Positions 1 through 64,000 of a stretch of 64,000 bases of DNA are shown in pieces. The first letter of the stretch is position 1; every line of letters begins with the position of its first letter. This DNA is from Phytoactinopolyspora halotolerans (GTDB lineage Bacteria > Actinomycetota > Actinomycetes > Jiangellales > Jiangellaceae). The notes beneath the pieces were generated by a model. The model did not search any database and was not told where the DNA came from. It saw nothing but the letters and a program-made list of their open reading frames with translations. The position numbers were made by a program, and so were the translations under genes. Where the stretch lies: NCBI RefSeq assembly GCF_010550675.1, contig NZ_JAAGOA010000010.1:1-64000 (forward strand), written 5' to 3'.

Positions 1-346
1 CCTCAACAGCCTCATCCTTACCCGACGACCGAGACGCCCCCGACTGCCGCGCACGCACCCGCTTGTAATGGTTGTACACCGCAACCGACAACGCCTTCTT
101 CGCCACCTCCTGACCGATGACGTACTGCTCCAAGAACTCGTAGATCTCACGCGGCTTCGGCAGCTCCGACAACCCACCCGTCTCCGGGTTCTCGCTGAGC
201 TCTTCCTCGATGATCTCGTTGCAGAGGTCGATGCACTCGTCACAGATGTACACGCCAGGCCCTGCGATGAGCTTCTTGACCTGCTTCTGGCTCTTGCCAC
301 AGAAAGAGCACTTGAGCAGATGGTCGGCGTCGCCGATACGTGCCAC
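1..346 (-). CDS. clpX: ClpX, ATPase subunit of the Clp protease (N-terminal part only)
   Basis: AAA+ unfoldase that feeds substrates to ClpP. Only the first 115 codons are in the window; the gene continues beyond base 1. The visible part carries the ClpX zinc-binding domain: CSFCGKS near residues 13-19 and CDECIDLC near 39-46, giving the four-cysteine ligand set. The conserved YVIGQE segment that opens the AAA+ domain follows. The start is GTG at 346-344, preceded by GAAGGA about 8 nt upstream. It lies downstream of clpP2 on the same strand, the usual actinobacterial order, separated by a 130-nt gap with a hairpin. The Walker motifs lie outside the window. Confidence 0.96.
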
Positions 347-431
347 GCGGAGTGTCCTTCCGTCGTCTCAGGTGCTGACATGCCTGTCGAACCGCGGACG
401 TCGCGCCGCGTCCTTCGACGGTACATCCTTT

Positions 432-464
432 CCCGGCTGCGTGGCACTCAACCCCGCAGCCGGG
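432..464 (-). terminator. Hairpin between clpP2 and clpX
   Basis: A perfect 10-bp inverted repeat, CCCGGCTGCG / CGCAGCCGGG, with a 13-nt loop, just past the clpP2 stop codon. No U-run follows on the minus strand, so it may be an attenuator or an mRNA 3'-end stabiliser that lowers clpX relative to clpP rather than a full terminator. Confidence 0.5.
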
Positions 465-477
465 CGCGTCGCTGGAC

Positions 478-1086
478 CTACCCGACCAGGCTCGCCTTAC
501 GCGAGGAGGTGAAGTTGTCCACCAGTCCGTAGTCGATGGCTTCCTGGGTGGTGAGGATCTTGTCCCGCTCGGTGTCCGCGCGGATCTGCTCGGGTGTCTT
601 GTTGGTGTGCTTGGCGATCAGCTCCTCCATGAGCCGCCGCATGCGCTCGATCTCGTTGGCCTGAATCTCGATGTCACTCGCCTGGCCGAACATGCCCTCG
701 GCGAGCGCAGGCTGGTGGATCATGACCCGTGCGTTCGGCACGGCGAGCCGCTTGCCCGGCGCACCGGCCGCTAGCAGGACGGCAGCCGCGGACGCCGCCT
801 GGCCCATGCAGACGGTCCGGATGTCCGGCTTGATGAACTGCATGGTGTCGTAGATGGTGGTCATCGCCGTGAATGAGCCGCCCGGCGAGTTGATGTAGAT
901 CTCGATGTCACGGTCCGGATCCATCGACTCCAGGCAGATCAGCTGCGCCATGACGGCGTTCGCCACGTCGTCGGAGATCGGCGTGCCGAGGAAGATGATC
1001 CGCTCCTCGAACAGCTTCGCGTACGGGTCGATGCGCCGGAAACCGTAGGAGGTGCGCTCCTCCCACTGCGGGATGTAGTAGTTCAT
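478..1086 (-). CDS. clpP2: ATP-dependent Clp protease proteolytic subunit 2
   Basis: Serine peptidase that forms one heptameric ring of the Clp chamber. The 202 residues have full family length, with the triad Ser99 (in GQAASAA), His124 (in MIHQPA) and Asp175. The oxyanion region SPGGS sits near residues 67-71. The start is ATG at 1086 and the gene lies 39 nt downstream of clpP1, so the two are almost certainly co-transcribed. In actinobacteria ClpP1 and ClpP2 form a mixed tetradecamer, which the pairing here fits. Nothing is unusual. A third, degenerate ClpP homologue is present at 25892-26551. Confidence 0.95.
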
Positions 1087-1125
1087 CGCGTCGTCTCTCT
1101 TGTCTCGGTGTGACGTGGAAGCTGG

Positions 1126-1758
1126 TCAGGCCTCGTTGCTGGGCAGCTGGGAGGCGCTGGTGATGACCTGGTCCACGAAGCCGTACTCGCGCGCCTCGTC
1201 GGCGGTGAAGTAGCGGTCGCGGTCGCTGTCGCGCTCGATCTCCTCGACGTCACGCCCTGTGTGCTGGGCGATCAGGGCAGCCATCTCGCGCTTGGTCCGA
1301 ACCAGCGACTCGGCATGGATGCGGATGTCGCTGGCCGTGCCGCCCACACCACCGGACGGCTGGTGCATCAGGATCTTGGCGTGCTGCAGCGCGTAACGCT
1401 TGCCCGGCGCCCCGGCGCAGAGCAGGAACTGGCCCATGGAGGCGGCGAAGCCCATCGCCACGGTCACGACGTCGGGCTTGATGTACTGCATCGTGTCGTA
1501 GATCGCCATACCGGCGAAGACCGACCCACCAGGCGAGTTGATGTAAAGATGGATGTCCCGGTTCGGATCCTCAGCCGCCAGCAAGAGCAGCTGAGCGCAG
1601 ATCGCGTTCGCGTTCTGGTCGCGCACCTCGGCACCGAGGAAGATGATGCGCTCGCGCAACAGGCGGTTGTAGATGTGGTCGTCCAGACCCATGCCCGAAG
1701 AGGGCGTCTGGGCCTGCGGGAAAGAGACGGAATCTGGCGTCTCCAGACGTGGGTTCAC
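1126..1758 (-). CDS. clpP1: ATP-dependent Clp protease proteolytic subunit 1
   Basis: First gene of the clpP1-clpP2 pair. It has 210 residues from the GTG at 1758, which has GAGGAG about 7 nt upstream. The triad is intact: Ser107 (GFAASMG), His132 (LMHQPSG) and Asp181. The first ~22 residues are Ser/Thr/Pro-rich and fit the processed propeptide typical of actinobacterial ClpP1; a shorter start at Met23 is possible. It is probably controlled by ClgR through the boxes at 1933-1981. Confidence 0.95.
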
Positions 1759-1932
1759 CGTACGCTCCTCAGGCTCTTGCCGATCATGGTCACGGTTGTC
1801 AGTGACACTGGTGTCCTATCTGTACTGCCCGGCGCCGCTCCACACCGATCCGGTACCGGGCCTAGTGGGATTCAACGCCGCAGCACTGACACTAACCAAC
1901 TGAACCACCCGCACCTTCCATGCCCCGGCCCC

Positions 1933-1981
1933 TGTTCGCTCATGGCGTGCGCGGCCCTGCTGACGTTCGCTCACAGCGTTC
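1933..1981 (-). promoter_or_regulatory. Two ClgR-like boxes upstream of clpP1
   Basis: Two sites match the core CGC-Y-N-A-N-R-GCG of the published actinobacterial ClgR motif: TTCGCTCATGGCG within 1933-1950 and TTCGCTCACAGCG within 1964-1981. They are 31 nt apart, close to three helical turns, and 175-225 nt upstream of clpP1. ClgR is the known activator of clpP1P2 in Streptomyces, Corynebacterium and Mycobacterium. The match was made by eye and no binding has been shown here. Confidence 0.5.
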
Positions 1982-1990
1982 ACAAAACGG

Positions 1991-2027
1991 CTGACGCCGG
2001 CACCGAGATACTCGGCACCGGCGTCAG
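1991..2027 (-). terminator. Terminator downstream of tig
   Basis: Hairpin with arms CTGACGCCGG and CCGGCGTCAG (10 bp), a 2x2 internal mismatch and five more pairs closing on ATA. On the minus strand it is followed by CCGTTTTG. It lies 31 nt past the tig stop codon, as expected for a Rho-independent terminator. Confidence 0.7.
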
Positions 2028-2057
2028 CGTGCAAAGTGTCAGAGTCCAGCTGGAGAC

Positions 2058-3524
2058 TTAGGCCTCAGGCTTGGACGCGTTCTCGTCGTCCGAGGCCGAG
2101 CCGCCCGGTTCGGCGTCCGCGGACTCGGCGCCCGCGGGCTCGGCATCCTCCGACTGAGCCTCGTCAGAGTCGGCCTCGGTCTCGTCGATCTCGGCGAACT
2201 CGACTCCACCGGCCGTCGCCGCCTCGACACCACCTTCCGCCTCGCTCTCGTCCACCAGGCTGCCGTCCTCGAGCAGCCGGTCGAGGTCGACCGTCTCACC
2301 CGAGGCGTCAACGACCGTCGCCTTCTCGACGACCATGGCCAGCGCCTTGCCGCGGCGCACGTCAGCGGCGGCAGCAGGAAGCTCGCCGTTCTCCACCAGC
2401 CGCTGCGCCAGCTGATTCGGGTCCATCCGGCGCTGCATCGCCTGCTGAACCACGTAGGCGGACAGTTCCTCCTGGCTGGCCTCGAGCTCCTCGGCCTTGA
2501 CGAGTTCGTCCAGGACGAACTGCTGGACCAGGCTGTCGCGGAACTGCTTCTCGAACTCCTGCCGATGATCGTCGTCGCCGTGGCCGTCGCTGAAGTGCTG
2601 CTCCACCTGGGCCTGGACGATCTCCTCCGGGATCGGAACGTCGCCGGCCTTCTCGATCAGCGCCTCCAGAACCTTGTTCCGGGCCTGCGTCGCCTGCTCG
2701 ATGCGCGCCTCCCGCAGGGCCTGCTCACGCAGATCCTCGGTCAGCTCCTCGAGCGTGTCGAACTCACTGGCCAGCTGCGCGAACTCGTCGTCCAGCTCCG
2801 GGAGCTGCTGCTCCTTCACACCGGTGACGGTCACCTCGCAGTCGACTTCCTCACCCTCGTGGGTTCCGACCAACGTGGTCCGGAAGGTGGCGGACTCGCC
2901 CGCGGACAGGCCGGTCACCGCCTCGTCCAGACCCTCGATCATGCCGCCGCTGCCGATCTGATACGACACGCCGGTTGCCTGGCCACCCTCGATCGGCTCA
3001 CCGTCTGCGGTCGCGTTGAGATCGATCTGGACGAAGTCGCCCTCGGCCGCCGGCCGCTCGACACCCGCCAGGGTGCCGAAACGCGCCCGAAGGTCGTCGA
3101 GACGCTTGTTGACGTCCTCATCGGTCACCTCGAGGTCATCGACCTGGACCTCCAGGCCCTCCCACTCCGGCAGCTCGATCTTCGGCCGGACGGCGACCTC
3201 GGCGGTGAACTTCAGCTCCTCGCCGTCGTTGAGCTCGGAGACGTCCAGCTCCGGTTGCCCGAGCGGCTGGAGGTCGTTCTCCCGGATGGCATCGCCGTAA
3301 AGCTTCGGGATGGCGTCGTTGATAGCCTCTTCCAGCACGACGGGGCGCCCGACGAACTGGTCGATGGCGAGCGGCGGCACCTTGCCCTTGCGGAAGCCGG
3401 GGATGTTGACCTGGCCGCTGATGCGCTTGTACGCAGATTTGATGTTCGGCTCGAGTTCGGTGAACGGAACCTCGACTGCGAGCCGGACCCGCGTCGGGTT
3501 GAGGGTCTCGACGACGCTCTTCAC
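2058..3524 (-). CDS. tig: Trigger factor, ribosome-associated chaperone and prolyl isomerase
   Basis: Binds nascent chains at the ribosome exit tunnel. The 488 residues hold three parts in order. The N-terminal ribosome-binding domain carries the signature GFRKGKVP near residue 44. The FKBP-type isomerase domain follows at about 150-245. The helical C-terminal chaperone domain extends to about 430. The last ~50 residues form a long acidic Glu/Asp/Ala/Ser tail, common in actinobacterial trigger factors and probably disordered. The start is ATG at 3524. The gene is followed by its own terminator before the clpP1 promoter region, so it is probably a separate transcript. Confidence 0.96.
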   Translation of the reverse strand: MKSVVETLNPTRVRLAVEVPFTELEPNIKSAYKRISGQVNIPGFRKGKVPPLAIDQFVGRPVVLEEAINDAIPKLYGDAIRENDLQPLGQPELDVSELNDGEELKFTAEVAVRPKIELPEWEGLEVQVDDLEVTDEDVNKRLDDLRARFGTLAGVERPAAEGDFVQIDLNATADGEPIEGGQATGVSYQIGSGGMIEGLDEAVTGLSAGESATFRTTLVGTHEGEEVDCEVTVTGVKEQQLPELDDEFAQLASEFDTLEELTEDLREQALREARIEQATQARNKVLEALIEKAGDVPIPEEIVQAQVEQHFSDGHGDDDHRQEFEKQFRDSLVQQFVLDELVKAEELEASQEELSAYVVQQAMQRRMDPNQLAQRLVENGELPAAAADVRRGKALAMVVEKATVVDASGETVDLDRLLEDGSLVDESEAEGGVEAATAGGVEFAEIDETEADSDEAQSEDAEPAGAESADAEPGGSASDDENASKPEA

Positions 3525-3627
3525 GCTGACGTGTCTCCTGTAGTGGGTGGCCTTGTGTTTGCTACGTGGCTTATGTCACAGGTCAGTGGTGGACCCATGT
3601 GTCAGGCCCACCACCGTACCCGCTGGC

Positions 3628-3703
3628 TGGTCGGGGCGACAGGACTCGAACCTGCGATCTCCTGCTCCCAAAGCAGGCGCGCTAGCCACTACGCTACGCC
3701 CCG
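3628..3703 (-). tRNA. tRNA-Pro(TGG)
   Basis: Read on the minus strand, the acceptor arms CGGGGCG / CGCCCCG pair perfectly. The anticodon loop CTTTGGGAG gives anticodon TGG, and the T-arm is GCAGGTTCGAGTCCTG. The discriminator A and CCA tail are encoded (3631-3628). The arms were folded by eye. Confidence 0.95.
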
Positions 3704-3769
3704 CGTGCCTCACCAAGTCTACGGTAGGACGCGCTATAGTCTTAACCGGCGGGTGCTCGCAGCCGCCGC

Positions 3770-3843
3770 GCGGGTGTAGCTCAATGGTAGAGCCCCAGCC
3801 TTCCAAGCTGGTTGTGCCGGTTCAATCCCGGTCACCCGCTCCA
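3770..3843 (+). tRNA. tRNA-Gly(TCC), integration target of the mobile element
   Basis: The acceptor arms GCGGGTG and CACCCGC pair, the anticodon stem is CCAGC/GCTGG, the anticodon is TCC, the T-loop is TTCAATC, and CCA is encoded. The gene is whole at the left end of the element. Its 3' half is repeated at 18574-18618, so integration rebuilt the tRNA from element sequence. The one difference between the copies is the T-loop base (TTCAATC here, TTCGATC at the right). Confidence 0.95.
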
Positions 3844-3844
3844 C
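3800..3844. repeat. attL, left attachment repeat
   Basis: The 45 nt from the tRNA-Gly anticodon loop to just past its CCA end recur at 18574-18618 with one mismatch. The orientation is the same. The integrase gene begins 15 nt beyond, as is usual for tRNA-targeting tyrosine recombinases. Confidence 0.9.
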
Positions 3845-3858
3845 AGCGAAACAGCAGG

Positions 3859-5121
3859 TCAGAATAGGTCTGGCCCTGATCTTGGCTTCGACCTTCTTTG
3901 TGGTGTTTGCGAGGTTCGTGCGATCCACGTGCGATTAGCTCGTCGGGCTTTCTGGCCCGTGCTGCTGGCTTTGGCCTCGTCGGGGCCGGTTGCCGGACCG
4001 CTCGTGGCGGTGTGCTGCTCGCCGATGGCGGCGCTCAGTCTCCGGGCGATCTCCCGGTCGCGTTCGTTGGTGGCGTGCTGGTAGATCAACGCGGCGCGCA
4101 TGCTGGCGTGCCCCATCCGGTTCATCAACTCGCGCGTGGTGGCACCGGAGAGTGCGGCGAGGTGGTTGCCAGTGTGCCGGAGGTCATGAAACCGGAAGCC
4201 GTCGGGCAGGCCTGCCTTCCGGACGGCCGCCGCCCAGTTCGCGCTGCGGTGCCAGTTCCCGCGCCGCAGCGTCGCGCCCTTCTCCCCTGTGAACAGCAAC
4301 GCTTCCGACGACGACGCGACGTATGTGACCAGATGGCGCTCGAATTCGGGAACCAGGATCGGCGGCAGCGCGACAGTGCGGAATCCCGCTGCGGACTTCG
4401 TCGGGCCCGGGACGAGCTGGCCAGAGTCAAGCTGAGCGAGCTTTCGCGGCACCCGGATGCTCGGCGCTGAAAGGTCGACGTCGCTGCGGCGCAGCGCTAT
4501 AAGTTCACCCCACCGGAGCCCAGTGAACGCGGCCGCGAGGATGAGCAGTCTGAACCGCTCGGGCATGTTGTCCGCCAGCGCGTACACCTGAGGTATCGAC
4601 GCAACGGGCCGTTCCGGTGAGTATTCCTTGTCCGCACTCTTGATCCGGCACGGGTTGCGCTTGATCCGACCGTCGTCCACCGCCGTGTTCATGATCGCCC
4701 GCAGCAGCCGATACGACTTGGCGACCCGGATCTCGCTCCGTCCCGCATCCCGCAACTCGGCGCGCCAGGACCGCACCACCTCCGTCGAGATCTCCGTCAG
4801 CGCTCGCTGCCCAAGGAACGGCTCAAGGTGCAGCCGGAACAGGGACCGGTAAATCTCCCTCGTTCGCTCGCTGACCTCGCGCTCCGCGATCCACCGAGAC
4901 GCATACTCGCTGAACTTCACCTGCCCGAGAAGCGGGTCTATCCACTCGCCGCGAAGAATCTCCGACTCCCGCAACGTGAGCCAGTCGCTGGCCTCGCCCT
5001 CCCGCTCGAACGTGTCCGGAGCATAGCGACGCTGCCCGTCGTCGCCGAGGTAACTGGCCTGGAACCGACCCGACGGAAGCTTGCGCACCCAGCCGAACCG
5101 GCGACGGCCCTGTCGGGCCAT
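3859..5121 (-). CDS. int: Tyrosine recombinase, element integrase
   Basis: Catalyses site-specific recombination between attP and the tRNA-Gly attB. The 420 residues show an N-terminal AP2-like arm-binding segment, a SAM-like core-binding domain (~residues 70-155) and a catalytic domain. Catalytic residues are Arg203 (GLRWGEL), Lys242 (PTKS), His312/Arg315 (HDLRH), His338 (GHAS) and nucleophile Tyr347 (IYQHAT). The ATG at 5121 overlaps the TGA of the excisionase gene (TGATG), which indicates coupling. A GTG one codon earlier is an alternative start. The C-terminus ends 15 nt from attL. Confidence 0.95.
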   Translation of the reverse strand: MARQGRRRFGWVRKLPSGRFQASYLGDDGQRRYAPDTFEREGEASDWLTLRESEILRGEWIDPLLGQVKFSEYASRWIAEREVSERTREIYRSLFRLHLEPFLGQRALTEISTEVVRSWRAELRDAGRSEIRVAKSYRLLRAIMNTAVDDGRIKRNPCRIKSADKEYSPERPVASIPQVYALADNMPERFRLLILAAAFTGLRWGELIALRRSDVDLSAPSIRVPRKLAQLDSGQLVPGPTKSAAGFRTVALPPILVPEFERHLVTYVASSSEALLFTGEKGATLRRGNWHRSANWAAAVRKAGLPDGFRFHDLRHTGNHLAALSGATTRELMNRMGHASMRAALIYQHATNERDREIARRLSAAIGEQHTATSGPATGPDEAKASSTGQKARRANRTWIARTSQTPQRRSKPRSGPDLF

Positions 5122-5324
5122 CACGCCACGACCCCTCGCCGCGTCACGCGAGGTTCGACGGTGCCTTTCTCGACGAACTCGGCGACCGCGCTCTCCGGGA
5201 TACGAACGTGGCGACCCACGTGGACGAACCGGATACGGCGTCCGGCGATCAACCTGCGCGGAAACCTCTCAGTTGTGCCGAGCAACTCAGCGACTTCAGC
5301 CACGGACAGCAAGCGCTCCACCAT
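5121..5324 (-). CDS. xis: Excisionase / small MerR-type HTH DNA-binding protein
   Basis: 67 residues with the layout of the excisionase/AlpA helix-turn-helix family: LSVAEVAELLGTT helix pair, then the wing GRRIRFVHVGRHVRIPESAV. Such proteins bend DNA at the attachment site and direct the integrase toward excision. The ATG at 5324 has GGGGAAGGAA 6-7 nt upstream; longer in-frame starts lack this. The coupled overlap with int supports the role. Confidence 0.85.
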   Translation of the reverse strand: MVERLLSVAEVAELLGTTERFPRRLIAGRRIRFVHVGRHVRIPESAVAEFVEKGTVEPRVTRRGVVA

Positions 5325-5352
5325 CGACGGTTCCTTCCCCCGGCGCCCAGAA

Positions 5353-5372
5353 CTCCCTACGCCTATAGGGAG
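5353..5372 (-). promoter_or_regulatory. Inverted repeat upstream of xis
   Basis: Perfect 7-bp arms CTCCCTA / TAGGGAG separated by 6 nt, 29-48 nt upstream of the xis start. The position suits an operator for the xis-int promoter. The binding protein is unknown; the GntR protein at 14096 is one candidate. Confidence 0.4.
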
Positions 5373-5493
5373 CCCCAAACCCGCGCACATCACCCCGGTC
5401 CAACCGATGCGCCTGGGTTTTCAGATCTCCCGACACCTCTTGGGTGCCGCCGCCGCGCGCACACGGCTGCGTCTCCGATGTGTCTTCGGCAAA

Positions 5494-5526
5494 GCGATAG
5501 CTTCCGCCAGCGGCGGGAGCTATCGC
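5494..5526. other. Strong hairpin in the xis upstream gap
   Basis: A 15-bp stem with a single G-U wobble and a 3-nt AGC loop, built on GCGATAGCT and AGCTATCGC. It sits in the gene-free stretch 5373-5798 between divergent xis and the gene at 5799. It could terminate transcription in either direction or be a recombination or replication site of the element. Nothing else was seen in this gap. Confidence 0.5.
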
Positions 5527-5798
5527 GTGTTGATTTGCGGCCAGCCGTTGACCGCCTTCGACGCCCCCGATGGGGCGAACCGTCCTCGACATTCCAGGGC
5601 GAACGCAGCAGGTGAGCGAGTTCACCCTCCAGGTGCTGTCCGCGACGTCGTAGATGGTGAGGAGCAGCACACGTCCCACGACACCGGCGGGTCCGTCACG
5701 AGCAGACAAGAATAGGCGGGCGTTCACCGCGGTCGGGGCCGAGGGATAAGCGTTGGCATCGCACGTCGCTGTCGTAGGTGCAAGGTAGTGTGCAGCCC

Positions 5799-6653
5799 AT
5801 GGCGCACAGCATGCTGGGTAGTCTGATGAGACAGGCAGCGCAACGAATGCGGCTCGACTTCGAAGCGAGCGCAAATGCCGTAGGCCACAACGCATCAAAG
5901 GGGACCGTGCGAGAAGGCATCTTAAACGGCTATTTGAAGAAATACATGCCGCGGAATGTGCTCCCAGTCGGCAGCGGGGAGGTCATTGATGTGGACGGTG
6001 GGCGTTCACGGCAATGCGACCTCCTTGTCGTCGATCCCTCGCACCCTCCTCTCTATGTGGGGGAAAGCGATGAGCACAGCATCGTTCCGGCCGAGTGCGT
6101 GTATATGGTAATCGAGGTAAAGTCGAACCTTACGGTATCGGAACTGAACCAAGCGTGCGAGAATATTCTCAGCGTGAAACAACGACCGAAGCGGGCATTC
6201 GTGAGACAGCCTATTGGCCAGGTCATCAAACGCTACGGTCGAAGCTACGACTACTTTCCGACCGTGGGTGTTATTTTCGGATACGATGGCGCCTCGCTCC
6301 ACGCCTTGGGCGACGCATTAGCAGAGTGGTCGCTCAATCATCCTTCCGAACATTTGCCGGACAGCGTATGGATATTGGGCAAGGGATGGTTCAACTGGAC
6401 GGGATCGACGGGGCATCCGACCCCCTATCCCGAGCCTGGATCTTCACTGCTTTCATTAAAGCCGTGGAAAGATCAAGATATCTTACTTCCGATGACCCTC
6501 CACCTCCATACGCACCTCGTCAGCGCATTTATGGAACCGCTCGACCTCGTCCCATACGCGGATCGTGATTCTCTAGGCGTATCCAGTAGGAGATGGTTCT
6601 TCCACGATGGCAATTCGGCGGCCGGCACCGTGTCGACGCTCGACTTCGATTGA
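5799..6653 (+). CDS. DUF6602-like protein with PD-(D/E)XK nuclease-type core
   Basis: 284 residues. The segment VGSGEVID (57-64), then QCDLLVVD (Asp74) and YMVIEVKSN (Glu106, Lys108), gives the E...D...ExK order of the PD-(D/E)XK nuclease superfamily as seen in DUF6602-type proteins. Activity is inferred from these residues only. A second half (~150-284) has no recognised motif. The ATG at 5799 was chosen because the domain starts shortly after; no strong ribosome site is visible, and Met5 is an alternative. GC content is lower than in neighbours, which suggests separate acquisition. The likely context is anti-phage or anti-plasmid cargo. It could also be a non-catalytic member. Confidence 0.7.
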   Translation: MAHSMLGSLMRQAAQRMRLDFEASANAVGHNASKGTVREGILNGYLKKYMPRNVLPVGSGEVIDVDGGRSRQCDLLVVDPSHPPLYVGESDEHSIVPAECVYMVIEVKSNLTVSELNQACENILSVKQRPKRAFVRQPIGQVIKRYGRSYDYFPTVGVIFGYDGASLHALGDALAEWSLNHPSEHLPDSVWILGKGWFNWTGSTGHPTPYPEPGSSLLSLKPWKDQDILLPMTLHLHTHLVSAFMEPLDLVPYADRDSLGVSSRRWFFHDGNSAAGTVSTLDFD

Positions 6654-7285
6654 TTGAAAGGTTCACGAGCGATTGGAAGATCAATCGCCTGGTCACGGAG
6701 GAACACTGGGGGCCAACTGCACATGCGGAGCGGATACCCGATCTGTTGCGATCGACTCAGCCATCGGCTCGTGAGCCCGGGGCGGCGTAAGCCGCGTCCA
6801 CGCCTACACCATCCGAGGCTTGCGTGAAGGTCTCCGTGTTCGGCCACGTACTGTTGTGAGGCACACCAAGCCCGCCGTCGAATTCGTTGGGCCAGACACG
6901 TTGGCAAACGAGAGGCCTGAGCCGCTACCGACACGCGTCAGCGGCGGACGGACAACTCACCGGATTTCCCCCTGAATCTCTGGAGAGGCGTGGTGGGGAT
7001 GCGCACCCTTGACACCGTGGTACCGAGCCGCCCGCAACCGCATCAAGGCACGCCCAAGCAGATCGGCATCGGCTACGGGGAGAGCGGGTGGGCCCGCGCG
7101 GCGAGCGCGGTCTGATCTGTAGGTCCTGGGCCATGCGACGTCCGAGACGTGGCCGATGGTCTGAAGACTACTGAACCGGCGGCGGCGCGGCCGCTTAGCC
7201 GCCGCTTTGGAACTGCGGCTCACCCGGCCAAGTGTCCGGTCTCAGGTGCAGAATGGCGGTCTGTGCTTCCGAGACGGAGGTTGGG
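6654..7285. other. Gene-free stretch before the OLD gene
   Basis: About 630 nt with no convincing coding region on either strand; the open frames lack ribosome sites and family features. It contains one terminator-like hairpin near its right end (7179-7205). Confidence 0.5.
7179..7205 (+). terminator. GC hairpin followed by TTT
   Basis: 8-bp arms GCGGCGGC / GCCGCCGC with an 11-nt loop followed by TTTGG, 80 nt before the OLD gene. It may insulate that gene from upstream transcription. Confidence 0.4.
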
Positions 7286-9109
7286 ATGGCGCCGCGGATA
7301 GAGAGCCTCTCGGTCAGAAACCTGCGCTCTGTCGGTGATGAGCGTGTGACCGTCCGATTCCCAGAGAGCGGGGTCCTCGTACTGCTCGGCGAGAACAACG
7401 CCGGAAAGAGCAACGTCACCAGGGCATTGGACATCCTCTTTGGCGACACCTGGCCCGGCAGTCGACGGCTGGAGGACCACGACTTCCACGAACGCGACAG
7501 TGACGGGATCGCGGTCGAGGTCGGCGCTGCCGTGTCCGGCATCCCGTGCACGTACTGCAACGGCGGGGAAGTCGCGTACCTGAGCTGGTCGTACGACCCA
7601 CAGAATCCGTCGGAGGGCGGCAGCCCAGTTACGTACCGCTTCACATGCAGCAACCAGCGTTGCAACAGGTCCTACGTGAAGAACGAGATGCGGTCCGCGC
7701 TCTCTGCCGCTGTCCTCGACGCGGACCGCCGTCTCGACTACCAGCTCAGCTATGCGAGCAAGTACACAATGCTGTCGAAGCTGATGCACCGGTTCCACGA
7801 GCGTCTGCTCGCCGACCCCGTGAGAAAGCAACAGCTTGCCCAGGTCTTCTCCAGCCTGCTCGCGGAGTTCGGCGGTGTACCCGAGTTCGCCGAGTTCAAG
7901 CGGCTCCTCGCCGAGACTGCAGCGGATCTTGGGCAGAACCTGCCATACCGGCTCGACATCGATTTCAGCGCGTACGACCCGAGCAACTTCTTCCGGTCAC
8001 TGCGCATCCACCCGACGCTGTCGGGCGACGTGCGGAACTTCGACGAACTCGGCACGGGTCAGTCGCAGGTGTTGGCGCTCGCGTTCGCTTACGCGTATGC
8101 GATGGCCTACGGCCAGTCCGACGGGACGATCCTAGTCGTCGACGAACCTGAGGCCAACCTCCACCCGCTGGCCCAGCAGTGGCTCGCCACGCGCCTGAAT
8201 GGCCTGGCGGAACCGGGTCTCCAGGTGGTCCTCACGACTCACTCGCCGCACTTCGTCGATCTTGTCCATCCGGAGAACCTGGTCATGGTCCGCAAACAGG
8301 AGAACGGTGCCACCACTGTCATGCAGCGGACACGCGAAGAGTTGCGTCAGCTACTGCTTGGACGGGGCGCCCACCCGGAGCGAACCCATGCCGAAACCAT
8401 CGGTCCCTTCTACGCGGCCGGCGCAACTACGGAGATCATCAGCGGGCTCTTCGCCAGGCGCTGTGTCCTAGTCGAAGGACCGACGGAGGCTCTGGCACTC
8501 CCTGAACTGCTGCGAGCGCGAGGCCTTGATGTCCTTCAAGAGGGTATCGCGGTCGTCTCCGTCGAGGGCATCAGCAACATTGCCAAATGGCACAGGCTCT
8601 TCACCACACTCGGCATCGAGTGCTTTTGCGTGTTCGACACGGACTCGAACAAGACCGGGACGAACGCCAGAGACTTGCTCGCGAATCGCCAAGACATCAT
8701 GGCGGCGCTCGGACACGACGCAGACAAAGCGAAGGCCGAGAACCTCTCGACCCACCCCATCTCGGTCGAGGACGGCTACGCCACGCTGAACCCCAATTTC
8801 GAGGGTGCCTTGGCCGCGCTCTTCGGCGATCGATGGTCGGAGCTCTACGTGGATGCCGCGCCACTCGTGGGTGACTCGAAGTCCCTTCGCGCCCGCTACG
8901 CTGCCCAGCACCTGGGCGGCGGAGACTTCACCGGAGACGCAGCCGCCACGCTCGACGCACTCATCCAGGCGATCCGCGGGAAGCCCGCTGAACAGGCAGA
9001 CGCCAACGAGGCGAAAGAACCCGCGCCGGAACCGTCTGCCCCAGACCAGTCCAGTCCCGACTCCGTGGAGACGAGCGCTCCAACGACAGCTGACGAACCG
9101 CCTTTCTGA
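7286..9109 (+). CDS. OLD-family ATP-dependent endonuclease with a four-cysteine insert
   Basis: 607 residues. An ABC-type ATPase comes first: Walker A GENNAGKS (35-42), signature-like GTGQSQ (256-261), Walker B ILVVDEPEANLHP (282-294) and TTHSPH (317-322). A TOPRIM nuclease domain follows: LVEGPTE with Glu397, and Asp451/Asp453 in FDTDS. Proteins of this class include P2 OLD and GajA. Between the first ATPase strands lies CTYC (Cys88, Cys91) followed by CSNQRC (Cys121, Cys126), a possible zinc ribbon not typical of the family. The ATG at 7286 has GGAGG 5 nt upstream. No UvrD-like GajB helicase follows, so this is a stand-alone OLD, not Gabija. The acidic Pro/Glu-rich tail (~570-607) is probably disordered. 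Likely role: anti-phage or anti-plasmid defence. Confidence 0.85.
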   Translation: MAPRIESLSVRNLRSVGDERVTVRFPESGVLVLLGENNAGKSNVTRALDILFGDTWPGSRRLEDHDFHERDSDGIAVEVGAAVSGIPCTYCNGGEVAYLSWSYDPQNPSEGGSPVTYRFTCSNQRCNRSYVKNEMRSALSAAVLDADRRLDYQLSYASKYTMLSKLMHRFHERLLADPVRKQQLAQVFSSLLAEFGGVPEFAEFKRLLAETAADLGQNLPYRLDIDFSAYDPSNFFRSLRIHPTLSGDVRNFDELGTGQSQVLALAFAYAYAMAYGQSDGTILVVDEPEANLHPLAQQWLATRLNGLAEPGLQVVLTTHSPHFVDLVHPENLVMVRKQENGATTVMQRTREELRQLLLGRGAHPERTHAETIGPFYAAGATTEIISGLFARRCVLVEGPTEALALPELLRARGLDVLQEGIAVVSVEGISNIAKWHRLFTTLGIECFCVFDTDSNKTGTNARDLLANRQDIMAALGHDADKAKAENLSTHPISVEDGYATLNPNFEGALAALFGDRWSELYVDAAPLVGDSKSLRARYAAQHLGGGDFTGDAAATLDALIQAIRGKPAEQADANEAKEPAPEPSAPDQSSPDSVETSAPTTADEPPF

Positions 9110-9264
9110 CAACTGCGCCAGGGAGGCGCAGGTCGGCCTTTGCCCCTGTCATCGGCTAGATGAGGACGGCCTCGGCGACGCTGCGGAATCGTACGAGGGC
9201 GATACATCTCAAGCTTGTCGTCGTCTTACGGAGAACTTGGTTCTTCTCTCACTTCCATCCTTTC

Positions 9265-9363
9265 CGCTCGGACCACGGTCCGAGAGACATGGACAGAACC
9301 GCTCCACGTCTTAAACCTGCCCGGTCCGAGATATCAGTTCCTCCGATCCGCTCGAACCCCGGG
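9265..9363 (+). other. Repeat-rich gap upstream of the relaxase genes, candidate oriT
   Basis: The 365-nt gap 9110-9474 has no gene. It contains an 8-bp perfect inverted repeat CTCGGACC-AC-GGTCCGAG (9267-9284), a second copy of CGGTCCGAGA (9276-9285 and 9322-9331), and a longer imperfect repeat CCGCTCGGACCACGG / CCGCTCGAACCCCGG (9265-9279 and 9348-9362). MobF relaxases usually nick next to such repeats close to their own gene. Assignment as oriT is inference. Confidence 0.4.
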
Positions 9364-9474
9364 ACACGTCTGGCACCTCGAGCTCCGGCGATTCGGTTGT
9401 GCGCGTTCCTGGGGCTCCCTGTCTGGTAGAGGGCTCTGGTTTCAGCGCCCGGCCTACTGGCGGGAGGAGCTGCC

Positions 9475-9936
9475 ATGAATTCGATACGTGATGCTGCGGA
9501 TTCGATCCGTGTGGTGCTGCATGAGCATACCGAGTGGGACCTGTCGGAGCTCTACGCCGCACTCGGGGACGTTGACGAGTTGACGCGTGGCGTGCGATCC
9601 CTGTCTCGGCGGATTCGGTTGCACGTGGAGGCCCTGGCCAAGACGCCTGGGTTGCGGGTCGACGAGCTGGGCGAACCCACCGACCCCAGTACCTTGGCGC
9701 GGGAGGCCGCCAGGTCTCTGGCTGACGCCGATACCCACATGGCGAGCGCGAACCGGCAGTTCGGCGTGGCGTGGTCGCGGGTTGGGCGGCTCTACGTCCC
9801 CGACCACGCCCAGCCGGTGACACGCGCCGCACAGACACGTCGCGTCCTCTCGGCGCAATCCCCTGTCAGCGGGATTCTCCCAGCCTCTACGCGTCGGCCC
9901 CCACGGCGACGCCCGGACCTGCCGCCGAGCATGTGA
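9475..9936 (+). CDS. Small helical protein upstream of the relaxase, unknown
   Basis: 153 residues, no family recognised. Residues 1-115 are predicted mostly helical; the tail (~120-153) is rich in Arg and Pro. The ATG has GGAGGAG about 6 nt upstream. It ends 20 nt before the relaxase gene, so the two are probably one operon. Position, helical content and basic tail would fit an accessory relaxosome protein, but this is inference from context only. Confidence 0.65.
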   Translation: MNSIRDAADSIRVVLHEHTEWDLSELYAALGDVDELTRGVRSLSRRIRLHVEALAKTPGLRVDELGEPTDPSTLAREAARSLADADTHMASANRQFGVAWSRVGRLYVPDHAQPVTRAAQTRRVLSAQSPVSGILPASTRRPPRRRPDLPPSM

Positions 9937-9955
9937 CCGCGGGGGCGCCGCGGTC

Positions 9956-12900
9956 ATGATGTCGCTGAAGGAGTTGCACGCCGGTGACGGCTACACCTAT
10001 CTGCTTCGCCACGTGGTCGACGCCGAGGGCATGGCCGGGACGGTGTCGCCGCTGTCGCGGTACTACGCCGAGTCCGGTAACCCACCCGGATGGTGGATGG
10101 GCACCGGCCTCACCGGACTCGCCCACGGCAGCGGAATCGACGCTGGGTCAGTCGTGACTGAGGCGCAGATGGAGCGGCTGTTCAAACACGGCACCGACCC
10201 CGCCACCGCCGTACCCCTCGGTCGCCGGTTCGCGCAACCGAAGTCGTGGCGCGAGCGCGCAGACGCCCGCATCCACGCACTACCCACCGACCTGACCGGG
10301 CACGAGCGGGCGACCCGTATCGCGGCGATCGAGACGCAGGAACGCGACCGCCCGGCACGGCGGCCGGTGGCCGGGTTCGACTGCGTGTTCTCCCCACCGA
10401 AATCGGTGAGCGCGCTCTGGGCGCTCGCACCCGATCAGGTGCGCGCGCAGATCGAGCACGCCCACCACGACGCGCTCGCCGAGGTGTTGCGGGTGATCGA
10501 GCGTGACGTCGCCCGCACCCGCATCGGCACCCGTGGTGTCGCCCAGGTCGACACCCGCGGGGTCATCGCGACCGCGTTCGATCACTACGACTCCCGCGCC
10601 GGTGACCCGCAACTACACACCCATGTGGTGATCGCCAACCGTGTCCAGGGCCCGGACGGGTCCTGGCGCACCTTGGACTCGCGAGGGTCGTTGTTCCCGG
10701 CCGCGGTCGCGATGAGCGAGTTGTACGACACCCTGCTCGCCGACCACCTCACCCAAGAGCTGGGTGTCGGCTGGGAGCGGCGCGGCACACCACGCAAACC
10801 GAAGAACCAGTCCTGGGAGATCACCGGCATCCCCGACCAGCTGATCACAGAGTTCTCCCAACGCGCCCACGGCATCGAAGCGGTCAAAGACGATTTGATC
10901 GCCGCTTACCGGCAGGCGCACGGCCGCGACCCGGACGACGCCACGATCCTCCGGCTGCGACAGCAAGCCACCTACGCCACCCGCCCAGGCAAGCAGTTTC
11001 GCTCACTCGCCGAGATGAGCACCGACTGGCGCGCACGGGCGACTCACGTGCTCGGGAAAGATCCCGGCCAGTGGGCCGCTTCGCTCATCGATCGCGCGGC
11101 GGCTTCGCCGACGCACCCCAACTCCGTTGCGGGTTTGGTGGATCGACTCGCTACCGAGGCGCTCACCGAGTTGAGCACCGAGCGCTCGACCTGGCGCACC
11201 TGGAACATCCGGGCCGCCGCCGCGCGTGTCTCCATGCCCTACCGACTTCCCACGACATCGGACCGGGATTCGTTGATCGAGGCGATCACCCGCCGGGTGA
11301 TTGAACTGTCGGTCTGCATCACCCCACCCGAGCTCGCCGACACACCGAAAGTGTTCCGCCGCGCCGACGGCACCTCAGCGTTCCAACGCTCCCACGCCGA
11401 CGTCTACACCACCACGACCATTCTCACCGCCGAAAACCACCTGCTCGCCGCTGCCGAGTCCCTTACCGCGCCCGTGGTCGACGACGACGTCATACCGAAG
11501 ACGGTCACCGCGTCGACGTCGCGGCAAAGCACCCTGTCCGACGAGCAAAGCTCCGCTGTGGTAGCGATCGCGATTAGCGGCCGAGTGGTGGACGTACTGG
11601 TCGGGCCCGCAGGCAGCGGCAAGACCACCACCCTCGCCGCCCTGCGGAGTGTGTGGGAGGACCAGCACGGTGACGGTTCCGTCGTCGGTTTGGCTCCGTC
11701 CGCGGCAGCCGCCGACGTGCTGCGCGAGAGCCTGGGTATCGCGACCGAGAACACCACGAAATGGCTGCACGAATCCACCGGACCAGCAGCGGAACACCGG
11801 TTGCGTCGCGCCGCGCACATGCGTGAACGCCGCGCCGCCGCCCTCGCCGCCGGCAGGTCGACCGCGCCCTTCGACGCTGCACTCGCCCAGCTCAACGAAG
11901 CGACGCAGCGTTGGCGATTCCACGCAGGACAGCTCGTCATCGTCGACGAGGCATCCCTGGCCGGAACACTCACCCTCGACACGCTGCATGCGCAAGTCGA
12001 ACGGGCTGGGGCGAAGCTGCTGCTCGTCGGCGATCCAGCGCAGTTGTCCGCCGTCGACGCGGGCGGCGCATTCGGCCTCCTGGCCCGCCACCTCGGCGAC
12101 CATGCTCCGCAGCTGACCGGCGTGCGGCGGTTCACCCATGCCTGGGAACGCGACGCCACCATCCGCCTCCGCCAAGGTGACACCGACGTCGTCGACACCT
12201 ATCTCCAGCACGACCGGGTCCATTCCGGTGACAGCGAAGAGGCCGTTGACGCTGCGTACGACGCCTGGAGGGTCGACATGGCCGCCGGCCTCACGTCGTT
12301 GTTGATCGCCGCGGACGCGTCCACCGTGCGGGACCTCAACGCCCGCGCCCGCGCCGATCGCGTGACCGCCGGTGACATCGAACCCGACGGTGTCGCGTTG
12401 CATGACGGCACCACGGCGGGCCGTGGGGACAGGGTCGTGACCCGCCGCAACAACCGGAATCTGGTGACCGGGGCAAGGTCGTGGGTGAAGAACGGCGACC
12501 ACTGGACCGTCCAGCACCGCCACGACGACGGCTCCCTCACCGTCACCCGCGCCGCTGGCGGCCATGCAGTCACGCTCCCGGCCGCATATGTGGCCGAGCA
12601 TGTCGAACTCGGCTACGCCACCACCACCCACCGAGCACAGGGCGCCACCGTCGACACCGCCCACACCATCGTCGACCCCATCGCCACGACACGGGAATCG
12701 CTGTACGTGGGGATGACCCGCGGGCGGCACGCCAACACCGCCTACGTCATCACCGACCACGACGACGAGCTCCCCGACGGTCTGGTCCGCGACGCCGGCG
12801 GCGTCCTCGTCGACGTGATCCGCCGCACAGGTGCCGAGCTGTCCGCCCGCGAAACCATCACCGCCGAGCAGGACCACGCCACCACCATCGCCCGCCTCGC

Positions 12901-13609
12901 CGCCGAGTACGACACCCTCGCCCGCGAAGCCGCCACCCACCACTGGACCGGCCTCCTCAGCACCTACCCACTCCCCGACGCCGACGCGGCGGGGTCACCT
13001 GCCTACGCCGCACTCGTCTCCGCGATGCGCCGCGCCGACGCCCACGGCCTCAACCCCACGACGCTCCTACCGCGCCTGGCGGACCGGGACGAACTCCACG
13101 CCAACGACGACCCGCTCGACCTGCTTGGCCGTCGCCTGGAAGAGGTCACCGATCGTGCCGCCGCCACCGGGCGCGCCCGCACGCGCGGACGCATGATCGT
13201 CGGGCTCATCCCCGCTGCCACCCACGTCGTCGACCCCGAGATGCGGAGAGCGCTCGACGAAAGAGAGGCCCTCATCGAGCACCGAGCCGCAGCGTTGGTC
13301 CAGCAAGCCATCACTGAACGGTCACCCTGGCTCACCGGCATCGGTCCTGCACCGCCAAACCCGCAGCAGCGGAAACATTGGATGCGCTGTGTCACCACCA
13401 TCGCCGCCTACCGCGAACGCCACGAAATCACCGGCCCGGACGCCCTCGGCGATCAGCATCGCCGTGACGACTGGGCCTACCGCAGCGACCGACGGCGCGC
13501 CGCCGAAGCACTCCACGCTGTCCGACACGCTTCTGCAGCTGTGGACACGCTGGCTGGTGGAATCGCCCATGAGAGGAGGCCCATCCGCATCAGCGGCCCT
13601 GCCCTCTAG
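9956..13609 (+). CDS. MobF-type conjugative relaxase with C-terminal helicase
   Basis: 1217 residues. The TrwC-type relaxase domain is N-terminal: His210 in AFDHYDS and His221/His223 in QLHTHVV form the metal-binding histidine triad. Candidate nucleophile tyrosines lie near residues 13-15 and 37-38. A superfamily 1 helicase (RecD2/TraI-like) follows with Walker A GPAGSGKT (550-557), Walker B IVDEAS (~661), GDPAQLSAV, and the C-terminal THRAQGATVD and GMTRGRH motifs. It nicks the transfer origin, stays attached to the strand and unwinds it. ATG at 9956; Met2 is an equivalent start. No coupling protein is adjacent. GC is very high, unlike the defence cargo. Confidence 0.93.
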   Translation: MMSLKELHAGDGYTYLLRHVVDAEGMAGTVSPLSRYYAESGNPPGWWMGTGLTGLAHGSGIDAGSVVTEAQMERLFKHGTDPATAVPLGRRFAQPKSWRERADARIHALPTDLTGHERATRIAAIETQERDRPARRPVAGFDCVFSPPKSVSALWALAPDQVRAQIEHAHHDALAEVLRVIERDVARTRIGTRGVAQVDTRGVIATAFDHYDSRAGDPQLHTHVVIANRVQGPDGSWRTLDSRGSLFPAAVAMSELYDTLLADHLTQELGVGWERRGTPRKPKNQSWEITGIPDQLITEFSQRAHGIEAVKDDLIAAYRQAHGRDPDDATILRLRQQATYATRPGKQFRSLAEMSTDWRARATHVLGKDPGQWAASLIDRAAASPTHPNSVAGLVDRLATEALTELSTERSTWRTWNIRAAAARVSMPYRLPTTSDRDSLIEAITRRVIELSVCITPPELADTPKVFRRADGTSAFQRSHADVYTTTTILTAENHLLAAAESLTAPVVDDDVIPKTVTASTSRQSTLSDEQSSAVVAIAISGRVVDVLVGPAGSGKTTTLAALRSVWEDQHGDGSVVGLAPSAAAADVLRESLGIATENTTKWLHESTGPAAEHRLRRAAHMRERRAAALAAGRSTAPFDAALAQLNEATQRWRFHAGQLVIVDEASLAGTLTLDTLHAQVERAGAKLLLVGDPAQLSAVDAGGAFGLLARHLGDHAPQLTGVRRFTHAWERDATIRLRQGDTDVVDTYLQHDRVHSGDSEEAVDAAYDAWRVDMAAGLTSLLIAADASTVRDLNARARADRVTAGDIEPDGVALHDGTTAGRGDRVVTRRNNRNLVTGARSWVKNGDHWTVQHRHDDGSLTVTRAAGGHAVTLPAAYVAEHVELGYATTTHRAQGATVDTAHTIVDPIATTRESLYVGMTRGRHANTAYVITDHDDELPDGLVRDAGGVLVDVIRRTGAELSARETITAEQDHATTIARLAAEYDTLAREAATHHWTGLLSTYPLPDADAAGSPAYAALVSAMRRADAHGLNPTTLLPRLADRDELHANDDPLDLLGRRLEEVTDRAAATGRARTRGRMIVGLIPAATHVVDPEMRRALDEREALIEHRAAALVQQAITERSPWLTGIGPAPPNPQQRKHWMRCVTTIAAYRERHEITGPDALGDQHRRDDWAYRSDRRRAAEALHAVRHASAAVDTLAGGIAHERRPIRISGPAL

Positions 13610-13615
13610 GGCAGG
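13598..13615. terminator. Hairpin at the end of the relaxase gene
   Basis: Perfect 8-bp arms CCTGCCCT / AGGGCAGG with a 2-nt loop. It spans the relaxase stop codon and lies between convergent genes (the HTH gene ends at 13659), so it could serve both directions. No U-run is visible. Confidence 0.45.
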
Positions 13616-13658
13616 CGCATCCTCAGAGGTGGATCAGCACAGCGCCGGGGGTCCGGAG

Positions 13659-13856
13659 TCAGGGCTTTCGTCGCTGGCTGGGCCGGTCCTGGTGCCACGT
13701 CTTGATTGTCGATGCCCACCACAACGGGCCTACCGCCGGCCGGAAATCCGGGTCCGGCATCTGACCGCGGCTGAGGTACGTGCGCACCGCGTTCGGGGTG
13801 ACCCCAATGTATGCGGCAACCTCTGTAACGCTCCAGATCTCGTCGTCCTCGGCCAC
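13659..13856 (-). CDS. Small helix-turn-helix DNA-binding protein
   Basis: 65 residues. The pattern WSVTEVAAYIGVTPNAVRTYL is a MerR/excisionase-type helix-turn-helix, followed by a wing-like segment with GPLWWAS. The GTG at 13856 was chosen because AGGGTGG lies about 8 nt upstream and the domain starts directly after; an ATG at 13970 would add a low-complexity Arg-rich leader. It faces the relaxase gene tail to tail. It resembles a second excisionase or a repressor of the element's transfer genes; which is not clear. Confidence 0.7.
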   Translation of the reverse strand: MAEDDEIWSVTEVAAYIGVTPNAVRTYLSRGQMPDPDFRPAVGPLWWASTIKTWHQDRPSQRRKP

Positions 13857-14095
13857 GGCAAGCCACCCTAGTATGCTGCGTTGCGCTGTACTGCTAATCG
13901 CAGTATCGTGACGGTGCCGCCGCCTTGGACCGTCTCCATGTGATGCCGGCCGTTGGCGACGACGCGTCATAACCGAATAGGCGGGACCGCCCGGAGTCAG
14001 CAGCTCCGAACGGTCCCTTGATCCCCACCAGAACCAGCCTGGAGGAGACCCGTGAGTACGCTACCCAACCATGCCCGGTTGTGCGGTGACCGGCC

Positions 14096-14356
14096 ATGAC
14101 CCACGCCTCGCCCGAACCGTTCGACCCGCATACTGGCCCGCCTGGCTACGTCTACCATAAGCTCGCCGACCACATCGCTACGCTCATCAATGCAGGTACG
14201 TTGAAGCCCGGCACGCGGCTCCCCGCCGAGGCGGAGCTGGCACGCACGTACGACGTCTCCGTCGGGACGCTGCGCCACGCCGTTCGCGACCTCTGCGCAC
14301 GCGGGCTGGTCGTCAAGATCCCCGCCAAGGGCACCTACGTCGCTGGAAGTAGGTGA
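14096..14356 (+). CDS. GntR-type winged-helix repressor without effector domain
   Basis: 86 residues, essentially a bare GntR winged helix: YHKLADHIATLI, GTRLPAEAELARTYDVSVGTLRHAV and a wing ending KGTYVAG. No ligand-binding domain is present. Small GntR proteins of this kind (KorSA of pSAM2-type elements) control transfer and excision genes in actinobacterial integrative elements, which suits its place here. It lies 7 nt before the next gene, probably in one operon. The ATG at 14096 has no strong ribosome site. Confidence 0.8.
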   Translation: MTHASPEPFDPHTGPPGYVYHKLADHIATLINAGTLKPGTRLPAEAELARTYDVSVGTLRHAVRDLCARGLVVKIPAKGTYVAGSR

Positions 14357-14362
14357 CCGGCG

Positions 14363-14761
14363 ATGGAACAACATACGTTCACCTGCACCGCGACCCGAAA
14401 TGACCGAAGCTGGTTCATCCAATGCGATCAGCTCCCGGCCGCTTGCACCATAGTGAGGATCCTCACCCAAGCCGCTCCGCAGATGAAGCGAGCGCTCGCC
14501 GCCAGCCTCGCCGTGCCCGAAGACCAGGTCGCCGTTGACGTCCGGCCTGTCTTACCCACGGCCGTTCACGAGCACCTCAACCTTGCCAAACAACTCCGCC
14601 GGACGGCAGCTAAGGCCAATCACGCAGCAGCCGTCCACACACGCACAGCCGCGCACATCCTCAACAAAGAGGGACTCTCACTCCGGGACATCGGAACCGC
14701 CCTCGGAGTTTCCCATCAACGCGCCCATCAGTTACTCAGTCCGAAGCAGGTGAAGTCATGA
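14363..14761 (+). CDS. Protein with HicB-like N-terminus and C-terminal HTH, function unknown
   Basis: 132 residues. The N-terminal ~60 residues (strand-rich, WFIQCDQLP, then an Ala-rich helix) resemble HicB-type antitoxin folds. The C-terminal part has LSLRDIGTALGVSHQRAHQLL, a sigma-region-4-like helix-turn-helix. It follows the GntR gene by 7 nt. No HicA toxin is adjacent, so it is more likely a DNA-binding regulator than an antitoxin. The family assignment is by eye. Confidence 0.6.
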   Translation: MEQHTFTCTATRNDRSWFIQCDQLPAACTIVRILTQAAPQMKRALAASLAVPEDQVAVDVRPVLPTAVHEHLNLAKQLRRTAAKANHAAAVHTRTAAHILNKEGLSLRDIGTALGVSHQRAHQLLSPKQVKS

Positions 14762-14856
14762 CGACAGCACCGTGGACGCGAGTACCGGCACGGCGGAGCA
14801 ACACTCGTGAAGTCGCGCTATCGATCCACGACTCCCGATCCAAGTACACTGCTCGC

Positions 14857-15069
14857 ATGAGCGGAGAACGCGAGGAGTTGGCGCGGCTCGTCGAGGAGAT
14901 CCCCGATGAGCAGGTTCCGCGTGCGCTCGCAGAAATGCGCAAGCACCTCCGCCCCGTCCGAAACCGTCCATGGCCGCCCGCGTGGTTCGGGAGCGCACCA
15001 GGCGACGGCACCGCAGTCGGGGCGAACAGCGAAGAGCACCTCGCCGACGGGTTCGGCCAGTACAAGTGA
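14857..15069 (+). CDS. VapB-like antitoxin
   Basis: 70 residues, MSGEREELARLVEEIP onward, with the RPWPPAWFG motif common in antitoxins paired with actinobacterial PIN toxins. Its TGA (15067-15069) overlaps the GTG start of the toxin. The ATG at 14857 is chosen over an upstream in-frame ATG at 14758, which overlaps the previous gene. TACACT lies 6 nt before this ATG and could be a -10 box, giving a leaderless mRNA. The C-terminus (ADGFGQYK) would be the toxin-binding tail. Confidence 0.75.
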   Translation: MSGEREELARLVEEIPDEQVPRALAEMRKHLRPVRNRPWPPAWFGSAPGDGTAVGANSEEHLADGFGQYK

Positions 15070-15485
15070 TCGTATGCGACACGGGCCCGTTGGTCGCGGC
15101 AGCATTGTCGAAGGACCCGGATCATCACCGATGCGTAGAACTATTCACCGGCCTACACCTCGCCCAGCGCGAGATGATCATTCCCAGCCCGGTAATCGCT
15201 GAAGTCGGGTACCTCCTGGCAACCAAGGCCAGCCCGCACGTTGAGGCTGGCTTTCTAGAGTCGCTGGCCAACGAAGACTTCCACGTTGAAGAACTCAAGG
15301 TCAGCGACTACTCGCGCATGGCCGAACTCGTCGAGCAGTACGCCGACCTCCCACTAGGGACAACCGACGCCGCGGTCCTCACAGTGACAGAGAGACTCAA
15401 TATTCAAGAGCTAGCGACGCTCGATCTGCGACATTTCAACGTGGTCAGACCCAAGCACGTCAAAGCACTGACGTTGTTGCCGTAG
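15066..15485 (+). CDS. VapC-like PIN-domain ribonuclease toxin
   Basis: 139 residues. The acidic PIN residues are present: Asp5 (VCDTGPLV), Glu46 (VIAEVGYL), Asp101 (GTTDAAV) and Asp120 (TLDLRHF). VapC toxins cleave tRNA or rRNA when freed from VapB. Start is GTG at 15066, in a GTGA overlap with the antitoxin stop. It probably stabilises the element and may also act on infection. Confidence 0.88.
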   Translation: MIVCDTGPLVAAALSKDPDHHRCVELFTGLHLAQREMIIPSPVIAEVGYLLATKASPHVEAGFLESLANEDFHVEELKVSDYSRMAELVEQYADLPLGTTDAAVLTVTERLNIQELATLDLRHFNVVRPKHVKALTLLP

Positions 15486-15645
15486 ACGGAGGAGATTCGG
15501 CTCTCACGAAATCCGTGAGGGATCTCCGAAGCTTGGCCGCATGCGCACTCTTGGAGTGGCCAAGCGAGGCGAGGGCGACTGAGAACACCATAATATTAGG
15601 CAATGACCCCCGAGCCGCCCACCCACCGAATGGAGAGAGCCACCC

Positions 15646-16581
15646 ATGCCTCTAGTGCCTGTCGCCCTCAGCCTCCTGCACCGTTCAGACGGCGCGATCC
15701 TTTGCAACCCGACCATAGTTGACATAAATGGAGAACACGAGCTTATCGGGGTTGCCCAGAAGGCACTAGAACAACTTGGTTTTGAATATCCAGACATAGA
15801 ACTCTACTATGCGGGCGTCGCTATCGGGCTTCCAACAGCGGACGATGATCCATGGAGTCCGATTTCCCGCGCACTACCCGTCGTTGTCGAGGAGAACGGC
15901 CGATTCCTGTGGGAAACGTTCCGGCCCGCCCTCACGTACAAGCAACTTGTCACGACAGCAGAATCGGGATTTTGTGCAGATCCGGGCGAGGGGATTTCTC
16001 TAATCCTGACTGGCGGATACGGTGGTCTGGAGAGCATAGATTGGCCACTCTTCCTCCACGCATTGGAGTCCACGCGAGACCACCTCATAGTACTGGGGGC
16101 AATTTACGGCGGCGTATCGGCCGTTCGCGACATATGCACAGGCGCGAAAAAGGCATTCGACGGAGGCATCTCAGCTATCCGCCGGCTCACCACACATAAC
16201 TCGCCCGCTGATCCATTAAGCATTGCGCTTGCAGTCGACCGTTCCATCGAGCTACGTCTCGATGTCGTAGCGAGAGGGTTGGACCTCTCGAATCAAGACA
16301 CGGCCGCACTCCTGGATGTCCTCGGATTCATCCCGACCAATGAAAGGCATATATATACCCAAGGCGCTACTCGGCTATGTAGACTAAATAGAATTCTCTA
16401 TGAATCGAGCGCAAGATCAGGAGCAATAGATCAAGAGGAACTCAAACAATATCTTACAGAGCTACGGCGAGATATTGACGTTTTAATGGAGGAAGTGGCT
16501 AAGAACAAGAGCTCACACCTGGACCAACCCGGCGCCCCGATCGAGCACCTACTTGGGCGCGGTTGGGAACCTCCTCGGTAA
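15646..16581 (+). CDS. Unrecognised 311-aa protein
   Basis: No family recognised. The first ~110 residues look like a mixed alpha/beta domain. Residues ~145-165 (HLIVLGAIYGGVSAV) are hydrophobic and could be a short membrane or buried segment. The C-terminal ~100 residues are helical and charged. ATG at 15646 follows GGAGAGA by about 10 nt. GC is visibly low and codons such as ATA, AGA and CTA are common, unlike the relaxase, so it is recently acquired cargo. Its place between VapBC and the Abi_C gene suggests defence, without direct evidence. Confidence 0.6.
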   Translation: MPLVPVALSLLHRSDGAILCNPTIVDINGEHELIGVAQKALEQLGFEYPDIELYYAGVAIGLPTADDDPWSPISRALPVVVEENGRFLWETFRPALTYKQLVTTAESGFCADPGEGISLILTGGYGGLESIDWPLFLHALESTRDHLIVLGAIYGGVSAVRDICTGAKKAFDGGISAIRRLTTHNSPADPLSIALAVDRSIELRLDVVARGLDLSNQDTAALLDVLGFIPTNERHIYTQGATRLCRLNRILYESSARSGAIDQEELKQYLTELRRDIDVLMEEVAKNKSSHLDQPGAPIEHLLGRGWEPPR

Positions 16582-16990
16582 GAAGCTCCGCTGCATCACT
16601 CGCATCCGGACGAGCCTGCTCGGACCGAGAGCAAGCGAGAACCTGCCGGGCGTCCAATTGGATATAGCCAACCATAGAGCGCGGCCCAAACAGCTACGGA
16701 CACTGTTCACGCTGGTCAACATCAGAGCGCTCGCCGCGGTCATGGATCAACACCGTTGGCACTGGTGTGGTATCAGGCGAACTGGGCCACGGCCGCGTTG
16801 TCAATAAAAGATCGTTGGGGTCACGAAGGGCGATGACACACGGGCCGCAATGGATCTCCTCACCGCAAAGCCGCAAGGGCAGCATAGGGGAGTGAGCTTG
16901 ATTCATGTATTCCTCGGTAACACGGCATTCGTGCACCACACAACACAATTGGAGCCTGGAGTTGAATCCGATCAACCGCTCCTGCACGGC
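16582..16990. other. Gene-free stretch
   Basis: About 400 nt between the convergent ends of the genes at 15646 and 16991. Short open frames on both strands have no ribosome site or family features. No repeat or strong hairpin was noticed. Confidence 0.4.
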
Positions 16991-17449
16991 CTATGCGTGC
17001 CCGGCTGCTCCCCGGCCATCTCCGCTTCCATTCTGATACTCGGTTTCGCCTCGCAAGTGCGCCAGCAGGTTCCGGCCAAGCGTCTGCCAGTCCGTCCAGG
17101 GCACGCCGCTCCAGTCGGCCAGCATTTGGCCGGACTCCTCGATGGACCACCCCTCGTTCCAGACATAAGGTTCGAGATTCGGCCCATGTGACGCCCAAGC
17201 TGCCAGGAGTGATCCACGACGCCGCTCGCTCCGACCGATTACGGCGTGGTACGGATCGGCAGCGCCGGTAGCAAGTACGCGCCGGAATCGATCCATATGA
17301 GGGAACCTCCGCCAGGCGTAGCCAAATGCAAATTCGAACTTCAGTTTGTCGGCAGTGATGGCGTACACACCCTCATACAGCACCGCCAGGGCAAGTCCCT
17401 GCGCGACGTAGGACTCCTGATTGGCGTTCGACAACGTGGGCTGCGCCAT
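16991..17449 (-). CDS. Unrecognised 152-aa protein divergent from the Abi_C gene
   Basis: Globular-looking sequence rich in aromatic residues (YVWNEGWS, GVPWTDWQTLG), with a helical N-terminal half and a low-complexity Gly/Ala tail. No known family recognised. ATG at 17449. It is transcribed away from the Abi_C gene with 89 nt between starts, so both probably share a control region. It might be a partner of the Abi protein or separate cargo. Confidence 0.55.
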   Translation of the reverse strand: MAQPTLSNANQESYVAQGLALAVLYEGVYAITADKLKFEFAFGYAWRRFPHMDRFRRVLATGAADPYHAVIGRSERRRGSLLAAWASHGPNLEPYVWNEGWSIEESGQMLADWSGVPWTDWQTLGRNLLAHLRGETEYQNGSGDGRGAAGHA

Positions 17450-17538
17450 GACCTGACAATACTCAGCCGGAAGAGCTTTGCGCCTCTCAACGCGCCATGT
17501 GGGCGCACCGCAGGTGACGGCTCAGGGCATAATGAACC

Positions 17539-18354
17539 ATGCCCAGCCCTCCGGTCAGTAGCGAGATCGCCGCCGCGCTGGGGAAGTTCTTCTTCGCTGG
17601 GGCCGGGCCGAGCCACAGCACTCTCACTAGAGCGTTCCTCAACACTGGCTACGGGCAGGACGATCCCTACGACGAGGCCGCCGGCGCGCCCAATAAGCAG
17701 CAGCGCGTACTGGCTGTCGTGAACGCAGCGCGCCGACGGCCTGCTGGGGCCCGGCGGCTGGTTGACGAGCTCCTCACTGCCCTTCGCATGGAGGGATGCC
17801 TCGAAGACCCGTCCTTGACGAGCCAACGGCAGGCGCTTGGCCGTGCGTTGTCCAGGGCTGGTTGGGCGCTCGACGCCGACGGCTACATGACAACGGTCGG
17901 AGTGATAAACCTTGAGACCGGCGGACGTTCAGCCCTTGACGAGCAGCTTGCTCGGCTCCAGCGAAACAGCGAGGACCCCGCTGCCCTTCTGGGCGGTGCC
18001 AAGGACCTCCTCGAGTCAATCAGCAAGTTCGTGCTGGAAGAACGGATGATGCTGCCTGACCGCCGGCTCGATTTCGATGAAGCACTCCACCTGGCCCTAG
18101 ACCAACTCGGCTTGCTACCCAAACTGGTTGATACGGAGGTGCCTGGCGCTAAGCAGCTCCGGGCCATATACCAATCAGCTAAGACGACCGCGTCCACCGT
18201 CAACGAGCTTCGCAACCTACAGGGCACCGGTCACGGGAGAACACTTCCAACTGGCGTAAACGCGGAAGCTGGTCGCTACGTGATCCGGGAAGCCGCCCAT
18301 GTGGCCGAACTTATGCTGGCTGCCCACGACCGGCAAATGGGGCGATCAGAGTAG
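17539..18354 (+). CDS. Abortive-infection-type protein with Abi_C C-terminus
   Basis: 271 residues. The segment LRNLQGTGHGR (224-234) followed by an Ala-rich helix to the end (EAAHVAELMLAAHD) matches the abortive infection C-terminal domain (Abi_C). The N-terminal 200 residues are mostly helical and unassigned. Abi_C domains are found in phage-exclusion proteins, so a growth-arrest role during infection is the likely function; the mechanism is unknown. ATG at 17539. It is the last gene before attR. Confidence 0.75.
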   Translation: MPSPPVSSEIAAALGKFFFAGAGPSHSTLTRAFLNTGYGQDDPYDEAAGAPNKQQRVLAVVNAARRRPAGARRLVDELLTALRMEGCLEDPSLTSQRQALGRALSRAGWALDADGYMTTVGVINLETGGRSALDEQLARLQRNSEDPAALLGGAKDLLESISKFVLEERMMLPDRRLDFDEALHLALDQLGLLPKLVDTEVPGAKQLRAIYQSAKTTASTVNELRNLQGTGHGRTLPTGVNAEAGRYVIREAAHVAELMLAAHDRQMGRSE

Positions 18355-18573
18355 TCCCGTTGGAAGCGCTGCAATTCTCTCGGCCTGCCCGTCGTAGTCC
18401 GAGGCACGAACAGACTACGAGCCGTGCTGGGCGCATAGCGAACGGGTACCAGGAGTCGCGCCCTACGTCGTGCGATTCGCGTGCGATAAGACCCGGCCAA
18501 TCGCGAGCTGGCGCGGACACCCACGGTCACTGTCCGCGCTGATCAGCACCCCAGTGCTCGCCTCCTGGCCGTT

Positions 18574-18618
18574 CTTCCAAGCTGGTTGTGCCGGTTCGAT
18601 CCCGGTCACCCGCTCCAC
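18574..18618. repeat. attR, right attachment repeat
   Basis: Copy of the tRNA-Gly 3' half from CTTCCAAG to CCA plus one base, with a single difference from 3800-3844. Bases upstream of it do not form the 5' half of a tRNA, so it is an attachment scar rather than a second tRNA gene. Confidence 0.9.
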
Positions 18619-18622
18619 GCAC

Positions 18623-18665
18623 GAAGGCCCAGGTCAGGTGGTAGTTTCCGCTGGTCTGGGCCTTC
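18623..18665 (+). terminator. Displaced terminator of tRNA-Gly
   Basis: 10-bp perfect arms GAAGGCCCAG and CTGGGCCTTC with a 23-nt loop, starting 5 nt after attR. Before integration it would have lain directly behind tRNA-Gly and was moved 14.8 kb away with attR. It may now also stop transcription leaving the element. Confidence 0.6.
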
Positions 18666-18698
18666 ATCGTTCCACCTCCTCTCAGCCCTTCGTGCCCG

Positions 18699-19318
18699 CT
18701 ACGTGCCCGATCGAGCGCCGACGAGCGGAGGATCTTCGTCGCCGTCACCCGGCCCAGTGGTCTTGAGACCGGCGATCAGACTGTCCAGAGCGGCCGCAAT
18801 GGCGTGATCCCGGCCGCTGGTTGCGTGCTGGTAGATCAGCGCCGCCCGTGCGCTGGAATGACCGAGCCGTTGCATCAGCTCACACAGGCTCGCCCCGGTA
18901 CTCGCCGCCAATGTGGCCCCGGAATGCCGCAAGTCATGAAAGTGCAGTTCAGGCAGGCCGACCTCACGAGTTGCCCGACGCCAGATCCGATGGAAGTTCG
19001 TCCGGCTCGGCGTAGCGCCTTTCGGGCCGAGGAAGACCCGACCATCTGGACCCTTCTCCGCGAACACCTGCAGATGCCACCGAATCTCGGGCACGAGCGC
19101 CTCAGGAATGGCAACCCGACGCCGACCCGCCCAGCTCTTGGGCGACGTCACCACGGGCGCTCCCGAGATCTGTTGAACCGACCGGCTGATCTGGATGAAG
19201 CGGGCGTCCAGGTCGATGTCACCACGGCGCAGGCCCAGCAGCTCGCCCCATCTCATGGTTCCGAACGCCGCCAGCAGAACCAGCAGCCGATACCGGGCCG
19301 AGGCAGCCACCGCCCCCG
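18699..19318 (-). pseudogene. Second tyrosine integrase, N-terminal half missing
   Basis: About 205 residues of a catalytic domain similar to the element's own integrase. It keeps Arg (TMRWGEL), Lys (SPKSWAG), HDLRH, GHSS and the Tyr in LIYQHAT. The core-binding and arm-binding domains are absent: at about 19318 the sequence changes within a few bases to an ECF sigma gene in another frame. Without DNA-binding domains it is very unlikely to work. It lies just beyond attR and points the same way as int, as expected for the remains of an older element in the same tRNA. Confidence 0.85.
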
Positions 19319-19554
19319 TACTCCTCTCGCCGGACGTGGGCCGAGCGCAGCACGTTGATCGATATCCGGGTGACCACCGCCGAAAGGTGCGCCTTGGTCG
19401 ACGTGGGTTGCGACGGCGTGGTTGCAGAGCGCAGCCAGGTCTCATGGACCGCGTCCTCGGCCTCGCTCGCGCTGCCGAGGATCCGGTAGCCGATCGAGAA
19501 CAGCAACGGGCGCAGCTCCTCGAAATCCTCCGTCAGCTCGGTTCCCGTCTGAGC
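19318..19554 (-). pseudogene. ECF sigma factor fragment (SigJ/ECF41-like region 2)
   Basis: Reads ELTEDFEELRPLLFSIGYR, then ILGSASEAEDAVHETWLR and AHLSAVVTRISINVLRSA, the region 2 core of ECF41-type sigma factors. It breaks off at RREEY, exactly where the integrase remnant begins. Region 4 and the SnoaL-like tail are absent, and no good start codon exists between the preceding stop (19555) and the domain. It was probably cut by the older insertion or a later deletion. Confidence 0.8.
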
Positions 19555-20430
19555 TCAGTGCCGCTGCCGGAATGGAGCGAGCGTGGTGCGCACGAGGTCG
19601 GCGGCGCCCCAGTCGGGTTCGAACTGGGCGATCACAGCCAGGTGCTGGCGTAGCTGGAGGATCGGCATGCGTTCGCGCCAATCGCGGTCGAGCCCGGCCA
19701 GCTCGGCGTACAGCTCAAAGAACACATGCGCCTCCGGCGGCGGCGCCGTCGACCACAGATGGGCCAGGTCGACCTCGGCCCAGGTGTACGACACGGCGGG
19801 GTCGATCAGCGCGGGCCGCCCATCGGAGGTGGCCATGACGTTCAGTGCCCAAAGGTCGCCGTGCGTCAGGCACGCGGGTCTCACCGGCAGCAGCTCGGGC
19901 AGCCGATCGCACAGCCGCTGCAGCGCCGCCCGGTCCTCGGGGTCGAGCGCCTCCTGGACGCGAGGCTCGCCGAGCCAGCGCAGCAGACGATGCTGGGCGA
20001 AGAACTCGAACCCATCGTCATCCCAGGTATTGATCTGCCGACGACGGCCCAGCCAGTTGTCCCGGTGCCACCCGAATCGGGGGTATCGCGTGGTGGTGTG
20101 CAGGTGAGCGAGCGCATGCGCGAGCTGCTCCCAAAAGGCCTCGGTGCCCGGGCGGGGCTGCAGCGCGGACAAGACGAGCAGGTCGCGGTCCGCGAGGATA
20201 ACCTCGGGCGTAGCGACGCCGCCCGCCTCGCGCAGCGTGGTGAGTCCTTCGGCCTCCGCGAGGAAGGCGTCGTCCGACGGCGGCTCGCCGAACGCCTTGA
20301 CGAACACCGGCGTGCCATCACCGCGGCGCGCGAGGCCTGCGGTCGCGGCGAGGCCCCCAGTGGCTGGCTCGATCCCGCCGACGTCGGTCACGCCGGCCGC
20401 GTGCAGGCGTTGGAGCAGGAAGGACGTCAC
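19555..20430 (-). CDS. Fructosamine-kinase-like phosphotransferase
   Basis: 291 residues with the protein-kinase-like fold of the FN3K family: ATP-site lysine in VFVKAF, catalytic loop CLTHGDLWALNVM, and the metal-binding Asp in ALIDPAVSYTWAEVDLAHL. These enzymes phosphorylate sugar adducts on amines for protein repair, or small amine/sugar substrates. GTG start at 20430; the next in-frame starts would cut the domain. It is the first intact chromosomal gene on the right of the insertion scars. Confidence 0.85.
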   Translation of the reverse strand: MTSFLLQRLHAAGVTDVGGIEPATGGLAATAGLARRGDGTPVFVKAFGEPPSDDAFLAEAEGLTTLREAGGVATPEVILADRDLLVLSALQPRPGTEAFWEQLAHALAHLHTTTRYPRFGWHRDNWLGRRRQINTWDDDGFEFFAQHRLLRWLGEPRVQEALDPEDRAALQRLCDRLPELLPVRPACLTHGDLWALNVMATSDGRPALIDPAVSYTWAEVDLAHLWSTAPPPEAHVFFELYAELAGLDRDWRERMPILQLRQHLAVIAQFEPDWGAADLVRTTLAPFRQRH

Positions 20431-20868
20431 GACTGTCGCGGGTGCCGGGGACCCTGCTGCTCGGGGATTCGTACGTGGATGATGGTGATGGCCTGCCTCC
20501 TAGCGCCGGGTCCCGACCATAAGATCCTGCACCATCCGCCTTGGACGGAATATCGGCGGGGCGCATTCAGGCGTCACCGGCAGATGCGGACACATCAGAG
20601 GGAAGGGCACGTGGATCGTCGCGGATCTACCAGCGATCAGCCGTGTCGCCGCTGGAAAACGCGGTGTCGAGGCGTGGCACGCCACCATCGAGTTCGCATT
20701 GTGCCAGCTCGAACACTTCACCACCAAGGCCGAGGGGTATCCCACAGCTCTGAGCGGCTGAGGAACGCAAAGACCGATGAAGGTAACCGGATGACCAAGA
20801 CGCTCCCGATGATTCCGGTCGGCCGGACGAGCCGAGTTGCTGGCGTTTGTGGCTTTAGGCTGCAGGGC
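20431..20868. other. Gene-free stretch with a possible coding remnant
   Basis: 438 nt between divergent genes. One plus-strand frame ending in a stop at about 20760 reads like protein (IVADLPAISRVAAGKRG, then AWHATIEFALCQLEHF), but it has no start codon and no recognised family, so it may be a decayed gene. Confidence 0.35.
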
Positions 20869-21699
20869 ATGGCCAGGATCGATGCGTCCACGCACGACGA
20901 GGATTTGGTGCGGGTGTACGGTCCGGCGACGTGGCAGGTCTACGACGAGCTTGACATCTCGCTGAATCCTCGGGGCCCTGACTGGTTGCACGATCTGGCC
21001 GCGGACCTGATCCCGGCTAATGGCAACGTCATTGATGCCGGGTGCCGCGATGCTGCGCACCTCGTTCAGCTGATGCGCGCCCACCCCAGTGCTCGCGGCT
21101 TCGGGATAGACCCGGTCCCACTACACGTCGAGAAGGCGCAGTCGCTGGTAGTGGAGAACGGCCTGCAGGACAGAGTCGAGGTGATGTTGAGTGACATTGA
21201 GTCGGCGGCTACAACAGGCAAACAGTTCGACTTCGTCTGGTGTCGGGATGTGCTGGAGCAGGTCGCCGATCTGCAGACTGCCGCACGAGCGTTAGCCTCG
21301 CTCACGCGACCCACGGGCACATTGCTGGTCTTCACGACGGTGGCCACCGATCTCCTGTCACCAGACGAGGCGGCGATGCTCAAGCGACACTTGGCAAACG
21401 TGCCGGCGAATCTGTCCCGGTCGGCGGTCGAGGACGCGTTCCCCGCCGCCGGCCTGGATGTGATTCAGTGCCATGAGATCGGAACCGAGTGGCGGGAGTG
21501 GGCTGAGGAACGCCACGCTCCGGCGTCCACGGCGCTCTTGCGGTTGGCGCGGCTGCGTCGCGATCGGGCACGTCTCGATGCGTTGCACGGATCCGACATT
21601 GTTGATCATGTCGAGGCGAACCTGCATTGGGAGATCTACCAGTTCATCGGCAAGCTGGCCTCCCTCGTCTATGTTCTGCGACCGACAGCAACAAGATGA
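20869..21699 (+). CDS. SAM-dependent class I methyltransferase
   Basis: 276 residues. Motif I is VIDAGCRDAAH (55-65), where the usual GxGxG is weakened to GCRDA. The acidic end of strand 2 is GIDP (79-82), and DFVWCRDVLEQV is motif IV. The C-terminal region (~175-276) probably binds the substrate, which is unknown. ATG at 20869; an upstream in-frame ATG at 20791 would add 26 residues not expected in the fold. Confidence 0.8.
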   Translation: MARIDASTHDEDLVRVYGPATWQVYDELDISLNPRGPDWLHDLAADLIPANGNVIDAGCRDAAHLVQLMRAHPSARGFGIDPVPLHVEKAQSLVVENGLQDRVEVMLSDIESAATTGKQFDFVWCRDVLEQVADLQTAARALASLTRPTGTLLVFTTVATDLLSPDEAAMLKRHLANVPANLSRSAVEDAFPAAGLDVIQCHEIGTEWREWAEERHAPASTALLRLARLRRDRARLDALHGSDIVDHVEANLHWEIYQFIGKLASLVYVLRPTATR

Positions 21700-21803
21700 G
21701 AGTCCCCGCCGGGCTGCCGAGGCGTACCCGCTCTCGCGCGGCAGGGCCGCCGTCCTGCGACCAGGTTCGGCGGAACACCCGGCCAATGGCCTCTTCAGAT
21801 CTG

Positions 21804-22574
21804 TTACGCGGCTGCCGTATCGAGGACAGCCAGACAGAGAAGTCGGTCGTTCGATCCTCGATCATTGGGTTCCGTGATTCTCTTGGTACGAAACCCAGCT
21901 ATCCGTAGGCGCTCGTCGAGTTCCTCTCGTGTCCACGGGCGCATCGTGAAGTCGTAGGAGGCAAGCCGCGGAGATCCCGTGCCGGGGCGCAGCTCATGTT
22001 CCTCGTGCGTATAGATGAGACCGTCCTGGAACGTACTTTCGATTTTGAAGACGAGCGTCCCACGCGGTGTCTCGACCACCTTCTCCATACGATGGCCCGT
22101 TCCGATGCGGCGTTCGGATCCGGCCCGCTCGCGGACGTCAAGGACGAGACCGCCGCCAGAACGGGTGTATGAAGCGAAACGGTCGAGGACTGCTTGCCTC
22201 TCGATGTCCTTGGTCATGTCGTTGAGTACGCCGCGGCACACGATGGCGTCGTACTGCCTCCCAAGATTGAGCTCGCAGAGATCTCCGACTTGAGCGTTGG
22301 AGGCAGGCAGGCAATCGGTCGCTTGCGACAGCAGTTCAGCCGAGGCATCTACGAGGTCGACCTCATAGCCACGTGCGGCCAGAGCCGCAGCGTAGCGACC
22401 CGTACCGCAACCTGCGTCGAGCACCTTCGCGCCCGCTCGAATCCCGACGTACTCAAGTTCTGTTGAGGCGGCCGCGACCCACGGATCCTCCGGAGTTGTG
22501 ACGAGGTAGTCGTACGCCCAGCCGAAGCTGGCATAGAAGGGTCGAGCGCTGCGTTCTGGCGCGGAGTAGGACAT
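21804..22574 (-). CDS. SAM-dependent class I methyltransferase
   Basis: 256 residues with a canonical SAM site: VLDAGCGTGRYAAALA, then VDLVDAS, and DAIVCRGVLNDM for motif IV. The C-terminal strands carry SYDFTMRPWTREEL. The start at ATG 22574 lies 10 nt beyond the stop of the RmlD-like gene, so the two form an operon. Substrate unknown; size and pattern resemble small-molecule O- or N-methyltransferases. Confidence 0.85.
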   Translation of the reverse strand: MSYSAPERSARPFYASFGWAYDYLVTTPEDPWVAAASTELEYVGIRAGAKVLDAGCGTGRYAAALAARGYEVDLVDASAELLSQATDCLPASNAQVGDLCELNLGRQYDAIVCRGVLNDMTKDIERQAVLDRFASYTRSGGGLVLDVRERAGSERRIGTGHRMEKVVETPRGTLVFKIESTFQDGLIYTHEEHELRPGTGSPRLASYDFTMRPWTREELDERLRIAGFRTKRITEPNDRGSNDRLLCLAVLDTAAA

Positions 22575-22584
22575 TGCCACTCAG

Positions 22585-23409
22585 TCAACCAGAAGCGAGG
22601 AATTCTCGTGCACCGCGGAGCCTGGTGCGGAGGCGTCGCTGGGTCGCCCTGCAGTCCAAGCGCACATCGAGCGGAACCGGCACGTCGGTACCCGCACGAC
22701 AGCCCGCTGGGAGTGTATCGAAGTCGACGCCGTCCCGCCGTGCTATGAGAAGCCCCAGATCATACCGGCTTACGGCGTCCACACCTGCTACATGATGCAT
22801 TCCGCACAGATCCGACGCCGCGAGTTCGAGGAGAGCCGCCGCAAGGTCGACCACGTGCACCGGGCACCGCACATCGTCGGTGTACAGCACTCCCTCACGC
22901 CGACCAGTGGCCAAGGCGTGCACAAAGGACTCGTGGGTCGATCCGCCGTCACCGATGATGAGCGACGTACGCGCGATGACACTCTCCGGGCTTATTACCT
23001 GGATCGCTGTTTCGGCCGCCGCCTTCGCCGCACCATACGGCGTGATCGGATCCGGGACACACGTCTCATCGTAATGAACAGCGGCACCGGAGAAGACGGC
23101 GTCGCTGGAGACATGAACGAGACGCCCGCCGGTCGCCGCGGCGGCGAGCGCTACGTGGACGGCACCATTGGCTGTCGTCGCCCAGTTCGTCTGACGGTAA
23201 GCAGCATTGATCAGAACGTCCGGGCGGAGCACGTCGACCAGGGCCGCAACGTCATCTCGGCGACGAACATCGAGCGGCTTCCATTCAACGCCGTCGACCT
23301 CTCCCGGTCCAGTCAGGTGAGTCGCGATCACGTCGTTGCCCGTCGCCAGAGCCTGGCGTGCGAGTTCACAGCCGAGGAAGCCGCTGCCGCCAATGATGAG
23401 GATCTTCAC
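22585..23409 (-). CDS. RmlD-like NAD(P)-dependent sugar-nucleotide reductase/epimerase
   Basis: Extended short-chain dehydrogenase of 274 residues, close to the length of dTDP-4-dehydrorhamnose reductase. N-terminal GGSGFLG binds NAD(P); SSDAVFSG carries the catalytic Ser/Thr region and PYGAAKAAAE the Tyr-x3-Lys pair. GTG at 23409. No other dTDP-rhamnose genes are nearby, so the substrate may be different. It is followed directly by a methyltransferase. Confidence 0.82.
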   Translation of the reverse strand: MKILIIGGSGFLGCELARQALATGNDVIATHLTGPGEVDGVEWKPLDVRRRDDVAALVDVLRPDVLINAAYRQTNWATTANGAVHVALAAAATGGRLVHVSSDAVFSGAAVHYDETCVPDPITPYGAAKAAAETAIQVISPESVIARTSLIIGDGGSTHESFVHALATGRREGVLYTDDVRCPVHVVDLAAALLELAASDLCGMHHVAGVDAVSRYDLGLLIARRDGVDFDTLPAGCRAGTDVPVPLDVRLDCRATQRRLRTRLRGAREFLASG

Positions 23410-23630
23410 GGTGGGTCACGATAGCTACCTTGAGCCCGTGATGGGTTGGTTACGCCTAGCCCTCGAAGCTCTGACGACGCGCGCAGCACACCGCCACGAG
23501 CGCACCAGCCTGGAAATGTGGCGTCATGCCGAGCATTTCTTCGGCTGCAGCACCAGCCGATGCAGCACGCTCGGATCTCCTTGGTGCTCAGTTGAATCAC
23601 CGCGTACGGAGCTCGGTCGTGCTGCGAGCT

Positions 23631-24566
23631 TCACAGCCAGCGTTCGGCTTCCTGGCTCCAACCAAGCCCGATCATGCCCCAAGCGATCAAGGGCGGGAGC
23701 CAGGCTTGCTCGGCCCCGGTAAGGGGACGGCGATCGGTGTAGCTGTCGATCAGAAGTCGCTGCGCCTCGAGCGAGATCGGCTGCCAATTGGAATACCAGG
23801 TGCCGAGCAGGCAGACGGTGTTAGCCAGGTCTACCACCGCCGGGTCGATGCGGGCCTCCTCAAAGTCGAGCACGCCACTGATTCCCGTGCCCTGCCAGAG
23901 CAGGTTGGCGCCGCGAAAGTCGGTGTGCACCGGCTGTCGCCCAGGCGATTCGGGCAGTTCTACGATCCGCCTGTCAAGGCGATCAAGCAGCTCTCGCGGC
24001 ACGGTCTCGGCCCGCCTCTCCGGCAGGGCCCACAGCTTGCCCCGCTCGCCGGCCACCGGTCCGATACTCTCGAGCGACGACGCATCCGGCCAGGCCGCGA
24101 GCTCTTCGTGCAGCGCAGCCAGGGCGCGGCCGGCAGCCCGGACCTGGTCATGGTCGGTCGCGTCCAGGAGACTCCCGGGCACTATCGGCTGAACCCCGGC
24201 GGATCTGTCGTCGCGAAGGAGTTGTCGCTCACCGCTGACGGACACAAGCGGCCGGGCAACCGGCTGGCCGCGATCGGCGAGCCAGCCGACCATGGCAGCG
24301 CGCGTCGCGAGCCATTCGTGCGCCTCCGCGAGCCGACACACCTTGACCATCAACCGTTCGTCGGTGGTGGTCACCCAGACCATCAGGTTCTGCGCGCTGA
24401 TCACCACTCGGTCGACGGTACGGACCTCAGTTCCATAGTCGCCGTCGAGCAGGTTGGCCACCCAGCCGACGGCCGCGCCCGCGCTGTCGAAGCCGAACCG
24501 CCGGCGCAGCTCCGTGTCCGGATCCGCACTTTCCCAGAGCATCTCCGGAGCCGGAGCGATGAGCAT
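23631..24566 (-). CDS. APH-family phosphotransferase
   Basis: 311 residues with the aminoglycoside phosphotransferase fold: Brenner motif VHTDFRGANLLW (catalytic Asp and Asn) and metal-binding GVLDFEEARIDPAVVDLAN. Members act on aminoglycosides, homoserine, choline, macrolides or other alcohols; the substrate cannot be read from sequence. ATG at 24566 with GAGAGG upstream. The 220 nt between this gene and the RmlD-like gene hold nothing recognisable. Confidence 0.83.
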   Translation of the reverse strand: MLIAPAPEMLWESADPDTELRRRFGFDSAGAAVGWVANLLDGDYGTEVRTVDRVVISAQNLMVWVTTTDERLMVKVCRLAEAHEWLATRAAMVGWLADRGQPVARPLVSVSGERQLLRDDRSAGVQPIVPGSLLDATDHDQVRAAGRALAALHEELAAWPDASSLESIGPVAGERGKLWALPERRAETVPRELLDRLDRRIVELPESPGRQPVHTDFRGANLLWQGTGISGVLDFEEARIDPAVVDLANTVCLLGTWYSNWQPISLEAQRLLIDSYTDRRPLTGAEQAWLPPLIAWGMIGLGWSQEAERWL

Positions 24567-24704
24567 CGGTTGCCTCTCAGCCTTGACGGTACGACTCTGA
24601 GCAGCGCCTTAGTGTAGTCGAGCCGTCGATCCAGCCTCCTGACAACAGGCTTCTGGTCACGCCAACAGGGATGACTGTGATTCACGACGCGCAGATCGAA
24701 TCCA

Positions 24705-25721
24705 TCACCGATAGCGCGGTCCTGATCTGAAGGCGGTTCGCCACACCGGGGCGTTCAGCAGGCGGAGCGCCCATTCATATTCTGGGCCACGCAGGCTCGT
24801 CAGTTCTCGACGGCTGGAAGGGCCACGGTGGGCGAGGTCGCGGAGGAACGTCAGTGGCGTACGAAGGATCGCGAAGGGAAGGGCTGCGCGCTCTGCCGGG
24901 CTCAGCGGCGTGGTGAGCGCGGCGTCATACCGATCGACCAGATCGCGGAGCACCCGGATACGGGCGGGCGAGATGTCGGCGCGACCCAGGTGCTCATTGA
25001 TGAAGAACAGAGTGAGGGCCAAGTCGTCGACCCGTGGGCGTTCACCGAGGAAGTCCAGGTCAAGGAGCAAGGAGACCTGATCGCCGGCGAGGTAGACGTT
25101 GGTAGCCCAGAAGTCGCCGTGCACCAGTTGGCGCGGAAGAGCGGGTTCGCTGGACTCTTGTGCGAGACTCTCGGCCAACAGCTCGGCAGCATCGAGGTAA
25201 GCCCTCTCCTCCGCGGAGAGGACCCAGCTACGGATCTCGCTGATCGTGGCGGCGAACTCGGCATCGGGTTCGACATGGTTCGCCATCGGGGGATTCGCCG
25301 CTGCCGGTGATGTCGGCGCGGCGCGAAGGTCCTCGTGCAGACGGGCGAGCCACGGGATGCCGGCGCGGATCGCGGACCAGGTGGTCATGCTCGCGCCGCG
25401 TGGCTCCACGTACCGCTCGACCTCCACGAGTCGACCATGCAATGACACCCACGTTCCGCCTGATGGCGTGCGGACCGTCTGGGGAATCGGCCAGCCCCGG
25501 CCACGGAGGTACTCACGCACCGCCTGCACGGCGGCCAGCCGCTCCGCATCGACCCACTCTGGTGAGACGCGGACGACCAAGGCGCCCTCGGCGGTGGAGA
25601 CACGTAGATTCAAGTTGAAATTTCCGCCGAGGTCACGGGCGGACGCGACCTCGGTCAGGGAGTATTCGTGACGGACGAGATCCAGCCACTCCGCAGTCGC
25701 CGCCGCTCTTGGCCCGTTCAC
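24705..25721 (-). CDS. APH-family phosphotransferase (homoserine-kinase-like)
   Basis: 338 residues. An N-terminal small lobe contains LVVRVSPEW. The catalytic loop is LVHGDFWATNVY and the metal loop LLLDLDFLGERPRVDDLAL. Of the three kinase-like genes in this stretch, this one is most like homoserine-kinase-type APHs such as SrkA. Substrate unknown. GTG at 25721. It is followed on the same strand by the other APH gene after 138 nt. Confidence 0.83.
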   Translation of the reverse strand: MNGPRAAATAEWLDLVRHEYSLTEVASARDLGGNFNLNLRVSTAEGALVVRVSPEWVDAERLAAVQAVREYLRGRGWPIPQTVRTPSGGTWVSLHGRLVEVERYVEPRGASMTTWSAIRAGIPWLARLHEDLRAAPTSPAAANPPMANHVEPDAEFAATISEIRSWVLSAEERAYLDAAELLAESLAQESSEPALPRQLVHGDFWATNVYLAGDQVSLLLDLDFLGERPRVDDLALTLFFINEHLGRADISPARIRVLRDLVDRYDAALTTPLSPAERAALPFAILRTPLTFLRDLAHRGPSSRRELTSLRGPEYEWALRLLNAPVWRTAFRSGPRYR

Positions 25722-25891
25722 CGCCTCATGTTCACGTCCGGGCTAGAGCTGAGGCAAGTCGATTCACGGACCAGCAGCCGGACAGCCACGACCCACCACG
25801 GTGTGACCGGCTGGCCCTGACAGCCGCTGATTCCCGGCGCGCAGGCCGGAGAAGACCGACGCAGAGTGGGCCGGTGCGTGGCGTGCTGCCC

Positions 25892-26551
25892 TTACAGAAG
25901 TCGCGTCAGCAGACCGTAGGTCAAGGCGTCATCGGCGGAGAGCACCCGGCCGGTCCGCAGGTCGTGCTCAACGTCGTCGGCGGACTGCCCCGTCGCCCGC
26001 ACGATGTGATCCCGTAGCCGTGCCAGTTGGCGCTCGTGCTGCTCCGCATGGACGGTCATCTGGTGGGCGGTGCCCTGCGCCGACGCGTCCGGCACCGAGA
26101 GCACGAGGCTAGCGCCCCTGTGGGCGCCGCGCTCCTCACCGGCGCAGAGCGCCGCGATGACGGGGCCGACCAGAGTGCCGTGGACTATCACATGCACCGG
26201 CGCGGACACGGTCTCGACAGTTCCGGCCAGCGCGAGCGACGCGTCCAGTTCGCTCTCCGGGCAATTCAGGTGCAGCTCGATCGAGTTCCGGCCGCGCCGG
26301 TCGAGCAGCAGCAACTGCGCAATGCCGCGATTGGCCAAATCCTCGTCGAGCGCGCCGCCGAGATGGACGATCCGCATGTCGAGCAGGCGGTCGGAGAGAT
26401 CACGCTCGGTGGTGTACGGCTCCTCCCACGACGGCACGCGAGGGTCTTGCCGCGCCGGCTGCGGCGCTCCTGGTTGATCAGGCCGCGAGGGCCGATTCGG
26501 TGGCACCTCCGGCGGCAACGGCCAGCTGGCCGTCGGGCGACCGCGGATCAT
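25892..26551 (-). CDS. ClpP-like protein lacking the whole catalytic triad
   Basis: 219 residues. From about residue 50 it aligns with ClpP along its length: RIVHLGGALDED, the SPGG-like region replaced by NCPESELD, HVIVHGTLVGPVIAALCAG, and VLSADDALTYGLL near the end. By alignment with ClpP2 of this window, catalytic Ser becomes Gly127, His becomes Ser152 and Asp becomes Gly201. It cannot work as a serine peptidase but could join a ClpP ring as a non-catalytic subunit, like plant/cyanobacterial ClpR. Residues 1-45 are Pro/Arg-rich. The ATG at 26551 has AGGAGG 7 nt upstream, so it appears to be expressed. Confidence 0.8.
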   Translation of the reverse strand: MIRGRPTASWPLPPEVPPNRPSRPDQPGAPQPARQDPRVPSWEEPYTTERDLSDRLLDMRIVHLGGALDEDLANRGIAQLLLLDRRGRNSIELHLNCPESELDASLALAGTVETVSAPVHVIVHGTLVGPVIAALCAGEERGAHRGASLVLSVPDASAQGTAHQMTVHAEQHERQLARLRDHIVRATGQSADDVEHDLRTGRVLSADDALTYGLLTRLL

Positions 26552-26583
26552 GACGGGCCTCCTGGGTCGGCTTCTCTCCTCAC

Positions 26584-26641
26584 GGTACCCCTGCCTACGA
26601 CGACGGAGCGAGGCTTCTCCGGTACCCGATATCCGGTACCC
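26584..26641. repeat. Three GGTACCC repeats between divergent genes
   Basis: GGTACCC occurs at 26584, 26621 and 26635; the last two are within CCGGTACCCG copies 14 nt apart. They lie between the ClpP-like gene and the methyltransferase at 26705 and may be regulator sites. Confidence 0.35.
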
Positions 26642-26704
26642 GGCGCCGGGGCCGCCCAAGCGAGCGCCGCAGCCGGCAGCGGTCATCTGTGGCACGATGC
26701 GGAC

Positions 26705-27334
26705 ATGACGTTCGATCAGCCGTCCGTCGAACAGGACCTGGTGACGTACTACGACCAGGAGGCCACGACCCGTGCACAACGCGATCTGTCCCCAGAACGG
26801 CACGCATGGCGAGCCCAGTACACCGAACTGCTGCACAGCGAGAACCGGACCACGGTTCTGGAGATCGGTTGCGGCCCCGGCCGCGACGGCGCAGCCTTCG
26901 CTTCCGCGGGCCTGACCTACCGGGGCGTCGATCTCTCACCGGCGCAAGCAGCACAAGCCCGCGCCCTGGGACTCGACGCACAGGTCGCCTCGGCGCTCGA
27001 CCTGCCGTTCGCCGCGGCGTCCTTCGATGCCGCCTGGACTATGAGCACGCTGATGCACCTCGTGCCCGGAGACCTGCCCCGTGCCCTGAAGGAGATCATG
27101 CGCGTACTGCGGCCGGGTTCGCCATTGGCGGTGGGTGTCTGGGGCGCAGCCGAAGACCGGCAGGCCTCGTGGGACGACGGAACGGGCTTCGGACCGCCGC
27201 GGTACTTCAACCTCCGCACCGACCGGACGCTCCGCGCTGAATTGGAGCGGCACGGCACGATCGAGCACTGGGCTACCGCACCGGGACGACGAGGCTTGCA
27301 TTATCAATGGGCCGTTATCCGCACGCCCGCATAA
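26705..27334 (+). CDS. SAM-dependent class I methyltransferase
   Basis: 209 residues, Methyltransf_11/25 type: VLEIGCGPGRDGAAFA is motif I, GVDLSPAQ the strand 2 acidic site, LDLPFAAASFDAAWTMSTLMHL the post-I and IV region. This pattern is common in methyltransferases acting on small molecules. ATG at 26705. It is divergent from the ClpP-like gene and convergent with the transporter at 27351. Confidence 0.85.
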   Translation: MTFDQPSVEQDLVTYYDQEATTRAQRDLSPERHAWRAQYTELLHSENRTTVLEIGCGPGRDGAAFASAGLTYRGVDLSPAQAAQARALGLDAQVASALDLPFAAASFDAAWTMSTLMHLVPGDLPRALKEIMRVLRPGSPLAVGVWGAAEDRQASWDDGTGFGPPRYFNLRTDRTLRAELERHGTIEHWATAPGRRGLHYQWAVIRTPA

Positions 27335-27350
27335 GCAGATCGCAGCGGCT

Positions 27351-28022
27351 CTACACCTGCCGTCGCACTCCGGCCTCATAGGTCAACGTCTCGGTTTGCG
27401 CATGTTCCGATCCGGACATCGCAGCCGCACCCGCATGGCGTCGTCCGACCGGCAACACGGTGCGGTACTTCATGTCCTCGAAGGCCAGCGCCAAGGCCGC
27501 ATAGACGGCCAGGGCCGCCAACGCGAGTCCGACCACCCCGGCAGCGGCCTCCCATGCACCCGACCCGGTCAGCTCATATCCGCCGGTGACGGCAAAGCGG
27601 ATAGCCGTGGTGGTGAGCACCGCAGCGGGAACGGCACGCCCGGCCCACGCCGGCGCCGCCGGGACGAGCATCGCCACTCCCGCGATCACGAACACGGTCC
27701 CGAGGCCCGCGTTCGTAGCACCGGGCGGCGACGTCAACGTGATCACGGCAACGGTCGCCCAGGTCCCGGCGAGTAGCGCCATTCCCGTGCCGGCGACGGC
27801 GTCACGCGCGAGAAAGCCGAAGACGGACGCGATCAGCTGGACGGGCACGGTGAAGAACAGCGCGGCGACAGCGGCGACCTGGCCGTGCTCCGGGTCCAGC
27901 CAGGCAAGCTGCAGCGCGGCGTACATGGTCGTCGCCAGCGCGAGGCCGAGAACCCCGAGCGGCAACGGATTCGCGATCGGACGTAGGACGATACGGGCCG
28001 GCAGTGCCGGTTCGTCGGCCAT
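27351..28022 (-). CDS. GPR1/FUN34/YaaH-family (acetate/succinate-type) transporter
   Basis: 223 residues with about six membrane spans and the family signature near the N-terminus, ANPLPLGVLGLA (NPxPLG). Family members move acetate, succinate or ammonium; the actual substrate is not known here. The C-terminal ~25 residues are polar. The start at 28022 is 4 nt past the preceding stop, so it is the last gene of the run beginning with the MFS gene or the oxidoreductase. Confidence 0.8.
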   Translation of the reverse strand: MADEPALPARIVLRPIANPLPLGVLGLALATTMYAALQLAWLDPEHGQVAAVAALFFTVPVQLIASVFGFLARDAVAGTGMALLAGTWATVAVITLTSPPGATNAGLGTVFVIAGVAMLVPAAPAWAGRAVPAAVLTTTAIRFAVTGGYELTGSGAWEAAAGVVGLALAALAVYAALALAFEDMKYRTVLPVGRRHAGAAAMSGSEHAQTETLTYEAGVRRQV

Positions 28023-28026
28023 CGTC

Positions 28027-28512
28027 TCAGCTCGCCATCGCCTGCGGGCTGAGGGTTTTGACCATGTGATTGGCCCATCGCGCCTGCCGCAACGTGTCCG
28101 GATGGCACCGCGTCGACAGGGCGAGCAGGTCCTCGTCCTTGAGCGCCTGGGCCGTCTGGCCCACGATCTCCCAATCCAGGGAGAGCCCGACTGCGTCCAG
28201 ATGAAGCTTGCGCATGTCCCATACCGCCAGCAGGCCGGTTTCCGGGCGACGGCCGGTCAGCTCGCCTGCCTTCGCCCGCAGGATGTGCCATGGCCGCGGT
28301 ATCCGCCGATCGGCGCCGCCGAGTTCATAGCCCCGCTCGCGGGCGTGTCCCGCCAGCAGCCGGGCATGTTCCTCAGACCAGCCGGCCAGATCCCTGCTCA
28401 CGTGGTAGATCTCATGGTCCGAGCTGTGCCGGTCGCCGATGGCCCGAAGTCGTCGTGCGAGGTTGTTCTCGGCGCCGTAGACGATGCGCAGCAGGGCGTT
28501 GACCTTGTTCAC
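28027..28512 (-). CDS. Unknown 161-aa protein coupled to the molybdopterin oxidoreductase
   Basis: Mostly helical, with several His and Glu residues (SDHEIYHVSRDLAGWSEEHARLLAGHA) that suggest a ferritin-like or helical-bundle fold. No named family recognised. GTG at 28512 overlaps the oxidoreductase stop (GTGA), with GGGAGGGA upstream. Strict overlap suggests a partner, perhaps a maturation or electron-transfer protein for the oxidoreductase; that is inference. Confidence 0.7.
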   Translation of the reverse strand: MNKVNALLRIVYGAENNLARRLRAIGDRHSSDHEIYHVSRDLAGWSEEHARLLAGHARERGYELGGADRRIPRPWHILRAKAGELTGRRPETGLLAVWDMRKLHLDAVGLSLDWEIVGQTAQALKDEDLLALSTRCHPDTLRQARWANHMVKTLSPQAMAS

Positions 28513-30902
28513 CGCTCTTCCCTCCCGCTCTCGGCGTCATGCGCCCGTCGTTCCGTCCCCGAGCGGGGAGCGCGCCGCACCCGGGCGGCCGACACCTTGA
28601 AGATCGGCTGCTTCGAGGCCGGATCCCAGTCCGTCGGCGTCAGCTCGTTCGCGGCTCTGCCCGGCCCGTCCGGCTCATGCCCGCCCGGGGTATCCCAGTA
28701 GCCGTAGTGGAACGGCAGGAACATGACGCCGTCGCGGGTGGTACCGATGCGCAGTCGGGCCACGATGCTGCCCCGGGGTGTGCCGATCTCCAGCAACTCA
28801 CCCTCAGAGAAGCCACAGGAGTCCGCGTCGCCGGCGGACATCTCCACCCACACGTCCGGCTCAGCCGCCTGCAACTCCGGCGTGCGCCCGGTCTTGGTCC
28901 GGGTGTGGAAATGGAAGATCGTGCGGCCTGTGGTCAGCAGGAACGGGTACGTCCGATCGGTCGGCTCGTGCGGCGGCTGGTAATGCGCGGCACGGATCAG
29001 CGCCCGTCCGGACGGATTGAGCGCACGGTATTCGGTCGGTTCCATGGTGGTGCCGGTCACCAGGTCGTGTCCGTACGTCTCACAGTAGTCCGGGTCGGCG
29101 AAGAACCGCCCGTCCTCATACAGGCGCTCAGTCCCGTCGGGGTGCTCGTCGTTGCACGGCCACTGGATTCCGCTGCCGCCGCGTAGTTTCTCGTAGGACA
29201 GCCCGGAGTAGTCACACGGCCGGCCGGCGCTGCAGCTCTTCCACGCCTCGAACACCGACTCGGCGTCCGACCAGGGCACCAGTGGTTCGCCGTCCTTGTC
29301 CCGCAGATCCAATCGCTGCGCGAAATCGAGCAGGATGTCCAGGTCCGCGCGCGCCTCGCCCGGCGGTTCGACCGCTTTCTCGGACAGGTGCACCGTCCGA
29401 TCCGTATTGGTGAAGGTCCCCGTCTTCTCTCCCCACGTCGCCGCGGGCAGGACGACGTCGGCGAGTTGCGCCGTCTCGGTGAGGTAGAGGTCCTGGACGA
29501 CGACGAACAGCCGCTCCTGCTCCAGAATCGAGCGGATACGGCCCAGCTCCGGCAGGGAGACCGCTGGGTTCGTGCCGGTGATCCACAGGAACCGGATAGA
29601 GCCCTGCTCCGCGTATCGGAGGATCTGCATGGCATGGGTCGGTTCGGCGTAGTGCGGGATCTGCTTCGGCTCGACATTCCAGATGTCCGCGAGCTCGGCC
29701 ACGTGCGCGTCGTTAGCCCAGTTCCGGAAGCCGGGAAGGTCGCCGTCGGCGCCCGTCTCCCGGGTGTTCTGCGCGGTCGGCTGCCCGTTCATCTGCAGCA
29801 CGCCGGCGCCCGGCTTGCCGAGCATCCCACGGATGATGTGGATGTTGTTGACCCCAACGGCTGCCGCTGTCGCCTGGTTCGACTGGTAGAAGCCCTGGAG
29901 AACGGTCGACAGCAGGCGCTCGGCGGTGCCGATGATCCGGGCGGCCTGTCGGATCTGTTCGGCCGGAACGTCGCAGATTTCGGCCGCACGCTCCGGCGGG
30001 TAGTTCTCGACCGTCGACTTTAGCTCGTCGAAGCCGACGGTGTGCGCGTCCACGTAGTCCCGGTCATACCAGCCGTTCTCGATCAGTTCGTGCAGCAACG
30101 CGTTGACCAGCGCCATGTTCGTGCCGGGCAGCGGTGCCACATGCACGGTCGCGTGCTCCGCCACCGGTGTGGAACGCGGGTCGACGCAGACCAGCGCGGG
30201 CGGGTTCGGGCCGTTCAAACGATCAAGCATGCGCATCCACAGCACCGGCTGGGTTTCCGCCACGTTATGCCCGAACAGCGCGATGGTGTCCGCATGGTCG
30301 ATATCCGTGTACGAGCCCGGCTGGCCGTCGCAGGCGAAGGACTCCTTCAATGCGGTGGCCGCGGTTGCGGTACACAACCGCGTGTTGCCGTCCAGGTGCG
30401 AGGATCCGATGCCTCCGCGCACGATCAGGCTGAGTGCGTAGTACTCCTCCAGGAACAGCTGACCGGTGGTATAGAAGCCGAGCGCGCTCGGGCCCTGCCC
30501 ATCCAGGTGATGCCGGGCCTTGTCCACGACGAGCGACATGGCGGTGTCCCAGTCGGCCTCACTGAGCCGCCCGTATTGCCGCACCAACGGCCTGGTCAGG
30601 CGGTCCGGCGAGGCGTTCGCCTGCCAGGCGTAGGCGTCTTTCGGATCGAGCCGACCGCGGTTGACCCGGTCTCCGGCTCGCCCGCGAACCCCGGCGATGC
30701 GGCCGTTCCGGACCGCGATGTCCATGGCGTCCCCGTTCGAGTGCAGCAACGAGGCGGTCTGCACCCATCGGTCAACCTCGTCGTCGCTCAGCCCGTCCTC
30801 GAGCACGGCATCGACACGCTCCGGCCAGGTCTCACCACGTGCGTACGGCGTCCTGGCACCCCATGGATCGGCGATATGTTCCGGCGTCGATGGTCTCGGC
30901 AC
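28509..30902 (-). CDS. Molybdopterin oxidoreductase lacking the N-terminal [4Fe-4S] cysteines
   Basis: 797 residues of the formate dehydrogenase/nitrate reductase (DMSO reductase) superfamily. Cofactor-binding features are visible: NTRLCTATA (Cys as likely Mo ligand), FGHNVAETQPVLWMR, WITGTNPAVS, VVLPAATWGEKTGTFTNTDR, and a C-terminal molydop-binding domain with GRTIFHFHT. The N-terminal cluster motif (CxxCxxxC...GRLCPKG in relatives) is replaced by VQTASLLHSNGDA and GRLDPKD, so no cluster should bind. GTG at 30902 has GGAGGAG 5 nt upstream and is preferred over ATG 30974, which gives a Cys/Arg-rich leader. Substrate unknown. Confidence 0.82.
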   Translation of the reverse strand: MPRPSTPEHIADPWGARTPYARGETWPERVDAVLEDGLSDDEVDRWVQTASLLHSNGDAMDIAVRNGRIAGVRGRAGDRVNRGRLDPKDAYAWQANASPDRLTRPLVRQYGRLSEADWDTAMSLVVDKARHHLDGQGPSALGFYTTGQLFLEEYYALSLIVRGGIGSSHLDGNTRLCTATAATALKESFACDGQPGSYTDIDHADTIALFGHNVAETQPVLWMRMLDRLNGPNPPALVCVDPRSTPVAEHATVHVAPLPGTNMALVNALLHELIENGWYDRDYVDAHTVGFDELKSTVENYPPERAAEICDVPAEQIRQAARIIGTAERLLSTVLQGFYQSNQATAAAVGVNNIHIIRGMLGKPGAGVLQMNGQPTAQNTRETGADGDLPGFRNWANDAHVAELADIWNVEPKQIPHYAEPTHAMQILRYAEQGSIRFLWITGTNPAVSLPELGRIRSILEQERLFVVVQDLYLTETAQLADVVLPAATWGEKTGTFTNTDRTVHLSEKAVEPPGEARADLDILLDFAQRLDLRDKDGEPLVPWSDAESVFEAWKSCSAGRPCDYSGLSYEKLRGGSGIQWPCNDEHPDGTERLYEDGRFFADPDYCETYGHDLVTGTTMEPTEYRALNPSGRALIRAAHYQPPHEPTDRTYPFLLTTGRTIFHFHTRTKTGRTPELQAAEPDVWVEMSAGDADSCGFSEGELLEIGTPRGSIVARLRIGTTRDGVMFLPFHYGYWDTPGGHEPDGPGRAANELTPTDWDPASKQPIFKVSAARVRRAPRSGTERRAHDAESGREER

Positions 30903-30970
30903 GGCTCCTCCACACGGCGACAAGCAAACGCATGAGCGACGATTCAGACGCTTACCCGCGGAGCGGACAA

Positions 30971-32494
30971 TCATGTGCCACTGTGTGTGCGGCGCAGCAC
31001 GGTGAACCCGAGCACCGCCAGGACCCCCGCGATGACGGTGCTGACCGTCGCGGCCACGGCGAACCCGTCGGAGAACGCGTCCATGGCGGCGAGCGCCAAC
31101 GCGTGTCCCCGTTCGCCGGCGAGCCGATCCGCCACCCTCAGCGCACCGCTCAAGGACTCCTCGGCCGGCGCCGCCATGCCGTCCGGCAGGCCAGCGACGA
31201 TCTCAGCGGGCAGCCGACGGGCGTAGATCGATGTGACCACCGTGCCCAAGGTGGCGATGCCGAGAGCGACGCCCAGCTCACCGCTGGTCTCCGAGATCGA
31301 CGAGGCGGATCCTGCCCGTCCGGCCGGCACCGAGCCCACCACGAGATCAGTGCCGAGCACGATGATCGGCGCGATGCCGATCTGGGCGACGACGAGGCCG
31401 GCCACCACCGCGGTCAGCGTCGTTGCGGTGCCCACGGTGGCCATGATCCCGAAACCCAACGCGGCCAGGCCGGCGCCGGCACCGACAACGGAGCCGGCCG
31501 GAAAGCGGCGGGCGAGCATCGGCGCGGCCATGGACCCCAGCACGACGCCCAGCGCCCCCGGCACGGTCCACAGCCCCGCCTCGAACGGTGACAACCCTCG
31601 CACAAGCTGGAGGTGCTGCGGGTACACGTACTCGATCCCGTTGATGGCCAAGGTACCGAAGAGCAGCAACACCAGCGCCGCGCTGAACGCACGATTCCGG
31701 AAGACCTGAAGGTCGATGAACGGCTCGGTGAGCCGGCGTTGGCGACGGACGAACAGCGCGCCGGACACCAGGCCGCACAGTGTCGTCGCGGTGGTTCCCA
31801 GCGTCCATCCGTCGACAGGTGCCTCCTTGAGGACGTGGACCAGCGACAGGATGGTGGCCAGGGAGAGGACGGCGCTGAGGACGTCCGGCAGACCCGTGCC
31901 GGAGCGTTCGGATTCGGGCAGCAGCCGGGGCGCCGCCGCGACGACGGCCAGCATGACCACGGCTCCGGGAAGGAAGACGGAGCCCCACCAGAAGTGCTCC
32001 AGCATCACTCCCCCGATCAGCGGTCCGACGGTGATGCCCACGGACATCGTGGTCACCCATGCGCCGATGGCGACGGAGCGCTGCCGGGCAGACCCGAACA
32101 GGGTGCTGATCAGCCCCAGCGTGGACGGCATCAGAGTGGCGCCGAAGACGCCCAGGCACGCCCGAGCGGTGATGAGCATCGGGACGCTCGTCGCGAACGC
32201 CGCGATCAGGGATGCGCCGGCGAATCCCACCGCCCCGTACAGGAGCATCCGACGGCGGCCGATGCGGTCTCCGACCGTCCCCATGGTCACCAGGAATCCG
32301 GCGATCAGGAATCCGTAGATGTCGGTGATCCAGAGCAACTGTGGCGCGGTCGGCGTCAGCTGCTCCACCAGGTGTGGGGTCGCGAGGAAGAGCACGCTGA
32401 TATCCATCGCGAGCACCAGGGTCGGCAGCAGCAGGACGACGAGGCCCATCCAGGGCCGGCGGGAGGCGAGGTCCGAAGGCGCGGAGATCGACAT
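30971..32494 (-). CDS. DHA2-type MFS drug exporter
   Basis: About 507 residues and 14 predicted membrane spans, like EmrB/QacA-type drug:H+ antiporters. Motif A appears as GTVGDRIGRRRML and motif C-like sequence as GITVGPLIGGVML. ATG at 32494; a GTG three codons earlier is an alternative. It is divergent from a MerR regulator with a perfect inverted repeat in the shared 57-nt gap, so it is very likely regulated by that protein. The oxidoreductase gene follows 68 nt downstream. Confidence 0.88.
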   Translation of the reverse strand: MSISAPSDLASRRPWMGLVVLLLPTLVLAMDISVLFLATPHLVEQLTPTAPQLLWITDIYGFLIAGFLVTMGTVGDRIGRRRMLLYGAVGFAGASLIAAFATSVPMLITARACLGVFGATLMPSTLGLISTLFGSARQRSVAIGAWVTTMSVGITVGPLIGGVMLEHFWWGSVFLPGAVVMLAVVAAAPRLLPESERSGTGLPDVLSAVLSLATILSLVHVLKEAPVDGWTLGTTATTLCGLVSGALFVRRQRRLTEPFIDLQVFRNRAFSAALVLLLFGTLAINGIEYVYPQHLQLVRGLSPFEAGLWTVPGALGVVLGSMAAPMLARRFPAGSVVGAGAGLAALGFGIMATVGTATTLTAVVAGLVVAQIGIAPIIVLGTDLVVGSVPAGRAGSASSISETSGELGVALGIATLGTVVTSIYARRLPAEIVAGLPDGMAAPAEESLSGALRVADRLAGERGHALALAAMDAFSDGFAVAATVSTVIAGVLAVLGFTVLRRTHSGT

Positions 32495-32507
32495 GCCGGC
32501 CACGCTA

Positions 32508-32531
32508 GACTCTCACATCAATGTGAGAGTC
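32508..32531. promoter_or_regulatory. MerR-type operator between the exporter and regulator genes
   Basis: Perfect inverted repeat GACTCTCAC-N6-GTGAGAGTC, 13 nt from the MFS start and 20 nt from the merR start. MerR proteins bind such dyads inside promoters with long spacers. Confidence 0.75.
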
Positions 32532-32551
32532 AAGTCGTCGAAGGGGTTCGG

Positions 32552-32935
32552 ATGCGCATCGGTGAGCTGTCCCGCCGCACCGGCGTCAGCGTGCGGTTGC
32601 TGCGCTACTACGAGGAACAGAACCTGCTCAGCCCGCACCGACAGCCCAGCGGTTACCGCGAGTACACCGGATCCGACGTCGACGTCGTCCGGCGCATCCG
32701 GACGCTGCTCGCGGCCGGTCTCACCACGTCGACCATCGCCGAGGTCCTGCCGTGCCTGGACGACGACGGGACGACCGTGACGCCCACCTGCGCCGACACG
32801 CTCGACGAGTTCATCCGCGAGCGGAACCGGATCGATGAGTGCATCGACGAACTCCAGGCCGCGCGGGGCATGCTCGACGCCATCATCGCCGCCACGCCCA
32901 CGCACGCCCGAGAGGATGCGAGCATGTCCCCCTAG
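32552..32935 (+). CDS. MerR-family transcriptional regulator
   Basis: 127 residues. Winged helix MRIGELSRRTGVSVRLLRYYEEQNLL with the RQPSGYREY wing, then a long dimerisation helix (~85-115). The C-terminus is short, without the cysteines expected of a metal sensor at the tip (one Cys at 68, 80 and 95 each). It probably senses a drug or small molecule and controls the divergent MFS gene. ATG at 32552 with GAAGGGG upstream. Confidence 0.88.
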   Translation: MRIGELSRRTGVSVRLLRYYEEQNLLSPHRQPSGYREYTGSDVDVVRRIRTLLAAGLTTSTIAEVLPCLDDDGTTVTPTCADTLDEFIRERNRIDECIDELQAARGMLDAIIAATPTHAREDASMSP

Positions 32936-32957
32936 GACATCCGGGAACCCGGGAGAC

Positions 32958-34217
32958 CTAGGACACCAGCTGGCTGTCCGGATGCCGGAGACGTTCCACG
33001 TCGCCCCGCAGCGCGTCCAGAACGTCCGGCACGGCGTCCGCGGAGTCGCGCGGCGATGGGAGCAGCTCTGCCAGGCTGCCGCCCGGATCGTCGACGTTCA
33101 TCGTGGAGGCAGCCAGCTGTGCCACCTTCTCCGCCACACCGGCGACGCGAGTCGCATCGTCCAGGTCGGCGAGTTCGCGGGAGAGCGTCCGGAGCCGGTC
33201 ACGGTACGACGCGAGCGTATCGACACGGTCCTCCAGCCGACGCACCACCACATCCAGGGAAAGCATGGACGTGTCGTGGACGGTCGCCGCCCGCCTGCCC
33301 GTCTCGGAGCGCGCGTCCGGTTTACCGCCGATCTCCATGCGCAGCTCCGCCACCCGGTAGCAACCCAGGGCGATGTGGCGGACTTCGTCGTCGAGGTCGA
33401 TGCGGAGCTCGTTCTCGTCCAGATGCGGCGAGCGCCACCCGGGCGTCGCGCGGATGTGCGCCACCACGGACATCAGCTGAGTCAGGACCTCGCCCTCCCG
33501 GCCGCCGCCCTTCTTGATCTTCGCCGTGTCCACCGTGATCAGCGCGTCCGAGACCGCCTTGACGTGTGCCTTCTCGATAGGCGCCGGGCCTGTCATCTCG
33601 CCGGCGGCGACCTCGGTGTTGGCGAACCAGCACCCGCCGACCAGCAGGCAGACCGCCAGATGACGGCGCACCTCGCTACTCGGCCAGTAGTCGAAGTGGC
33701 TCAGCTGCCGTTCCACCATGTCGAGATCGATCGCCTCGGCCGTCGCGGACGGCACCGCCGCACGGTCAAGCACGTACACCGACCGGCCGTACACACTGGA
33801 CATCCAATGTGCCTCGGCGCGCAGGGCCTTGATCACGCTGATCGTGTCCGCCGTGCTCCGGCCGCTGACCAGGGCAGCCATCTGCTCGTCGACGAGGTCG
33901 TCGTCGTAGAGGCTCAGGCTCGAGCCGAAGACGTCGGTCCGGCCGTAGCCGGTGGTGATCGTCAGGCGGCTGCGGAACTTGCGCGACAGCCGCCACGTCC
34001 GGATCTCGTCGGCGAGCGCCTGCCGACGCACCCAGGTCAAGGGCTCGACGACCGACTCCAAGGCGATCACCCGGGCGTTGGTGATCACCAGGCAGTCCGC
34101 CTCCGGCTTCCTCCCGTTGAGGCGGACCATCAACTCGATCCGCTCACCTGGCGCAAGCTTCAACCCGCTCTGCACCCGGCTCTTGAGCTTGTCGTGGACA
34201 TCACGGCCCACCCGCAT
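32958..34217 (-). CDS. Unknown 419-aa soluble protein
   Basis: No family recognised with confidence. Residues ~20-55 (GERIELMVRLNGRKPEADCLVITNARVIAL) look like the start of a bacterial PH-like domain. The centre is mixed alpha/beta; the C-terminal third (~330-400) is helical and charged, possibly coiled coil. No membrane span or signal peptide. ATG at 34217 has GGAGG 8 nt upstream; an upstream ATG at 34235 would add six residues. Confidence 0.65.
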   Translation of the reverse strand: MRVGRDVHDKLKSRVQSGLKLAPGERIELMVRLNGRKPEADCLVITNARVIALESVVEPLTWVRRQALADEIRTWRLSRKFRSRLTITTGYGRTDVFGSSLSLYDDDLVDEQMAALVSGRSTADTISVIKALRAEAHWMSSVYGRSVYVLDRAAVPSATAEAIDLDMVERQLSHFDYWPSSEVRRHLAVCLLVGGCWFANTEVAAGEMTGPAPIEKAHVKAVSDALITVDTAKIKKGGGREGEVLTQLMSVVAHIRATPGWRSPHLDENELRIDLDDEVRHIALGCYRVAELRMEIGGKPDARSETGRRAATVHDTSMLSLDVVVRRLEDRVDTLASYRDRLRTLSRELADLDDATRVAGVAEKVAQLAASTMNVDDPGGSLAELLPSPRDSADAVPDVLDALRGDVERLRHPDSQLVS

Positions 34218-34457
34218 GTCCGTCCTCCATATCAACCACTGCTTCGACGAAGATCACCCATGATGTTCTGAAAGCTACTCTCACAGGCATTCTTGCATCG
34301 CACAACCGAAATCGAAGATCACGCCCCATGCCATGTGACGGCCTCGCGAACCGCTATCCCCCACGCGAGGGAGCGGGTTCACCGACGCAGGTGAGGCCTC
34401 GGCTCAGCTCCTGGACGGATGCTCGGTGCAACAGCACTGAGTGACCGAGGAGCGAGC

Positions 34458-35075
34458 GTGCACACAACAGCACAGACCGGTACCGGCACCGTCCGTGGCC
34501 CCGCGTCGCCGACGCGCCACCGCGGACGGACCGAACGTCCGGTACCCCACTGGGCGAACGTCATCGCGCACATCATCCCGCTGTTGACGCTTCCGTCCGG
34601 TCTATGGCGGGTGCCGTTCGCGTTCGGGCACTCCATGGGCACGACCGATGATGACGGACGTCCGATCCAGGTCGAGGGCTGGGAATCCGTCTACATCCTC
34701 GGCCTCAGCGTCTTCGCCGAGGTCGTGGCCTTGACCGCCTTCGGCCTGGTGAGAGCCTGGGGTGAGGTCTTTCCACGGTGGATCCCCGTGATCGGCGGGC
34801 GCCGCGTGCCGCCCATGGCGGCGGTCATTCCGGCCACTCTCGGATCGCTGGCGCTGATCGCCATCTGGACCTACGGATTCCGTGACGTGTTCTTCAACTT
34901 CCAAGGACTGCCGCTACCGTTCAGCAGTGACGGGTGGGCGGCGTTGATGATCGCGTGCTACGCGCCCCTGAACCTCTGGGGGCCGCTGCTGCTCGTCCTC
35001 ACCTGGGCGTACTACCGTCGTCGGGTGCCCGCCAGGCGGCTGAGGCACGCCCCGAGCAAGCAAGGACACGGGTGA
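34458..35075 (+). CDS. Four-span membrane protein coupled to the GH89 gene
   Basis: 205 residues: a polar N-terminus of ~35 residues, then about four hydrophobic spans, ending with a basic tail (RRRVPARRLRHAP). No named family recognised; similar small membrane proteins are common in actinobacteria. GTG at 34458 has GAGGAGC upstream. Its TGA overlaps the GTG of the next gene, so the two are translationally coupled. Confidence 0.72.
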   Translation: MHTTAQTGTGTVRGPASPTRHRGRTERPVPHWANVIAHIIPLLTLPSGLWRVPFAFGHSMGTTDDDGRPIQVEGWESVYILGLSVFAEVVALTAFGLVRAWGEVFPRWIPVIGGRRVPPMAAVIPATLGSLALIAIWTYGFRDVFFNFQGLPLPFSSDGWAALMIACYAPLNLWGPLLLVLTWAYYRRRVPARRLRHAPSKQGHG

Positions 35076-37285
35076 CGGACGACGCAGGTTGCGGCGAGGC
35101 TCCGTGGAGCTTCGCCGTACGAGATCTCGCGGGGCGGGTCATGGGACCCGCTGGCGCGTCGGTCGTGCTGCGCACGCGTGATCGCTCCGCCGGGCGCCGC
35201 TATGAGTACCGCGCCGCCGGCGGCACACTGACCATCGCCGCGACCGACGCCGTCGCAGCCTGCGTCGGTCTCCATCACTATCTACGCGAACAGTGCGGGC
35301 TGGCGGTGCACTGGGACACCACGCTCCCGTTGCCGGTCCGTTCACTCCCGGACACGCCGGTGCGCAGCGGTCGACCGGCCGTCGCCGACGGCTACTACCT
35401 CAACTTCTGCACGTTCAGCTACACGATGCCGTACTGGGACTGGGCCGACTGGGAGCGCGAGATCGACTGGATGGCCCTGCACGGCATCACGATGCCGCTC
35501 GCCGTCACCGGACACGAAGCCGCCGTGCACGCCGTCTACTCCCGGTTAGGGCTCGACGATCGAGAGATCCGACGCTTCCTGGGCGGACCCGGCTACCTGC
35601 CGTTCGGCTTCATGGGCTGTGTCGACGGATTCGCGGGGCCGCTGCCGGCCAGCTGGCTGAGCAGCCACCGGGAGCTGGGCCGGCGAATTCTGCAGAGACA
35701 GCGAGCGCTCGGCATGACCCCGGTTCTGCCCGCTTTCACCGGGCACGTGCCACGACAGCTCGCGCCGGAACGCGTGCGGTCGCGGCTGTGGCAGGGATTC
35801 GAGACCTACGTCATCGACCCGCTCGATCCGCTGTACCGGCGGATCGTCGCGGAGTTCGTCCACGCACAGTCCGAGATATTCGGGACCGACCACCTGTATG
35901 CGGCGGATCCGTTCATCGAGATGGCGCCGGTCGACACCGATCCCGGCTACCCGGCGGCCGTCGCGGCGGCCACCATCGACGGTCTGCGTGCTGCGGACCC
36001 ACAGGCCACGTGGGTGCTGCAGGCATGGCCGTTCTCATATCAGCGCGAGTTCTGGACCGCCGATCGGGTCGCCGCCTTTCTCGACGCCGCACCCGACGAC
36101 GGCATGATGATCGCCGATCTCTGGGCGGAGCACGATCCGCAGTGGAAGCGTCTCGGCCGGTTCGCCGGCAAGCGGTGGCTGTGGTGTGCGCTGCTCAACT
36201 TCGGCGGCCGCACCGACCCGATCGCGGATCTGCATGCCGTACCACCTGCCGTGGACGAAGCATTGTCCGGCGAGAACCCGCCGGCCGGCATCGGCCTGGC
36301 GATGGAAGGTACCCGGAACAATCCGGTCTTCTTCGCGTTGATTGCCGATCACTTGTGGGGCCGGGTCGGCGACCTGGACGAATGGCTGCGCGGATTCGTC
36401 GCACAGAGGTACGGCTGCGTGCCCGGCATCGAGCTGTTGCGTGCCTGGCGGAACCTCGTCCAGACCGTGTACAACGCTGCTGACGTGCGCATCTTTCCCG
36501 AGCAATTCAATGGTGTGCTGACCGCGAAACCGTCGTACGCACGGATTCCGCACCACCTCGCCGAACTCCGAGCCGAGGTCGAGGGGGCGCTGTGGTATCC
36601 GCCGGCCACGCTGACCGATGCGTGGCGCCGGATGATCGCCAGTGCCGAGCAGGACGGCTCGCTCGTCCACGGCCCGTTCGGACGGGACCTGATCGACGTC
36701 GCGGTCGCGGCCATGTCGAGGGCGGCGGACATTCTCTACCTGGACGCCGTGGAACGGTCGGTCCGGCATCGCCACGCGGACCGTCCGTCGGTCGAACGTT
36801 TCTTACGGCTCTTCGACGATCTCGACCGTCTGCTTTCCACACGTGCGGAGTTCACCTTCCAGCACTGGGAGTCGCAGGCTCTGGCATGGTCGACCTGCGC
36901 GGACGATCACGCGGTCCTGGCCGACAACGCGCGACGCATGCTGACCGTGTGGGGTTCCGCAGAGAGCCCGCTGCTCGACGACTACGCCGGACGTATCTGG
37001 GGGGGCATGGTCGGCGGCTACTACAAGTCGCGGTGGAGACTGTGGGCGGACGGTCTGGACGCGGCGATCTCCCGTCCCGGTAGCCAGGACGAGCGCCTGA
37101 CGGCAGCGTTGCGCACACACAGTGAGCTGTTCATCCGCGACGGATGCGACCCGTCACCGGAACCGGTAGGCGATCTGCTCGCCGAGTCTCGCCGGCTGTT
37201 CCAGACCTACGGCGACCTCGTCGGCACAGGGTTCAGCCGAACGAACGGCCGACAGGAGCGCGTTCAGGGCCGCGTTTCTCCATAA
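35072..37285 (+). CDS. Alpha-N-acetylglucosaminidase, GH89
   Basis: 737 residues with the NAGLU architecture: N-terminal alpha/beta domain (1-100), TIM barrel and helical C-terminal domain. It removes terminal alpha-linked GlcNAc. YYLNFCTFSYTMPYWDW and the catalytic candidates Glu283 (PFIEMAP) and Glu412 (LAMEGTRNN) correspond to the human enzyme's two glutamates by motif position. No signal peptide, so it probably acts on imported saccharides in the cytoplasm. The GTG at 35072 sits in a GTGA overlap with the membrane protein gene. Confidence 0.9.
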   Translation: MTDDAGCGEAPWSFAVRDLAGRVMGPAGASVVLRTRDRSAGRRYEYRAAGGTLTIAATDAVAACVGLHHYLREQCGLAVHWDTTLPLPVRSLPDTPVRSGRPAVADGYYLNFCTFSYTMPYWDWADWEREIDWMALHGITMPLAVTGHEAAVHAVYSRLGLDDREIRRFLGGPGYLPFGFMGCVDGFAGPLPASWLSSHRELGRRILQRQRALGMTPVLPAFTGHVPRQLAPERVRSRLWQGFETYVIDPLDPLYRRIVAEFVHAQSEIFGTDHLYAADPFIEMAPVDTDPGYPAAVAAATIDGLRAADPQATWVLQAWPFSYQREFWTADRVAAFLDAAPDDGMMIADLWAEHDPQWKRLGRFAGKRWLWCALLNFGGRTDPIADLHAVPPAVDEALSGENPPAGIGLAMEGTRNNPVFFALIADHLWGRVGDLDEWLRGFVAQRYGCVPGIELLRAWRNLVQTVYNAADVRIFPEQFNGVLTAKPSYARIPHHLAELRAEVEGALWYPPATLTDAWRRMIASAEQDGSLVHGPFGRDLIDVAVAAMSRAADILYLDAVERSVRHRHADRPSVERFLRLFDDLDRLLSTRAEFTFQHWESQALAWSTCADDHAVLADNARRMLTVWGSAESPLLDDYAGRIWGGMVGGYYKSRWRLWADGLDAAISRPGSQDERLTAALRTHSELFIRDGCDPSPEPVGDLLAESRRLFQTYGDLVGTGFSRTNGRQERVQGRVSP

Positions 37286-37486
37286 GCAACGCTGGCAAAA
37301 CGTCACATGGATCGACCAAAACCCGGCCAAATGTCGCGAAAGTCACATATTTTCGGCACGCGCCTACCGCCGCGTGCGCCGGTTCATTAACACACCGACA
37401 AGCCAAGATCGAATCCGCATTTGCGTTTCCGCGTATTTCCACCCCTATCCTAAGCGATCAGCATCTACACGGATTCGCCCGGCCGG

Positions 37487-38563
37487 ATGGCCCACGGGGC
37501 GGTTGAGGACGTTGCCTCGGAGGCTCGGCGGACGCTGAGCGTCCGTAGGGTGTGCCGTTTCATCGGCACGCTGTGTTTCGTCGGCGTGATGGTCGTCGCC
37601 GGCTTGACGGTCTTCCCGTCGGCCCTGCCCGACGCGGTCGACGCAACCCGGCAACAGCCGGTCGCGCTGCTCTTGGTCGCCGGGTGCTGGGCTGCCGCCA
37701 CCGTCGCGTCCGTCGCCGGCAAACGGCTGATCGCCGTCGGCCATCTGGGCTGGCTGGACACGACCACATGTCACGTCAGCGGCACCGTCGCGAACCGCGT
37801 CGTACCCGCCGGCGTCGGCTCTGCCGGCGTCTTCATCGCCGCTCTTCGCCGCGGAGGCGCATCGACGTGCCTCGCATCCAGCATCGTCGCGCTGTGGGCC
37901 GCCGCCGGAGGCGTTATCCATGCGTCCGGCCTCGCGTTCGGTCTGGGCTGGCTGCGTTACGGGACGGCCGGCCTGGTCGTCGTTGCCGCGGTCGCCGCCT
38001 CGCTCGCCTTGCTGACTCCCACGATGCTGAGGCGAGCACGTTCGACGGCGGTTCTCGAGCGGCTCCGTCGGCGACGCCGCCGCTCGGCACAGCGGCGTCC
38101 GCGCACCGCGGTACAACGTGCAGTTCGCCGCCGCGCGCTTGACGTGGCGGACACGGCCCGGCAACTCGCATCCAGTGTCCGCGCGCGCCCGGCGATAGCC
38201 ATCGGAGCACTGCTCGCCCAGCTCGCGTCGATGCTGTGCCTGGCCATCGGCTTCGCAACGGCGGTGACCGCCTTCGCCGTCCCGGTAACCGTGGGCACCG
38301 CCATGGCCATCTACATGGCCGGCACAGCCGTGTCGGCCACGACACCGACGCCCGCGGGGATCGGCTCATCCGAGGCTGCGCTGGTGGCCGGGCTCGTCGT
38401 CGCCGGAGTCTCCTTCAGCGAGGCGTTCCCGGTCGTCCTGCTGTTCCGCGCCGTGATCCTGCTCGCGCCCATCGTCGCCGCCGCGGCCTTCGCCGGCGGG
38501 TGGGCGGCCGGCAACATCCGAGGCTGGCTAGGCAACATCCGCCCATCAGGTCAGCCGCGCTGA
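37487..38563 (+). CDS. Lysylphosphatidylglycerol-synthase-TM-like (UPF0104/YbhN) membrane protein
   Basis: 358 residues, about eight spans. The C-terminal segment TPTPAGIGSSEAALVAGLVVAGVS carries the family's PxGxGxxE motif, and RLIAVGHLGW with GTVANRVVPAGVGSAG the first signature. Only the flippase-like membrane domain is present, with no aminoacyl transferase domain. A central loop (~190-220) is very Arg-rich. ATG at 37487. The AT-richer gap upstream (37286-37486) probably holds its promoter; no clear box was identified. Confidence 0.82.
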   Translation: MAHGAVEDVASEARRTLSVRRVCRFIGTLCFVGVMVVAGLTVFPSALPDAVDATRQQPVALLLVAGCWAAATVASVAGKRLIAVGHLGWLDTTTCHVSGTVANRVVPAGVGSAGVFIAALRRGGASTCLASSIVALWAAAGGVIHASGLAFGLGWLRYGTAGLVVVAAVAASLALLTPTMLRRARSTAVLERLRRRRRRSAQRRPRTAVQRAVRRRALDVADTARQLASSVRARPAIAIGALLAQLASMLCLAIGFATAVTAFAVPVTVGTAMAIYMAGTAVSATTPTPAGIGSSEAALVAGLVVAGVSFSEAFPVVLLFRAVILLAPIVAAAAFAGGWAAGNIRGWLGNIRPSGQPR

Positions 38564-38660
38564 ATCACCGGCTCGCCGGTGGCGTAAGCCGCCGTGCGTC
38601 GGCGTCGTCTGCGCGCAAAATGGCTCGTCGGCGGCCGCCACCGCATGCCAGGGTGGCGCG

Positions 38661-39470
38661 GTGACCACAGCACCCACCACAGAGGTTCTTGCTGCGTTCG
38701 GCGCCCCCACGGCCACGCCACGTCTCCTTGACGGCGGCCAGGGACACACCTGGCGTGCCGGTGACATCGTCGTCAAACCGACCGGCGACCCGCGCGAGAC
38801 CGAATGGCGCGCCGACGTCCTGGCGTCACTCGCCGACTCCGCTGAGTTCCGCGTCGCCAGACCCGTCGGGACAGCCGACGGCGGCTGGATCGTCGACGGG
38901 TGGGAAGCCTGGCATGTCGTCGAAGGGCGCGAGGATCACCGCCGGCCCGACGACGTGCTGCGCGCCGGCGCCGCATTCCACGCGGCTCTGTCGGACATTC
39001 CACGGCCGGCCTTCCTGGACACCCGCGATGATCCGTGGACGCGCGGCGACCGCATGGCTTTCGATGAGTTTCCGCTGACGGGCAGCGACACGGTCATGCC
39101 GTTGCTGGAGGAACTGGTCGCACATCGCCGCTCCGTCGACCTGCGCTCCCAACCCGTCCACGGTGACCTTCTCGGCAACGTCCTGTTCGCCCCGGGATTG
39201 CCCCCGGCGATCATCGACTGGGTCGTGTACTACCGGCCGACCACATGGGCGGCTGCCGTCGCCGTCTGCGACGCACTGACCTGGCATGCAGCGCCGGCGG
39301 ATCTCGTGCGGCGCTGGTCGCACCTCGCTGGGTGGAAGCAGATGTTGATCCGTGCACTGATCTACCGGATCGCAACAGACGACGCACTGGCAGGGGTCGA
39401 CGGGCCTGACCCGGCCGCCCTCGTGCCCTACGGTCCGGTGATCACTGCGGTGACGGCACTGGCCGGCTAG
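38661..39470 (+). CDS. TIGR02569-like actinobacterial phosphotransferase-fold protein
   Basis: 269 residues. It has the APH-like core: DIVVKPTG in the small lobe, PVHGDLLGNVLF as catalytic loop and AIIDWVVYYRP as metal loop. This resembles a mostly uncharacterised actinobacterial family. GTG at 38661. Its stop codon overlaps that of the convergent gene by four bases. Confidence 0.78.
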   Translation: MTTAPTTEVLAAFGAPTATPRLLDGGQGHTWRAGDIVVKPTGDPRETEWRADVLASLADSAEFRVARPVGTADGGWIVDGWEAWHVVEGREDHRRPDDVLRAGAAFHAALSDIPRPAFLDTRDDPWTRGDRMAFDEFPLTGSDTVMPLLEELVAHRRSVDLRSQPVHGDLLGNVLFAPGLPPAIIDWVVYYRPTTWAAAVAVCDALTWHAAPADLVRRWSHLAGWKQMLIRALIYRIATDDALAGVDGPDPAALVPYGPVITAVTALAG

Positions 39471-39826
39471 GAGATGTCCACTGGACGGCCACGTCGGCCG
39501 TACGCGGACCAGCTCCCGGTGGTGTCCGGACCGGACGGCTCGTCATCGGCGATGTCAGGCTCCGAACGCTCCTGCTCCCTGACCTTCTTTCGCAGGTACT
39601 CCAGCTCCCGACGGCGCTCCTGAACCTGGCGGATGCCGAAGAGGAGCATGGCGACACCGGCCAGAGCGACGAATCCCGCTCCGGCGCCGGCGAGGAACAC
39701 GCCCCACGCGGGGATGTCGAAGGCGGTGTCGAAGACGTCCATCGTCACCGTTTCTCCGCCTTCCAGGACAACGACGGCGACCAGCGCGATCGCGGCCGCA
39801 AGCAGAATTATGGCGAGCACTATCAT
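39467..39826 (-). CDS. Small two-span membrane protein with charged cytoplasmic tail
   Basis: 119 residues: two hydrophobic helices (near 1-20 and 40-65), then a charged region RQVQERRRELEYLRKKVREQE that should form a coiled coil, and a polar tail. The shape resembles LapA-domain proteins. ATG at 39826 is preferred because GGAGG lies 8 nt upstream; ATG 39841 would begin inside that site. Confidence 0.65.
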   Translation of the reverse strand: MIVLAIILLAAAIALVAVVVLEGGETVTMDVFDTAFDIPAWGVFLAGAGAGFVALAGVAMLLFGIRQVQERRRELEYLRKKVREQERSEPDIADDEPSGPDTTGSWSAYGRRGRPVDIS

Positions 39827-40155
39827 GATCAAGTCCTCCATCCGGCCCGTTCGTCCGGCGCGTGGCCCGGGGGCACACTGGCGACGATGCCGATGCTCGT
39901 CTTTGGCTATTGAGTTCGTGCAACATCATTTCCACCCTCTTGCTCAGGCAAACGCCGAGAATGCCGGCGGGCGCCGACGCGGCCTGCCCCAGCCCGGCCT
40001 TCCGCTCAAGCGTCCACACTGGTCAGGTCACAGGTGGCACGGCCAGAAGATGCAAAGCGCCCTGGTCTGACCAGTTGTCGGCGCGGCACGACGGAGGATC
40101 GGTCCTGCGTGGACGACGCTGCACCGGGCCGACCGTACGGGCCACAATGGGTGGG
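39827..40155. other. Gene-free intergenic stretch
   Basis: About 330 nt between divergent genes. It presumably carries both promoters. No repeat or strong hairpin was seen. Confidence 0.4.
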
Positions 40156-40557
40156 ATGGACAGTGAGATCTTCGACGTGCATACCGGAACCGACATGGTC
40201 ACGGATGTCACATCCGTGGTGGCCCAGTTCTGCCGTGGCCGAGGCGACGGCCTGTGCCACGTATTCGTGCCCCACGCGACCGCAGGACTCGCGTTGATCG
40301 AGACGGGCGCGCGGAGCGAGCCGGACCTGGCCGACGCCGTCGACCGGCTGCTCCCCAAGGAGGACATCTACCGGCATCGGCACGGGAGTCCCGGACATGG
40401 GCGCGACCACGTGCTCCCGGCTTTCATCTCGTCGTCGCTGACGATTCCGGTGCTCTCCGGCACGCCGGCCCTCGGCACCTGGCAAAGCGTGGTGATCGTG
40501 GACTCGAATGCCGACAACAAAGACCGGAATCTACGCCTCTCGTTCCTCGCCGGCTGA
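40156..40557 (+). CDS. YjbQ/UPF0047 family protein
   Basis: 133 residues, full length for the family. Conserved features: HVFVPHATAGLALIE, then HRHGSPGHGRDHVLPAFISSSL, and GTWQSVVIVD near the C-terminus. Homologues show weak thiamine-phosphate synthase activity, but the physiological role is unsettled. ATG at 40156 with GGGTGGG directly upstream; ATG 40147 is a three-residue-longer alternative. Confidence 0.88.
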   Translation: MDSEIFDVHTGTDMVTDVTSVVAQFCRGRGDGLCHVFVPHATAGLALIETGARSEPDLADAVDRLLPKEDIYRHRHGSPGHGRDHVLPAFISSSLTIPVLSGTPALGTWQSVVIVDSNADNKDRNLRLSFLAG

Positions 40558-40683
40558 CGCCCCGGAGCGACCCGGCCGGCGCTGCGACGTGGCCCGCCCT
40601 ACGGCCGGGGGCGCGGCGTCGTCGCACGAATGCCATGGTTTAGGCTGCTTGATGATCTTCATTGCGCTGGCCGGGAGAGCACC

Positions 40684-41508
40684 ATGCAGCACGTGAATCT
40701 GCCCGACGTAGAACTCGAGTTCCACTCCGCGGGTCAGGGCCCGCCTGTCTTACTGATCCACGGAGGCAACACCGCACGCGGCTTCGAGCCATTGGCACGG
40801 CAGCCGGAGCTCGTCGACCGTTACCAGGTGGTCTGGTATTGCCGGCGTGGATATGCAGGTAGCTCGCCGGTCACCGGGTCGACCAGCATCGCGGAGCAGG
40901 CCGTGGATGCGCTGCAGCTGATCGATCACCTCGAGCTGGACGGAATTCACCTCATCGGCCACTCCCTGGGCGGGCAGATCGCCCTCGAGCTGGCGGCGAC
41001 AGCACCCGACCGGATCCGCTCGCTCACGCTGATGGAACCGCTCCTGCAAGACGTGCCGAGTGCACCGGCCTTCCTCGGTGGCATCGCCCCCGCGATGGAG
41101 GCCTACCAGGAAGGCCGCGTGGCCGACGCCGCACGGATCATGTTCGAGACGGTAGCCGGGCCGGAGTGGCCCCGCGTGGTGGCGTCGGTGCCGAGCGCCT
41201 ACGACGATGCGGTCCGCGACTCGCCGACGTTCTTCGGCGCCGAGAGCGCCGCGTTGGCCCAGTGGTCGTTCGATGCTGAACGGGCGTCGAACATCACCGC
41301 CCCGGTACTCTCCGTCGTCGGCTCGGCGAGTGGACCGTTTTTCGCCGAAGGCCGGGAACTCCTGCATTCGTGGTTCCCTGGCTGCACGGACGCGGACGTC
41401 GACGCGACCCATTTCCTTCCGCTTGAAAAGCCGGGCGCGGTCGCCGACGTGCTGGCCGGTTTCCTGGCGACGGTCGATGCCTCACAGCCCAGCGGTGGGC
41501 GCGCCTGA
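40684..41508 (+). CDS. Alpha/beta-hydrolase
   Basis: 274 residues. PPVLLIHGG forms the oxyanion region, nucleophile Ser lies in LIGHSLGG, and DATHFLPLEKPG holds the catalytic His near the end; the acid residue is probably the Asp or Glu after VLSVVGSASG. Substrate unknown. ATG at 40684. It stands alone between short intergenic gaps. Confidence 0.85.
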   Translation: MQHVNLPDVELEFHSAGQGPPVLLIHGGNTARGFEPLARQPELVDRYQVVWYCRRGYAGSSPVTGSTSIAEQAVDALQLIDHLELDGIHLIGHSLGGQIALELAATAPDRIRSLTLMEPLLQDVPSAPAFLGGIAPAMEAYQEGRVADAARIMFETVAGPEWPRVVASVPSAYDDAVRDSPTFFGAESAALAQWSFDAERASNITAPVLSVVGSASGPFFAEGRELLHSWFPGCTDADVDATHFLPLEKPGAVADVLAGFLATVDASQPSGGRA

Positions 41509-41601
41509 CATCGGCAGGTAGATCGCTGCCCACCGCTGCCGGACGACGGCCGACTCTCGGTCACGCCACCGGCGTGCGCCGTCGTCCACTGTCGCCGGCG
41601 G

Positions 41602-42153
41602 TCAGACGGGGTGACGTCCGAGGAACGCGAGGAGCTTGGTCTGCCGGTCCGCATCCTCCGGGACCGCCACCGGCGGGCCGCACACTCCCGACAGGCGGAG
41701 GTTTTCCCCCATGGACTGGGCGAATACGAACATGTCTTCGACGTCAGCCGTGGGAATGGTCTCGTCGCCGCCCGTCGCACGCGCGATGTCCCAGCCGTGG
41801 ATGACCAGGTCGAAACAGAGGAATTGCCCGGCCGTCTGCTCGATTGTCGTGCGCCCCAGGTAGCCCTCGTACTCCCGCCCGGCACGAGCCGGGTCGTCGA
41901 GGAGGTCCTGCATGGCGTCACGGACATGCCGCCACGCCGCCACCGGATCATCGTCGACGGAGGGGCCCTCGGGGAGGCTGAGGTCCGCGTAACCGGCCAT
42001 CATGGCGTGAACATCCAGCACATGGCGGAGAACGTCCCGAGCGGTCCACCCTTCGCACGGCGACGGTGCGTTCCAGGCCTCGGCAGGAACGGCCTCCACC
42101 TTCTCGGTCAGCTGGGCGGCAAGGCGGCGGTATCGATCGGCGACATCAGACAT
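41602..42153 (-). CDS. TIGR03086/MDMPI-type DinB-fold protein
   Basis: 183 residues: SPCEGWTARDVLRHVLDVHAMM with its metal-binding His, and FDLVIHGWDIARATG with the second His pair, as in mycothiol-dependent maleylpyruvate isomerase-like proteins of actinobacteria. It may be a mycothiol-dependent transferase, with unknown substrate. The ATG at 42153 overlaps the AraC gene's stop by eight bases, so the two are coupled. Confidence 0.83.
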   Translation of the reverse strand: MSDVADRYRRLAAQLTEKVEAVPAEAWNAPSPCEGWTARDVLRHVLDVHAMMAGYADLSLPEGPSVDDDPVAAWRHVRDAMQDLLDDPARAGREYEGYLGRTTIEQTAGQFLCFDLVIHGWDIARATGGDETIPTADVEDMFVFAQSMGENLRLSGVCGPPVAVPEDADRQTKLLAFLGRHPV

Positions 42154-42985
42154 ACCGCATAGCCTGGCCGTCGCTCCCCGTCCCGTCTTGTACGGACCCG
42201 ACATCGGCGCCGTCCGCCGGTGGCGGCGCCACCGCCGACTCGCCGTGCCAGTCGGGCGCCTCGCTGAGCAGCAGCTCCGCCGGCGTCAGACCCGCGATCC
42301 GGCGGCATTCGTGGGACAGGTGGGCCTGGTCGGTATACCCGGCCGCGTGCGCCAGGCCCGCGAGACCGGCCTGTCTCCACCTCGGGCTGCGGGCCGCCGC
42401 CATGAATCGCTGCAGACGCAGGATGCGCCGCAACGTCGTGATCGGATACCCGAAAGCCGCCCGGCACCGCCGCTGCAGCTGTCGTTCGGTCAGCCCGGCC
42501 GCATCAGCCAGATCGCGCACTGTGTGTGATCGCTGGGCCAGTTCGTGGACCACGTGGGCCGCTACGGGGTCGGGTTCGGCTCCCCCATCCATCCACCGCC
42601 GGACCGCATCCTCGAGGATCTTGAGCCTGACGAACGCGTCTCCTGCCTCGCCCATGCGCTGCCCGAGCCGGCGAGCCGGCCCGGAACCCAGCACATCGTC
42701 CAGGCCGACTCGCTGATTGACGACGGCCGACGCCGGCGTGCGCAGGACACCCGCGGCCATGCCCGGGCGGAACCGCACACCGGCCGCTTCCGTTCCGGGC
42801 GGCAACACGAACGACCACGCCGCCGTCTCCGGTCCGCACACCACGATGCGGCCGTCCGCGAGCCACAACATGTCGACGCAACCGTCGGGCACCAGATGAT
42901 GTCGACCTTCGACGTGCGCCGTCCAACTGCATACCAGTGTGTGGCCGAGATCCGGTGATGTGGCCACCGGCCGGTACCAACCCAT
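42146..42985 (-). CDS. AraC-family regulator
   Basis: 279 residues. N-terminal sensor part with the motif LVPDGCVDMLWL (DUF6597 type), then a C-terminal AraC DNA-binding domain: VRDLADAAGLTERQLQRRCRAAFG and AHAAGYTDQAHLSHECRRIAGLTPAEL. ATG at 42985; longer frames give an Arg/Cys-rich leader with no family match. It overlaps the TIGR03086 gene and probably controls it. Confidence 0.87.
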   Translation of the reverse strand: MGWYRPVATSPDLGHTLVCSWTAHVEGRHHLVPDGCVDMLWLADGRIVVCGPETAAWSFVLPPGTEAAGVRFRPGMAAGVLRTPASAVVNQRVGLDDVLGSGPARRLGQRMGEAGDAFVRLKILEDAVRRWMDGGAEPDPVAAHVVHELAQRSHTVRDLADAAGLTERQLQRRCRAAFGYPITTLRRILRLQRFMAAARSPRWRQAGLAGLAHAAGYTDQAHLSHECRRIAGLTPAELLLSEAPDWHGESAVAPPPADGADVGSVQDGTGSDGQAMRYV

Positions 42986-43061
42986 ACGGGGAATCCTACG
43001 TGACCAGCACAGATGTACGGGGCGCGAGCACGGTCCACACCACCGGCACGCGCCCGGGCCA

Positions 43062-45272
43062 TCACGGCAGTGACGCGCGTTCCGTCGGAGGCTGCGCGGC
43101 TTCCTCATCGAGCATGCGGCGCAGCTTCTCGCCCTCGACGTCGACGTCCGGCAACACGCGGTCGAGCCAGCGCGGAATCCACCAGGCCCGCTCGCCGAGC
43201 AGACGGAGCACCGCAGGGACGATGGTCATCCGGACGACGAACGCGTCGATGAAGACCGCGAAGGCCAGGGCGAAACCGACCTGCTTGATGAAATCCTCGC
43301 CAAGGATGAACGCACCGAACACGCTGATCATGATGATCGCGGCGGCCGCCACGACCCTGGCGCCGTGCTGGAATCCGGTCACGATCGACGGTGTGGCGGC
43401 CATGCCATGTACGTGCTCCTCGTGCATGCGCGTGACCAGGAACACCTGGTAGTCCATGGCCAACCCGAACACGAGCCCGATCAGGATGATCGGAAGCATG
43501 CTCATGATCGGCCCGGTCTGCTGCAGGCCGATCACATCCGCCAGCCACCCCCACTGGAACACGGCCACGGTGGCACCGAAGGTGGCGGCCATCGTGACCA
43601 GGAAGCCGAGTGCCGCCTTCAACGGAACCAGGATCGACCGGAAGACGAGGATCAGGATCAGGAACGACAGCCCCACCACGACGGCGAGGTAGGGTGCCAG
43701 CGCATCGGCCATCTTCTCGTTGAAATCGATGATCACGGCTGTGGGGCCGGTCACCAGCACACTGGCCCCGGCCTGCGACTCGAACTCCGACGACATGTCG
43801 CGGATGTCGTGGACCAGGTCTTCGGTATCGGCGGAGCTGGGCCCGGTCGCCGGAATGACGATCACCATGCCCGTGTCGCCCGCCTCGTTCAGACCGGTGC
43901 CGTCCGGCGTGGCCGGGGCGGCCGCGACGACGTTGTCCAGCTCACCGACGGCGGCCAGGACCTCCGCGACGGCGCCCTCGGGATCGGGGCTGTCCGCCGC
44001 ATCCACGACGACGGTCAGCGGCCCGTTGAACCCGGGGCCGAAACCCTCGGCGAGAAGGTCATAGGCTCGCCGCTGCGTCATCTCCTCGCTGTAGCTGCCT
44101 TCGTCGGGGAGACCGAGCTCCAGGCGCGTCGTCGGGACGGCCAGCAAGCCCACCGCGGCGAGGACGACCACCAGGACGCGGATCGGATGGTTGGTGACCA
44201 TCCGCACCCATCGCAGCCCCAGGGTCTCCTCCTCGGCCTCCGGGTCGCGCATCTTCAGGCCGGGTATGCGCCCGCCGAGGATCCGGTGCTTAGCGAAACC
44301 GAAGAGTGCGGGCAGCATCGTCAGCGCGATGATGACGGCCATGGCGACGGCGAACGCCGCGGCGAGGCCCATCTGGGTCAGCATCGGAATGCCGACCACC
44401 CAGAGACCGATCAAGGCGATCATGACCGTCATCCCCGCGAACACCACGGCGTTCCCCGCCGTGCCCACCGCGCGTCCGGTCGCCTCCTCACCGTCGTGCC
44501 CGATGGACAGTTCGTGCCGATAGCGTGAGGCGATGAACAGCGAGTAGTCGATGGCCAGCGCGATGCCGAGCATCATCGCCAGGATGGTGGAGTCCTGGGA
44601 CAGGTCGAAGAACCGGGTGGAGATGGTGATCACCGACAGCGTCACGCCGACACCGATGATCGCGTTCAGCAGCGGCATGCCAGCGGCGGTGAACGAGCCG
44701 AAGGTGATGACCAGGACGACGGCCGCTACCGCCAGACCGATCAGCTCACTGCCGCCCCCGGCTTCTTCCTCGAACGCCACATCCCCGCCGATCTCCACGG
44801 TCAGACCGGCATCGCGTCCGCTCTCGGCGGCTTCGAACAGGGCCTCTTGCGACTCGTCGCTGATGATGGAGTCGGAGTAGGTGACCTCGGCGTAGGCGAT
44901 GGTGCCGTCCTCGGATACGGTGCCGGCCTCGAACGGGTCCGCCACGCTCACCAGGCCTGGGGTTTCGGCCACCTCCGCGACGACGGCCTCGACCGCCGAC
45001 CGGTTGCCGGGATCGGTGAGAGCCTCGCCATCGGGCGCGGCGAAGACGACGCGGCCGGTGGCTCCGCCGGCGGCCATCCCAGGGTTACGTTCCTCGAGCA
45101 GGTCCATGGTCTGCTGAGACTCGGTCCCCGGAATCTCGAACGACTCGACGTTGTCCTCGGCGAGGGTCGCCGAACCGATGCCGGTGAGAACGAGTAGCAA
45201 CAGCCAGGCAGGCGCGACGAACCAGCGCCGTCGGTAGGCGAGCCGGCCTAGCCGGTAGAGGAATGCGGCCAC
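43062..45272 (-). CDS. MMPL/RND-family transporter
   Basis: 736 residues with two repeats of one plus five membrane helices and a large periplasm-side loop after each first helix, as in MmpL3-like proteins. The proton-relay regions are visible as LGIALAIDYSLFIASRYRHE in repeat 1 and GLVFGLAMDYQVFLVTRMHEE in repeat 2. Members export lipids or hydrophobic compounds in actinobacteria. The cargo here is unknown. ATG at 45272. Confidence 0.9.
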   Translation of the reverse strand: MAAFLYRLGRLAYRRRWFVAPAWLLLLVLTGIGSATLAEDNVESFEIPGTESQQTMDLLEERNPGMAAGGATGRVVFAAPDGEALTDPGNRSAVEAVVAEVAETPGLVSVADPFEAGTVSEDGTIAYAEVTYSDSIISDESQEALFEAAESGRDAGLTVEIGGDVAFEEEAGGGSELIGLAVAAVVLVITFGSFTAAGMPLLNAIIGVGVTLSVITISTRFFDLSQDSTILAMMLGIALAIDYSLFIASRYRHELSIGHDGEEATGRAVGTAGNAVVFAGMTVMIALIGLWVVGIPMLTQMGLAAAFAVAMAVIIALTMLPALFGFAKHRILGGRIPGLKMRDPEAEEETLGLRWVRMVTNHPIRVLVVVLAAVGLLAVPTTRLELGLPDEGSYSEEMTQRRAYDLLAEGFGPGFNGPLTVVVDAADSPDPEGAVAEVLAAVGELDNVVAAAPATPDGTGLNEAGDTGMVIVIPATGPSSADTEDLVHDIRDMSSEFESQAGASVLVTGPTAVIIDFNEKMADALAPYLAVVVGLSFLILILVFRSILVPLKAALGFLVTMAATFGATVAVFQWGWLADVIGLQQTGPIMSMLPIILIGLVFGLAMDYQVFLVTRMHEEHVHGMAATPSIVTGFQHGARVVAAAAIIMISVFGAFILGEDFIKQVGFALAFAVFIDAFVVRMTIVPAVLRLLGERAWWIPRWLDRVLPDVDVEGEKLRRMLDEEAAQPPTERASLP

Positions 45273-45407
45273 ATCAGACTCCAGACGAACGGTCGGTCAT
45301 GGCGCAAAGGTGCGCCCAGCATCAAGGTAAAGAAGAACGCGCGTTCGCGCCCGTGGATTACCCGAATCGGCATCGAGAACGGCTGCAGCATCGGCGAGAA
45401 TAGCCGT

Positions 45408-45836
45408 GTGCCCACCCGATACCGCCTCCGGCAGATCGTCAACTGGGTGAACCTGTCGACTCTGCTGGGTCTGCTGATCGGTGTGGTCGGCCGTAGCCGT
45501 TTCTCCCACGGCGACGACGGGCTGATCCTGGGCCGCGGTTACCGCTTCCCGTTGCCACCGGCTCCGGCCTTCACCGTCGGAAACGTCGTGCTGCTCCGGA
45601 TCGATGACGCGAGACTCGCCCGCCGCCCGCGTCTGCTGGCGCACGAGGCCCGGCACGCCACCCAGTACGCGTGGTGCCTGGGGCCGGTCATGCTCGTCCT
45701 CTACCTGCTCGCCGCGGCCTGGTCCTGGCTGCTCACCGGCCATATCGCCGCCCGGAACCCGTTCGAGCGGCACGCCGGCCTGGCCGACGGTGGTTACCGG
45801 GAACGCCCACTGCGTCCCTCCCTCCGCCGCTCGTGA
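45408..45836 (+). CDS. Small membrane protein with HExxH metallopeptidase-like motif
   Basis: 142 residues. LLAHEARHATQYAW contains HEARH, an HExxH zinc-site pattern, between a hydrophobic N-terminal segment (~15-30) and a C-terminal membrane span (~90-115). Enzyme activity is inferred from the motif only; a third zinc ligand could be the Glu or His in NPFERHA. GTG at 45408. Neighbours are unrelated. Confidence 0.65.
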   Translation: MPTRYRLRQIVNWVNLSTLLGLLIGVVGRSRFSHGDDGLILGRGYRFPLPPAPAFTVGNVVLLRIDDARLARRPRLLAHEARHATQYAWCLGPVMLVLYLLAAAWSWLLTGHIAARNPFERHAGLADGGYRERPLRPSLRRS

Positions 45837-45880
45837 TCGTCAACGGCTAGACCGGTCATGGTCCGGCCGGCGGTTGATGA

Positions 45881-46864
45881 TCACGGGTGAAGGACGACCT
45901 TGCCGGTGGTGGCGCGGGTCTCCAGCGCGGCATGCGCGGCGGCCGCATCCTTGAGCGGGAACGCCTGTACCGCCGGGATCAGCCGACCCTCAGCCGCTTC
46001 GGCGAGCGACGCCGCCTCCAGGGCCGGCATGTCGCGCCGCCGGAACATCGCCGGTCCGAGGGCCCACGAAGCGGTCAGCGACCGTCCGGTCAGGTCCTCC
46101 GTGGTGACGCGGGTGGGTTGCCCGGCGCCGGCGGCCCACCCGTACATGATCAGTCGCCCACCGGGGCCGAGCAGCTCCATCGCCTGCCGCCCGAGTTCGC
46201 CGCCGAGTCCCTCCAGCACGACGGTCACCTCGCGGCCCTCGAGCTCCTCCCGTACCCGTTCCGTCCACCCGGGCTGGTTGTAGTCGACGGCGATGGTGGC
46301 GCCGGCCTGCCGCACCAGCCGCACCTTATCCGGTCCGCCCGCGGCGCCGACGACGGTCGCGGAGAGGTTCCGCCCGGTCTGCACGAGCAGGTTGCCGATC
46401 CCGCCGGCCGCCGCCATCACGAGGACCACGTCGTCCGGCGAGAGCTGCGCCACATCCAGGATCCCCATCGTGGTCCGGCCGGTGCCGATCATCGCCACCG
46501 CCACGTCGAAGCCGAGTCCGTCGGGCAGGGCATGGATGGCACTCACGTCGCGGACCGCCAGCTCCGCGTAGCCACCGCTGGCCGGTCCGAGATGCGCCAC
46601 GACCCGGGCACCGAGCCAGTCGGCGTCCACCCCGTCGCCGAGGTCGTCGATGACGCCCGCCACCTCCCGGCCAGGCGTCATCGGCAGCTCCGGCAACGGA
46701 AACGAGCCTCCGACCTGCCCGCTCCGCAGCGCTGTGTCGATGAAATGCACTCCGGCGGAACGGACCGCGATCCGTACCTGACCCGGCCCCGGCGACGGAT
46801 CCTCGACCTCTTCGTATCGCAGGTTCTCGGCCGGCCCGAACTCGTACTGGCGGATCGCATGCAT
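45881..46864 (-). CDS. Quinone-oxidoreductase-type MDR dehydrogenase
   Basis: 327 residues of the medium-chain dehydrogenase/reductase superfamily, zinc-free quinone reductase branch. It has GPGQVRIAVRSAGVHFID, PMTPGREVAGVI and the nucleotide-binding VMAAAGGIGNLLVQ. Typical zinc-site cysteines are absent. It probably reduces quinones or enones with NADPH. ATG at 46864 with TGGAGA upstream; the upstream in-frame extension is not family-like. Confidence 0.88.
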   Translation of the reverse strand: MHAIRQYEFGPAENLRYEEVEDPSPGPGQVRIAVRSAGVHFIDTALRSGQVGGSFPLPELPMTPGREVAGVIDDLGDGVDADWLGARVVAHLGPASGGYAELAVRDVSAIHALPDGLGFDVAVAMIGTGRTTMGILDVAQLSPDDVVLVMAAAGGIGNLLVQTGRNLSATVVGAAGGPDKVRLVRQAGATIAVDYNQPGWTERVREELEGREVTVVLEGLGGELGRQAMELLGPGGRLIMYGWAAGAGQPTRVTTEDLTGRSLTASWALGPAMFRRRDMPALEAASLAEAAEGRLIPAVQAFPLKDAAAAHAALETRATTGKVVLHP

Positions 46865-46979
46865 CGCTGTCTCCAGGTCTCTCGTCCCGATATCGAGATC
46901 AGCATGCAACCTCAACCAAAGTCGAGGTCAACCCGGCTGGTCGGCGCCGGTCCTCTGCACGGCACGTATGGTCACCTCC

Positions 46980-47429
46980 ATGACGGTGATCGACTGCTAC
47001 AGCTGCAATCGTGAGGCCGAGCTCGACCAGCTGCCGCCGCGCGAGCTGATCTCGTACGACGAGCAGTGGCGCGTCGTCCACGCGACCGGTAGCGCCCTGC
47101 TAGGTTGGCTCATCCTGACACCACGACGGCACGTCATGGAAATGGCCGAGCTGAGCGACGCCGAATCGGCCGACCTTGGCATCTGGCAGGCGCGGCTGGC
47201 CCGGGCTCTGACGGAAGAGCTCAGGGTGTCCAAGGTGTACGTCGCGGAGTTCGGCGAAGCGCCCGGCTTTCACCTGCACTTCCACGTCGTACCACGTCCG
47301 CGCGACCTGGCCGTGGAGAGACGTGGCCCCGGCATCTTCGGCTTGCTCGGACGGCAGGACGATGACCAGGTCAGCGCGGATGATCGCGATCAGCTTGCCC
47401 TGAGACTGCGAACTCGGCTCTCGACCTGA
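46980..47429 (+). CDS. HIT-family nucleotide hydrolase/transferase
   Basis: 149 residues. The histidine triad is FHLHFHVVP (His98, His100, His102). N-terminal CYSC (Cys6, Cys9) may be half of a zinc site seen in some HIT proteins. These enzymes cleave nucleoside phosphoramidates or dinucleoside polyphosphates. ATG at 46980, divergent from the quinone reductase gene. Confidence 0.85.
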   Translation: MTVIDCYSCNREAELDQLPPRELISYDEQWRVVHATGSALLGWLILTPRRHVMEMAELSDAESADLGIWQARLARALTEELRVSKVYVAEFGEAPGFHLHFHVVPRPRDLAVERRGPGIFGLLGRQDDDQVSADDRDQLALRLRTRLST

Positions 47430-47453
47430 GCACCGCCCGCGAACCGCGGTGGG

Positions 47454-48092
47454 TCAGTCCTTGCGTCCGGTCAGAGCGACACCGACGCCGAGCCCGACCA
47501 TCGTCAGTCCGGCCGCACCACCGACCAGATCCAGCCTGCGTGCGGATCGGGCGAACCAGGTCCGAACCGTGCCCGCCGCCAGCCCCCAGACCGAATCCAA
47601 GGTCAGGGCGATCACCGCGAAAACCACGCTCAGAGCCACCATCTGCAACCCCGCATGCCCCGCCGAGCGATCGACGAACTGCGGCAGCACGGCGGCGAAG
47701 AAGACCGCCGTCTTGGGGTTCGTCACGCCGACGACGAACCCCTCCCACCAGGTTCGACGATCGCCGACCACGCTGATCCGGGCTTCGAACGCGGCCCTGA
47801 GCCGGTGACGCTGCTGGACGGCCCGAACGCCCAGGTAGACCAGGTACGCGGCCCCGACGAGCTTCATCGTCGTGAACGCCACGGCCGACGCCTGAACGAT
47901 CGCGCCAACGCCGAGCGCCACCGTCATGGCGAGGACGAATGAGCCCGTCGTGCCGCCGGCCACAGAGATCAGGGCGGCCCGCCGGCCATAGGCCAACGCG
48001 CGGCTGACCACGAACAACACACTCGGCCCTGGGATGATGATGATCACGAACGAGGCGACAGCAAACGCCAGCAGGTGCTCGAGCGACGGCAT
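47454..48092 (-). CDS. LysE/RhtB-family amino-acid exporter
   Basis: 212 residues, six predicted spans. The family's IPGPSVLFVVSRALAYGRRAAL with conserved PGP is near the N-terminus, and GFVVGVTNPKTAVFFAAVLPQF in the middle. Exported substrate unknown. ATG at 48092; an earlier GTG would add 11 polar residues. Confidence 0.87.
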   Translation of the reverse strand: MPSLEHLLAFAVASFVIIIIPGPSVLFVVSRALAYGRRAALISVAGGTTGSFVLAMTVALGVGAIVQASAVAFTTMKLVGAAYLVYLGVRAVQQRHRLRAAFEARISVVGDRRTWWEGFVVGVTNPKTAVFFAAVLPQFVDRSAGHAGLQMVALSVVFAVIALTLDSVWGLAAGTVRTWFARSARRLDLVGGAAGLTMVGLGVGVALTGRKD

Positions 48093-48291
48093 GGCGTCCA
48101 CTCTAGCGAGGTCCCTGCTCCCCACGCGTTCTCCGGCATGGGATCCGCGCCCGTTCTGGAGCGGTGGCGCGAAGCGGCGAGAAACCGATTCCCGCCGTTC
48201 GGCGCAACGTCACGCAACCCCGAGATTCACATTACAAGGGGCCTGCCTGCAGTTTCGTCACTGCCATGAAGCTCAAGTGATGCACACATGT

Positions 48292-48338
48292 TTGACAGCG
48301 ATAAAAGATCTTGGCACGATCCTGGGAACCGCTTTCCC
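48292..48338 (+). promoter_or_regulatory. Promoter with overlapping operator of the pectate lyase gene
   Basis: TTGACA (48292-48297), 17 nt, then CACGAT (48315-48320) form a credible sigma-A type promoter. The imperfect palindrome GGGAACCGCTTTCCC (48324-48338) covers the expected transcription start, where a repressor would block it. It differs from the LacI-type sites at 55308-59799, so another regulator is likely. Confidence 0.55.
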
Positions 48339-48408
48339 GTAATGCCCCTTCCCCGATCTCCACGCAGAGCCAGCCGCAGCGGAACCAGGAAGGCATGGAG
48401 GCCCAAGG

Positions 48409-49908
48409 ATGACCCTCGCCCGCCACCGATCAGCTCTCGCCGCCCTCACAGCCTCAGCACTCACCCTGTCAGCCCTGGCCACCGCCACGGCGACCGTCGA
48501 CACATCCGCACGCCCAGGTGCGGACAGCGCCGCATCACCCCCTACCACGGCCGAACCATGGGCCGAGGGACCGGTCGGATTCGCCTCGCTGGAAGCGCTC
48601 GGCCAGGACGGAACCACCGGAGGCGCGGGCGGCGAACGAGTCACCGTGCGAAATCAAGAGGAACTGGTGCGTTACGCGGAGGCCGAGGAACCGTACATCA
48701 TCCAGGTAGCCGGCACGGTCGATCTGGAGCCGCTCGGCCACCTGGTCAAGGTTCGGTCCGACAAGTCGATCATCGGCATCGGGCCCCGGGCGGAGATCGT
48801 CGGGGGCGGGTTCTTCTTGGACCACGTCGAGAACGTGATCATCCGCAACCTCACTTTTCGTGACTCTTACGTCCCCGGTGACTGGGACGGCAAGCTCCCG
48901 GACAACGACAACGACGCGATCCGGGTGGACACCTCGCACCACGTCTGGATCGACCACAATGAGTTCCGTCGGCACGGTGACGGCATCGTCGACCTTCGAA
49001 AGGACAGTGATTACGTCACGGTCTCCTGGAACGTCATCGCCGACCACAACAAGACGTTCGGGATCGGCTGGACAGACAACGTCGTGACCAAGGTGACGAT
49101 CCACCACAACTGGTTCCGGAACACTCACCAGCGCAATCCCAGCATCGACAACACCGCGGCCGCCCACCTGTACAACAACTACTTCGACGGCATCAGCCAA
49201 TACGGAGCGATGAGCCGCAACGCCGCGAAAGTCGTCGCCGAGCACAATTACTTCTCCGACGTCGTTGATCCGCTCGTGACCAAGGAACCAGAATCGGAGC
49301 TGGTCGAGCGCGGCAACGTCTTCGACGGCGTGTGGGGACGCATCGACTCGGCCGGAGACGCGTTCGAGCCGGCCTCGTTCTACGAATACGCCGCCGACCC
49401 CGCCGAGACAGTGCCGAGCGTCGTCGCCCGACATGCCGGGCCGAGAGGAAAGCGTCCGCCACGAGTGCCCGACGTCATCACGGTCTCCCTGGACGGCGAC
49501 GGAGACTACGCCAGCCTCCAGGGTGCTCTTGGGGCCCTGCCGCCGAACCACCCGGACCACATCACGATCGAAGTCGAACCAGGTCGCTACGACGAGCAGG
49601 TCCGTGTCTGGACGGATATGTCCAACGTCACCATCCGTGGTACATCCTCAGACCCCGACGACGTGGTGATCAGCTACGGCTTCGGCGTCGATCAGGAGAC
49701 GTTCTACGGCGGGACGCACGGCGTGAACGGAAGCCCCACGTTCTGGGTCCTCGCCGACGATGTCACCATCGCCGACCTCACCATCGAGAACACATATGAC
49801 GGCGACGGCGACGCGATCGCGGCGCGCAGTACCGGCGACCGGGTGACATTCGACAACGTCCGGTTCGTCGGCGACCGGATGTGGCGGACGAACCAGGCGG
49901 CGACATGA
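48409..49908 (+). CDS. Secreted pectate lyase (PL1) with a truncated pectinesterase domain
   Basis: 499 residues. A Sec-type signal peptide lies at ~1-30. The PL1 parallel beta-helix (~55-310) has calcium-site DNDNDAIRVD, the vWIDH motif (179-183) and QRNPS with Arg242 as candidate catalytic base, so polygalacturonate cleavage is expected. From ~355 a pectinesterase (CE8) domain begins (VSLDGDGDYASLQGAL, TFYGGTHGVNGS), but it ends after ~145 residues at FVGDRMWRTNQAAT, before the QDT and DFIFG motifs that carry the catalytic aspartates. The esterase part is therefore incomplete. The stop overlaps the next start (ATGA). Confidence 0.85.
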   Translation: MTLARHRSALAALTASALTLSALATATATVDTSARPGADSAASPPTTAEPWAEGPVGFASLEALGQDGTTGGAGGERVTVRNQEELVRYAEAEEPYIIQVAGTVDLEPLGHLVKVRSDKSIIGIGPRAEIVGGGFFLDHVENVIIRNLTFRDSYVPGDWDGKLPDNDNDAIRVDTSHHVWIDHNEFRRHGDGIVDLRKDSDYVTVSWNVIADHNKTFGIGWTDNVVTKVTIHHNWFRNTHQRNPSIDNTAAAHLYNNYFDGISQYGAMSRNAAKVVAEHNYFSDVVDPLVTKEPESELVERGNVFDGVWGRIDSAGDAFEPASFYEYAADPAETVPSVVARHAGPRGKRPPRVPDVITVSLDGDGDYASLQGALGALPPNHPDHITIEVEPGRYDEQVRVWTDMSNVTIRGTSSDPDDVVISYGFGVDQETFYGGTHGVNGSPTFWVLADDVTIADLTIENTYDGDGDAIAARSTGDRVTFDNVRFVGDRMWRTNQAAT

Positions 49909-52340
49909 GTCACCTCATATGGTCACGCCGGCCCGCTCAGCTCTGGACGGAGGCACTTCCGCTCGGCAACGGGAGCCTGGGCGCGATGGTATTCGGGCGC
50001 CCCGGCCGAGAGCTCATCCAGATCAACCACGAGACCGCATGGTCGGGTTCGGTGGCGAGCAATACGCGAGAGCCACGGCCATCGAGCGCGACGGCTGCAC
50101 GGGCGCTGACCGATGCGCGGCGTGCGTTGCGCTCGGGCGACTACGCGACGGCGGAGAAACGCCTCACGGTTCTCCAGCACCGCTTCGCGCAGACGTATCT
50201 GCCGCTCGCCGATCTCCTCCTCGACGTTCAGCTCCCACACCTCGACGGACATGAACGCGCCACCGGCATCCGCCGCGAGTTGGACCTCCGGAGCGCGACC
50301 CACACACTGACCTACCGGCGGGGCGACGTGACGGTCCGCATCCGGTCCTTCGTCTCGCGGCCGGACCAGGTCCTTGTCATCCGTGTGGACTGCGACCCGG
50401 TGTGCCCGGTGCAGGTCCGGGCCGAGTTGACCACGCAGCTGCGGACGATCGCCGCTTCGCCGGCGCCGGGGCATGCGGAGTTGCGCACGGCGATGCCGTC
50501 CGACATCTGCCGCCGTCCGGACACCCGCGACCACGCCATCGAATACAGCGACCACGCCGGCGAGGCGTTGCGCGGGGCAGTGGCCGTGCGCGCCCTCGAA
50601 CCGGGCCTCGACGGCCCCACCGGGCCAGGCGGAATTCGGGGCGCACAGGACGGCGACGCGATCGCCGTCAGCGGATCCGGGTCGGTCGTGCTCGCGCTAG
50701 CGGCGTCCACCACATTCGCCGGCATCGCCGAGCCGCCCGCCGGAACCGACGACGACGCCGCGCGCCGCGCACGGACGATTCTCGATGGCGTGGCGTCGTC
50801 GCAGGTGGACGAGGTCTGGCGGCGGCATGAGGCAGACCACCGCCGGCTGTACGACCGGGTCGAGATGGATCTCACCGAATCCGTGCCGGACGCCGAATCC
50901 GTGCCGGACACCACAGCCGGCGATCCGCCGTATGATCGCCTGCTCGAGGCGGCGGCGCACCCGGGCGGTGTGCTCGAACGTGCGCCTGATCTGGTGTCTC
51001 TGTTGTTCCACTATGGACGCTACTTGTTGATCACCAGCTCGTACGGCGCGCGGCTGCCGGCCACCCTGCAGGGGATCTGGAACGCCGACCTGCTACCTCC
51101 ATGGAGCTCGAAGTACACGACGAACATCAACCTCGAGATGAATTACTGGGGTGCCGAGACCGCGGACCTCGCGGAGTGTTCCGAGCCCCTGTTCGACCTG
51201 ATCGAGGCGCTGTCCCGTACCGGACGTCAGGTGGCCCGGGACCTTTACCAGGCTCGTGGCTGGGTAGTCCACCACAACACCGACGCGTGGGGATACGCCC
51301 AGCCCGAAGGACTCGGTCTCCATCCGCCGCGATGGAGTTTCTGGCCGATGGCCGGACCGTGGCTGCTGCGGCACATGGTGGAGCGGCTCGAGTTCGGCGC
51401 CGACACGGACGTCCTGAAGCGACGAGTATGGCCGCTTCTGCGATCCGCGGCCGAGTTCTATCTGGACTGGGTACAGGAGGTGAACGGCGAGATCGCCACG
51501 CTCCCGTCGACATCACCCGAGAATGACTTCCTCGCCGACGGCGGCCGATTCTCCGCCGGCATCTCCTCGACGATGGACCTCTCGCTGATCGCGGAGCTGT
51601 TCTCGTCACTTGATCGGCTGGCGCGACGGGTCGGCGCGTCCACTGACCCCGTCGTCGAAGCCGCCCGCAGGATCGCCGACCGCATTCCCGGCCCGTCCGT
51701 CGGCGCCGGCGGCCTGATCAAGGAGTGGGCCGCCGACCCTCCCCAAGCTCTACCGGGTCACCGGCACCTGTCACATCTGTACTTCGCTTTTCCCGGCCGC
51801 ACCCCGGTGGATCCACACCTCAGGTCCGCGATCAGCGCAAGCCTCGACGACCGAGGGGACGACTCGACCGGCTGGTCGCTGGTGTGGAAGCTCGCCCTGC
51901 GGGCACGCCTCGAGCAGCCGGGAAAGGTCGAGGATCTCCTGGAGCTCATGTTCCGGCCGGCCGACGGCGCGGAAGCCGGCGAAAGAGGCGGGTTGTATCC
52001 GAACTTCTTCGCCGCACACCCGCCGTTCCAGATCGATGGGAATCTGGGCTTCGTCGGTGCGTTGGCCGAGGTCCTGCTGCACAGTCACGGCGACGCCATC
52101 GTGCTGCTCCCCGCTCTGCCGCCGGCGCTACACACCGGCTCCGTGCGTGGCTTGGTCGCCAGGCCGGGTATCCATGTAGACCTCTCCTGGGCAGCCGGCC
52201 GGCTCCGGTGGGCACGCCTGCGGGCACCGGAAGCCACCGACGTCGTGATCCAGCACGGTTCCGATCGTTTCTCCTGCTCGCTGAGGGCCGGCGTCCCGTG
52301 GACGTTCCGGCCGGGCAGCCATTCGGAAGATGGCGGCTGA
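49905..52340 (+). CDS. GH95 alpha-L-fucosidase/alpha-L-galactosidase
   Basis: 811 residues, full length for GH95. N-terminal beta-domain WTEALPLGNGSLGAM, then an (alpha/alpha)6 barrel with WNADLLPPWSSKYTTNINLEMNYW. Active-site candidates are Asn in HHNTDAWGY, Glu in TSPENDFL and Asp in FQIDGNLGF, the positions used by characterised members. No signal peptide, so intracellular. It should remove alpha-L-fucose or alpha-L-galactose from plant pectin or xyloglucan side chains. ATG at 49905 overlaps the pectate lyase stop. Confidence 0.9.
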   Translation: MSHLIWSRRPAQLWTEALPLGNGSLGAMVFGRPGRELIQINHETAWSGSVASNTREPRPSSATAARALTDARRALRSGDYATAEKRLTVLQHRFAQTYLPLADLLLDVQLPHLDGHERATGIRRELDLRSATHTLTYRRGDVTVRIRSFVSRPDQVLVIRVDCDPVCPVQVRAELTTQLRTIAASPAPGHAELRTAMPSDICRRPDTRDHAIEYSDHAGEALRGAVAVRALEPGLDGPTGPGGIRGAQDGDAIAVSGSGSVVLALAASTTFAGIAEPPAGTDDDAARRARTILDGVASSQVDEVWRRHEADHRRLYDRVEMDLTESVPDAESVPDTTAGDPPYDRLLEAAAHPGGVLERAPDLVSLLFHYGRYLLITSSYGARLPATLQGIWNADLLPPWSSKYTTNINLEMNYWGAETADLAECSEPLFDLIEALSRTGRQVARDLYQARGWVVHHNTDAWGYAQPEGLGLHPPRWSFWPMAGPWLLRHMVERLEFGADTDVLKRRVWPLLRSAAEFYLDWVQEVNGEIATLPSTSPENDFLADGGRFSAGISSTMDLSLIAELFSSLDRLARRVGASTDPVVEAARRIADRIPGPSVGAGGLIKEWAADPPQALPGHRHLSHLYFAFPGRTPVDPHLRSAISASLDDRGDDSTGWSLVWKLALRARLEQPGKVEDLLELMFRPADGAEAGERGGLYPNFFAAHPPFQIDGNLGFVGALAEVLLHSHGDAIVLLPALPPALHTGSVRGLVARPGIHVDLSWAAGRLRWARLRAPEATDVVIQHGSDRFSCSLRAGVPWTFRPGSHSEDGG

Positions 52341-52349
52341 CGACACGGA

Positions 52350-53099
52350 TCACCGACGAGCGGCCGGCCACGGCTCCAGGTCGGGCAACGTGATGGCATC
52401 CCCGTCCCAGGACGCCACTGGCGTCCGTTCCGGTGACCGACCGGCCAGCCATTGCGTCACGTCTCGCAGCGCGCCCTCGATCACCAGCGGGATTCCGGTA
52501 GGCGGCCGCGCCGGCGCGGACCAGCCGGATCCGTCGTCGAACCGCAGCTCAACCGGGCGATCCGCCGGCAACCGCGGCGCGAGGAAGTCCAGCAGGTGCC
52601 GGCAGAGGCCGTCGCTCCAGCTGTCGGCCGCGACGCCCAGGTCCAGATCGACCAGATGGATCCGGATCTCCCGCCACCACATCATCGCCACGTGCGTCAA
52701 GGTGCCGTCACGGTAGGTCACCGGCCGGTCCCACACGGGCGAGCCGATGGCCGGCCACGCTCGGCCGAGACGGTCCAGCGCCTGGTCGATCGCCACGGCG
52801 TGCCCGGCGACGGAGCGGTGCGCGTCGGCTTCGATGGCGGCGTCCCGCCCGTCGCGGCCACCGTCGTAGAACTCGATGAGCTCGTTCCGATCCGCGAACT
52901 CCGCCTGGCGGGCCGCGCCGTCCGCCACGTTGGTGATGTGCGCCAGCACGTGACCGCGGGTCCAGCCGGGGAGGATCGACGGAGCGCGCAGCGACGCCTC
53001 ATCCAGCTTCTCCACCAGTTCCTGTAACGACTCGCCCGCCGCCCGGCAGTCACGTAACAGCTCGCCAAGTCCGGGCACGTCCGCACCTTTCCACGTCAT
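52350..53099 (-). CDS. Mycothiol-dependent maleylpyruvate-isomerase-like DinB-fold protein
   Basis: 249 residues: LPGWTRGHVLAHITNVADG with the first metal His, and MMWWREIRIHLVDLDLG with the second pair. A C-terminal MDMPI_C-like domain follows. It probably uses mycothiol, the actinobacterial thiol; substrate unknown. ATG at 53099. It is convergent with the GH95 gene, 9 nt between stops. Confidence 0.82.
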   Translation of the reverse strand: MTWKGADVPGLGELLRDCRAAGESLQELVEKLDEASLRAPSILPGWTRGHVLAHITNVADGAARQAEFADRNELIEFYDGGRDGRDAAIEADAHRSVAGHAVAIDQALDRLGRAWPAIGSPVWDRPVTYRDGTLTHVAMMWWREIRIHLVDLDLGVAADSWSDGLCRHLLDFLAPRLPADRPVELRFDDGSGWSAPARPPTGIPLVIEGALRDVTQWLAGRSPERTPVASWDGDAITLPDLEPWPAARR

Positions 53100-53248
53100 C
53101 GGCTCGAGCGTATCTCGCGGCGGGGCGCTCCGGACGCGTGCGGCCGCACCTCCTCTGCCCCGTGCTTTCTACGAAACCGCTGGTAGAGGAGTACCTCTTG
53201 TGCCATGATCGCCGTGCCAGGGTCCTGTTGGCAGGAGGAGGGGTTCAG

Positions 53249-54268
53249 TTGACCCGCCAGATTCCGCGCCCGCTGCTGTGCCTGCTGATCACCGCCGCGA
53301 CGGCGGCCATGACGACGTTGCCCGCCGCACCGTCGCCGGACGCCGCGGCCGTCGGCTCGGCAGGCGTCGACCACACGTTCGCGGACACCGCGTCGCCTGA
53401 GGAGAGCGCCGAGGATCTCAAGCTCGCCAACGCCTGGGTACCGGCCGACCAGGAGCTTCGATTCGGCGCGAAACCGCTGGAATTCGCGCGGGAGGCCGCC
53501 GCCGCGGAGGCCGCGGACGCCGACTGCAACATCTCCGCGCAGGCTGCGACGGCCCTGCTCATCGCCATGACGTGGCCGGAGGTGTCGCCGTCCGGAGCCG
53601 CGCCGTCGCCGATGACGCTCTCTCGCTACGACACCCAGCCCACCCTCGCCGATCCACAGAATCGAGCACCGGGCCTGTGGTTCCATCCGGGCATCGGCAT
53701 GTGGCAGCTGGACTCGGCCGGGCTTGGCACCAACTTCACGGCCGCCGAGGCGATGGACACCAAGGGTGCGGCCAACCGGTTGGCGCCGTACGTCGTGCAT
53801 CGGTACTGCACCGCCATCAACCGCGGCGACACGCGGAAAGAGGCGCGGGCCTACGCCTGGACAGCGTGGGTGGCGTGCCGGCAAGGCGCCTGCGAGAACA
53901 CGTTTCAGCGGGCTCTGAACGGGGTGACCCCCGTCGACGGTATCGGACGGTATGGCGGGGCCAAGCCGCGCCGCTGCTGGTATCAGGGCGCCGCGCACGA
54001 TTGCTTCTACGTCGATCCCGCGAATGCGCAGGGCGCTTCCTGGTGGGCGGCGCCCGGCGGCGGGCGCTCACCGGTGGCGGCGCCGTTCTACGTGATCCGC
54101 CTGGACGGATCGGCAACCGTCGAGCTTCGCTACTGGCTGGCGGCGGACTCCGGCGCCAGCACCGATGTCCAGGCGCGCCGGCCGTTCGGTGCGAACGCGC
54201 GGACTGGACTGACCTGGGCGCGAGGGCCGGGTCTGTGTGATCTCACGGCGCAACGCGGAGCGTGTTAG
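53249..54268 (+). CDS. Secreted protein, possibly lysozyme/transglycosylase-like
   Basis: 339 residues from TTG 53249, which has GGAGGAGGGG 7 nt upstream and begins a clear Sec signal peptide (LCLLITAATAAMTTLPAA). The mature part has SAQAATALLIAMTWPEV, HPGIGMWQLDSAGLG and AAEAMDTKGAANRLAPYVV, a helical pattern like lysozyme-fold proteins. Several Cys residues suggest disulphides. No firm family match, so cell-wall hydrolysis is a guess. Confidence 0.6.
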   Translation: MTRQIPRPLLCLLITAATAAMTTLPAAPSPDAAAVGSAGVDHTFADTASPEESAEDLKLANAWVPADQELRFGAKPLEFAREAAAAEAADADCNISAQAATALLIAMTWPEVSPSGAAPSPMTLSRYDTQPTLADPQNRAPGLWFHPGIGMWQLDSAGLGTNFTAAEAMDTKGAANRLAPYVVHRYCTAINRGDTRKEARAYAWTAWVACRQGACENTFQRALNGVTPVDGIGRYGGAKPRRCWYQGAAHDCFYVDPANAQGASWWAAPGGGRSPVAAPFYVIRLDGSATVELRYWLAADSGASTDVQARRPFGANARTGLTWARGPGLCDLTAQRGAC

Positions 54269-54478
54269 CGCAGGCGCGACGGAAACCCATGGCGCATACT
54301 GGGCCACGGTGCTAACGTTCAAGCATGTGATTCTCTCCTGAGCGCGCACACGCTGTCTCCGCGCGGCGTCACGCGCCCACGCCAATTCCGCCGTCCATCG
54401 AGCATCGGCTGGTTCGCCGCAGCTCATGGCAGACGTAGCGGTCTGGCCAGTGCTCACGAGCACCCTCAGGAGGTCCCC

Positions 54479-54682
54479 ATGACTGTCTCCCACGAAAACG
54501 ACTCGCCCACGCCCGATGACGCTGCGCCAGCCCCTGCGCCGCTGAATCGCGCGGAGCGTCGCGCGAAGCGCAAGGGCAAGGCCGGCAACGCCTCCGCGCC
54601 GACACTGTTCCAGAAGGATCAGCGTCGGAGCAGCCAGGTGGTCGCGCAACCCAAGTATCGCGGTCGGCGCGGCAACAAGTAG
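54479..54682 (+). CDS. Small basic protein, unknown
   Basis: 67 residues with an acidic N-terminus and a basic Lys/Arg-rich remainder (RAERRAKRKGKAG, YRGRRGNK). Strong AGGAGG ribosome site 5 nt before the ATG, and a terminator 19 nt after the stop, so it is probably a real monocistronic gene. The composition suggests nucleic-acid binding. Confidence 0.65.
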   Translation: MTVSHENDSPTPDDAAPAPAPLNRAERRAKRKGKAGNASAPTLFQKDQRRSSQVVAQPKYRGRRGNK

Positions 54683-54700
54683 CGCTTCGAAGTCTGGAGG

Positions 54701-54730
54701 CTGGGCCCGGCCCGCATCGGCCGGGCCCAG
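54701..54730. terminator. Bidirectional terminator
   Basis: Perfect 12-bp arms CTGGGCCCGGCC / GGCCGGGCCCAG with a 6-nt loop, between the convergent gene ends at 54682 and 54735. Confidence 0.75.
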
Positions 54731-54734
54731 ATCT

Positions 54735-55217
54735 TCATCCCGCGTCTGACTCGTCGAAGCCGAAGCTGACCACGGCCGGGAGATCGCCCTTGCGGAGACG
54801 GTCGATCACCAGATACTCATGTGGCACGATCGGCTCCGGCAGTGCGTCAAGCGGGAACCACCGCATGTCGGCGGCCTTCTCCGGCTCGGCCACGTGCGGT
54901 TCGCCGGCCCAGCGCCGGCACTCGAAGAAGAAGTCGACGCGCTCATCGATCGCCAGGCCGTTACCGCCGGTGCGATGCATGACACATAGCGGCCGCAAGT
55001 CTTCCGCTGCGACGGTGACGCCGAGTTCCTCCGCCACCTCCCGGCACGCGGCAGCGAACACCGACTCCCGGTGTTCGACATGACCGGCGGGCACGGCCCA
55101 GTAGCCATCCATGTAGCCGGTGTTCCTCCGGAGTTCCAGCCACACCTGCTCCGCCCCGCCTCGCTCACGACGGAGCAGCACATACGCCGCGGGGACGACG
55201 CGGAACCGATCGACCAT
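54735..55217 (-). CDS. NUDIX hydrolase
   Basis: 160 residues. Nudix box GHVEHRESVFAAACREVAEELGV, matching GX5EX7REUXEEXGU, at about residues 45-67. It hydrolyses a nucleoside diphosphate derivative; substrate unknown. ATG at 55217 with AAGG upstream; an earlier in-frame ATG at 55244 has no better site. Confidence 0.88.
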   Translation of the reverse strand: MVDRFRVVPAAYVLLRRERGGAEQVWLELRRNTGYMDGYWAVPAGHVEHRESVFAAACREVAEELGVTVAAEDLRPLCVMHRTGGNGLAIDERVDFFFECRRWAGEPHVAEPEKAADMRWFPLDALPEPIVPHEYLVIDRLRKGDLPAVVSFGFDESDAG

Positions 55218-55307
55218 GTGCTCGACCTTACGGGGGCCGCCCATACGGCACGGCGCCGGCCTTCTCCCACCTCGACACGATCGGCCAGCACCGGCGGCGT
55301 CTTCGAA

Positions 55308-55322
55308 TGAATGCGCTTACGC
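55308..55322 (+). promoter_or_regulatory. LacI-type operator upstream of the LacI gene
   Basis: TGAATGCGCTTACGC, 33-47 nt before the TTG start of the regulator. It shares the ATGCGC core with the site at 56560. Suggests autoregulation. Confidence 0.6.
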
Positions 55323-55354
55323 TGGTACCGAGCACTCGATGTGAAGGCGGTTCC

Positions 55355-56464
55355 TTGAGCACTCCGACGGTGTACGACGTCGCGAACCACGCGGGCGTCT
55401 CCATCGCCACCGTGTCCCGCGTCTACCGCAACCCGGACACGGTCCGCGCCGAGACCCGCGATCGCGTACTGGCGGCGGCCCGGACGCTCGGCTACGTACC
55501 CAGCGGCAACGCGCGCGGACTGGCCAGCCGAGCCACCGGCGTCCTCGGGCTCTGCTTCCCGGACAACCTCCAGTACGACGAGCATCGGGAAGAGACGCAG
55601 GAGCTGGGCCACGAGGCGCACCACGACGAGGCGGACCTCATGATCTACTCCGACGAGGTGATCCGCGGCATGGAGCGCGCGGCACGGGAGCGAGGGTACG
55701 GGTTACTCATCGCCGCCACGGTGGCCGGAGATCCGGCCAGCACCGTCGCCGATGTCGCCGGCCGGGTCGATGGCGTAGCCGTACTTGCGGGTACCGTCTC
55801 GACCGCGGAGCTGGAGGTGATCTCGCGACGGCTGCCGGTGGTGATGCTGGCCGGTCCGCGCGAGAACCCCGCCCTGGATCACCTCGACCACGTGGAGGTC
55901 GCGAACTTCGACGGGCAGCTCGCGATGACCCGGCATCTCATCGTCGACCACGGCCTCACCAAGCTGGCGTTCGTCGGCGGACCACCGAATTCTCCCGACG
56001 GCGAGGCCCGTTTCCGTGGCTTCCAGGCCGCGCACCTCGAGGCCGGTCTGGACATCCCCGCCGAGCCGCGGATACGCGCGGGCCTGACGACATCGAGTGG
56101 GCGACACGCCATCGGTGAATTGCTGGCGACCCTCCCGGAGCGGCCGCAGGCGGTGATGTTCGCCAACGATCAGATGGCCGTCGGCGCACTGCCGGAACTG
56201 GAGCATCGAGGGTTACGCGTGCCCGCGGACATCGCGGTGACCGGCTTCGACGACATCTCGGTCAGCCGCCTCGTGCGCCCGGCGCTGACCACGGTGCGTC
56301 AGCCGATGCAGGAGCTGGGCCGGCACGCCGTCGATCTCCTACTCGCCCGGGTGGCCGACCGCGACCGGGCTCCGGTGTCGCGGTTACTCCAGGTCAGCAT
56401 GGTTCGCCGGGCCAGTTGCGGCTGCCGCGTCTCGCATGACCATCAGCCTTTGAACGGGTCATAG
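55355..56464 (+). CDS. LacI-family transcriptional repressor
   Basis: 369 residues. N-terminal HTH TVYDVANHAGVSIATVSRVYRNPDTV with the hinge helix, then a periplasmic-binding-like effector domain (NDQMAVGALPELEHRG, AVTGFDDISVSRLVRPALTTV). TTG at 55355 is chosen because GAAGG lies upstream and the HTH begins four residues later; the ATG at 55307 would add a non-family leader that includes the operator. It probably represses the ABC importer and glycosidase genes downstream. Confidence 0.9.
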   Translation: MSTPTVYDVANHAGVSIATVSRVYRNPDTVRAETRDRVLAAARTLGYVPSGNARGLASRATGVLGLCFPDNLQYDEHREETQELGHEAHHDEADLMIYSDEVIRGMERAARERGYGLLIAATVAGDPASTVADVAGRVDGVAVLAGTVSTAELEVISRRLPVVMLAGPRENPALDHLDHVEVANFDGQLAMTRHLIVDHGLTKLAFVGGPPNSPDGEARFRGFQAAHLEAGLDIPAEPRIRAGLTTSSGRHAIGELLATLPERPQAVMFANDQMAVGALPELEHRGLRVPADIAVTGFDDISVSRLVRPALTTVRQPMQELGRHAVDLLLARVADRDRAPVSRLLQVSMVRRASCGCRVSHDHQPLNGS

Positions 56465-56559
56465 CACAGCCGACCGTCTCGCCATGGCCGCGCGCGGCGT
56501 TATCTAACCGTTACCTGCGATGACCTTGAAGGGTCGGCGCTACTCGACCAAGGTGTGAA

Positions 56560-56574
56560 TGTATGCGCTTACAT
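56560..56574 (+). promoter_or_regulatory. LacI-type operator upstream of the ABC importer
   Basis: TGTATGCGCTTACAT, centred on CG with 6 of 7 positions symmetric (TGTATGC / GCTTACA), 29-43 nt before the binding-protein start. It is the best match of the three sites. Confidence 0.7.
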
Positions 56575-56602
56575 CACGAGCGCGTGACTCGAGGAGGAGC
56601 CG

Positions 56603-57844
56603 ATGTCTCGTAGCGCCCGTACCGTCGCGGCAGCTTGCACCCTGCCCGCGCTGACCTTCGCCGCCTGTGGCAGCGACGGCGGTGATGAGCTGTCCGCCGA
56701 GGACGAGCAGACCTTGACCGTCTGGGCCATGGGCGAGGAGGGCAAGCGCCTGCAGGACGTCGCGGACGAGTTCAACCAGGAATACCCGAGCATCCAGATC
56801 GACGTCACCCCCGTCGGCTGGGATCAGGCGCACCAGAAGCTCGTGGCCGCGGCCGCGGGCGGCGAACTCCCCGACATGGCCCAGATGGGCAGCACCATGA
56901 TGGGTGAGTTCATCGAGCTCGGCGTGCTGGAGCCGGTGGACACCTCGACCTTCGACCAGGATGACTTCTTCCCCGCGGCCTGGGAGAACAATGTGGTCGA
57001 CGGCGAGGTGTACGGCGTTCCCTGGTACGTCGATACCCGCGTGCTGTACTACCGGACGGACCTCGCCGACGAGGCGGGAGCCACCCACCCGCCGGCGACG
57101 TGGGAGGAACTGAAGGAGCTGGCGATCGCCTACCAGGAGAACGGAAGCCGCTTCGGCATCTCGCTCCCGGCCGGCGGCGAAGGCGCATGGCAGAGCCTGC
57201 TCCCGTTCCTCTACTCCGCCGGCGGCACGCTTGTGGACGACGAGGGCGATCCCGCCTTCGACAGCCCGGAGGCGACCAAGGCCCTGGAGGAGTACGCCAG
57301 TTACTTCAGCGAAGGGCTGACCAGCACGAGCGTTCAGCCAGGCCAGACTGTCGAGCAGGACTTCGGCTCCGGGGACGCACCGATGTTCATCTCCGGCCCC
57401 TGGATGGTGAACAACATCAGCGAGGCGCTCCCCGAACTCGAGGGAAAGTGGGCGGCGGTCCCGCTGCCGGCCGACGATGCCGGGAGCGTCTCCTGGGTGG
57501 GCGGCGCCAGCCTCGTGACGTTCACCGAGAGCCGGCACAAGGCCGCGGCGCAGGAGTTCATCTCGTTCTTGACCAGCCCGGAGAAGCAGGCGGACTGGTA
57601 CGAGATCTCCAAGTCGCTGCCGGCGAACATGGCGGCCTGGGAGGAGGAGCCGCTGGCCGGCGACCCACAGCTGCACGTCTTCGAAGAGCAGCTCGCAACC
57701 GCCGGTGACGTCCCGGCCATGCCGCAGTGGAACGAGTTCGCGCACGAGGTCGACGTCGCGATCGAGCGGATGGCCAACGGCGGCGCCGACGCGGCGCAGA
57801 CGGCCGGCGAACTGCAGGCGGCCACCGAACCTCTCGCGGAGTAG
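56603..57844 (+). CDS. ABC sugar importer, lipoprotein substrate-binding protein
   Basis: 413 residues, family 1 extracellular solute-binding protein. Lipobox LTFAAC with lipid-modified Cys22. LTVWAMGEEGKRLQDVADEFNQ opens the mature domain; GISLPAGGEGAWQSLLPFLYSAGG and SGPWMV are typical. It binds an oligosaccharide outside the membrane and delivers it to the two permeases. ATG at 56603 with GAGGAG upstream. The ligand is not readable; the enzymes downstream suggest a galactose- or xylose-containing plant saccharide. Confidence 0.92.
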   Translation: MSRSARTVAAACTLPALTFAACGSDGGDELSAEDEQTLTVWAMGEEGKRLQDVADEFNQEYPSIQIDVTPVGWDQAHQKLVAAAAGGELPDMAQMGSTMMGEFIELGVLEPVDTSTFDQDDFFPAAWENNVVDGEVYGVPWYVDTRVLYYRTDLADEAGATHPPATWEELKELAIAYQENGSRFGISLPAGGEGAWQSLLPFLYSAGGTLVDDEGDPAFDSPEATKALEEYASYFSEGLTSTSVQPGQTVEQDFGSGDAPMFISGPWMVNNISEALPELEGKWAAVPLPADDAGSVSWVGGASLVTFTESRHKAAAQEFISFLTSPEKQADWYEISKSLPANMAAWEEEPLAGDPQLHVFEEQLATAGDVPAMPQWNEFAHEVDVAIERMANGGADAAQTAGELQAATEPLAE

Positions 57845-57848
57845 GCGC

Positions 57849-58841
57849 ATGGCCCCGATCACCCCGGCCGGCTCGGACGTCTCGTCCGGGCCCCCGCCGG
57901 AGAACGACGGCCATGTGACCGCGGCCGCCGAACGTCCCCGGCGACCGCGGCTGCGGGGACGGCTCGGTACGCAGCACCTGGCGGGCTGGCTGTTCTCCAC
58001 GCCGTTCCTGCTGCTGTTCGGCACCTTCATGGCCTTCCCGATCGTCGCGTCGCTGTTGATGAGCTTCACCGACTTCGGGCTGCGCAACGTCACCGATCCG
58101 CTGGCGGCCGACTTCGTCGGCCTGGACAACTACATCGAGCTGTTCGGCGACGAGACGTTCCGGCGCGCGCTGTTCAACACCACGTACTTCGTCGTCGTCG
58201 GAGTCCCGCTCACCATCGGGCTGGGGCTGGTGGCCGCCGTGCTGTTGAACTCCGGGATCGACCGGTTCCGCACCTTCTTCCGGGTGGGGTTCTACACACC
58301 GGTGGTCACCAGCATCGTTGCGGTCGCGGTCGTCTGGCGGTTCGTTCTCGAGCCACGGGACGGATTGATCGCCGGGGTGGCCGCCGAGTTCGGGTGGACA
58401 TCGCCGGACTTCCTCAGCTCGCCGACGCTGGCCATGCCGTCGTTGATCGCGATGGCGGTCTGGCGCAATCTGGGCTTCCCGATGGTGTTGTTCCTGGCCG
58501 GCCTGCAGTCGATCCCCACGGAGGTCAGGGAGGCGTCACGGATCGACGGCGCCGGCGCGGTTCAGGAGTTCCGCAAGGTCACCGTGCCGTTGCTGCGGCC
58601 CACCATGCTCTACGTCGCCGTGATCACCACCATCGGTTACCTCAACGTCTTCGAGGAACCGTTCGTGATGACCGGCGGCGGGCCGGCGGACAGCACGCTG
58701 ACCACGTCGCTGTACATGTATCGGGAAGGCTTCGACTTCTTCCACATGGGTTACGCGAGCGCCATGGCGTACACGCTGTTCGTGATCGTCCTCGCGATCA
58801 CCCTGCTCCAGCTCCGATTTCTCCGGGACAAGACCAGATGA
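57849..58841 (+). CDS. ABC sugar importer permease, MalF-type
   Basis: 330 residues with six spans after a Pro/Arg-rich N-terminal ~45 residues. EAA loop EVREASRIDGAGAVQEFRKVTVPLL, which contacts the ATPase. ATG at 57849, 4 nt after the previous stop. Its last bases overlap the next permease start (ATGA). Confidence 0.92.
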   Translation: MAPITPAGSDVSSGPPPENDGHVTAAAERPRRPRLRGRLGTQHLAGWLFSTPFLLLFGTFMAFPIVASLLMSFTDFGLRNVTDPLAADFVGLDNYIELFGDETFRRALFNTTYFVVVGVPLTIGLGLVAAVLLNSGIDRFRTFFRVGFYTPVVTSIVAVAVVWRFVLEPRDGLIAGVAAEFGWTSPDFLSSPTLAMPSLIAMAVWRNLGFPMVLFLAGLQSIPTEVREASRIDGAGAVQEFRKVTVPLLRPTMLYVAVITTIGYLNVFEEPFVMTGGGPADSTLTTSLYMYREGFDFFHMGYASAMAYTLFVIVLAITLLQLRFLRDKTR

Positions 58842-59737
58842 GCACCGTAGACACCTCACGCCCGTCCGCAGTGCGGACCGGAGACCCGGCCACCCTCGCT
58901 GCCTTCCGCCGGCGCGACCGGACCCGCAAGACGCTGCTGTACACGCTCCTGAGCTTCGGCCTGCTGGTCATGTTGGCACCGTTCCTGTGGATGGGGCTGT
59001 CCGCGTTCAAGACGACCGAGGACCTCACCGCATCGCCGCCGGTATGGATCCCGACCGAGTGGACGCTCGCGCACTTCCGCGACCTGCTCGACGTGTTGAA
59101 CATGCCCCTGCACTTCTTCAACTCCACGCTGGTGGCGGTCTTCGTCACGCTCGGCAACCTGGTGTTCTGCTCGATGCTGGGGTATGCGCTCGCCAAGCTC
59201 AACTTCTTCGGCAAGGGCCCCGTCTTCGGTCTGGTGCTCGGCGCCCTGATGGTGCCGATGAACCTGATGCTGATCCCGAAGTTCGTCTTGATGAGCCAGT
59301 TCGGGCTGCTGGACTCCTACGCCGCGCTGATCCTGCCCTTTGCGGCCGGGGCCTTCGGCGTCTTCCTGATGCGGCAGTTCATCAGCTCTGTCCCGGACGA
59401 GTTGATCGACGCCGCGCGCGTCGACGGCGCCAACGAGTGGTTCATCTACTGGCGCATCATACTGCCGCTGGTGAAGCCGGCGATGGCAACACTGGCCATC
59501 TTCACCTTCATGGGCTCGTGGAACAACTTCCTGTGGCCGCTGATCGTCACCAACGACCCGGACAAGTACACGCTGCCGGTGGCACTGGCCACCTTCGCCA
59601 TCGACCCGACCAAGTCCGAGGGATCCAACGGCATGCTCATGGCCGGGGCGTTCCTGGTGGTGCTACCGATTCTCCTGGTCTTCATCGCCCTGCAGCGCTA
59701 CTTCACGCAGGGTATCGCCACCGCCGGACTGAAATAG
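58838..59737 (+). CDS. ABC sugar importer permease, MalG-type
   Basis: 299 residues, six spans. EAA loop ELIDAARVDGANEWFIYWRIILPL and C-terminal tail RYFTQGIATAGLK typical of the family. No ATP-binding gene follows in the window; in actinobacteria such importers commonly share a distant MsiK ATPase. Confidence 0.92.
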   Translation: MSTVDTSRPSAVRTGDPATLAAFRRRDRTRKTLLYTLLSFGLLVMLAPFLWMGLSAFKTTEDLTASPPVWIPTEWTLAHFRDLLDVLNMPLHFFNSTLVAVFVTLGNLVFCSMLGYALAKLNFFGKGPVFGLVLGALMVPMNLMLIPKFVLMSQFGLLDSYAALILPFAAGAFGVFLMRQFISSVPDELIDAARVDGANEWFIYWRIILPLVKPAMATLAIFTFMGSWNNFLWPLIVTNDPDKYTLPVALATFAIDPTKSEGSNGMLMAGAFLVVLPILLVFIALQRYFTQGIATAGLK

Positions 59738-59785
59738 ACCCGCTCGCCCACGCCCACCCTCCGTGCGAGTCCGTCTCGTATCGGC

Positions 59786-59799
59786 TGTCAGCGCATTCA
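59786..59799 (+). promoter_or_regulatory. LacI-type operator upstream of the GH39 gene
   Basis: TGTCAGCGCATTCA, in reverse TGAATGCGCTGACA, matching the half-site of the regulator's own operator, 24-37 nt before the GH39 start. It suggests a second promoter inside the operon. Confidence 0.55.
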
Positions 59800-59822
59800 C
59801 CCGAGAGAAGGGCTGTACCTCG

Positions 59823-61670
59823 ATGACCGAACACTCCACCGCACGAGCCGACTGGGAAGAACGCATCGGACGGCCGAGCGATCTGCGCCTGGACACCGGG
59901 TCGCTTCCCCCACCCAGCGGCCTGACCGCCGTCTCCGGCACCGGACACGTGCGGCTGGCGTGGCACCACGTCGACGGCGCACTCGGGTATCTGGTGTATC
60001 GGGCGGACTCGCCGACCGGCCCGTTCGAACCGCTCGACCACCGCGGTGGCGACGTGCTGGCGGTTCCGCGTCCGCCATACGCGGACACGCTCCTCGAGCC
60101 GGGCCGGCGCTACTGGTACAAGGTGGCCAGCTGGTCCGACGGGGGCGCCGGCGAACTCTCCCCAGAAACCGTCGACGGCGTCGCGACGGCGCCCGGGGAC
60201 TCCACGCCGACCACCCACGTGATCGTCGACGCGGTGGCAGATCCTCAGCCGCTTCCGGACGTCTGGCGACGCATGATCGGCGCGGAACACCTCTCGTTGC
60301 TGACATGGGACGGTGACGGTCCCGGCGGAACGGATGTAGCCGCAGAATACGCGGCCGCGTTGCGCCTCATGCGAGACGAGATCGGCGTGCGGTCCGTGCG
60401 AGCGCATGGCACGTTCCTGCCGGAATGCGTCACCGTCCGCGACGACGGCCGCTTCGACTTCTCCGGTCTGGACGAGGTCTACGACCGGTTGCTCGGCATC
60501 GGGTTGACGCCCGTCGTCGAACTGTCGTTCATGCCCGCGGAGCTGGCCGCCGACCCGTCCTACACCGTCTTCGGCTACCAGGGCATCGCCTCCGTTCCCC
60601 GCGACTGGGAGCGCTGGGGCGACCTGTGCCGCGACCTCACGATCCACCTGCGCGATCGCTACGGCGCCGACGAGGTGGCCGGCTGGGAGTTCGAGGTGTG
60701 GAACGAGGCCAACCTCGAAGTGTTCTGGAACGGCACACAGTCCGACTACCACCGGCTCTACGAGGTCGCGGCGCGCGCCGTGAAGAGCGTCGACCCGCGC
60801 ATCAGGGTCGGGGGTCCCGGGTCCGCGGCCGCCGGCTGGGTCGGTCCGCTGCTGGAGCACTGCCGCGAACACGACGTGCCGATCGACTTCGTGTCCACCC
60901 ACACCTACGGCAACGCACCGCTCGACTTCCGGCCGTTGGCCCGCTCATTCGCCGAGAAGACGGGACGGAAGGAACCGGAGATCCTATGGACGGAGTGGGG
61001 CGTGACGCCCACCCACTTTCACCGGGTCAGCGACTCTGTCTTCGCCGCACCTTTCGTGCTGCACGGGATGAAATCCGCGCTGGAGACGACCGACTGTCTG
61101 GCCTACTGGGTCGCCACCGACCACTTCGAGGAACTCGGCTGGCCGCAGCGGCTCTTCCACGGCGGGTTCGGCCTGCTGACCGTCGGCAACCTGCGCAAAC
61201 CCCGGTTCTGGGCGCTGCTCCTGCTGTCCGAGCTGCGGGGCGGGCGGATCCCGGCTACGGCCACCGGCGACGGGGCGGAGGCTCTGGTCGAGGCGCTGGC
61301 CACCCGGACGCCGGAGCACACCGCCGTCGACGTGCTGGTCTGGAACGGCACACTCGATCAGACCAAGATCGACGGCGCGGCGGCGCTGAACCGCACCGTC
61401 ACGGTCACCGTGAACGGGCTCGCGCCGGGTGCGACGTATGAGGCGACCTCGTACCGCGTCGATCAGACCCACGGCAACATCCAGGCCGTCTGGGACGACC
61501 TCGGCGGCGGTGCATGGCCGGACGAGCGGCAGTGGGAGAAGCTGCACGCCGCCGACGAACTGCCCCCGGAGCAGCTGGACGACCTCACCGTCGGCGCCAC
61601 CGGTACCGCGAGCGTCACCTTTGCGTTGCCCATGCCCGGCATCCGGGCGATCAGACTCACCCGTCGTTAA
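59823..61670 (+). CDS. GH39-type beta-xylosidase-like enzyme with N-terminal FN3 domain
   Basis: 615 residues. A fibronectin type III domain (~31-125) precedes a GH39-like barrel. Acid/base Glu295 in EVWNEAN, nucleophile Glu391 in ILWTEWG. A C-terminal beta domain (~470-615) follows. No signal peptide, so it probably acts in the cytoplasm on imported oligosaccharides. GH39 enzymes include beta-xylosidases and alpha-iduronidases; the exact sugar is not certain. ATG at 59823 with GAGAAGGG upstream. Confidence 0.85.
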   Translation: MTEHSTARADWEERIGRPSDLRLDTGSLPPPSGLTAVSGTGHVRLAWHHVDGALGYLVYRADSPTGPFEPLDHRGGDVLAVPRPPYADTLLEPGRRYWYKVASWSDGGAGELSPETVDGVATAPGDSTPTTHVIVDAVADPQPLPDVWRRMIGAEHLSLLTWDGDGPGGTDVAAEYAAALRLMRDEIGVRSVRAHGTFLPECVTVRDDGRFDFSGLDEVYDRLLGIGLTPVVELSFMPAELAADPSYTVFGYQGIASVPRDWERWGDLCRDLTIHLRDRYGADEVAGWEFEVWNEANLEVFWNGTQSDYHRLYEVAARAVKSVDPRIRVGGPGSAAAGWVGPLLEHCREHDVPIDFVSTHTYGNAPLDFRPLARSFAEKTGRKEPEILWTEWGVTPTHFHRVSDSVFAAPFVLHGMKSALETTDCLAYWVATDHFEELGWPQRLFHGGFGLLTVGNLRKPRFWALLLLSELRGGRIPATATGDGAEALVEALATRTPEHTAVDVLVWNGTLDQTKIDGAAALNRTVTVTVNGLAPGATYEATSYRVDQTHGNIQAVWDDLGGGAWPDERQWEKLHAADELPPEQLDDLTVGATGTASVTFALPMPGIRAIRLTRR

Positions 61671-61705
61671 CCCTGTTCGATTCCCGTCACCCCGGAGGTT
61701 CACCG

Positions 61706-63217
61706 ATGGATCGACGCACCTTTCTCAAGACCCTGACCGGAGCCGCCGGCGCCGCGGGCGCGGTCGCGCTCGGCACCGGCACCGGCACGGCGGGCCCGGT
61801 CGCGCTCGGCACCGGCACCGCATCGGCGGCACGACGCACCGGTGGCGACACCGAGGAAATCCTGCTGTCCTGGTTCGCCGACACCTACCGTTCGATCGAG
61901 GCGATGGTCACCGAATTCGGCCTGCCGGCGGACAACATCGACCTCAGCGGCGACGGCGCGCCGGTGCCCACCGTCAACACCTCCACCACCAACATCGGCT
62001 GCGGGTTGTGGTCGACCGTCGCGGCGGCCGGGCTCGGCGTGATCAGCGGAGAGCAGATGCGCCGCCGGCTCGATCGCACGCTCACCGCGATCGAACAGCT
62101 CGACCGGGAGCACGGCTTCTGGTTCAACTGGTACGACGCATTCACCGGCGAGGTGCTTCAGGAGTGGCCCGGCAGCGGCGACCCGGTCCGCAAGTTCCTG
62201 TCCTCGGTGGACAACGGCTGGTTCGACGTCGGGCTGCGGATCGCCGCCGATGCCGAGCCGTCGCTGCGCGGCCGGATCGCGCGGCTGCGCAAGGACGTCG
62301 ACTGGTCGTTCTTCTACGTCCCGTATGACGCCGACGACCCCGGCGCCAACCCCGGCCACATGAGCACCGGGTTCAACGTCGACGAAGACGCCTTCACCGG
62401 CAACTTCTACGGAGCGCTGAACTCCGAGACCCGGATCGCGAGCCTGCTCGCCCTCGGCGACGGGACGGTCCCCACGGACCATTACTGGCGCACGTACCGC
62501 ACGTTCCCGCCGGACTGGGAGCAGGAGATGCCGCCGGGCGGCGAGTGGGTCACCGTCGACGGAGTCGAGATGTTCCGCGGCCACTACGTCTACCGCGGCC
62601 GCAAGGTGGTGCCGAACTGGGGCGGCTCCATGTTCGGGGCGCTGATGCCGCCGCTCTTCGTTCCGGACTACGAGTGGTCGCCGCGATCCTGGAAACTCAA
62701 CCACCGGCGGTTCGCGCTCGGCCAGCTCGAGCATGGCTTGCACGAGGCGGAGTACGGCTACTGGGGGTTCTCCCCGTGCAACGTGCCCGAGGGCGGCTAC
62801 CAGGAGTACGGGGTGCAGTGGCTGGGCATCTCCCCGACCGGGTACTGCTCCAACACCGACCGCACCTACGTGCCGTACGGCGAGGAACCGCCGCCGCCGT
62901 CGGCGTACACCAACGGTGTGGTGACCCCGCACGCGGCCTTCCTGGCCATGCCGTTCCTCGGGAGCGAGGCGATCGGCAACCTGAAGCGGATCGCCCGTGA
63001 CTTCGACGCCTACGAGGACGGCTACGGGTTCTACGACTCGGTCAACGTCGGCACCGGACATGTCAGCGACCGCATGCTCTCCCTGGACCAGGGGATGATC
63101 ACCGCCGCGATCGCGCAGGTGCTCAAACCCGGACTGCTGCAGCGACCGTTCCGTACCGGGGCGTTCGCCCGTCGGCTGCGGCCGCTGCTGGCCCGCGAGA
63201 ACTTCGGCATCGCCTGA
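61706..63217 (+). CDS. Tat-exported glycoamylase-fold protein
   Basis: 503 residues. N-terminal DRRTFLKTLTG is a twin-arginine signal followed by an Ala/Gly-rich region; cleavage expected after ASA near residue 39. The mature part has the (alpha/alpha)6 pattern of the glycoamylase-like domain (PF10091): GFWFNWYDAFTG, NGWFDVGL, NWGGSMFGALMPPL and EYGYWGFSPC. Relatives include GH144 beta-1,2-glucanases, but the activity here is unproven. ATG at 61706 with GGAGG upstream. Codons 17-42 contain a duplicated 36-nt block. Confidence 0.8.
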   Translation: MDRRTFLKTLTGAAGAAGAVALGTGTGTAGPVALGTGTASAARRTGGDTEEILLSWFADTYRSIEAMVTEFGLPADNIDLSGDGAPVPTVNTSTTNIGCGLWSTVAAAGLGVISGEQMRRRLDRTLTAIEQLDREHGFWFNWYDAFTGEVLQEWPGSGDPVRKFLSSVDNGWFDVGLRIAADAEPSLRGRIARLRKDVDWSFFYVPYDADDPGANPGHMSTGFNVDEDAFTGNFYGALNSETRIASLLALGDGTVPTDHYWRTYRTFPPDWEQEMPPGGEWVTVDGVEMFRGHYVYRGRKVVPNWGGSMFGALMPPLFVPDYEWSPRSWKLNHRRFALGQLEHGLHEAEYGYWGFSPCNVPEGGYQEYGVQWLGISPTGYCSNTDRTYVPYGEEPPPPSAYTNGVVTPHAAFLAMPFLGSEAIGNLKRIARDFDAYEDGYGFYDSVNVGTGHVSDRMLSLDQGMITAAIAQVLKPGLLQRPFRTGAFARRLRPLLARENFGIA

Positions 63218-63228
63218 AGGAGGCCGCG

Positions 63229-64000
63229 ATGAGTCCATTCACCCCGACCCGCCGGACCGTCCTCACCGCGAGCCTGGCGACAGCTGCCGGAGCCGGTCTC
63301 GACCTGCATGCGCCGGGCGTCGCCTCCGGCCAGGCCGCTGCCGCCCGCGGCGGCCCGGTCCACACCTCGAGCCCGGACGACGGCACGCAGCCCGCCGTCG
63401 GCTACGCGAAGAAACGGCTGCTGATCGACGGCGCACCCGCCCTGGTGCTGGCCGGCGAGATCCACTACTTCCGGCTCGAACGGGACGACTGGCAGTCCCG
63501 CCTCGACCAGGCGAAGGCCGCCGGACTCGATACGATCGCGACATATGTCCCGTGGCTCTGGCACGAACTCCCGGACGGCACCATCGACGTCGCCGGCGAG
63601 ACGAAGCCGGAGCGCGACCTGGGCGCATTCATCGACCTCTGCATGGACAACGGCTTCCATGTCATCCCGCGCCCCGGCCCGTTCATCATGGCCGAGACCA
63701 AGAACAACGGCATCCCGCATCGGGTCTATGCGGACCATCCGGACGCCGTGCCGACCGGCTGGGACGGCGGCGAGACGGCGGCACCCACCCTCGACTACCT
63801 TGCCCCGTCGTTCCTGGCCGAGGCGGAACGCTGGTACACGGCGGTCATGCCGGTGATCGCCGACCGGCTGCACCGTCCCGGACGGCCCGGCGTCATCGCC
63901 GTCCAGCTGGACAACGAGATCGGGATGATCTCCTGGGTCGCCAACGCGCCGGACTTCACCGAGCACCTGCTGGCGGAGTTCAACGCCTGGCTGGACGATG
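63229..64000 (+). CDS. GH35 beta-galactosidase (5' part only)
   Basis: 257 residues visible; the gene runs off the window. Signal-like N-terminus with twin Arg (TPTRRTVLTASLATAAGAG). GH35 barrel: LAGEIHYFRLERDDWQSRL, DTIATYVPWLWHE, PRPGPFIMAE, and acid/base Glu230 in QLDNEIG. The nucleophile lies outside. It should release beta-linked galactose. ATG at 63229 with GAAGGAGG upstream, 12 nt after the previous stop. Confidence 0.9.
   Translation, partial: MSPFTPTRRTVLTASLATAAGAGLDLHAPGVASGQAAAARGGPVHTSSPDDGTQPAVGYAKKRLLIDGAPALVLAGEIHYFRLERDDWQSRLDQAKAAGLDTIATYVPWLWHELPDGTIDVAGETKPERDLGAFIDLCMDNGFHVIPRPGPFIMAETKNNGIPHRVYADHPDAVPTGWDGGETAAPTLDYLAPSFLAEAERWYTAVMPVIADRLHRPGRPGVIAVQLDNEIGMISWVANAPDFTEHLLAEFNAWLDD

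Follow-up and report, generated by a model that had tools for sequence, protein, structure and literature searches.

A stand-alone OLD-family nuclease of Phytoactinopolyspora halotolerans ends in a predicted disordered tail, the tip of which resembles that of the host's SSB. The gene lies in the window, which is the whole stretch of 64,000 nucleotides that was analysed. On the evidence of sequence comparison, we consider it reasonably probable that this Class 1-like OLD protein, carried as cargo of a tRNA-Gly element, mimics the SSB tail to dock onto host SSB-interacting proteins. The data suggest that a four-cysteine OLD protein with an SSB-like tail may plug into the host's own DNA-repair machinery. 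The tail was overlooked by an earlier, sequence-only reading of this DNA, and it is a more striking and informative feature than the cysteine cluster which that reading described.

Identification of the OLD nuclease

The features of the OLD gene are as follows.

7286..9109, + strand: OLD-family ABC-ATPase/Toprim protein, 607 aa (Pfam AAA_15/AAA_21 and OLD-like_TOPRIM, PADLOC, AlphaFold model)
7388..7411, + strand: Walker A, GENNAGKS, residues 35-42 (sequence)
7547..7558, + strand: first cysteine pair, Cys88-x2-Cys91 (sequence)
7646..7663, + strand: second cysteine pair, Cys121-x4-Cys126 (sequence)
8474..8644, + strand: Toprim acidic motifs, E397 (VEGPTE) to D451/D453 (FDTDS) (sequence)
8978..9106, + strand: C-terminal tail of residues 565-607, with predicted disorder starting at 569 (pLDDT)
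9089..9109, + strand: SSB-like tip ADEPPF plus stop codon (sequence)

The frame at 7286-9109 (+) is unbroken and encodes 607 aa. Its ATG at 7286 is preceded by GGAGG, and the frame is also open from an alternative upstream start, a GTG at 7232. Pfam identified AAA_21 (8.7e-23), AAA_15 (1.4e-22) and OLD-like_TOPRIM (6.8e-18), and the top PADLOC models were Old (9.7e-48) and GajA (1.8e-42). The protein thus has the N-terminal ABC ATPase and the C-terminal Toprim part of the OLD family, with the motifs of both intact. In a 40-row alignment, G35, N37, N38, G40, K41 and S42 of Walker A, E287-P288-E289 of Walker B, and E397, D451 and D453 of the Toprim part were invariant. The signature region reads LGTGQ (residues 255-259).

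The AlphaFold model, made from a 34-sequence alignment, had a mean pLDDT of 85.7 and a pTM of 0.82. Its top PDB match was the Thermus OLD protein 6p74 (Z 23.2, rmsd 5.7, 481 aligned residues). GajA (8x5i) ranked 15th (Z 18.0, rmsd 5.6, 476 aligned residues), and the matches ranked near it included many SMC/Rad50 heads, mostly covering the ATPase part. The protein gave no match to the OB-fold SSB family PF00436 at E 0.1. It is the bearer of an SSB-like tail and not an SSB, and the predicted model is accounted for by the ATPase and Toprim parts.

Genetic context

The OLD gene lies between two 45-nt direct repeats. The parts of the element that matter here are listed below.

3800..3844, + strand: left att repeat, 45-nt direct repeat at the 3' end of tRNA-Gly (3770-3843)
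3859..5124, - strand: tyrosine integrase of the element (PF00589, 1.1e-13)
9475-9936, + strand: 153-aa ORF downstream of the OLD gene, too short for a UvrD/Rep-type helicase
9956..13609, + strand: MobF/TrwC relaxase-helicase of the element (PF08751, 2.7e-88; NF041492, 247.1 bits with a cut-off of 100)
18574..18618, + strand: right att repeat, 45-nt direct repeat, 98% identical with one mismatch

Because the gene is flanked by the tRNA-Gly repeats and an integrase is encoded inside them, it is cargo of a 14.8-kb integrated element (3800-18618). The minus strand of the element carries the tyrosine integrase and a small HTH protein. The further genes encode a DUF6602 protein, the OLD protein, the MobF relaxase, a GntR-type regulator, a PIN-domain protein and an Abi_C protein. 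The element is probably mobilizable, and a role of the OLD gene as its defence cargo is probable. The same-strand genes downstream of OLD are the 153-aa ORF and the MobF relaxase, and there is no UvrD-type helicase. The proposal of the sequence-only reading that this is a stand-alone OLD nuclease, with no GajB-type helicase behind it, is therefore supported by the Pfam and PADLOC hits, the fold match and the neighbouring gene content.

Other genes of this region were also noted. A second integrase-like ORF, resembling the first, is located just beyond the element (18699-19445, -). The PIN-domain protein (4.8e-10) has an overlapping small ORF upstream (window 14758-15069 and 14970-15485), and the two are possibly a VapBC-like toxin-antitoxin pair. 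The DUF6602 protein upstream of OLD (5778-6653) showed PADLOC likeness to PD-(D/E)XK (4e-31) and NucC-type effector (4e-22) models. It was rejected as an operon partner of OLD, with 632 bases between the DUF6602 stop and the OLD start. In an all-against-all BLAST of the loci (at least 28.5% identity), the 25 largest groups of alike neighbouring genes that were listed did not include DUF6602 either.

The tail and its tip among OLD relatives

The final helix of the model stops at residue 564, and pLDDT is below 50 for the last 39 residues (569-607). The tail contains many acidic residues and the protein ends in TTADEPPF. This is the form of the SSB-Ct tip, acidic-x-P-F at the extreme C-terminus. 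The E. coli SSB tip is DDDIPF, and its terminal phenylalanine is described as buried in a pocket of each partner, where basic residues hold the carboxyl group together with the acidic residues of the tip (PMC10164576).

In the first alignment, SSB-type endings were found in L002 (LEEPPF), L006 (SDIPF), L007, L008, L009 and L010, and none in L003, L004, L005 and L011. A genome scan with the alignment returned at least 300 relatives, and the best 79 loci from named records were used. L019 (Jiangella asiatica) and L034 were dropped as duplicates of L002 and L006, respectively, on agreement of length and the last 22 residues. Among the 78 OLD rows whose frame is complete, the window protein included, 18 had the tip. 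Short or cut frames (L028, L033, L047, L051, L053, L056, L062, L063, L069 and L080) were omitted from this count. For the other ORFs of at least 150 aa in the same 79 loci, the background rate was 2 in 1228 (Fisher p 2e-21, with OLD rows that are related to one another and many background ORFs that are not genes). One of these two background ORFs lies in the locus of a tip-bearing OLD.

The tip was missing in 60 of the 78 rows, including L017 and L018, the sister pair of the window protein, so OLD function in general does not depend on it. A frameshift as the cause of the tipless ends of L017 and L018 was rejected, as a three-frame translation just downstream contained no tip. L017, L018 and L048, which all belong to the cysteine-bearing clade described below, have short tipless tails although the SSBs of their hosts end in DEPPF tips. 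A 62-row tree was built after rows below 26% identity and seven poorly aligned rows were omitted and the last 45 residues were removed. On this tree the tip required 13 gains or losses, against a shuffled mean of 15.8, and 29 of 500 shuffles were as low. Since 13 changes are hardly fewer than 15.8, the tip is barely clustered on the tree. A tip so often gained and lost could, from this pattern, be either a tuned accessory or something that the protein can do without. No tip was found in P2 Old, in the 18 viral relatives whose frame is complete, or in three further Bacillota relatives besides L035.

Ahead of the tip, three close relatives carry DPW, a motif of actinobacterial SSB linkers, in their OLD tails. 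L014 has five DPW copies ahead of EQPPF, L015 has one (DPDPWGPDEPPF), and L016 has two plus one SPW (DPWRDPSPWDAAPDPWADEEPPF). The tail of the window protein has the tip and no DPW.

Specificity of the tip in whole genomes

Many of the background ORFs are not genes, and therefore whole genomes were also searched. For the host family (22 genomes), the DNA was searched for [DE][DE]PPF followed by a TAA or TGA stop. There were 29 matches in 21 of the 22 genomes and 0 when the word was read backwards. By eye, 18 of the 29 were SSBs, two were OLDs (those of the window and of G008), seven were DUF222-type proteins and two were others. Pfam found DUF222 in six of the seven DUF222-type proteins and nothing in the seventh, and HNH in one of the two others. 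The main SSB of the host is absent from the 29 because its stop codon is TAG. DUF222-type proteins ending in DDPPF or DEPPF were observed at the actinobacterial loci L157, L166, L169, L170, L171, L173 and L174. We take these tip-bearers to be members of the 13E12/HNH family.

The Bacteroidota control (21 genomes; word [DE][DE]-hydrophobic-PF-stop) gave 30 forward and seven backward matches. By itself, the word therefore discriminates less well in Bacteroidota. The 30 matches comprised 16 SSBs (identified by an HMM built here), seven frames below 60 residues, which is about as many as the backward control predicts, and seven other long frames. The last group consisted of two DUF3127 proteins, a DnaB, the G759 OLD, a second G759 protein, a 4Fe-4S protein and one Pfam-less protein. 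Counting frames above 100 residues (n = 23), there were 16 SSBs, two DUF3127 proteins, one DnaB and one OLD. Seven genomes with tip-bearing OLDs had 11 word matches and two backward ones. These 11 were four SSBs, two OLDs, a UvrD-type helicase, a RecT protein and three short frames.

SSB-like tips were accordingly seen on a DnaB helicase, two DUF3127 proteins, a UvrD-type helicase and RecT (loci L179, L177, L197, L210 and L215). From these endings, an SSB-like tip may have been added repeatedly to proteins of DNA metabolism. A Pfam-less protein of 276 aa that ends in SSIEDDLPF is encoded 3.4 kb from a tip-bearing OLD (L060:8881-9711, -). By eye it resembles nucleoside-deoxyribosyltransferase/TIR-like proteins.

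Agreement between OLD tips and host SSBs

The main SSB of Phytoactinopolyspora halotolerans ends in GGGGAAEEPPF and the OLD protein in TADEPPF. The second SSB of the host has no tip. The residue before PF was compared in 16 same-genome pairs of OLD and SSB, with L014 and L016 left out. Where a genome has several SSB matches (G000, G008, G707, G751, G757, G758 and G759), a tip-bearing one was chosen. For the G753 pair, the last residue of both proteins was removed to bring PF into register. The residue was identical in 13 of the 16 pairs (shuffled mean 4.6, p 2e-5); of the three mismatches, two were I for V and one was L for I. When the actinomycete P-type pairs were set aside, agreement was 10 of 13 (p 0.0035).

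In the L023 genome, the sole SSB found ends in EDLPFD and the OLD in DDDLPFE, each with one acidic residue past PF. The linkers ahead of the tip in the SSBs of the host and its family contain DPWAT as well as NDPWG or NDPWA. Part of the match with the host could come from base composition and shared phylogeny. The extra residue shared in L023 and the DPW in the tails are, as far as the sequences go, hard to explain by composition.

The four-cysteine cluster

The OLD protein has cysteines at positions 88, 91, 121, 126, 393, 446 and 448. The first two pairs lie exactly where the sequence-only reading had placed them, between Walker A (35-42) and LGTGQ (255-259). Among the 84 aligned rows in which the region is covered, the window protein included, the pattern C-x1-2-C...C-x2-4-C was found in eight and was absent from the other 76. 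The carriers are the window protein, L002 (G008), L014 and L016 (Nocardioides), L015 (Blastococcus), L017 (Speluncibacter), L018 (Rhodococcus) and L048 (Pseudonocardia). They form one actinobacterial clade in the tree (support 100/100), and all four cysteines are kept in all eight members. The first pair is CxxC in seven and CxC in one (L002), and the second is CxxxxC in six and CxxC in two (L002 and L048). Judged from the alignment, the pattern exceeds chance. The knuckle reads CPYCGGEV in L018 and CPYCSGGEV in L015; we take both to resemble zinc-ribbon knuckles.

The cluster had been described as an insert, and this label did not hold. The region is 85 residues long in the window protein and 80-81 residues in the nearest cysteine-free rows (L005, L022 and L028). 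Because the lengths are nearly the same, the cysteines sit on a shared beta-hairpin, which they decorate, and an inserted domain was rejected. In the model, strands 95-103 and 115-121 would be paired antiparallel; Cys88/91 stand just before the first and Cys121/126 at or after the end of the second, which would therefore bring the cysteine pairs side by side. The sequence-only reading had also raised the possibility that the insert is common among OLD proteins without a zinc site. This applies to the hairpin, which is common, and not to the cysteines, which are restricted to the clade. Its remark that P2 Old is not known for a zinc ribbon at this place was borne out, for the aligned P2 Old lacks cysteine pairs such as those of the clade. 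Zinc binding by the C4 cluster is likely. Overall, the cysteines are a genuine trait of this clade and moderately interesting, and the SSB-like tail is the stronger finding.

The L006 OLD protein (taken as the same as L034) has another cysteine-rich stretch in the same hairpin region, with the different pattern CEC...C...CxxH. It is possibly an independent metal site.

Distribution and neighbours of the relatives

With strict cut-offs and the host's own genome included, OLD relatives were found in 2 of 22 family, 2 of 393 class and 8 of 396 phylum genomes. A Bacillota search with L035 as the query covered 398 genomes and gave the three further relatives mentioned above, which stand outside the 78-row count. 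Viral contigs gave no match when scanned with the single OLD protein. When scanned with the alignment, they gave 19 distant relatives, 18 of them complete and the 19th cut. Phage records contained one match to the OLD query, which was unannotated. There were 39 plasmid matches; L003 and L004 were taken from these, and both are tipless.

Type III restriction-modification (R-M) genes stand beside relatives in L003 (by annotation) and in L037, L038, L049 and L050 (by similarity). Eco57I-type methylases were found at L023 and L030, a type I specificity subunit at L025, a methylase at L009 and FokI at L035. Counting examined loci only, an R-M gene adjoins 5 of 18 tip-bearing rows (L009, L023, L025, L030 and L035). 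A role of OLD proteins on restriction-cut DNA ends is possible from this gene arrangement. L014 has a SIR2/HEAT protein in its neighbourhood, and an Abi_C protein stands directly beside the OLD gene in L017 (L017:5025-5858), the latter similar to the Abi_C-domain protein of the window element (17539-18354). In L086 and L091, a UvrD helicase gene follows directly downstream, as in Gabija, and the OLD protein has no tip.

Proposed mechanism and alternative explanations

We propose that one or more SSB-interacting proteins of the host, such as helicases, RecO, PriA or RecG, receive the OLD tip in their pocket for the SSB-Ct. Docking would bring the OLD nuclease to exposed DNA ends or gaps, or deliver a host helicase there. 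The borrowed helicase or end-processing enzyme would replace GajB, perhaps acting as GajB does for GajA. The C4 cluster would hold one zinc ion and stiffen or extend the hairpin for contact with DNA or another subunit. A wider version of this proposal is put forward tentatively, and we are less inclined to accept it than to doubt it. A branch of Class 1 OLD proteins would have repeatedly gained look-alikes of the host SSB tail, linker motifs included, retuned them to each host, and recruited repair helicases or nucleases as stand-ins for GajB; other mobile nucleases (DUF222/HNH) would probably have done likewise. If this is true, repeated acquisition of SSB tails would explain why OLD systems of a single gene can function with no partner encoded beside them.

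Other explanations of the tail were considered. It might be an internal brake that lies over the DNA-binding groove of the OLD protein itself and gives way when DNA or a partner pushes it aside. A tail that is predicted to be disordered, is rich in acidic residues and comes after the final Toprim helix would suit this role, and the SSB tip is described as transiently binding SSB's own DNA-binding domain (PMC7145534). However, a brake leaves the match with the host SSB, the shared extra residue of L023 and the DPW copies unexplained, and we regard it as unlikely. Still less likely is a decoy, by which the activated OLD protein would compete with SSB for its partners and poison repair and replication in an abortive response. 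Cells contain SSB in abundance, and a decoy present in few copies would therefore be a poor competitor; the nuclease and ATPase motifs, intact and conserved, also speak against it. The tip evidence itself fits a decoy as it fits docking, and P2 lysogens carrying old are reported to kill recB and recC mutant hosts (PMC7049728).

We give little credence to the idea that the C4 cluster is the functional sensor, of redox state or nucleic acid, and that the tail is incidental. The constancy of the four cysteines in 8/8 clade members, 3/8 of which lack the tip (L017, L018 and L048), is in its favour, but the tip also appears in distantly related OLD lineages that have no such cluster, and the sensing role is putative. 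A chance or compositional likeness of the tip is scarcely credible. The motif is short and proline codons are favoured in high-GC hosts, and in Bacteroidota the word occurred seven times backwards, with 7/30 forward matches ending frames below 60 residues. These points are outweighed by the difference between 18/78 OLD rows and 2/1228 background ORFs, by the 0 backward matches in the 22 actinobacterial genomes, and by the 16/23 SSBs among the Bacteroidota matches in frames above 100 residues. Docking onto host SSB-interacting proteins is the explanation that we favour.

A review lists as open whether Class 1 OLD proteins defend alone and whether they have protein partners (PMC10568477). A host-matched SSB-like tail is a concrete candidate answer, and it would hinge on one phenylalanine. 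If docking is true, a host-range barrier is predicted, as the tip would have to fit the partners of the host. SSB-like tails also hint at a general trick that could let mobile nucleases tie into the DNA repair of their hosts.

Comparison with known systems

Among the papers that searches of the open-access PMC literature brought up, none was seen to report an SSB-like tail on an OLD protein. The window protein shares its domain order, fold, Toprim motifs and helicase-less single gene with Class 1 OLD proteins (Thermus scotoductus OLD, 6P74, and P2 Old). P2 Old differs in having neither the SSB-like tip nor the C4 cluster. GajA of Gabija (Class 2 OLD, PDB 8X5I) has the same ABC-ATPase/Toprim fold, but the window OLD has no adjacent UvrD-type GajB gene. 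The Toprim region of Class 2 has an extra helical domain that Class 1 lacks; of the two solved structures, 6p74 gives the model the higher score. OLD nucleases are described in a review as turning active upon RecBCD inhibition (PMC12904381), and a Gabija study describes a similar RecBCD logic (PMC12407980).

With the bacterial SSB tail, the window OLD shares the acidic tip ending in PF, the predicted disordered linker and the residue match with the host SSB. DPW is shared by its three close relatives and not by its own short linker. The tail sits on a nuclease in the window, whereas in SSB it sits on an OB-fold protein. The OLD effector of retron Eco8 (Class 3) also has a link to SSB, as phage SSB is described as its trigger (PMC10568477, PMC12904381). 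In retron Eco8, SSB is thought, according to these sources, to be sensed via the msDNA, whereas the window OLD itself has the SSB-like tail.
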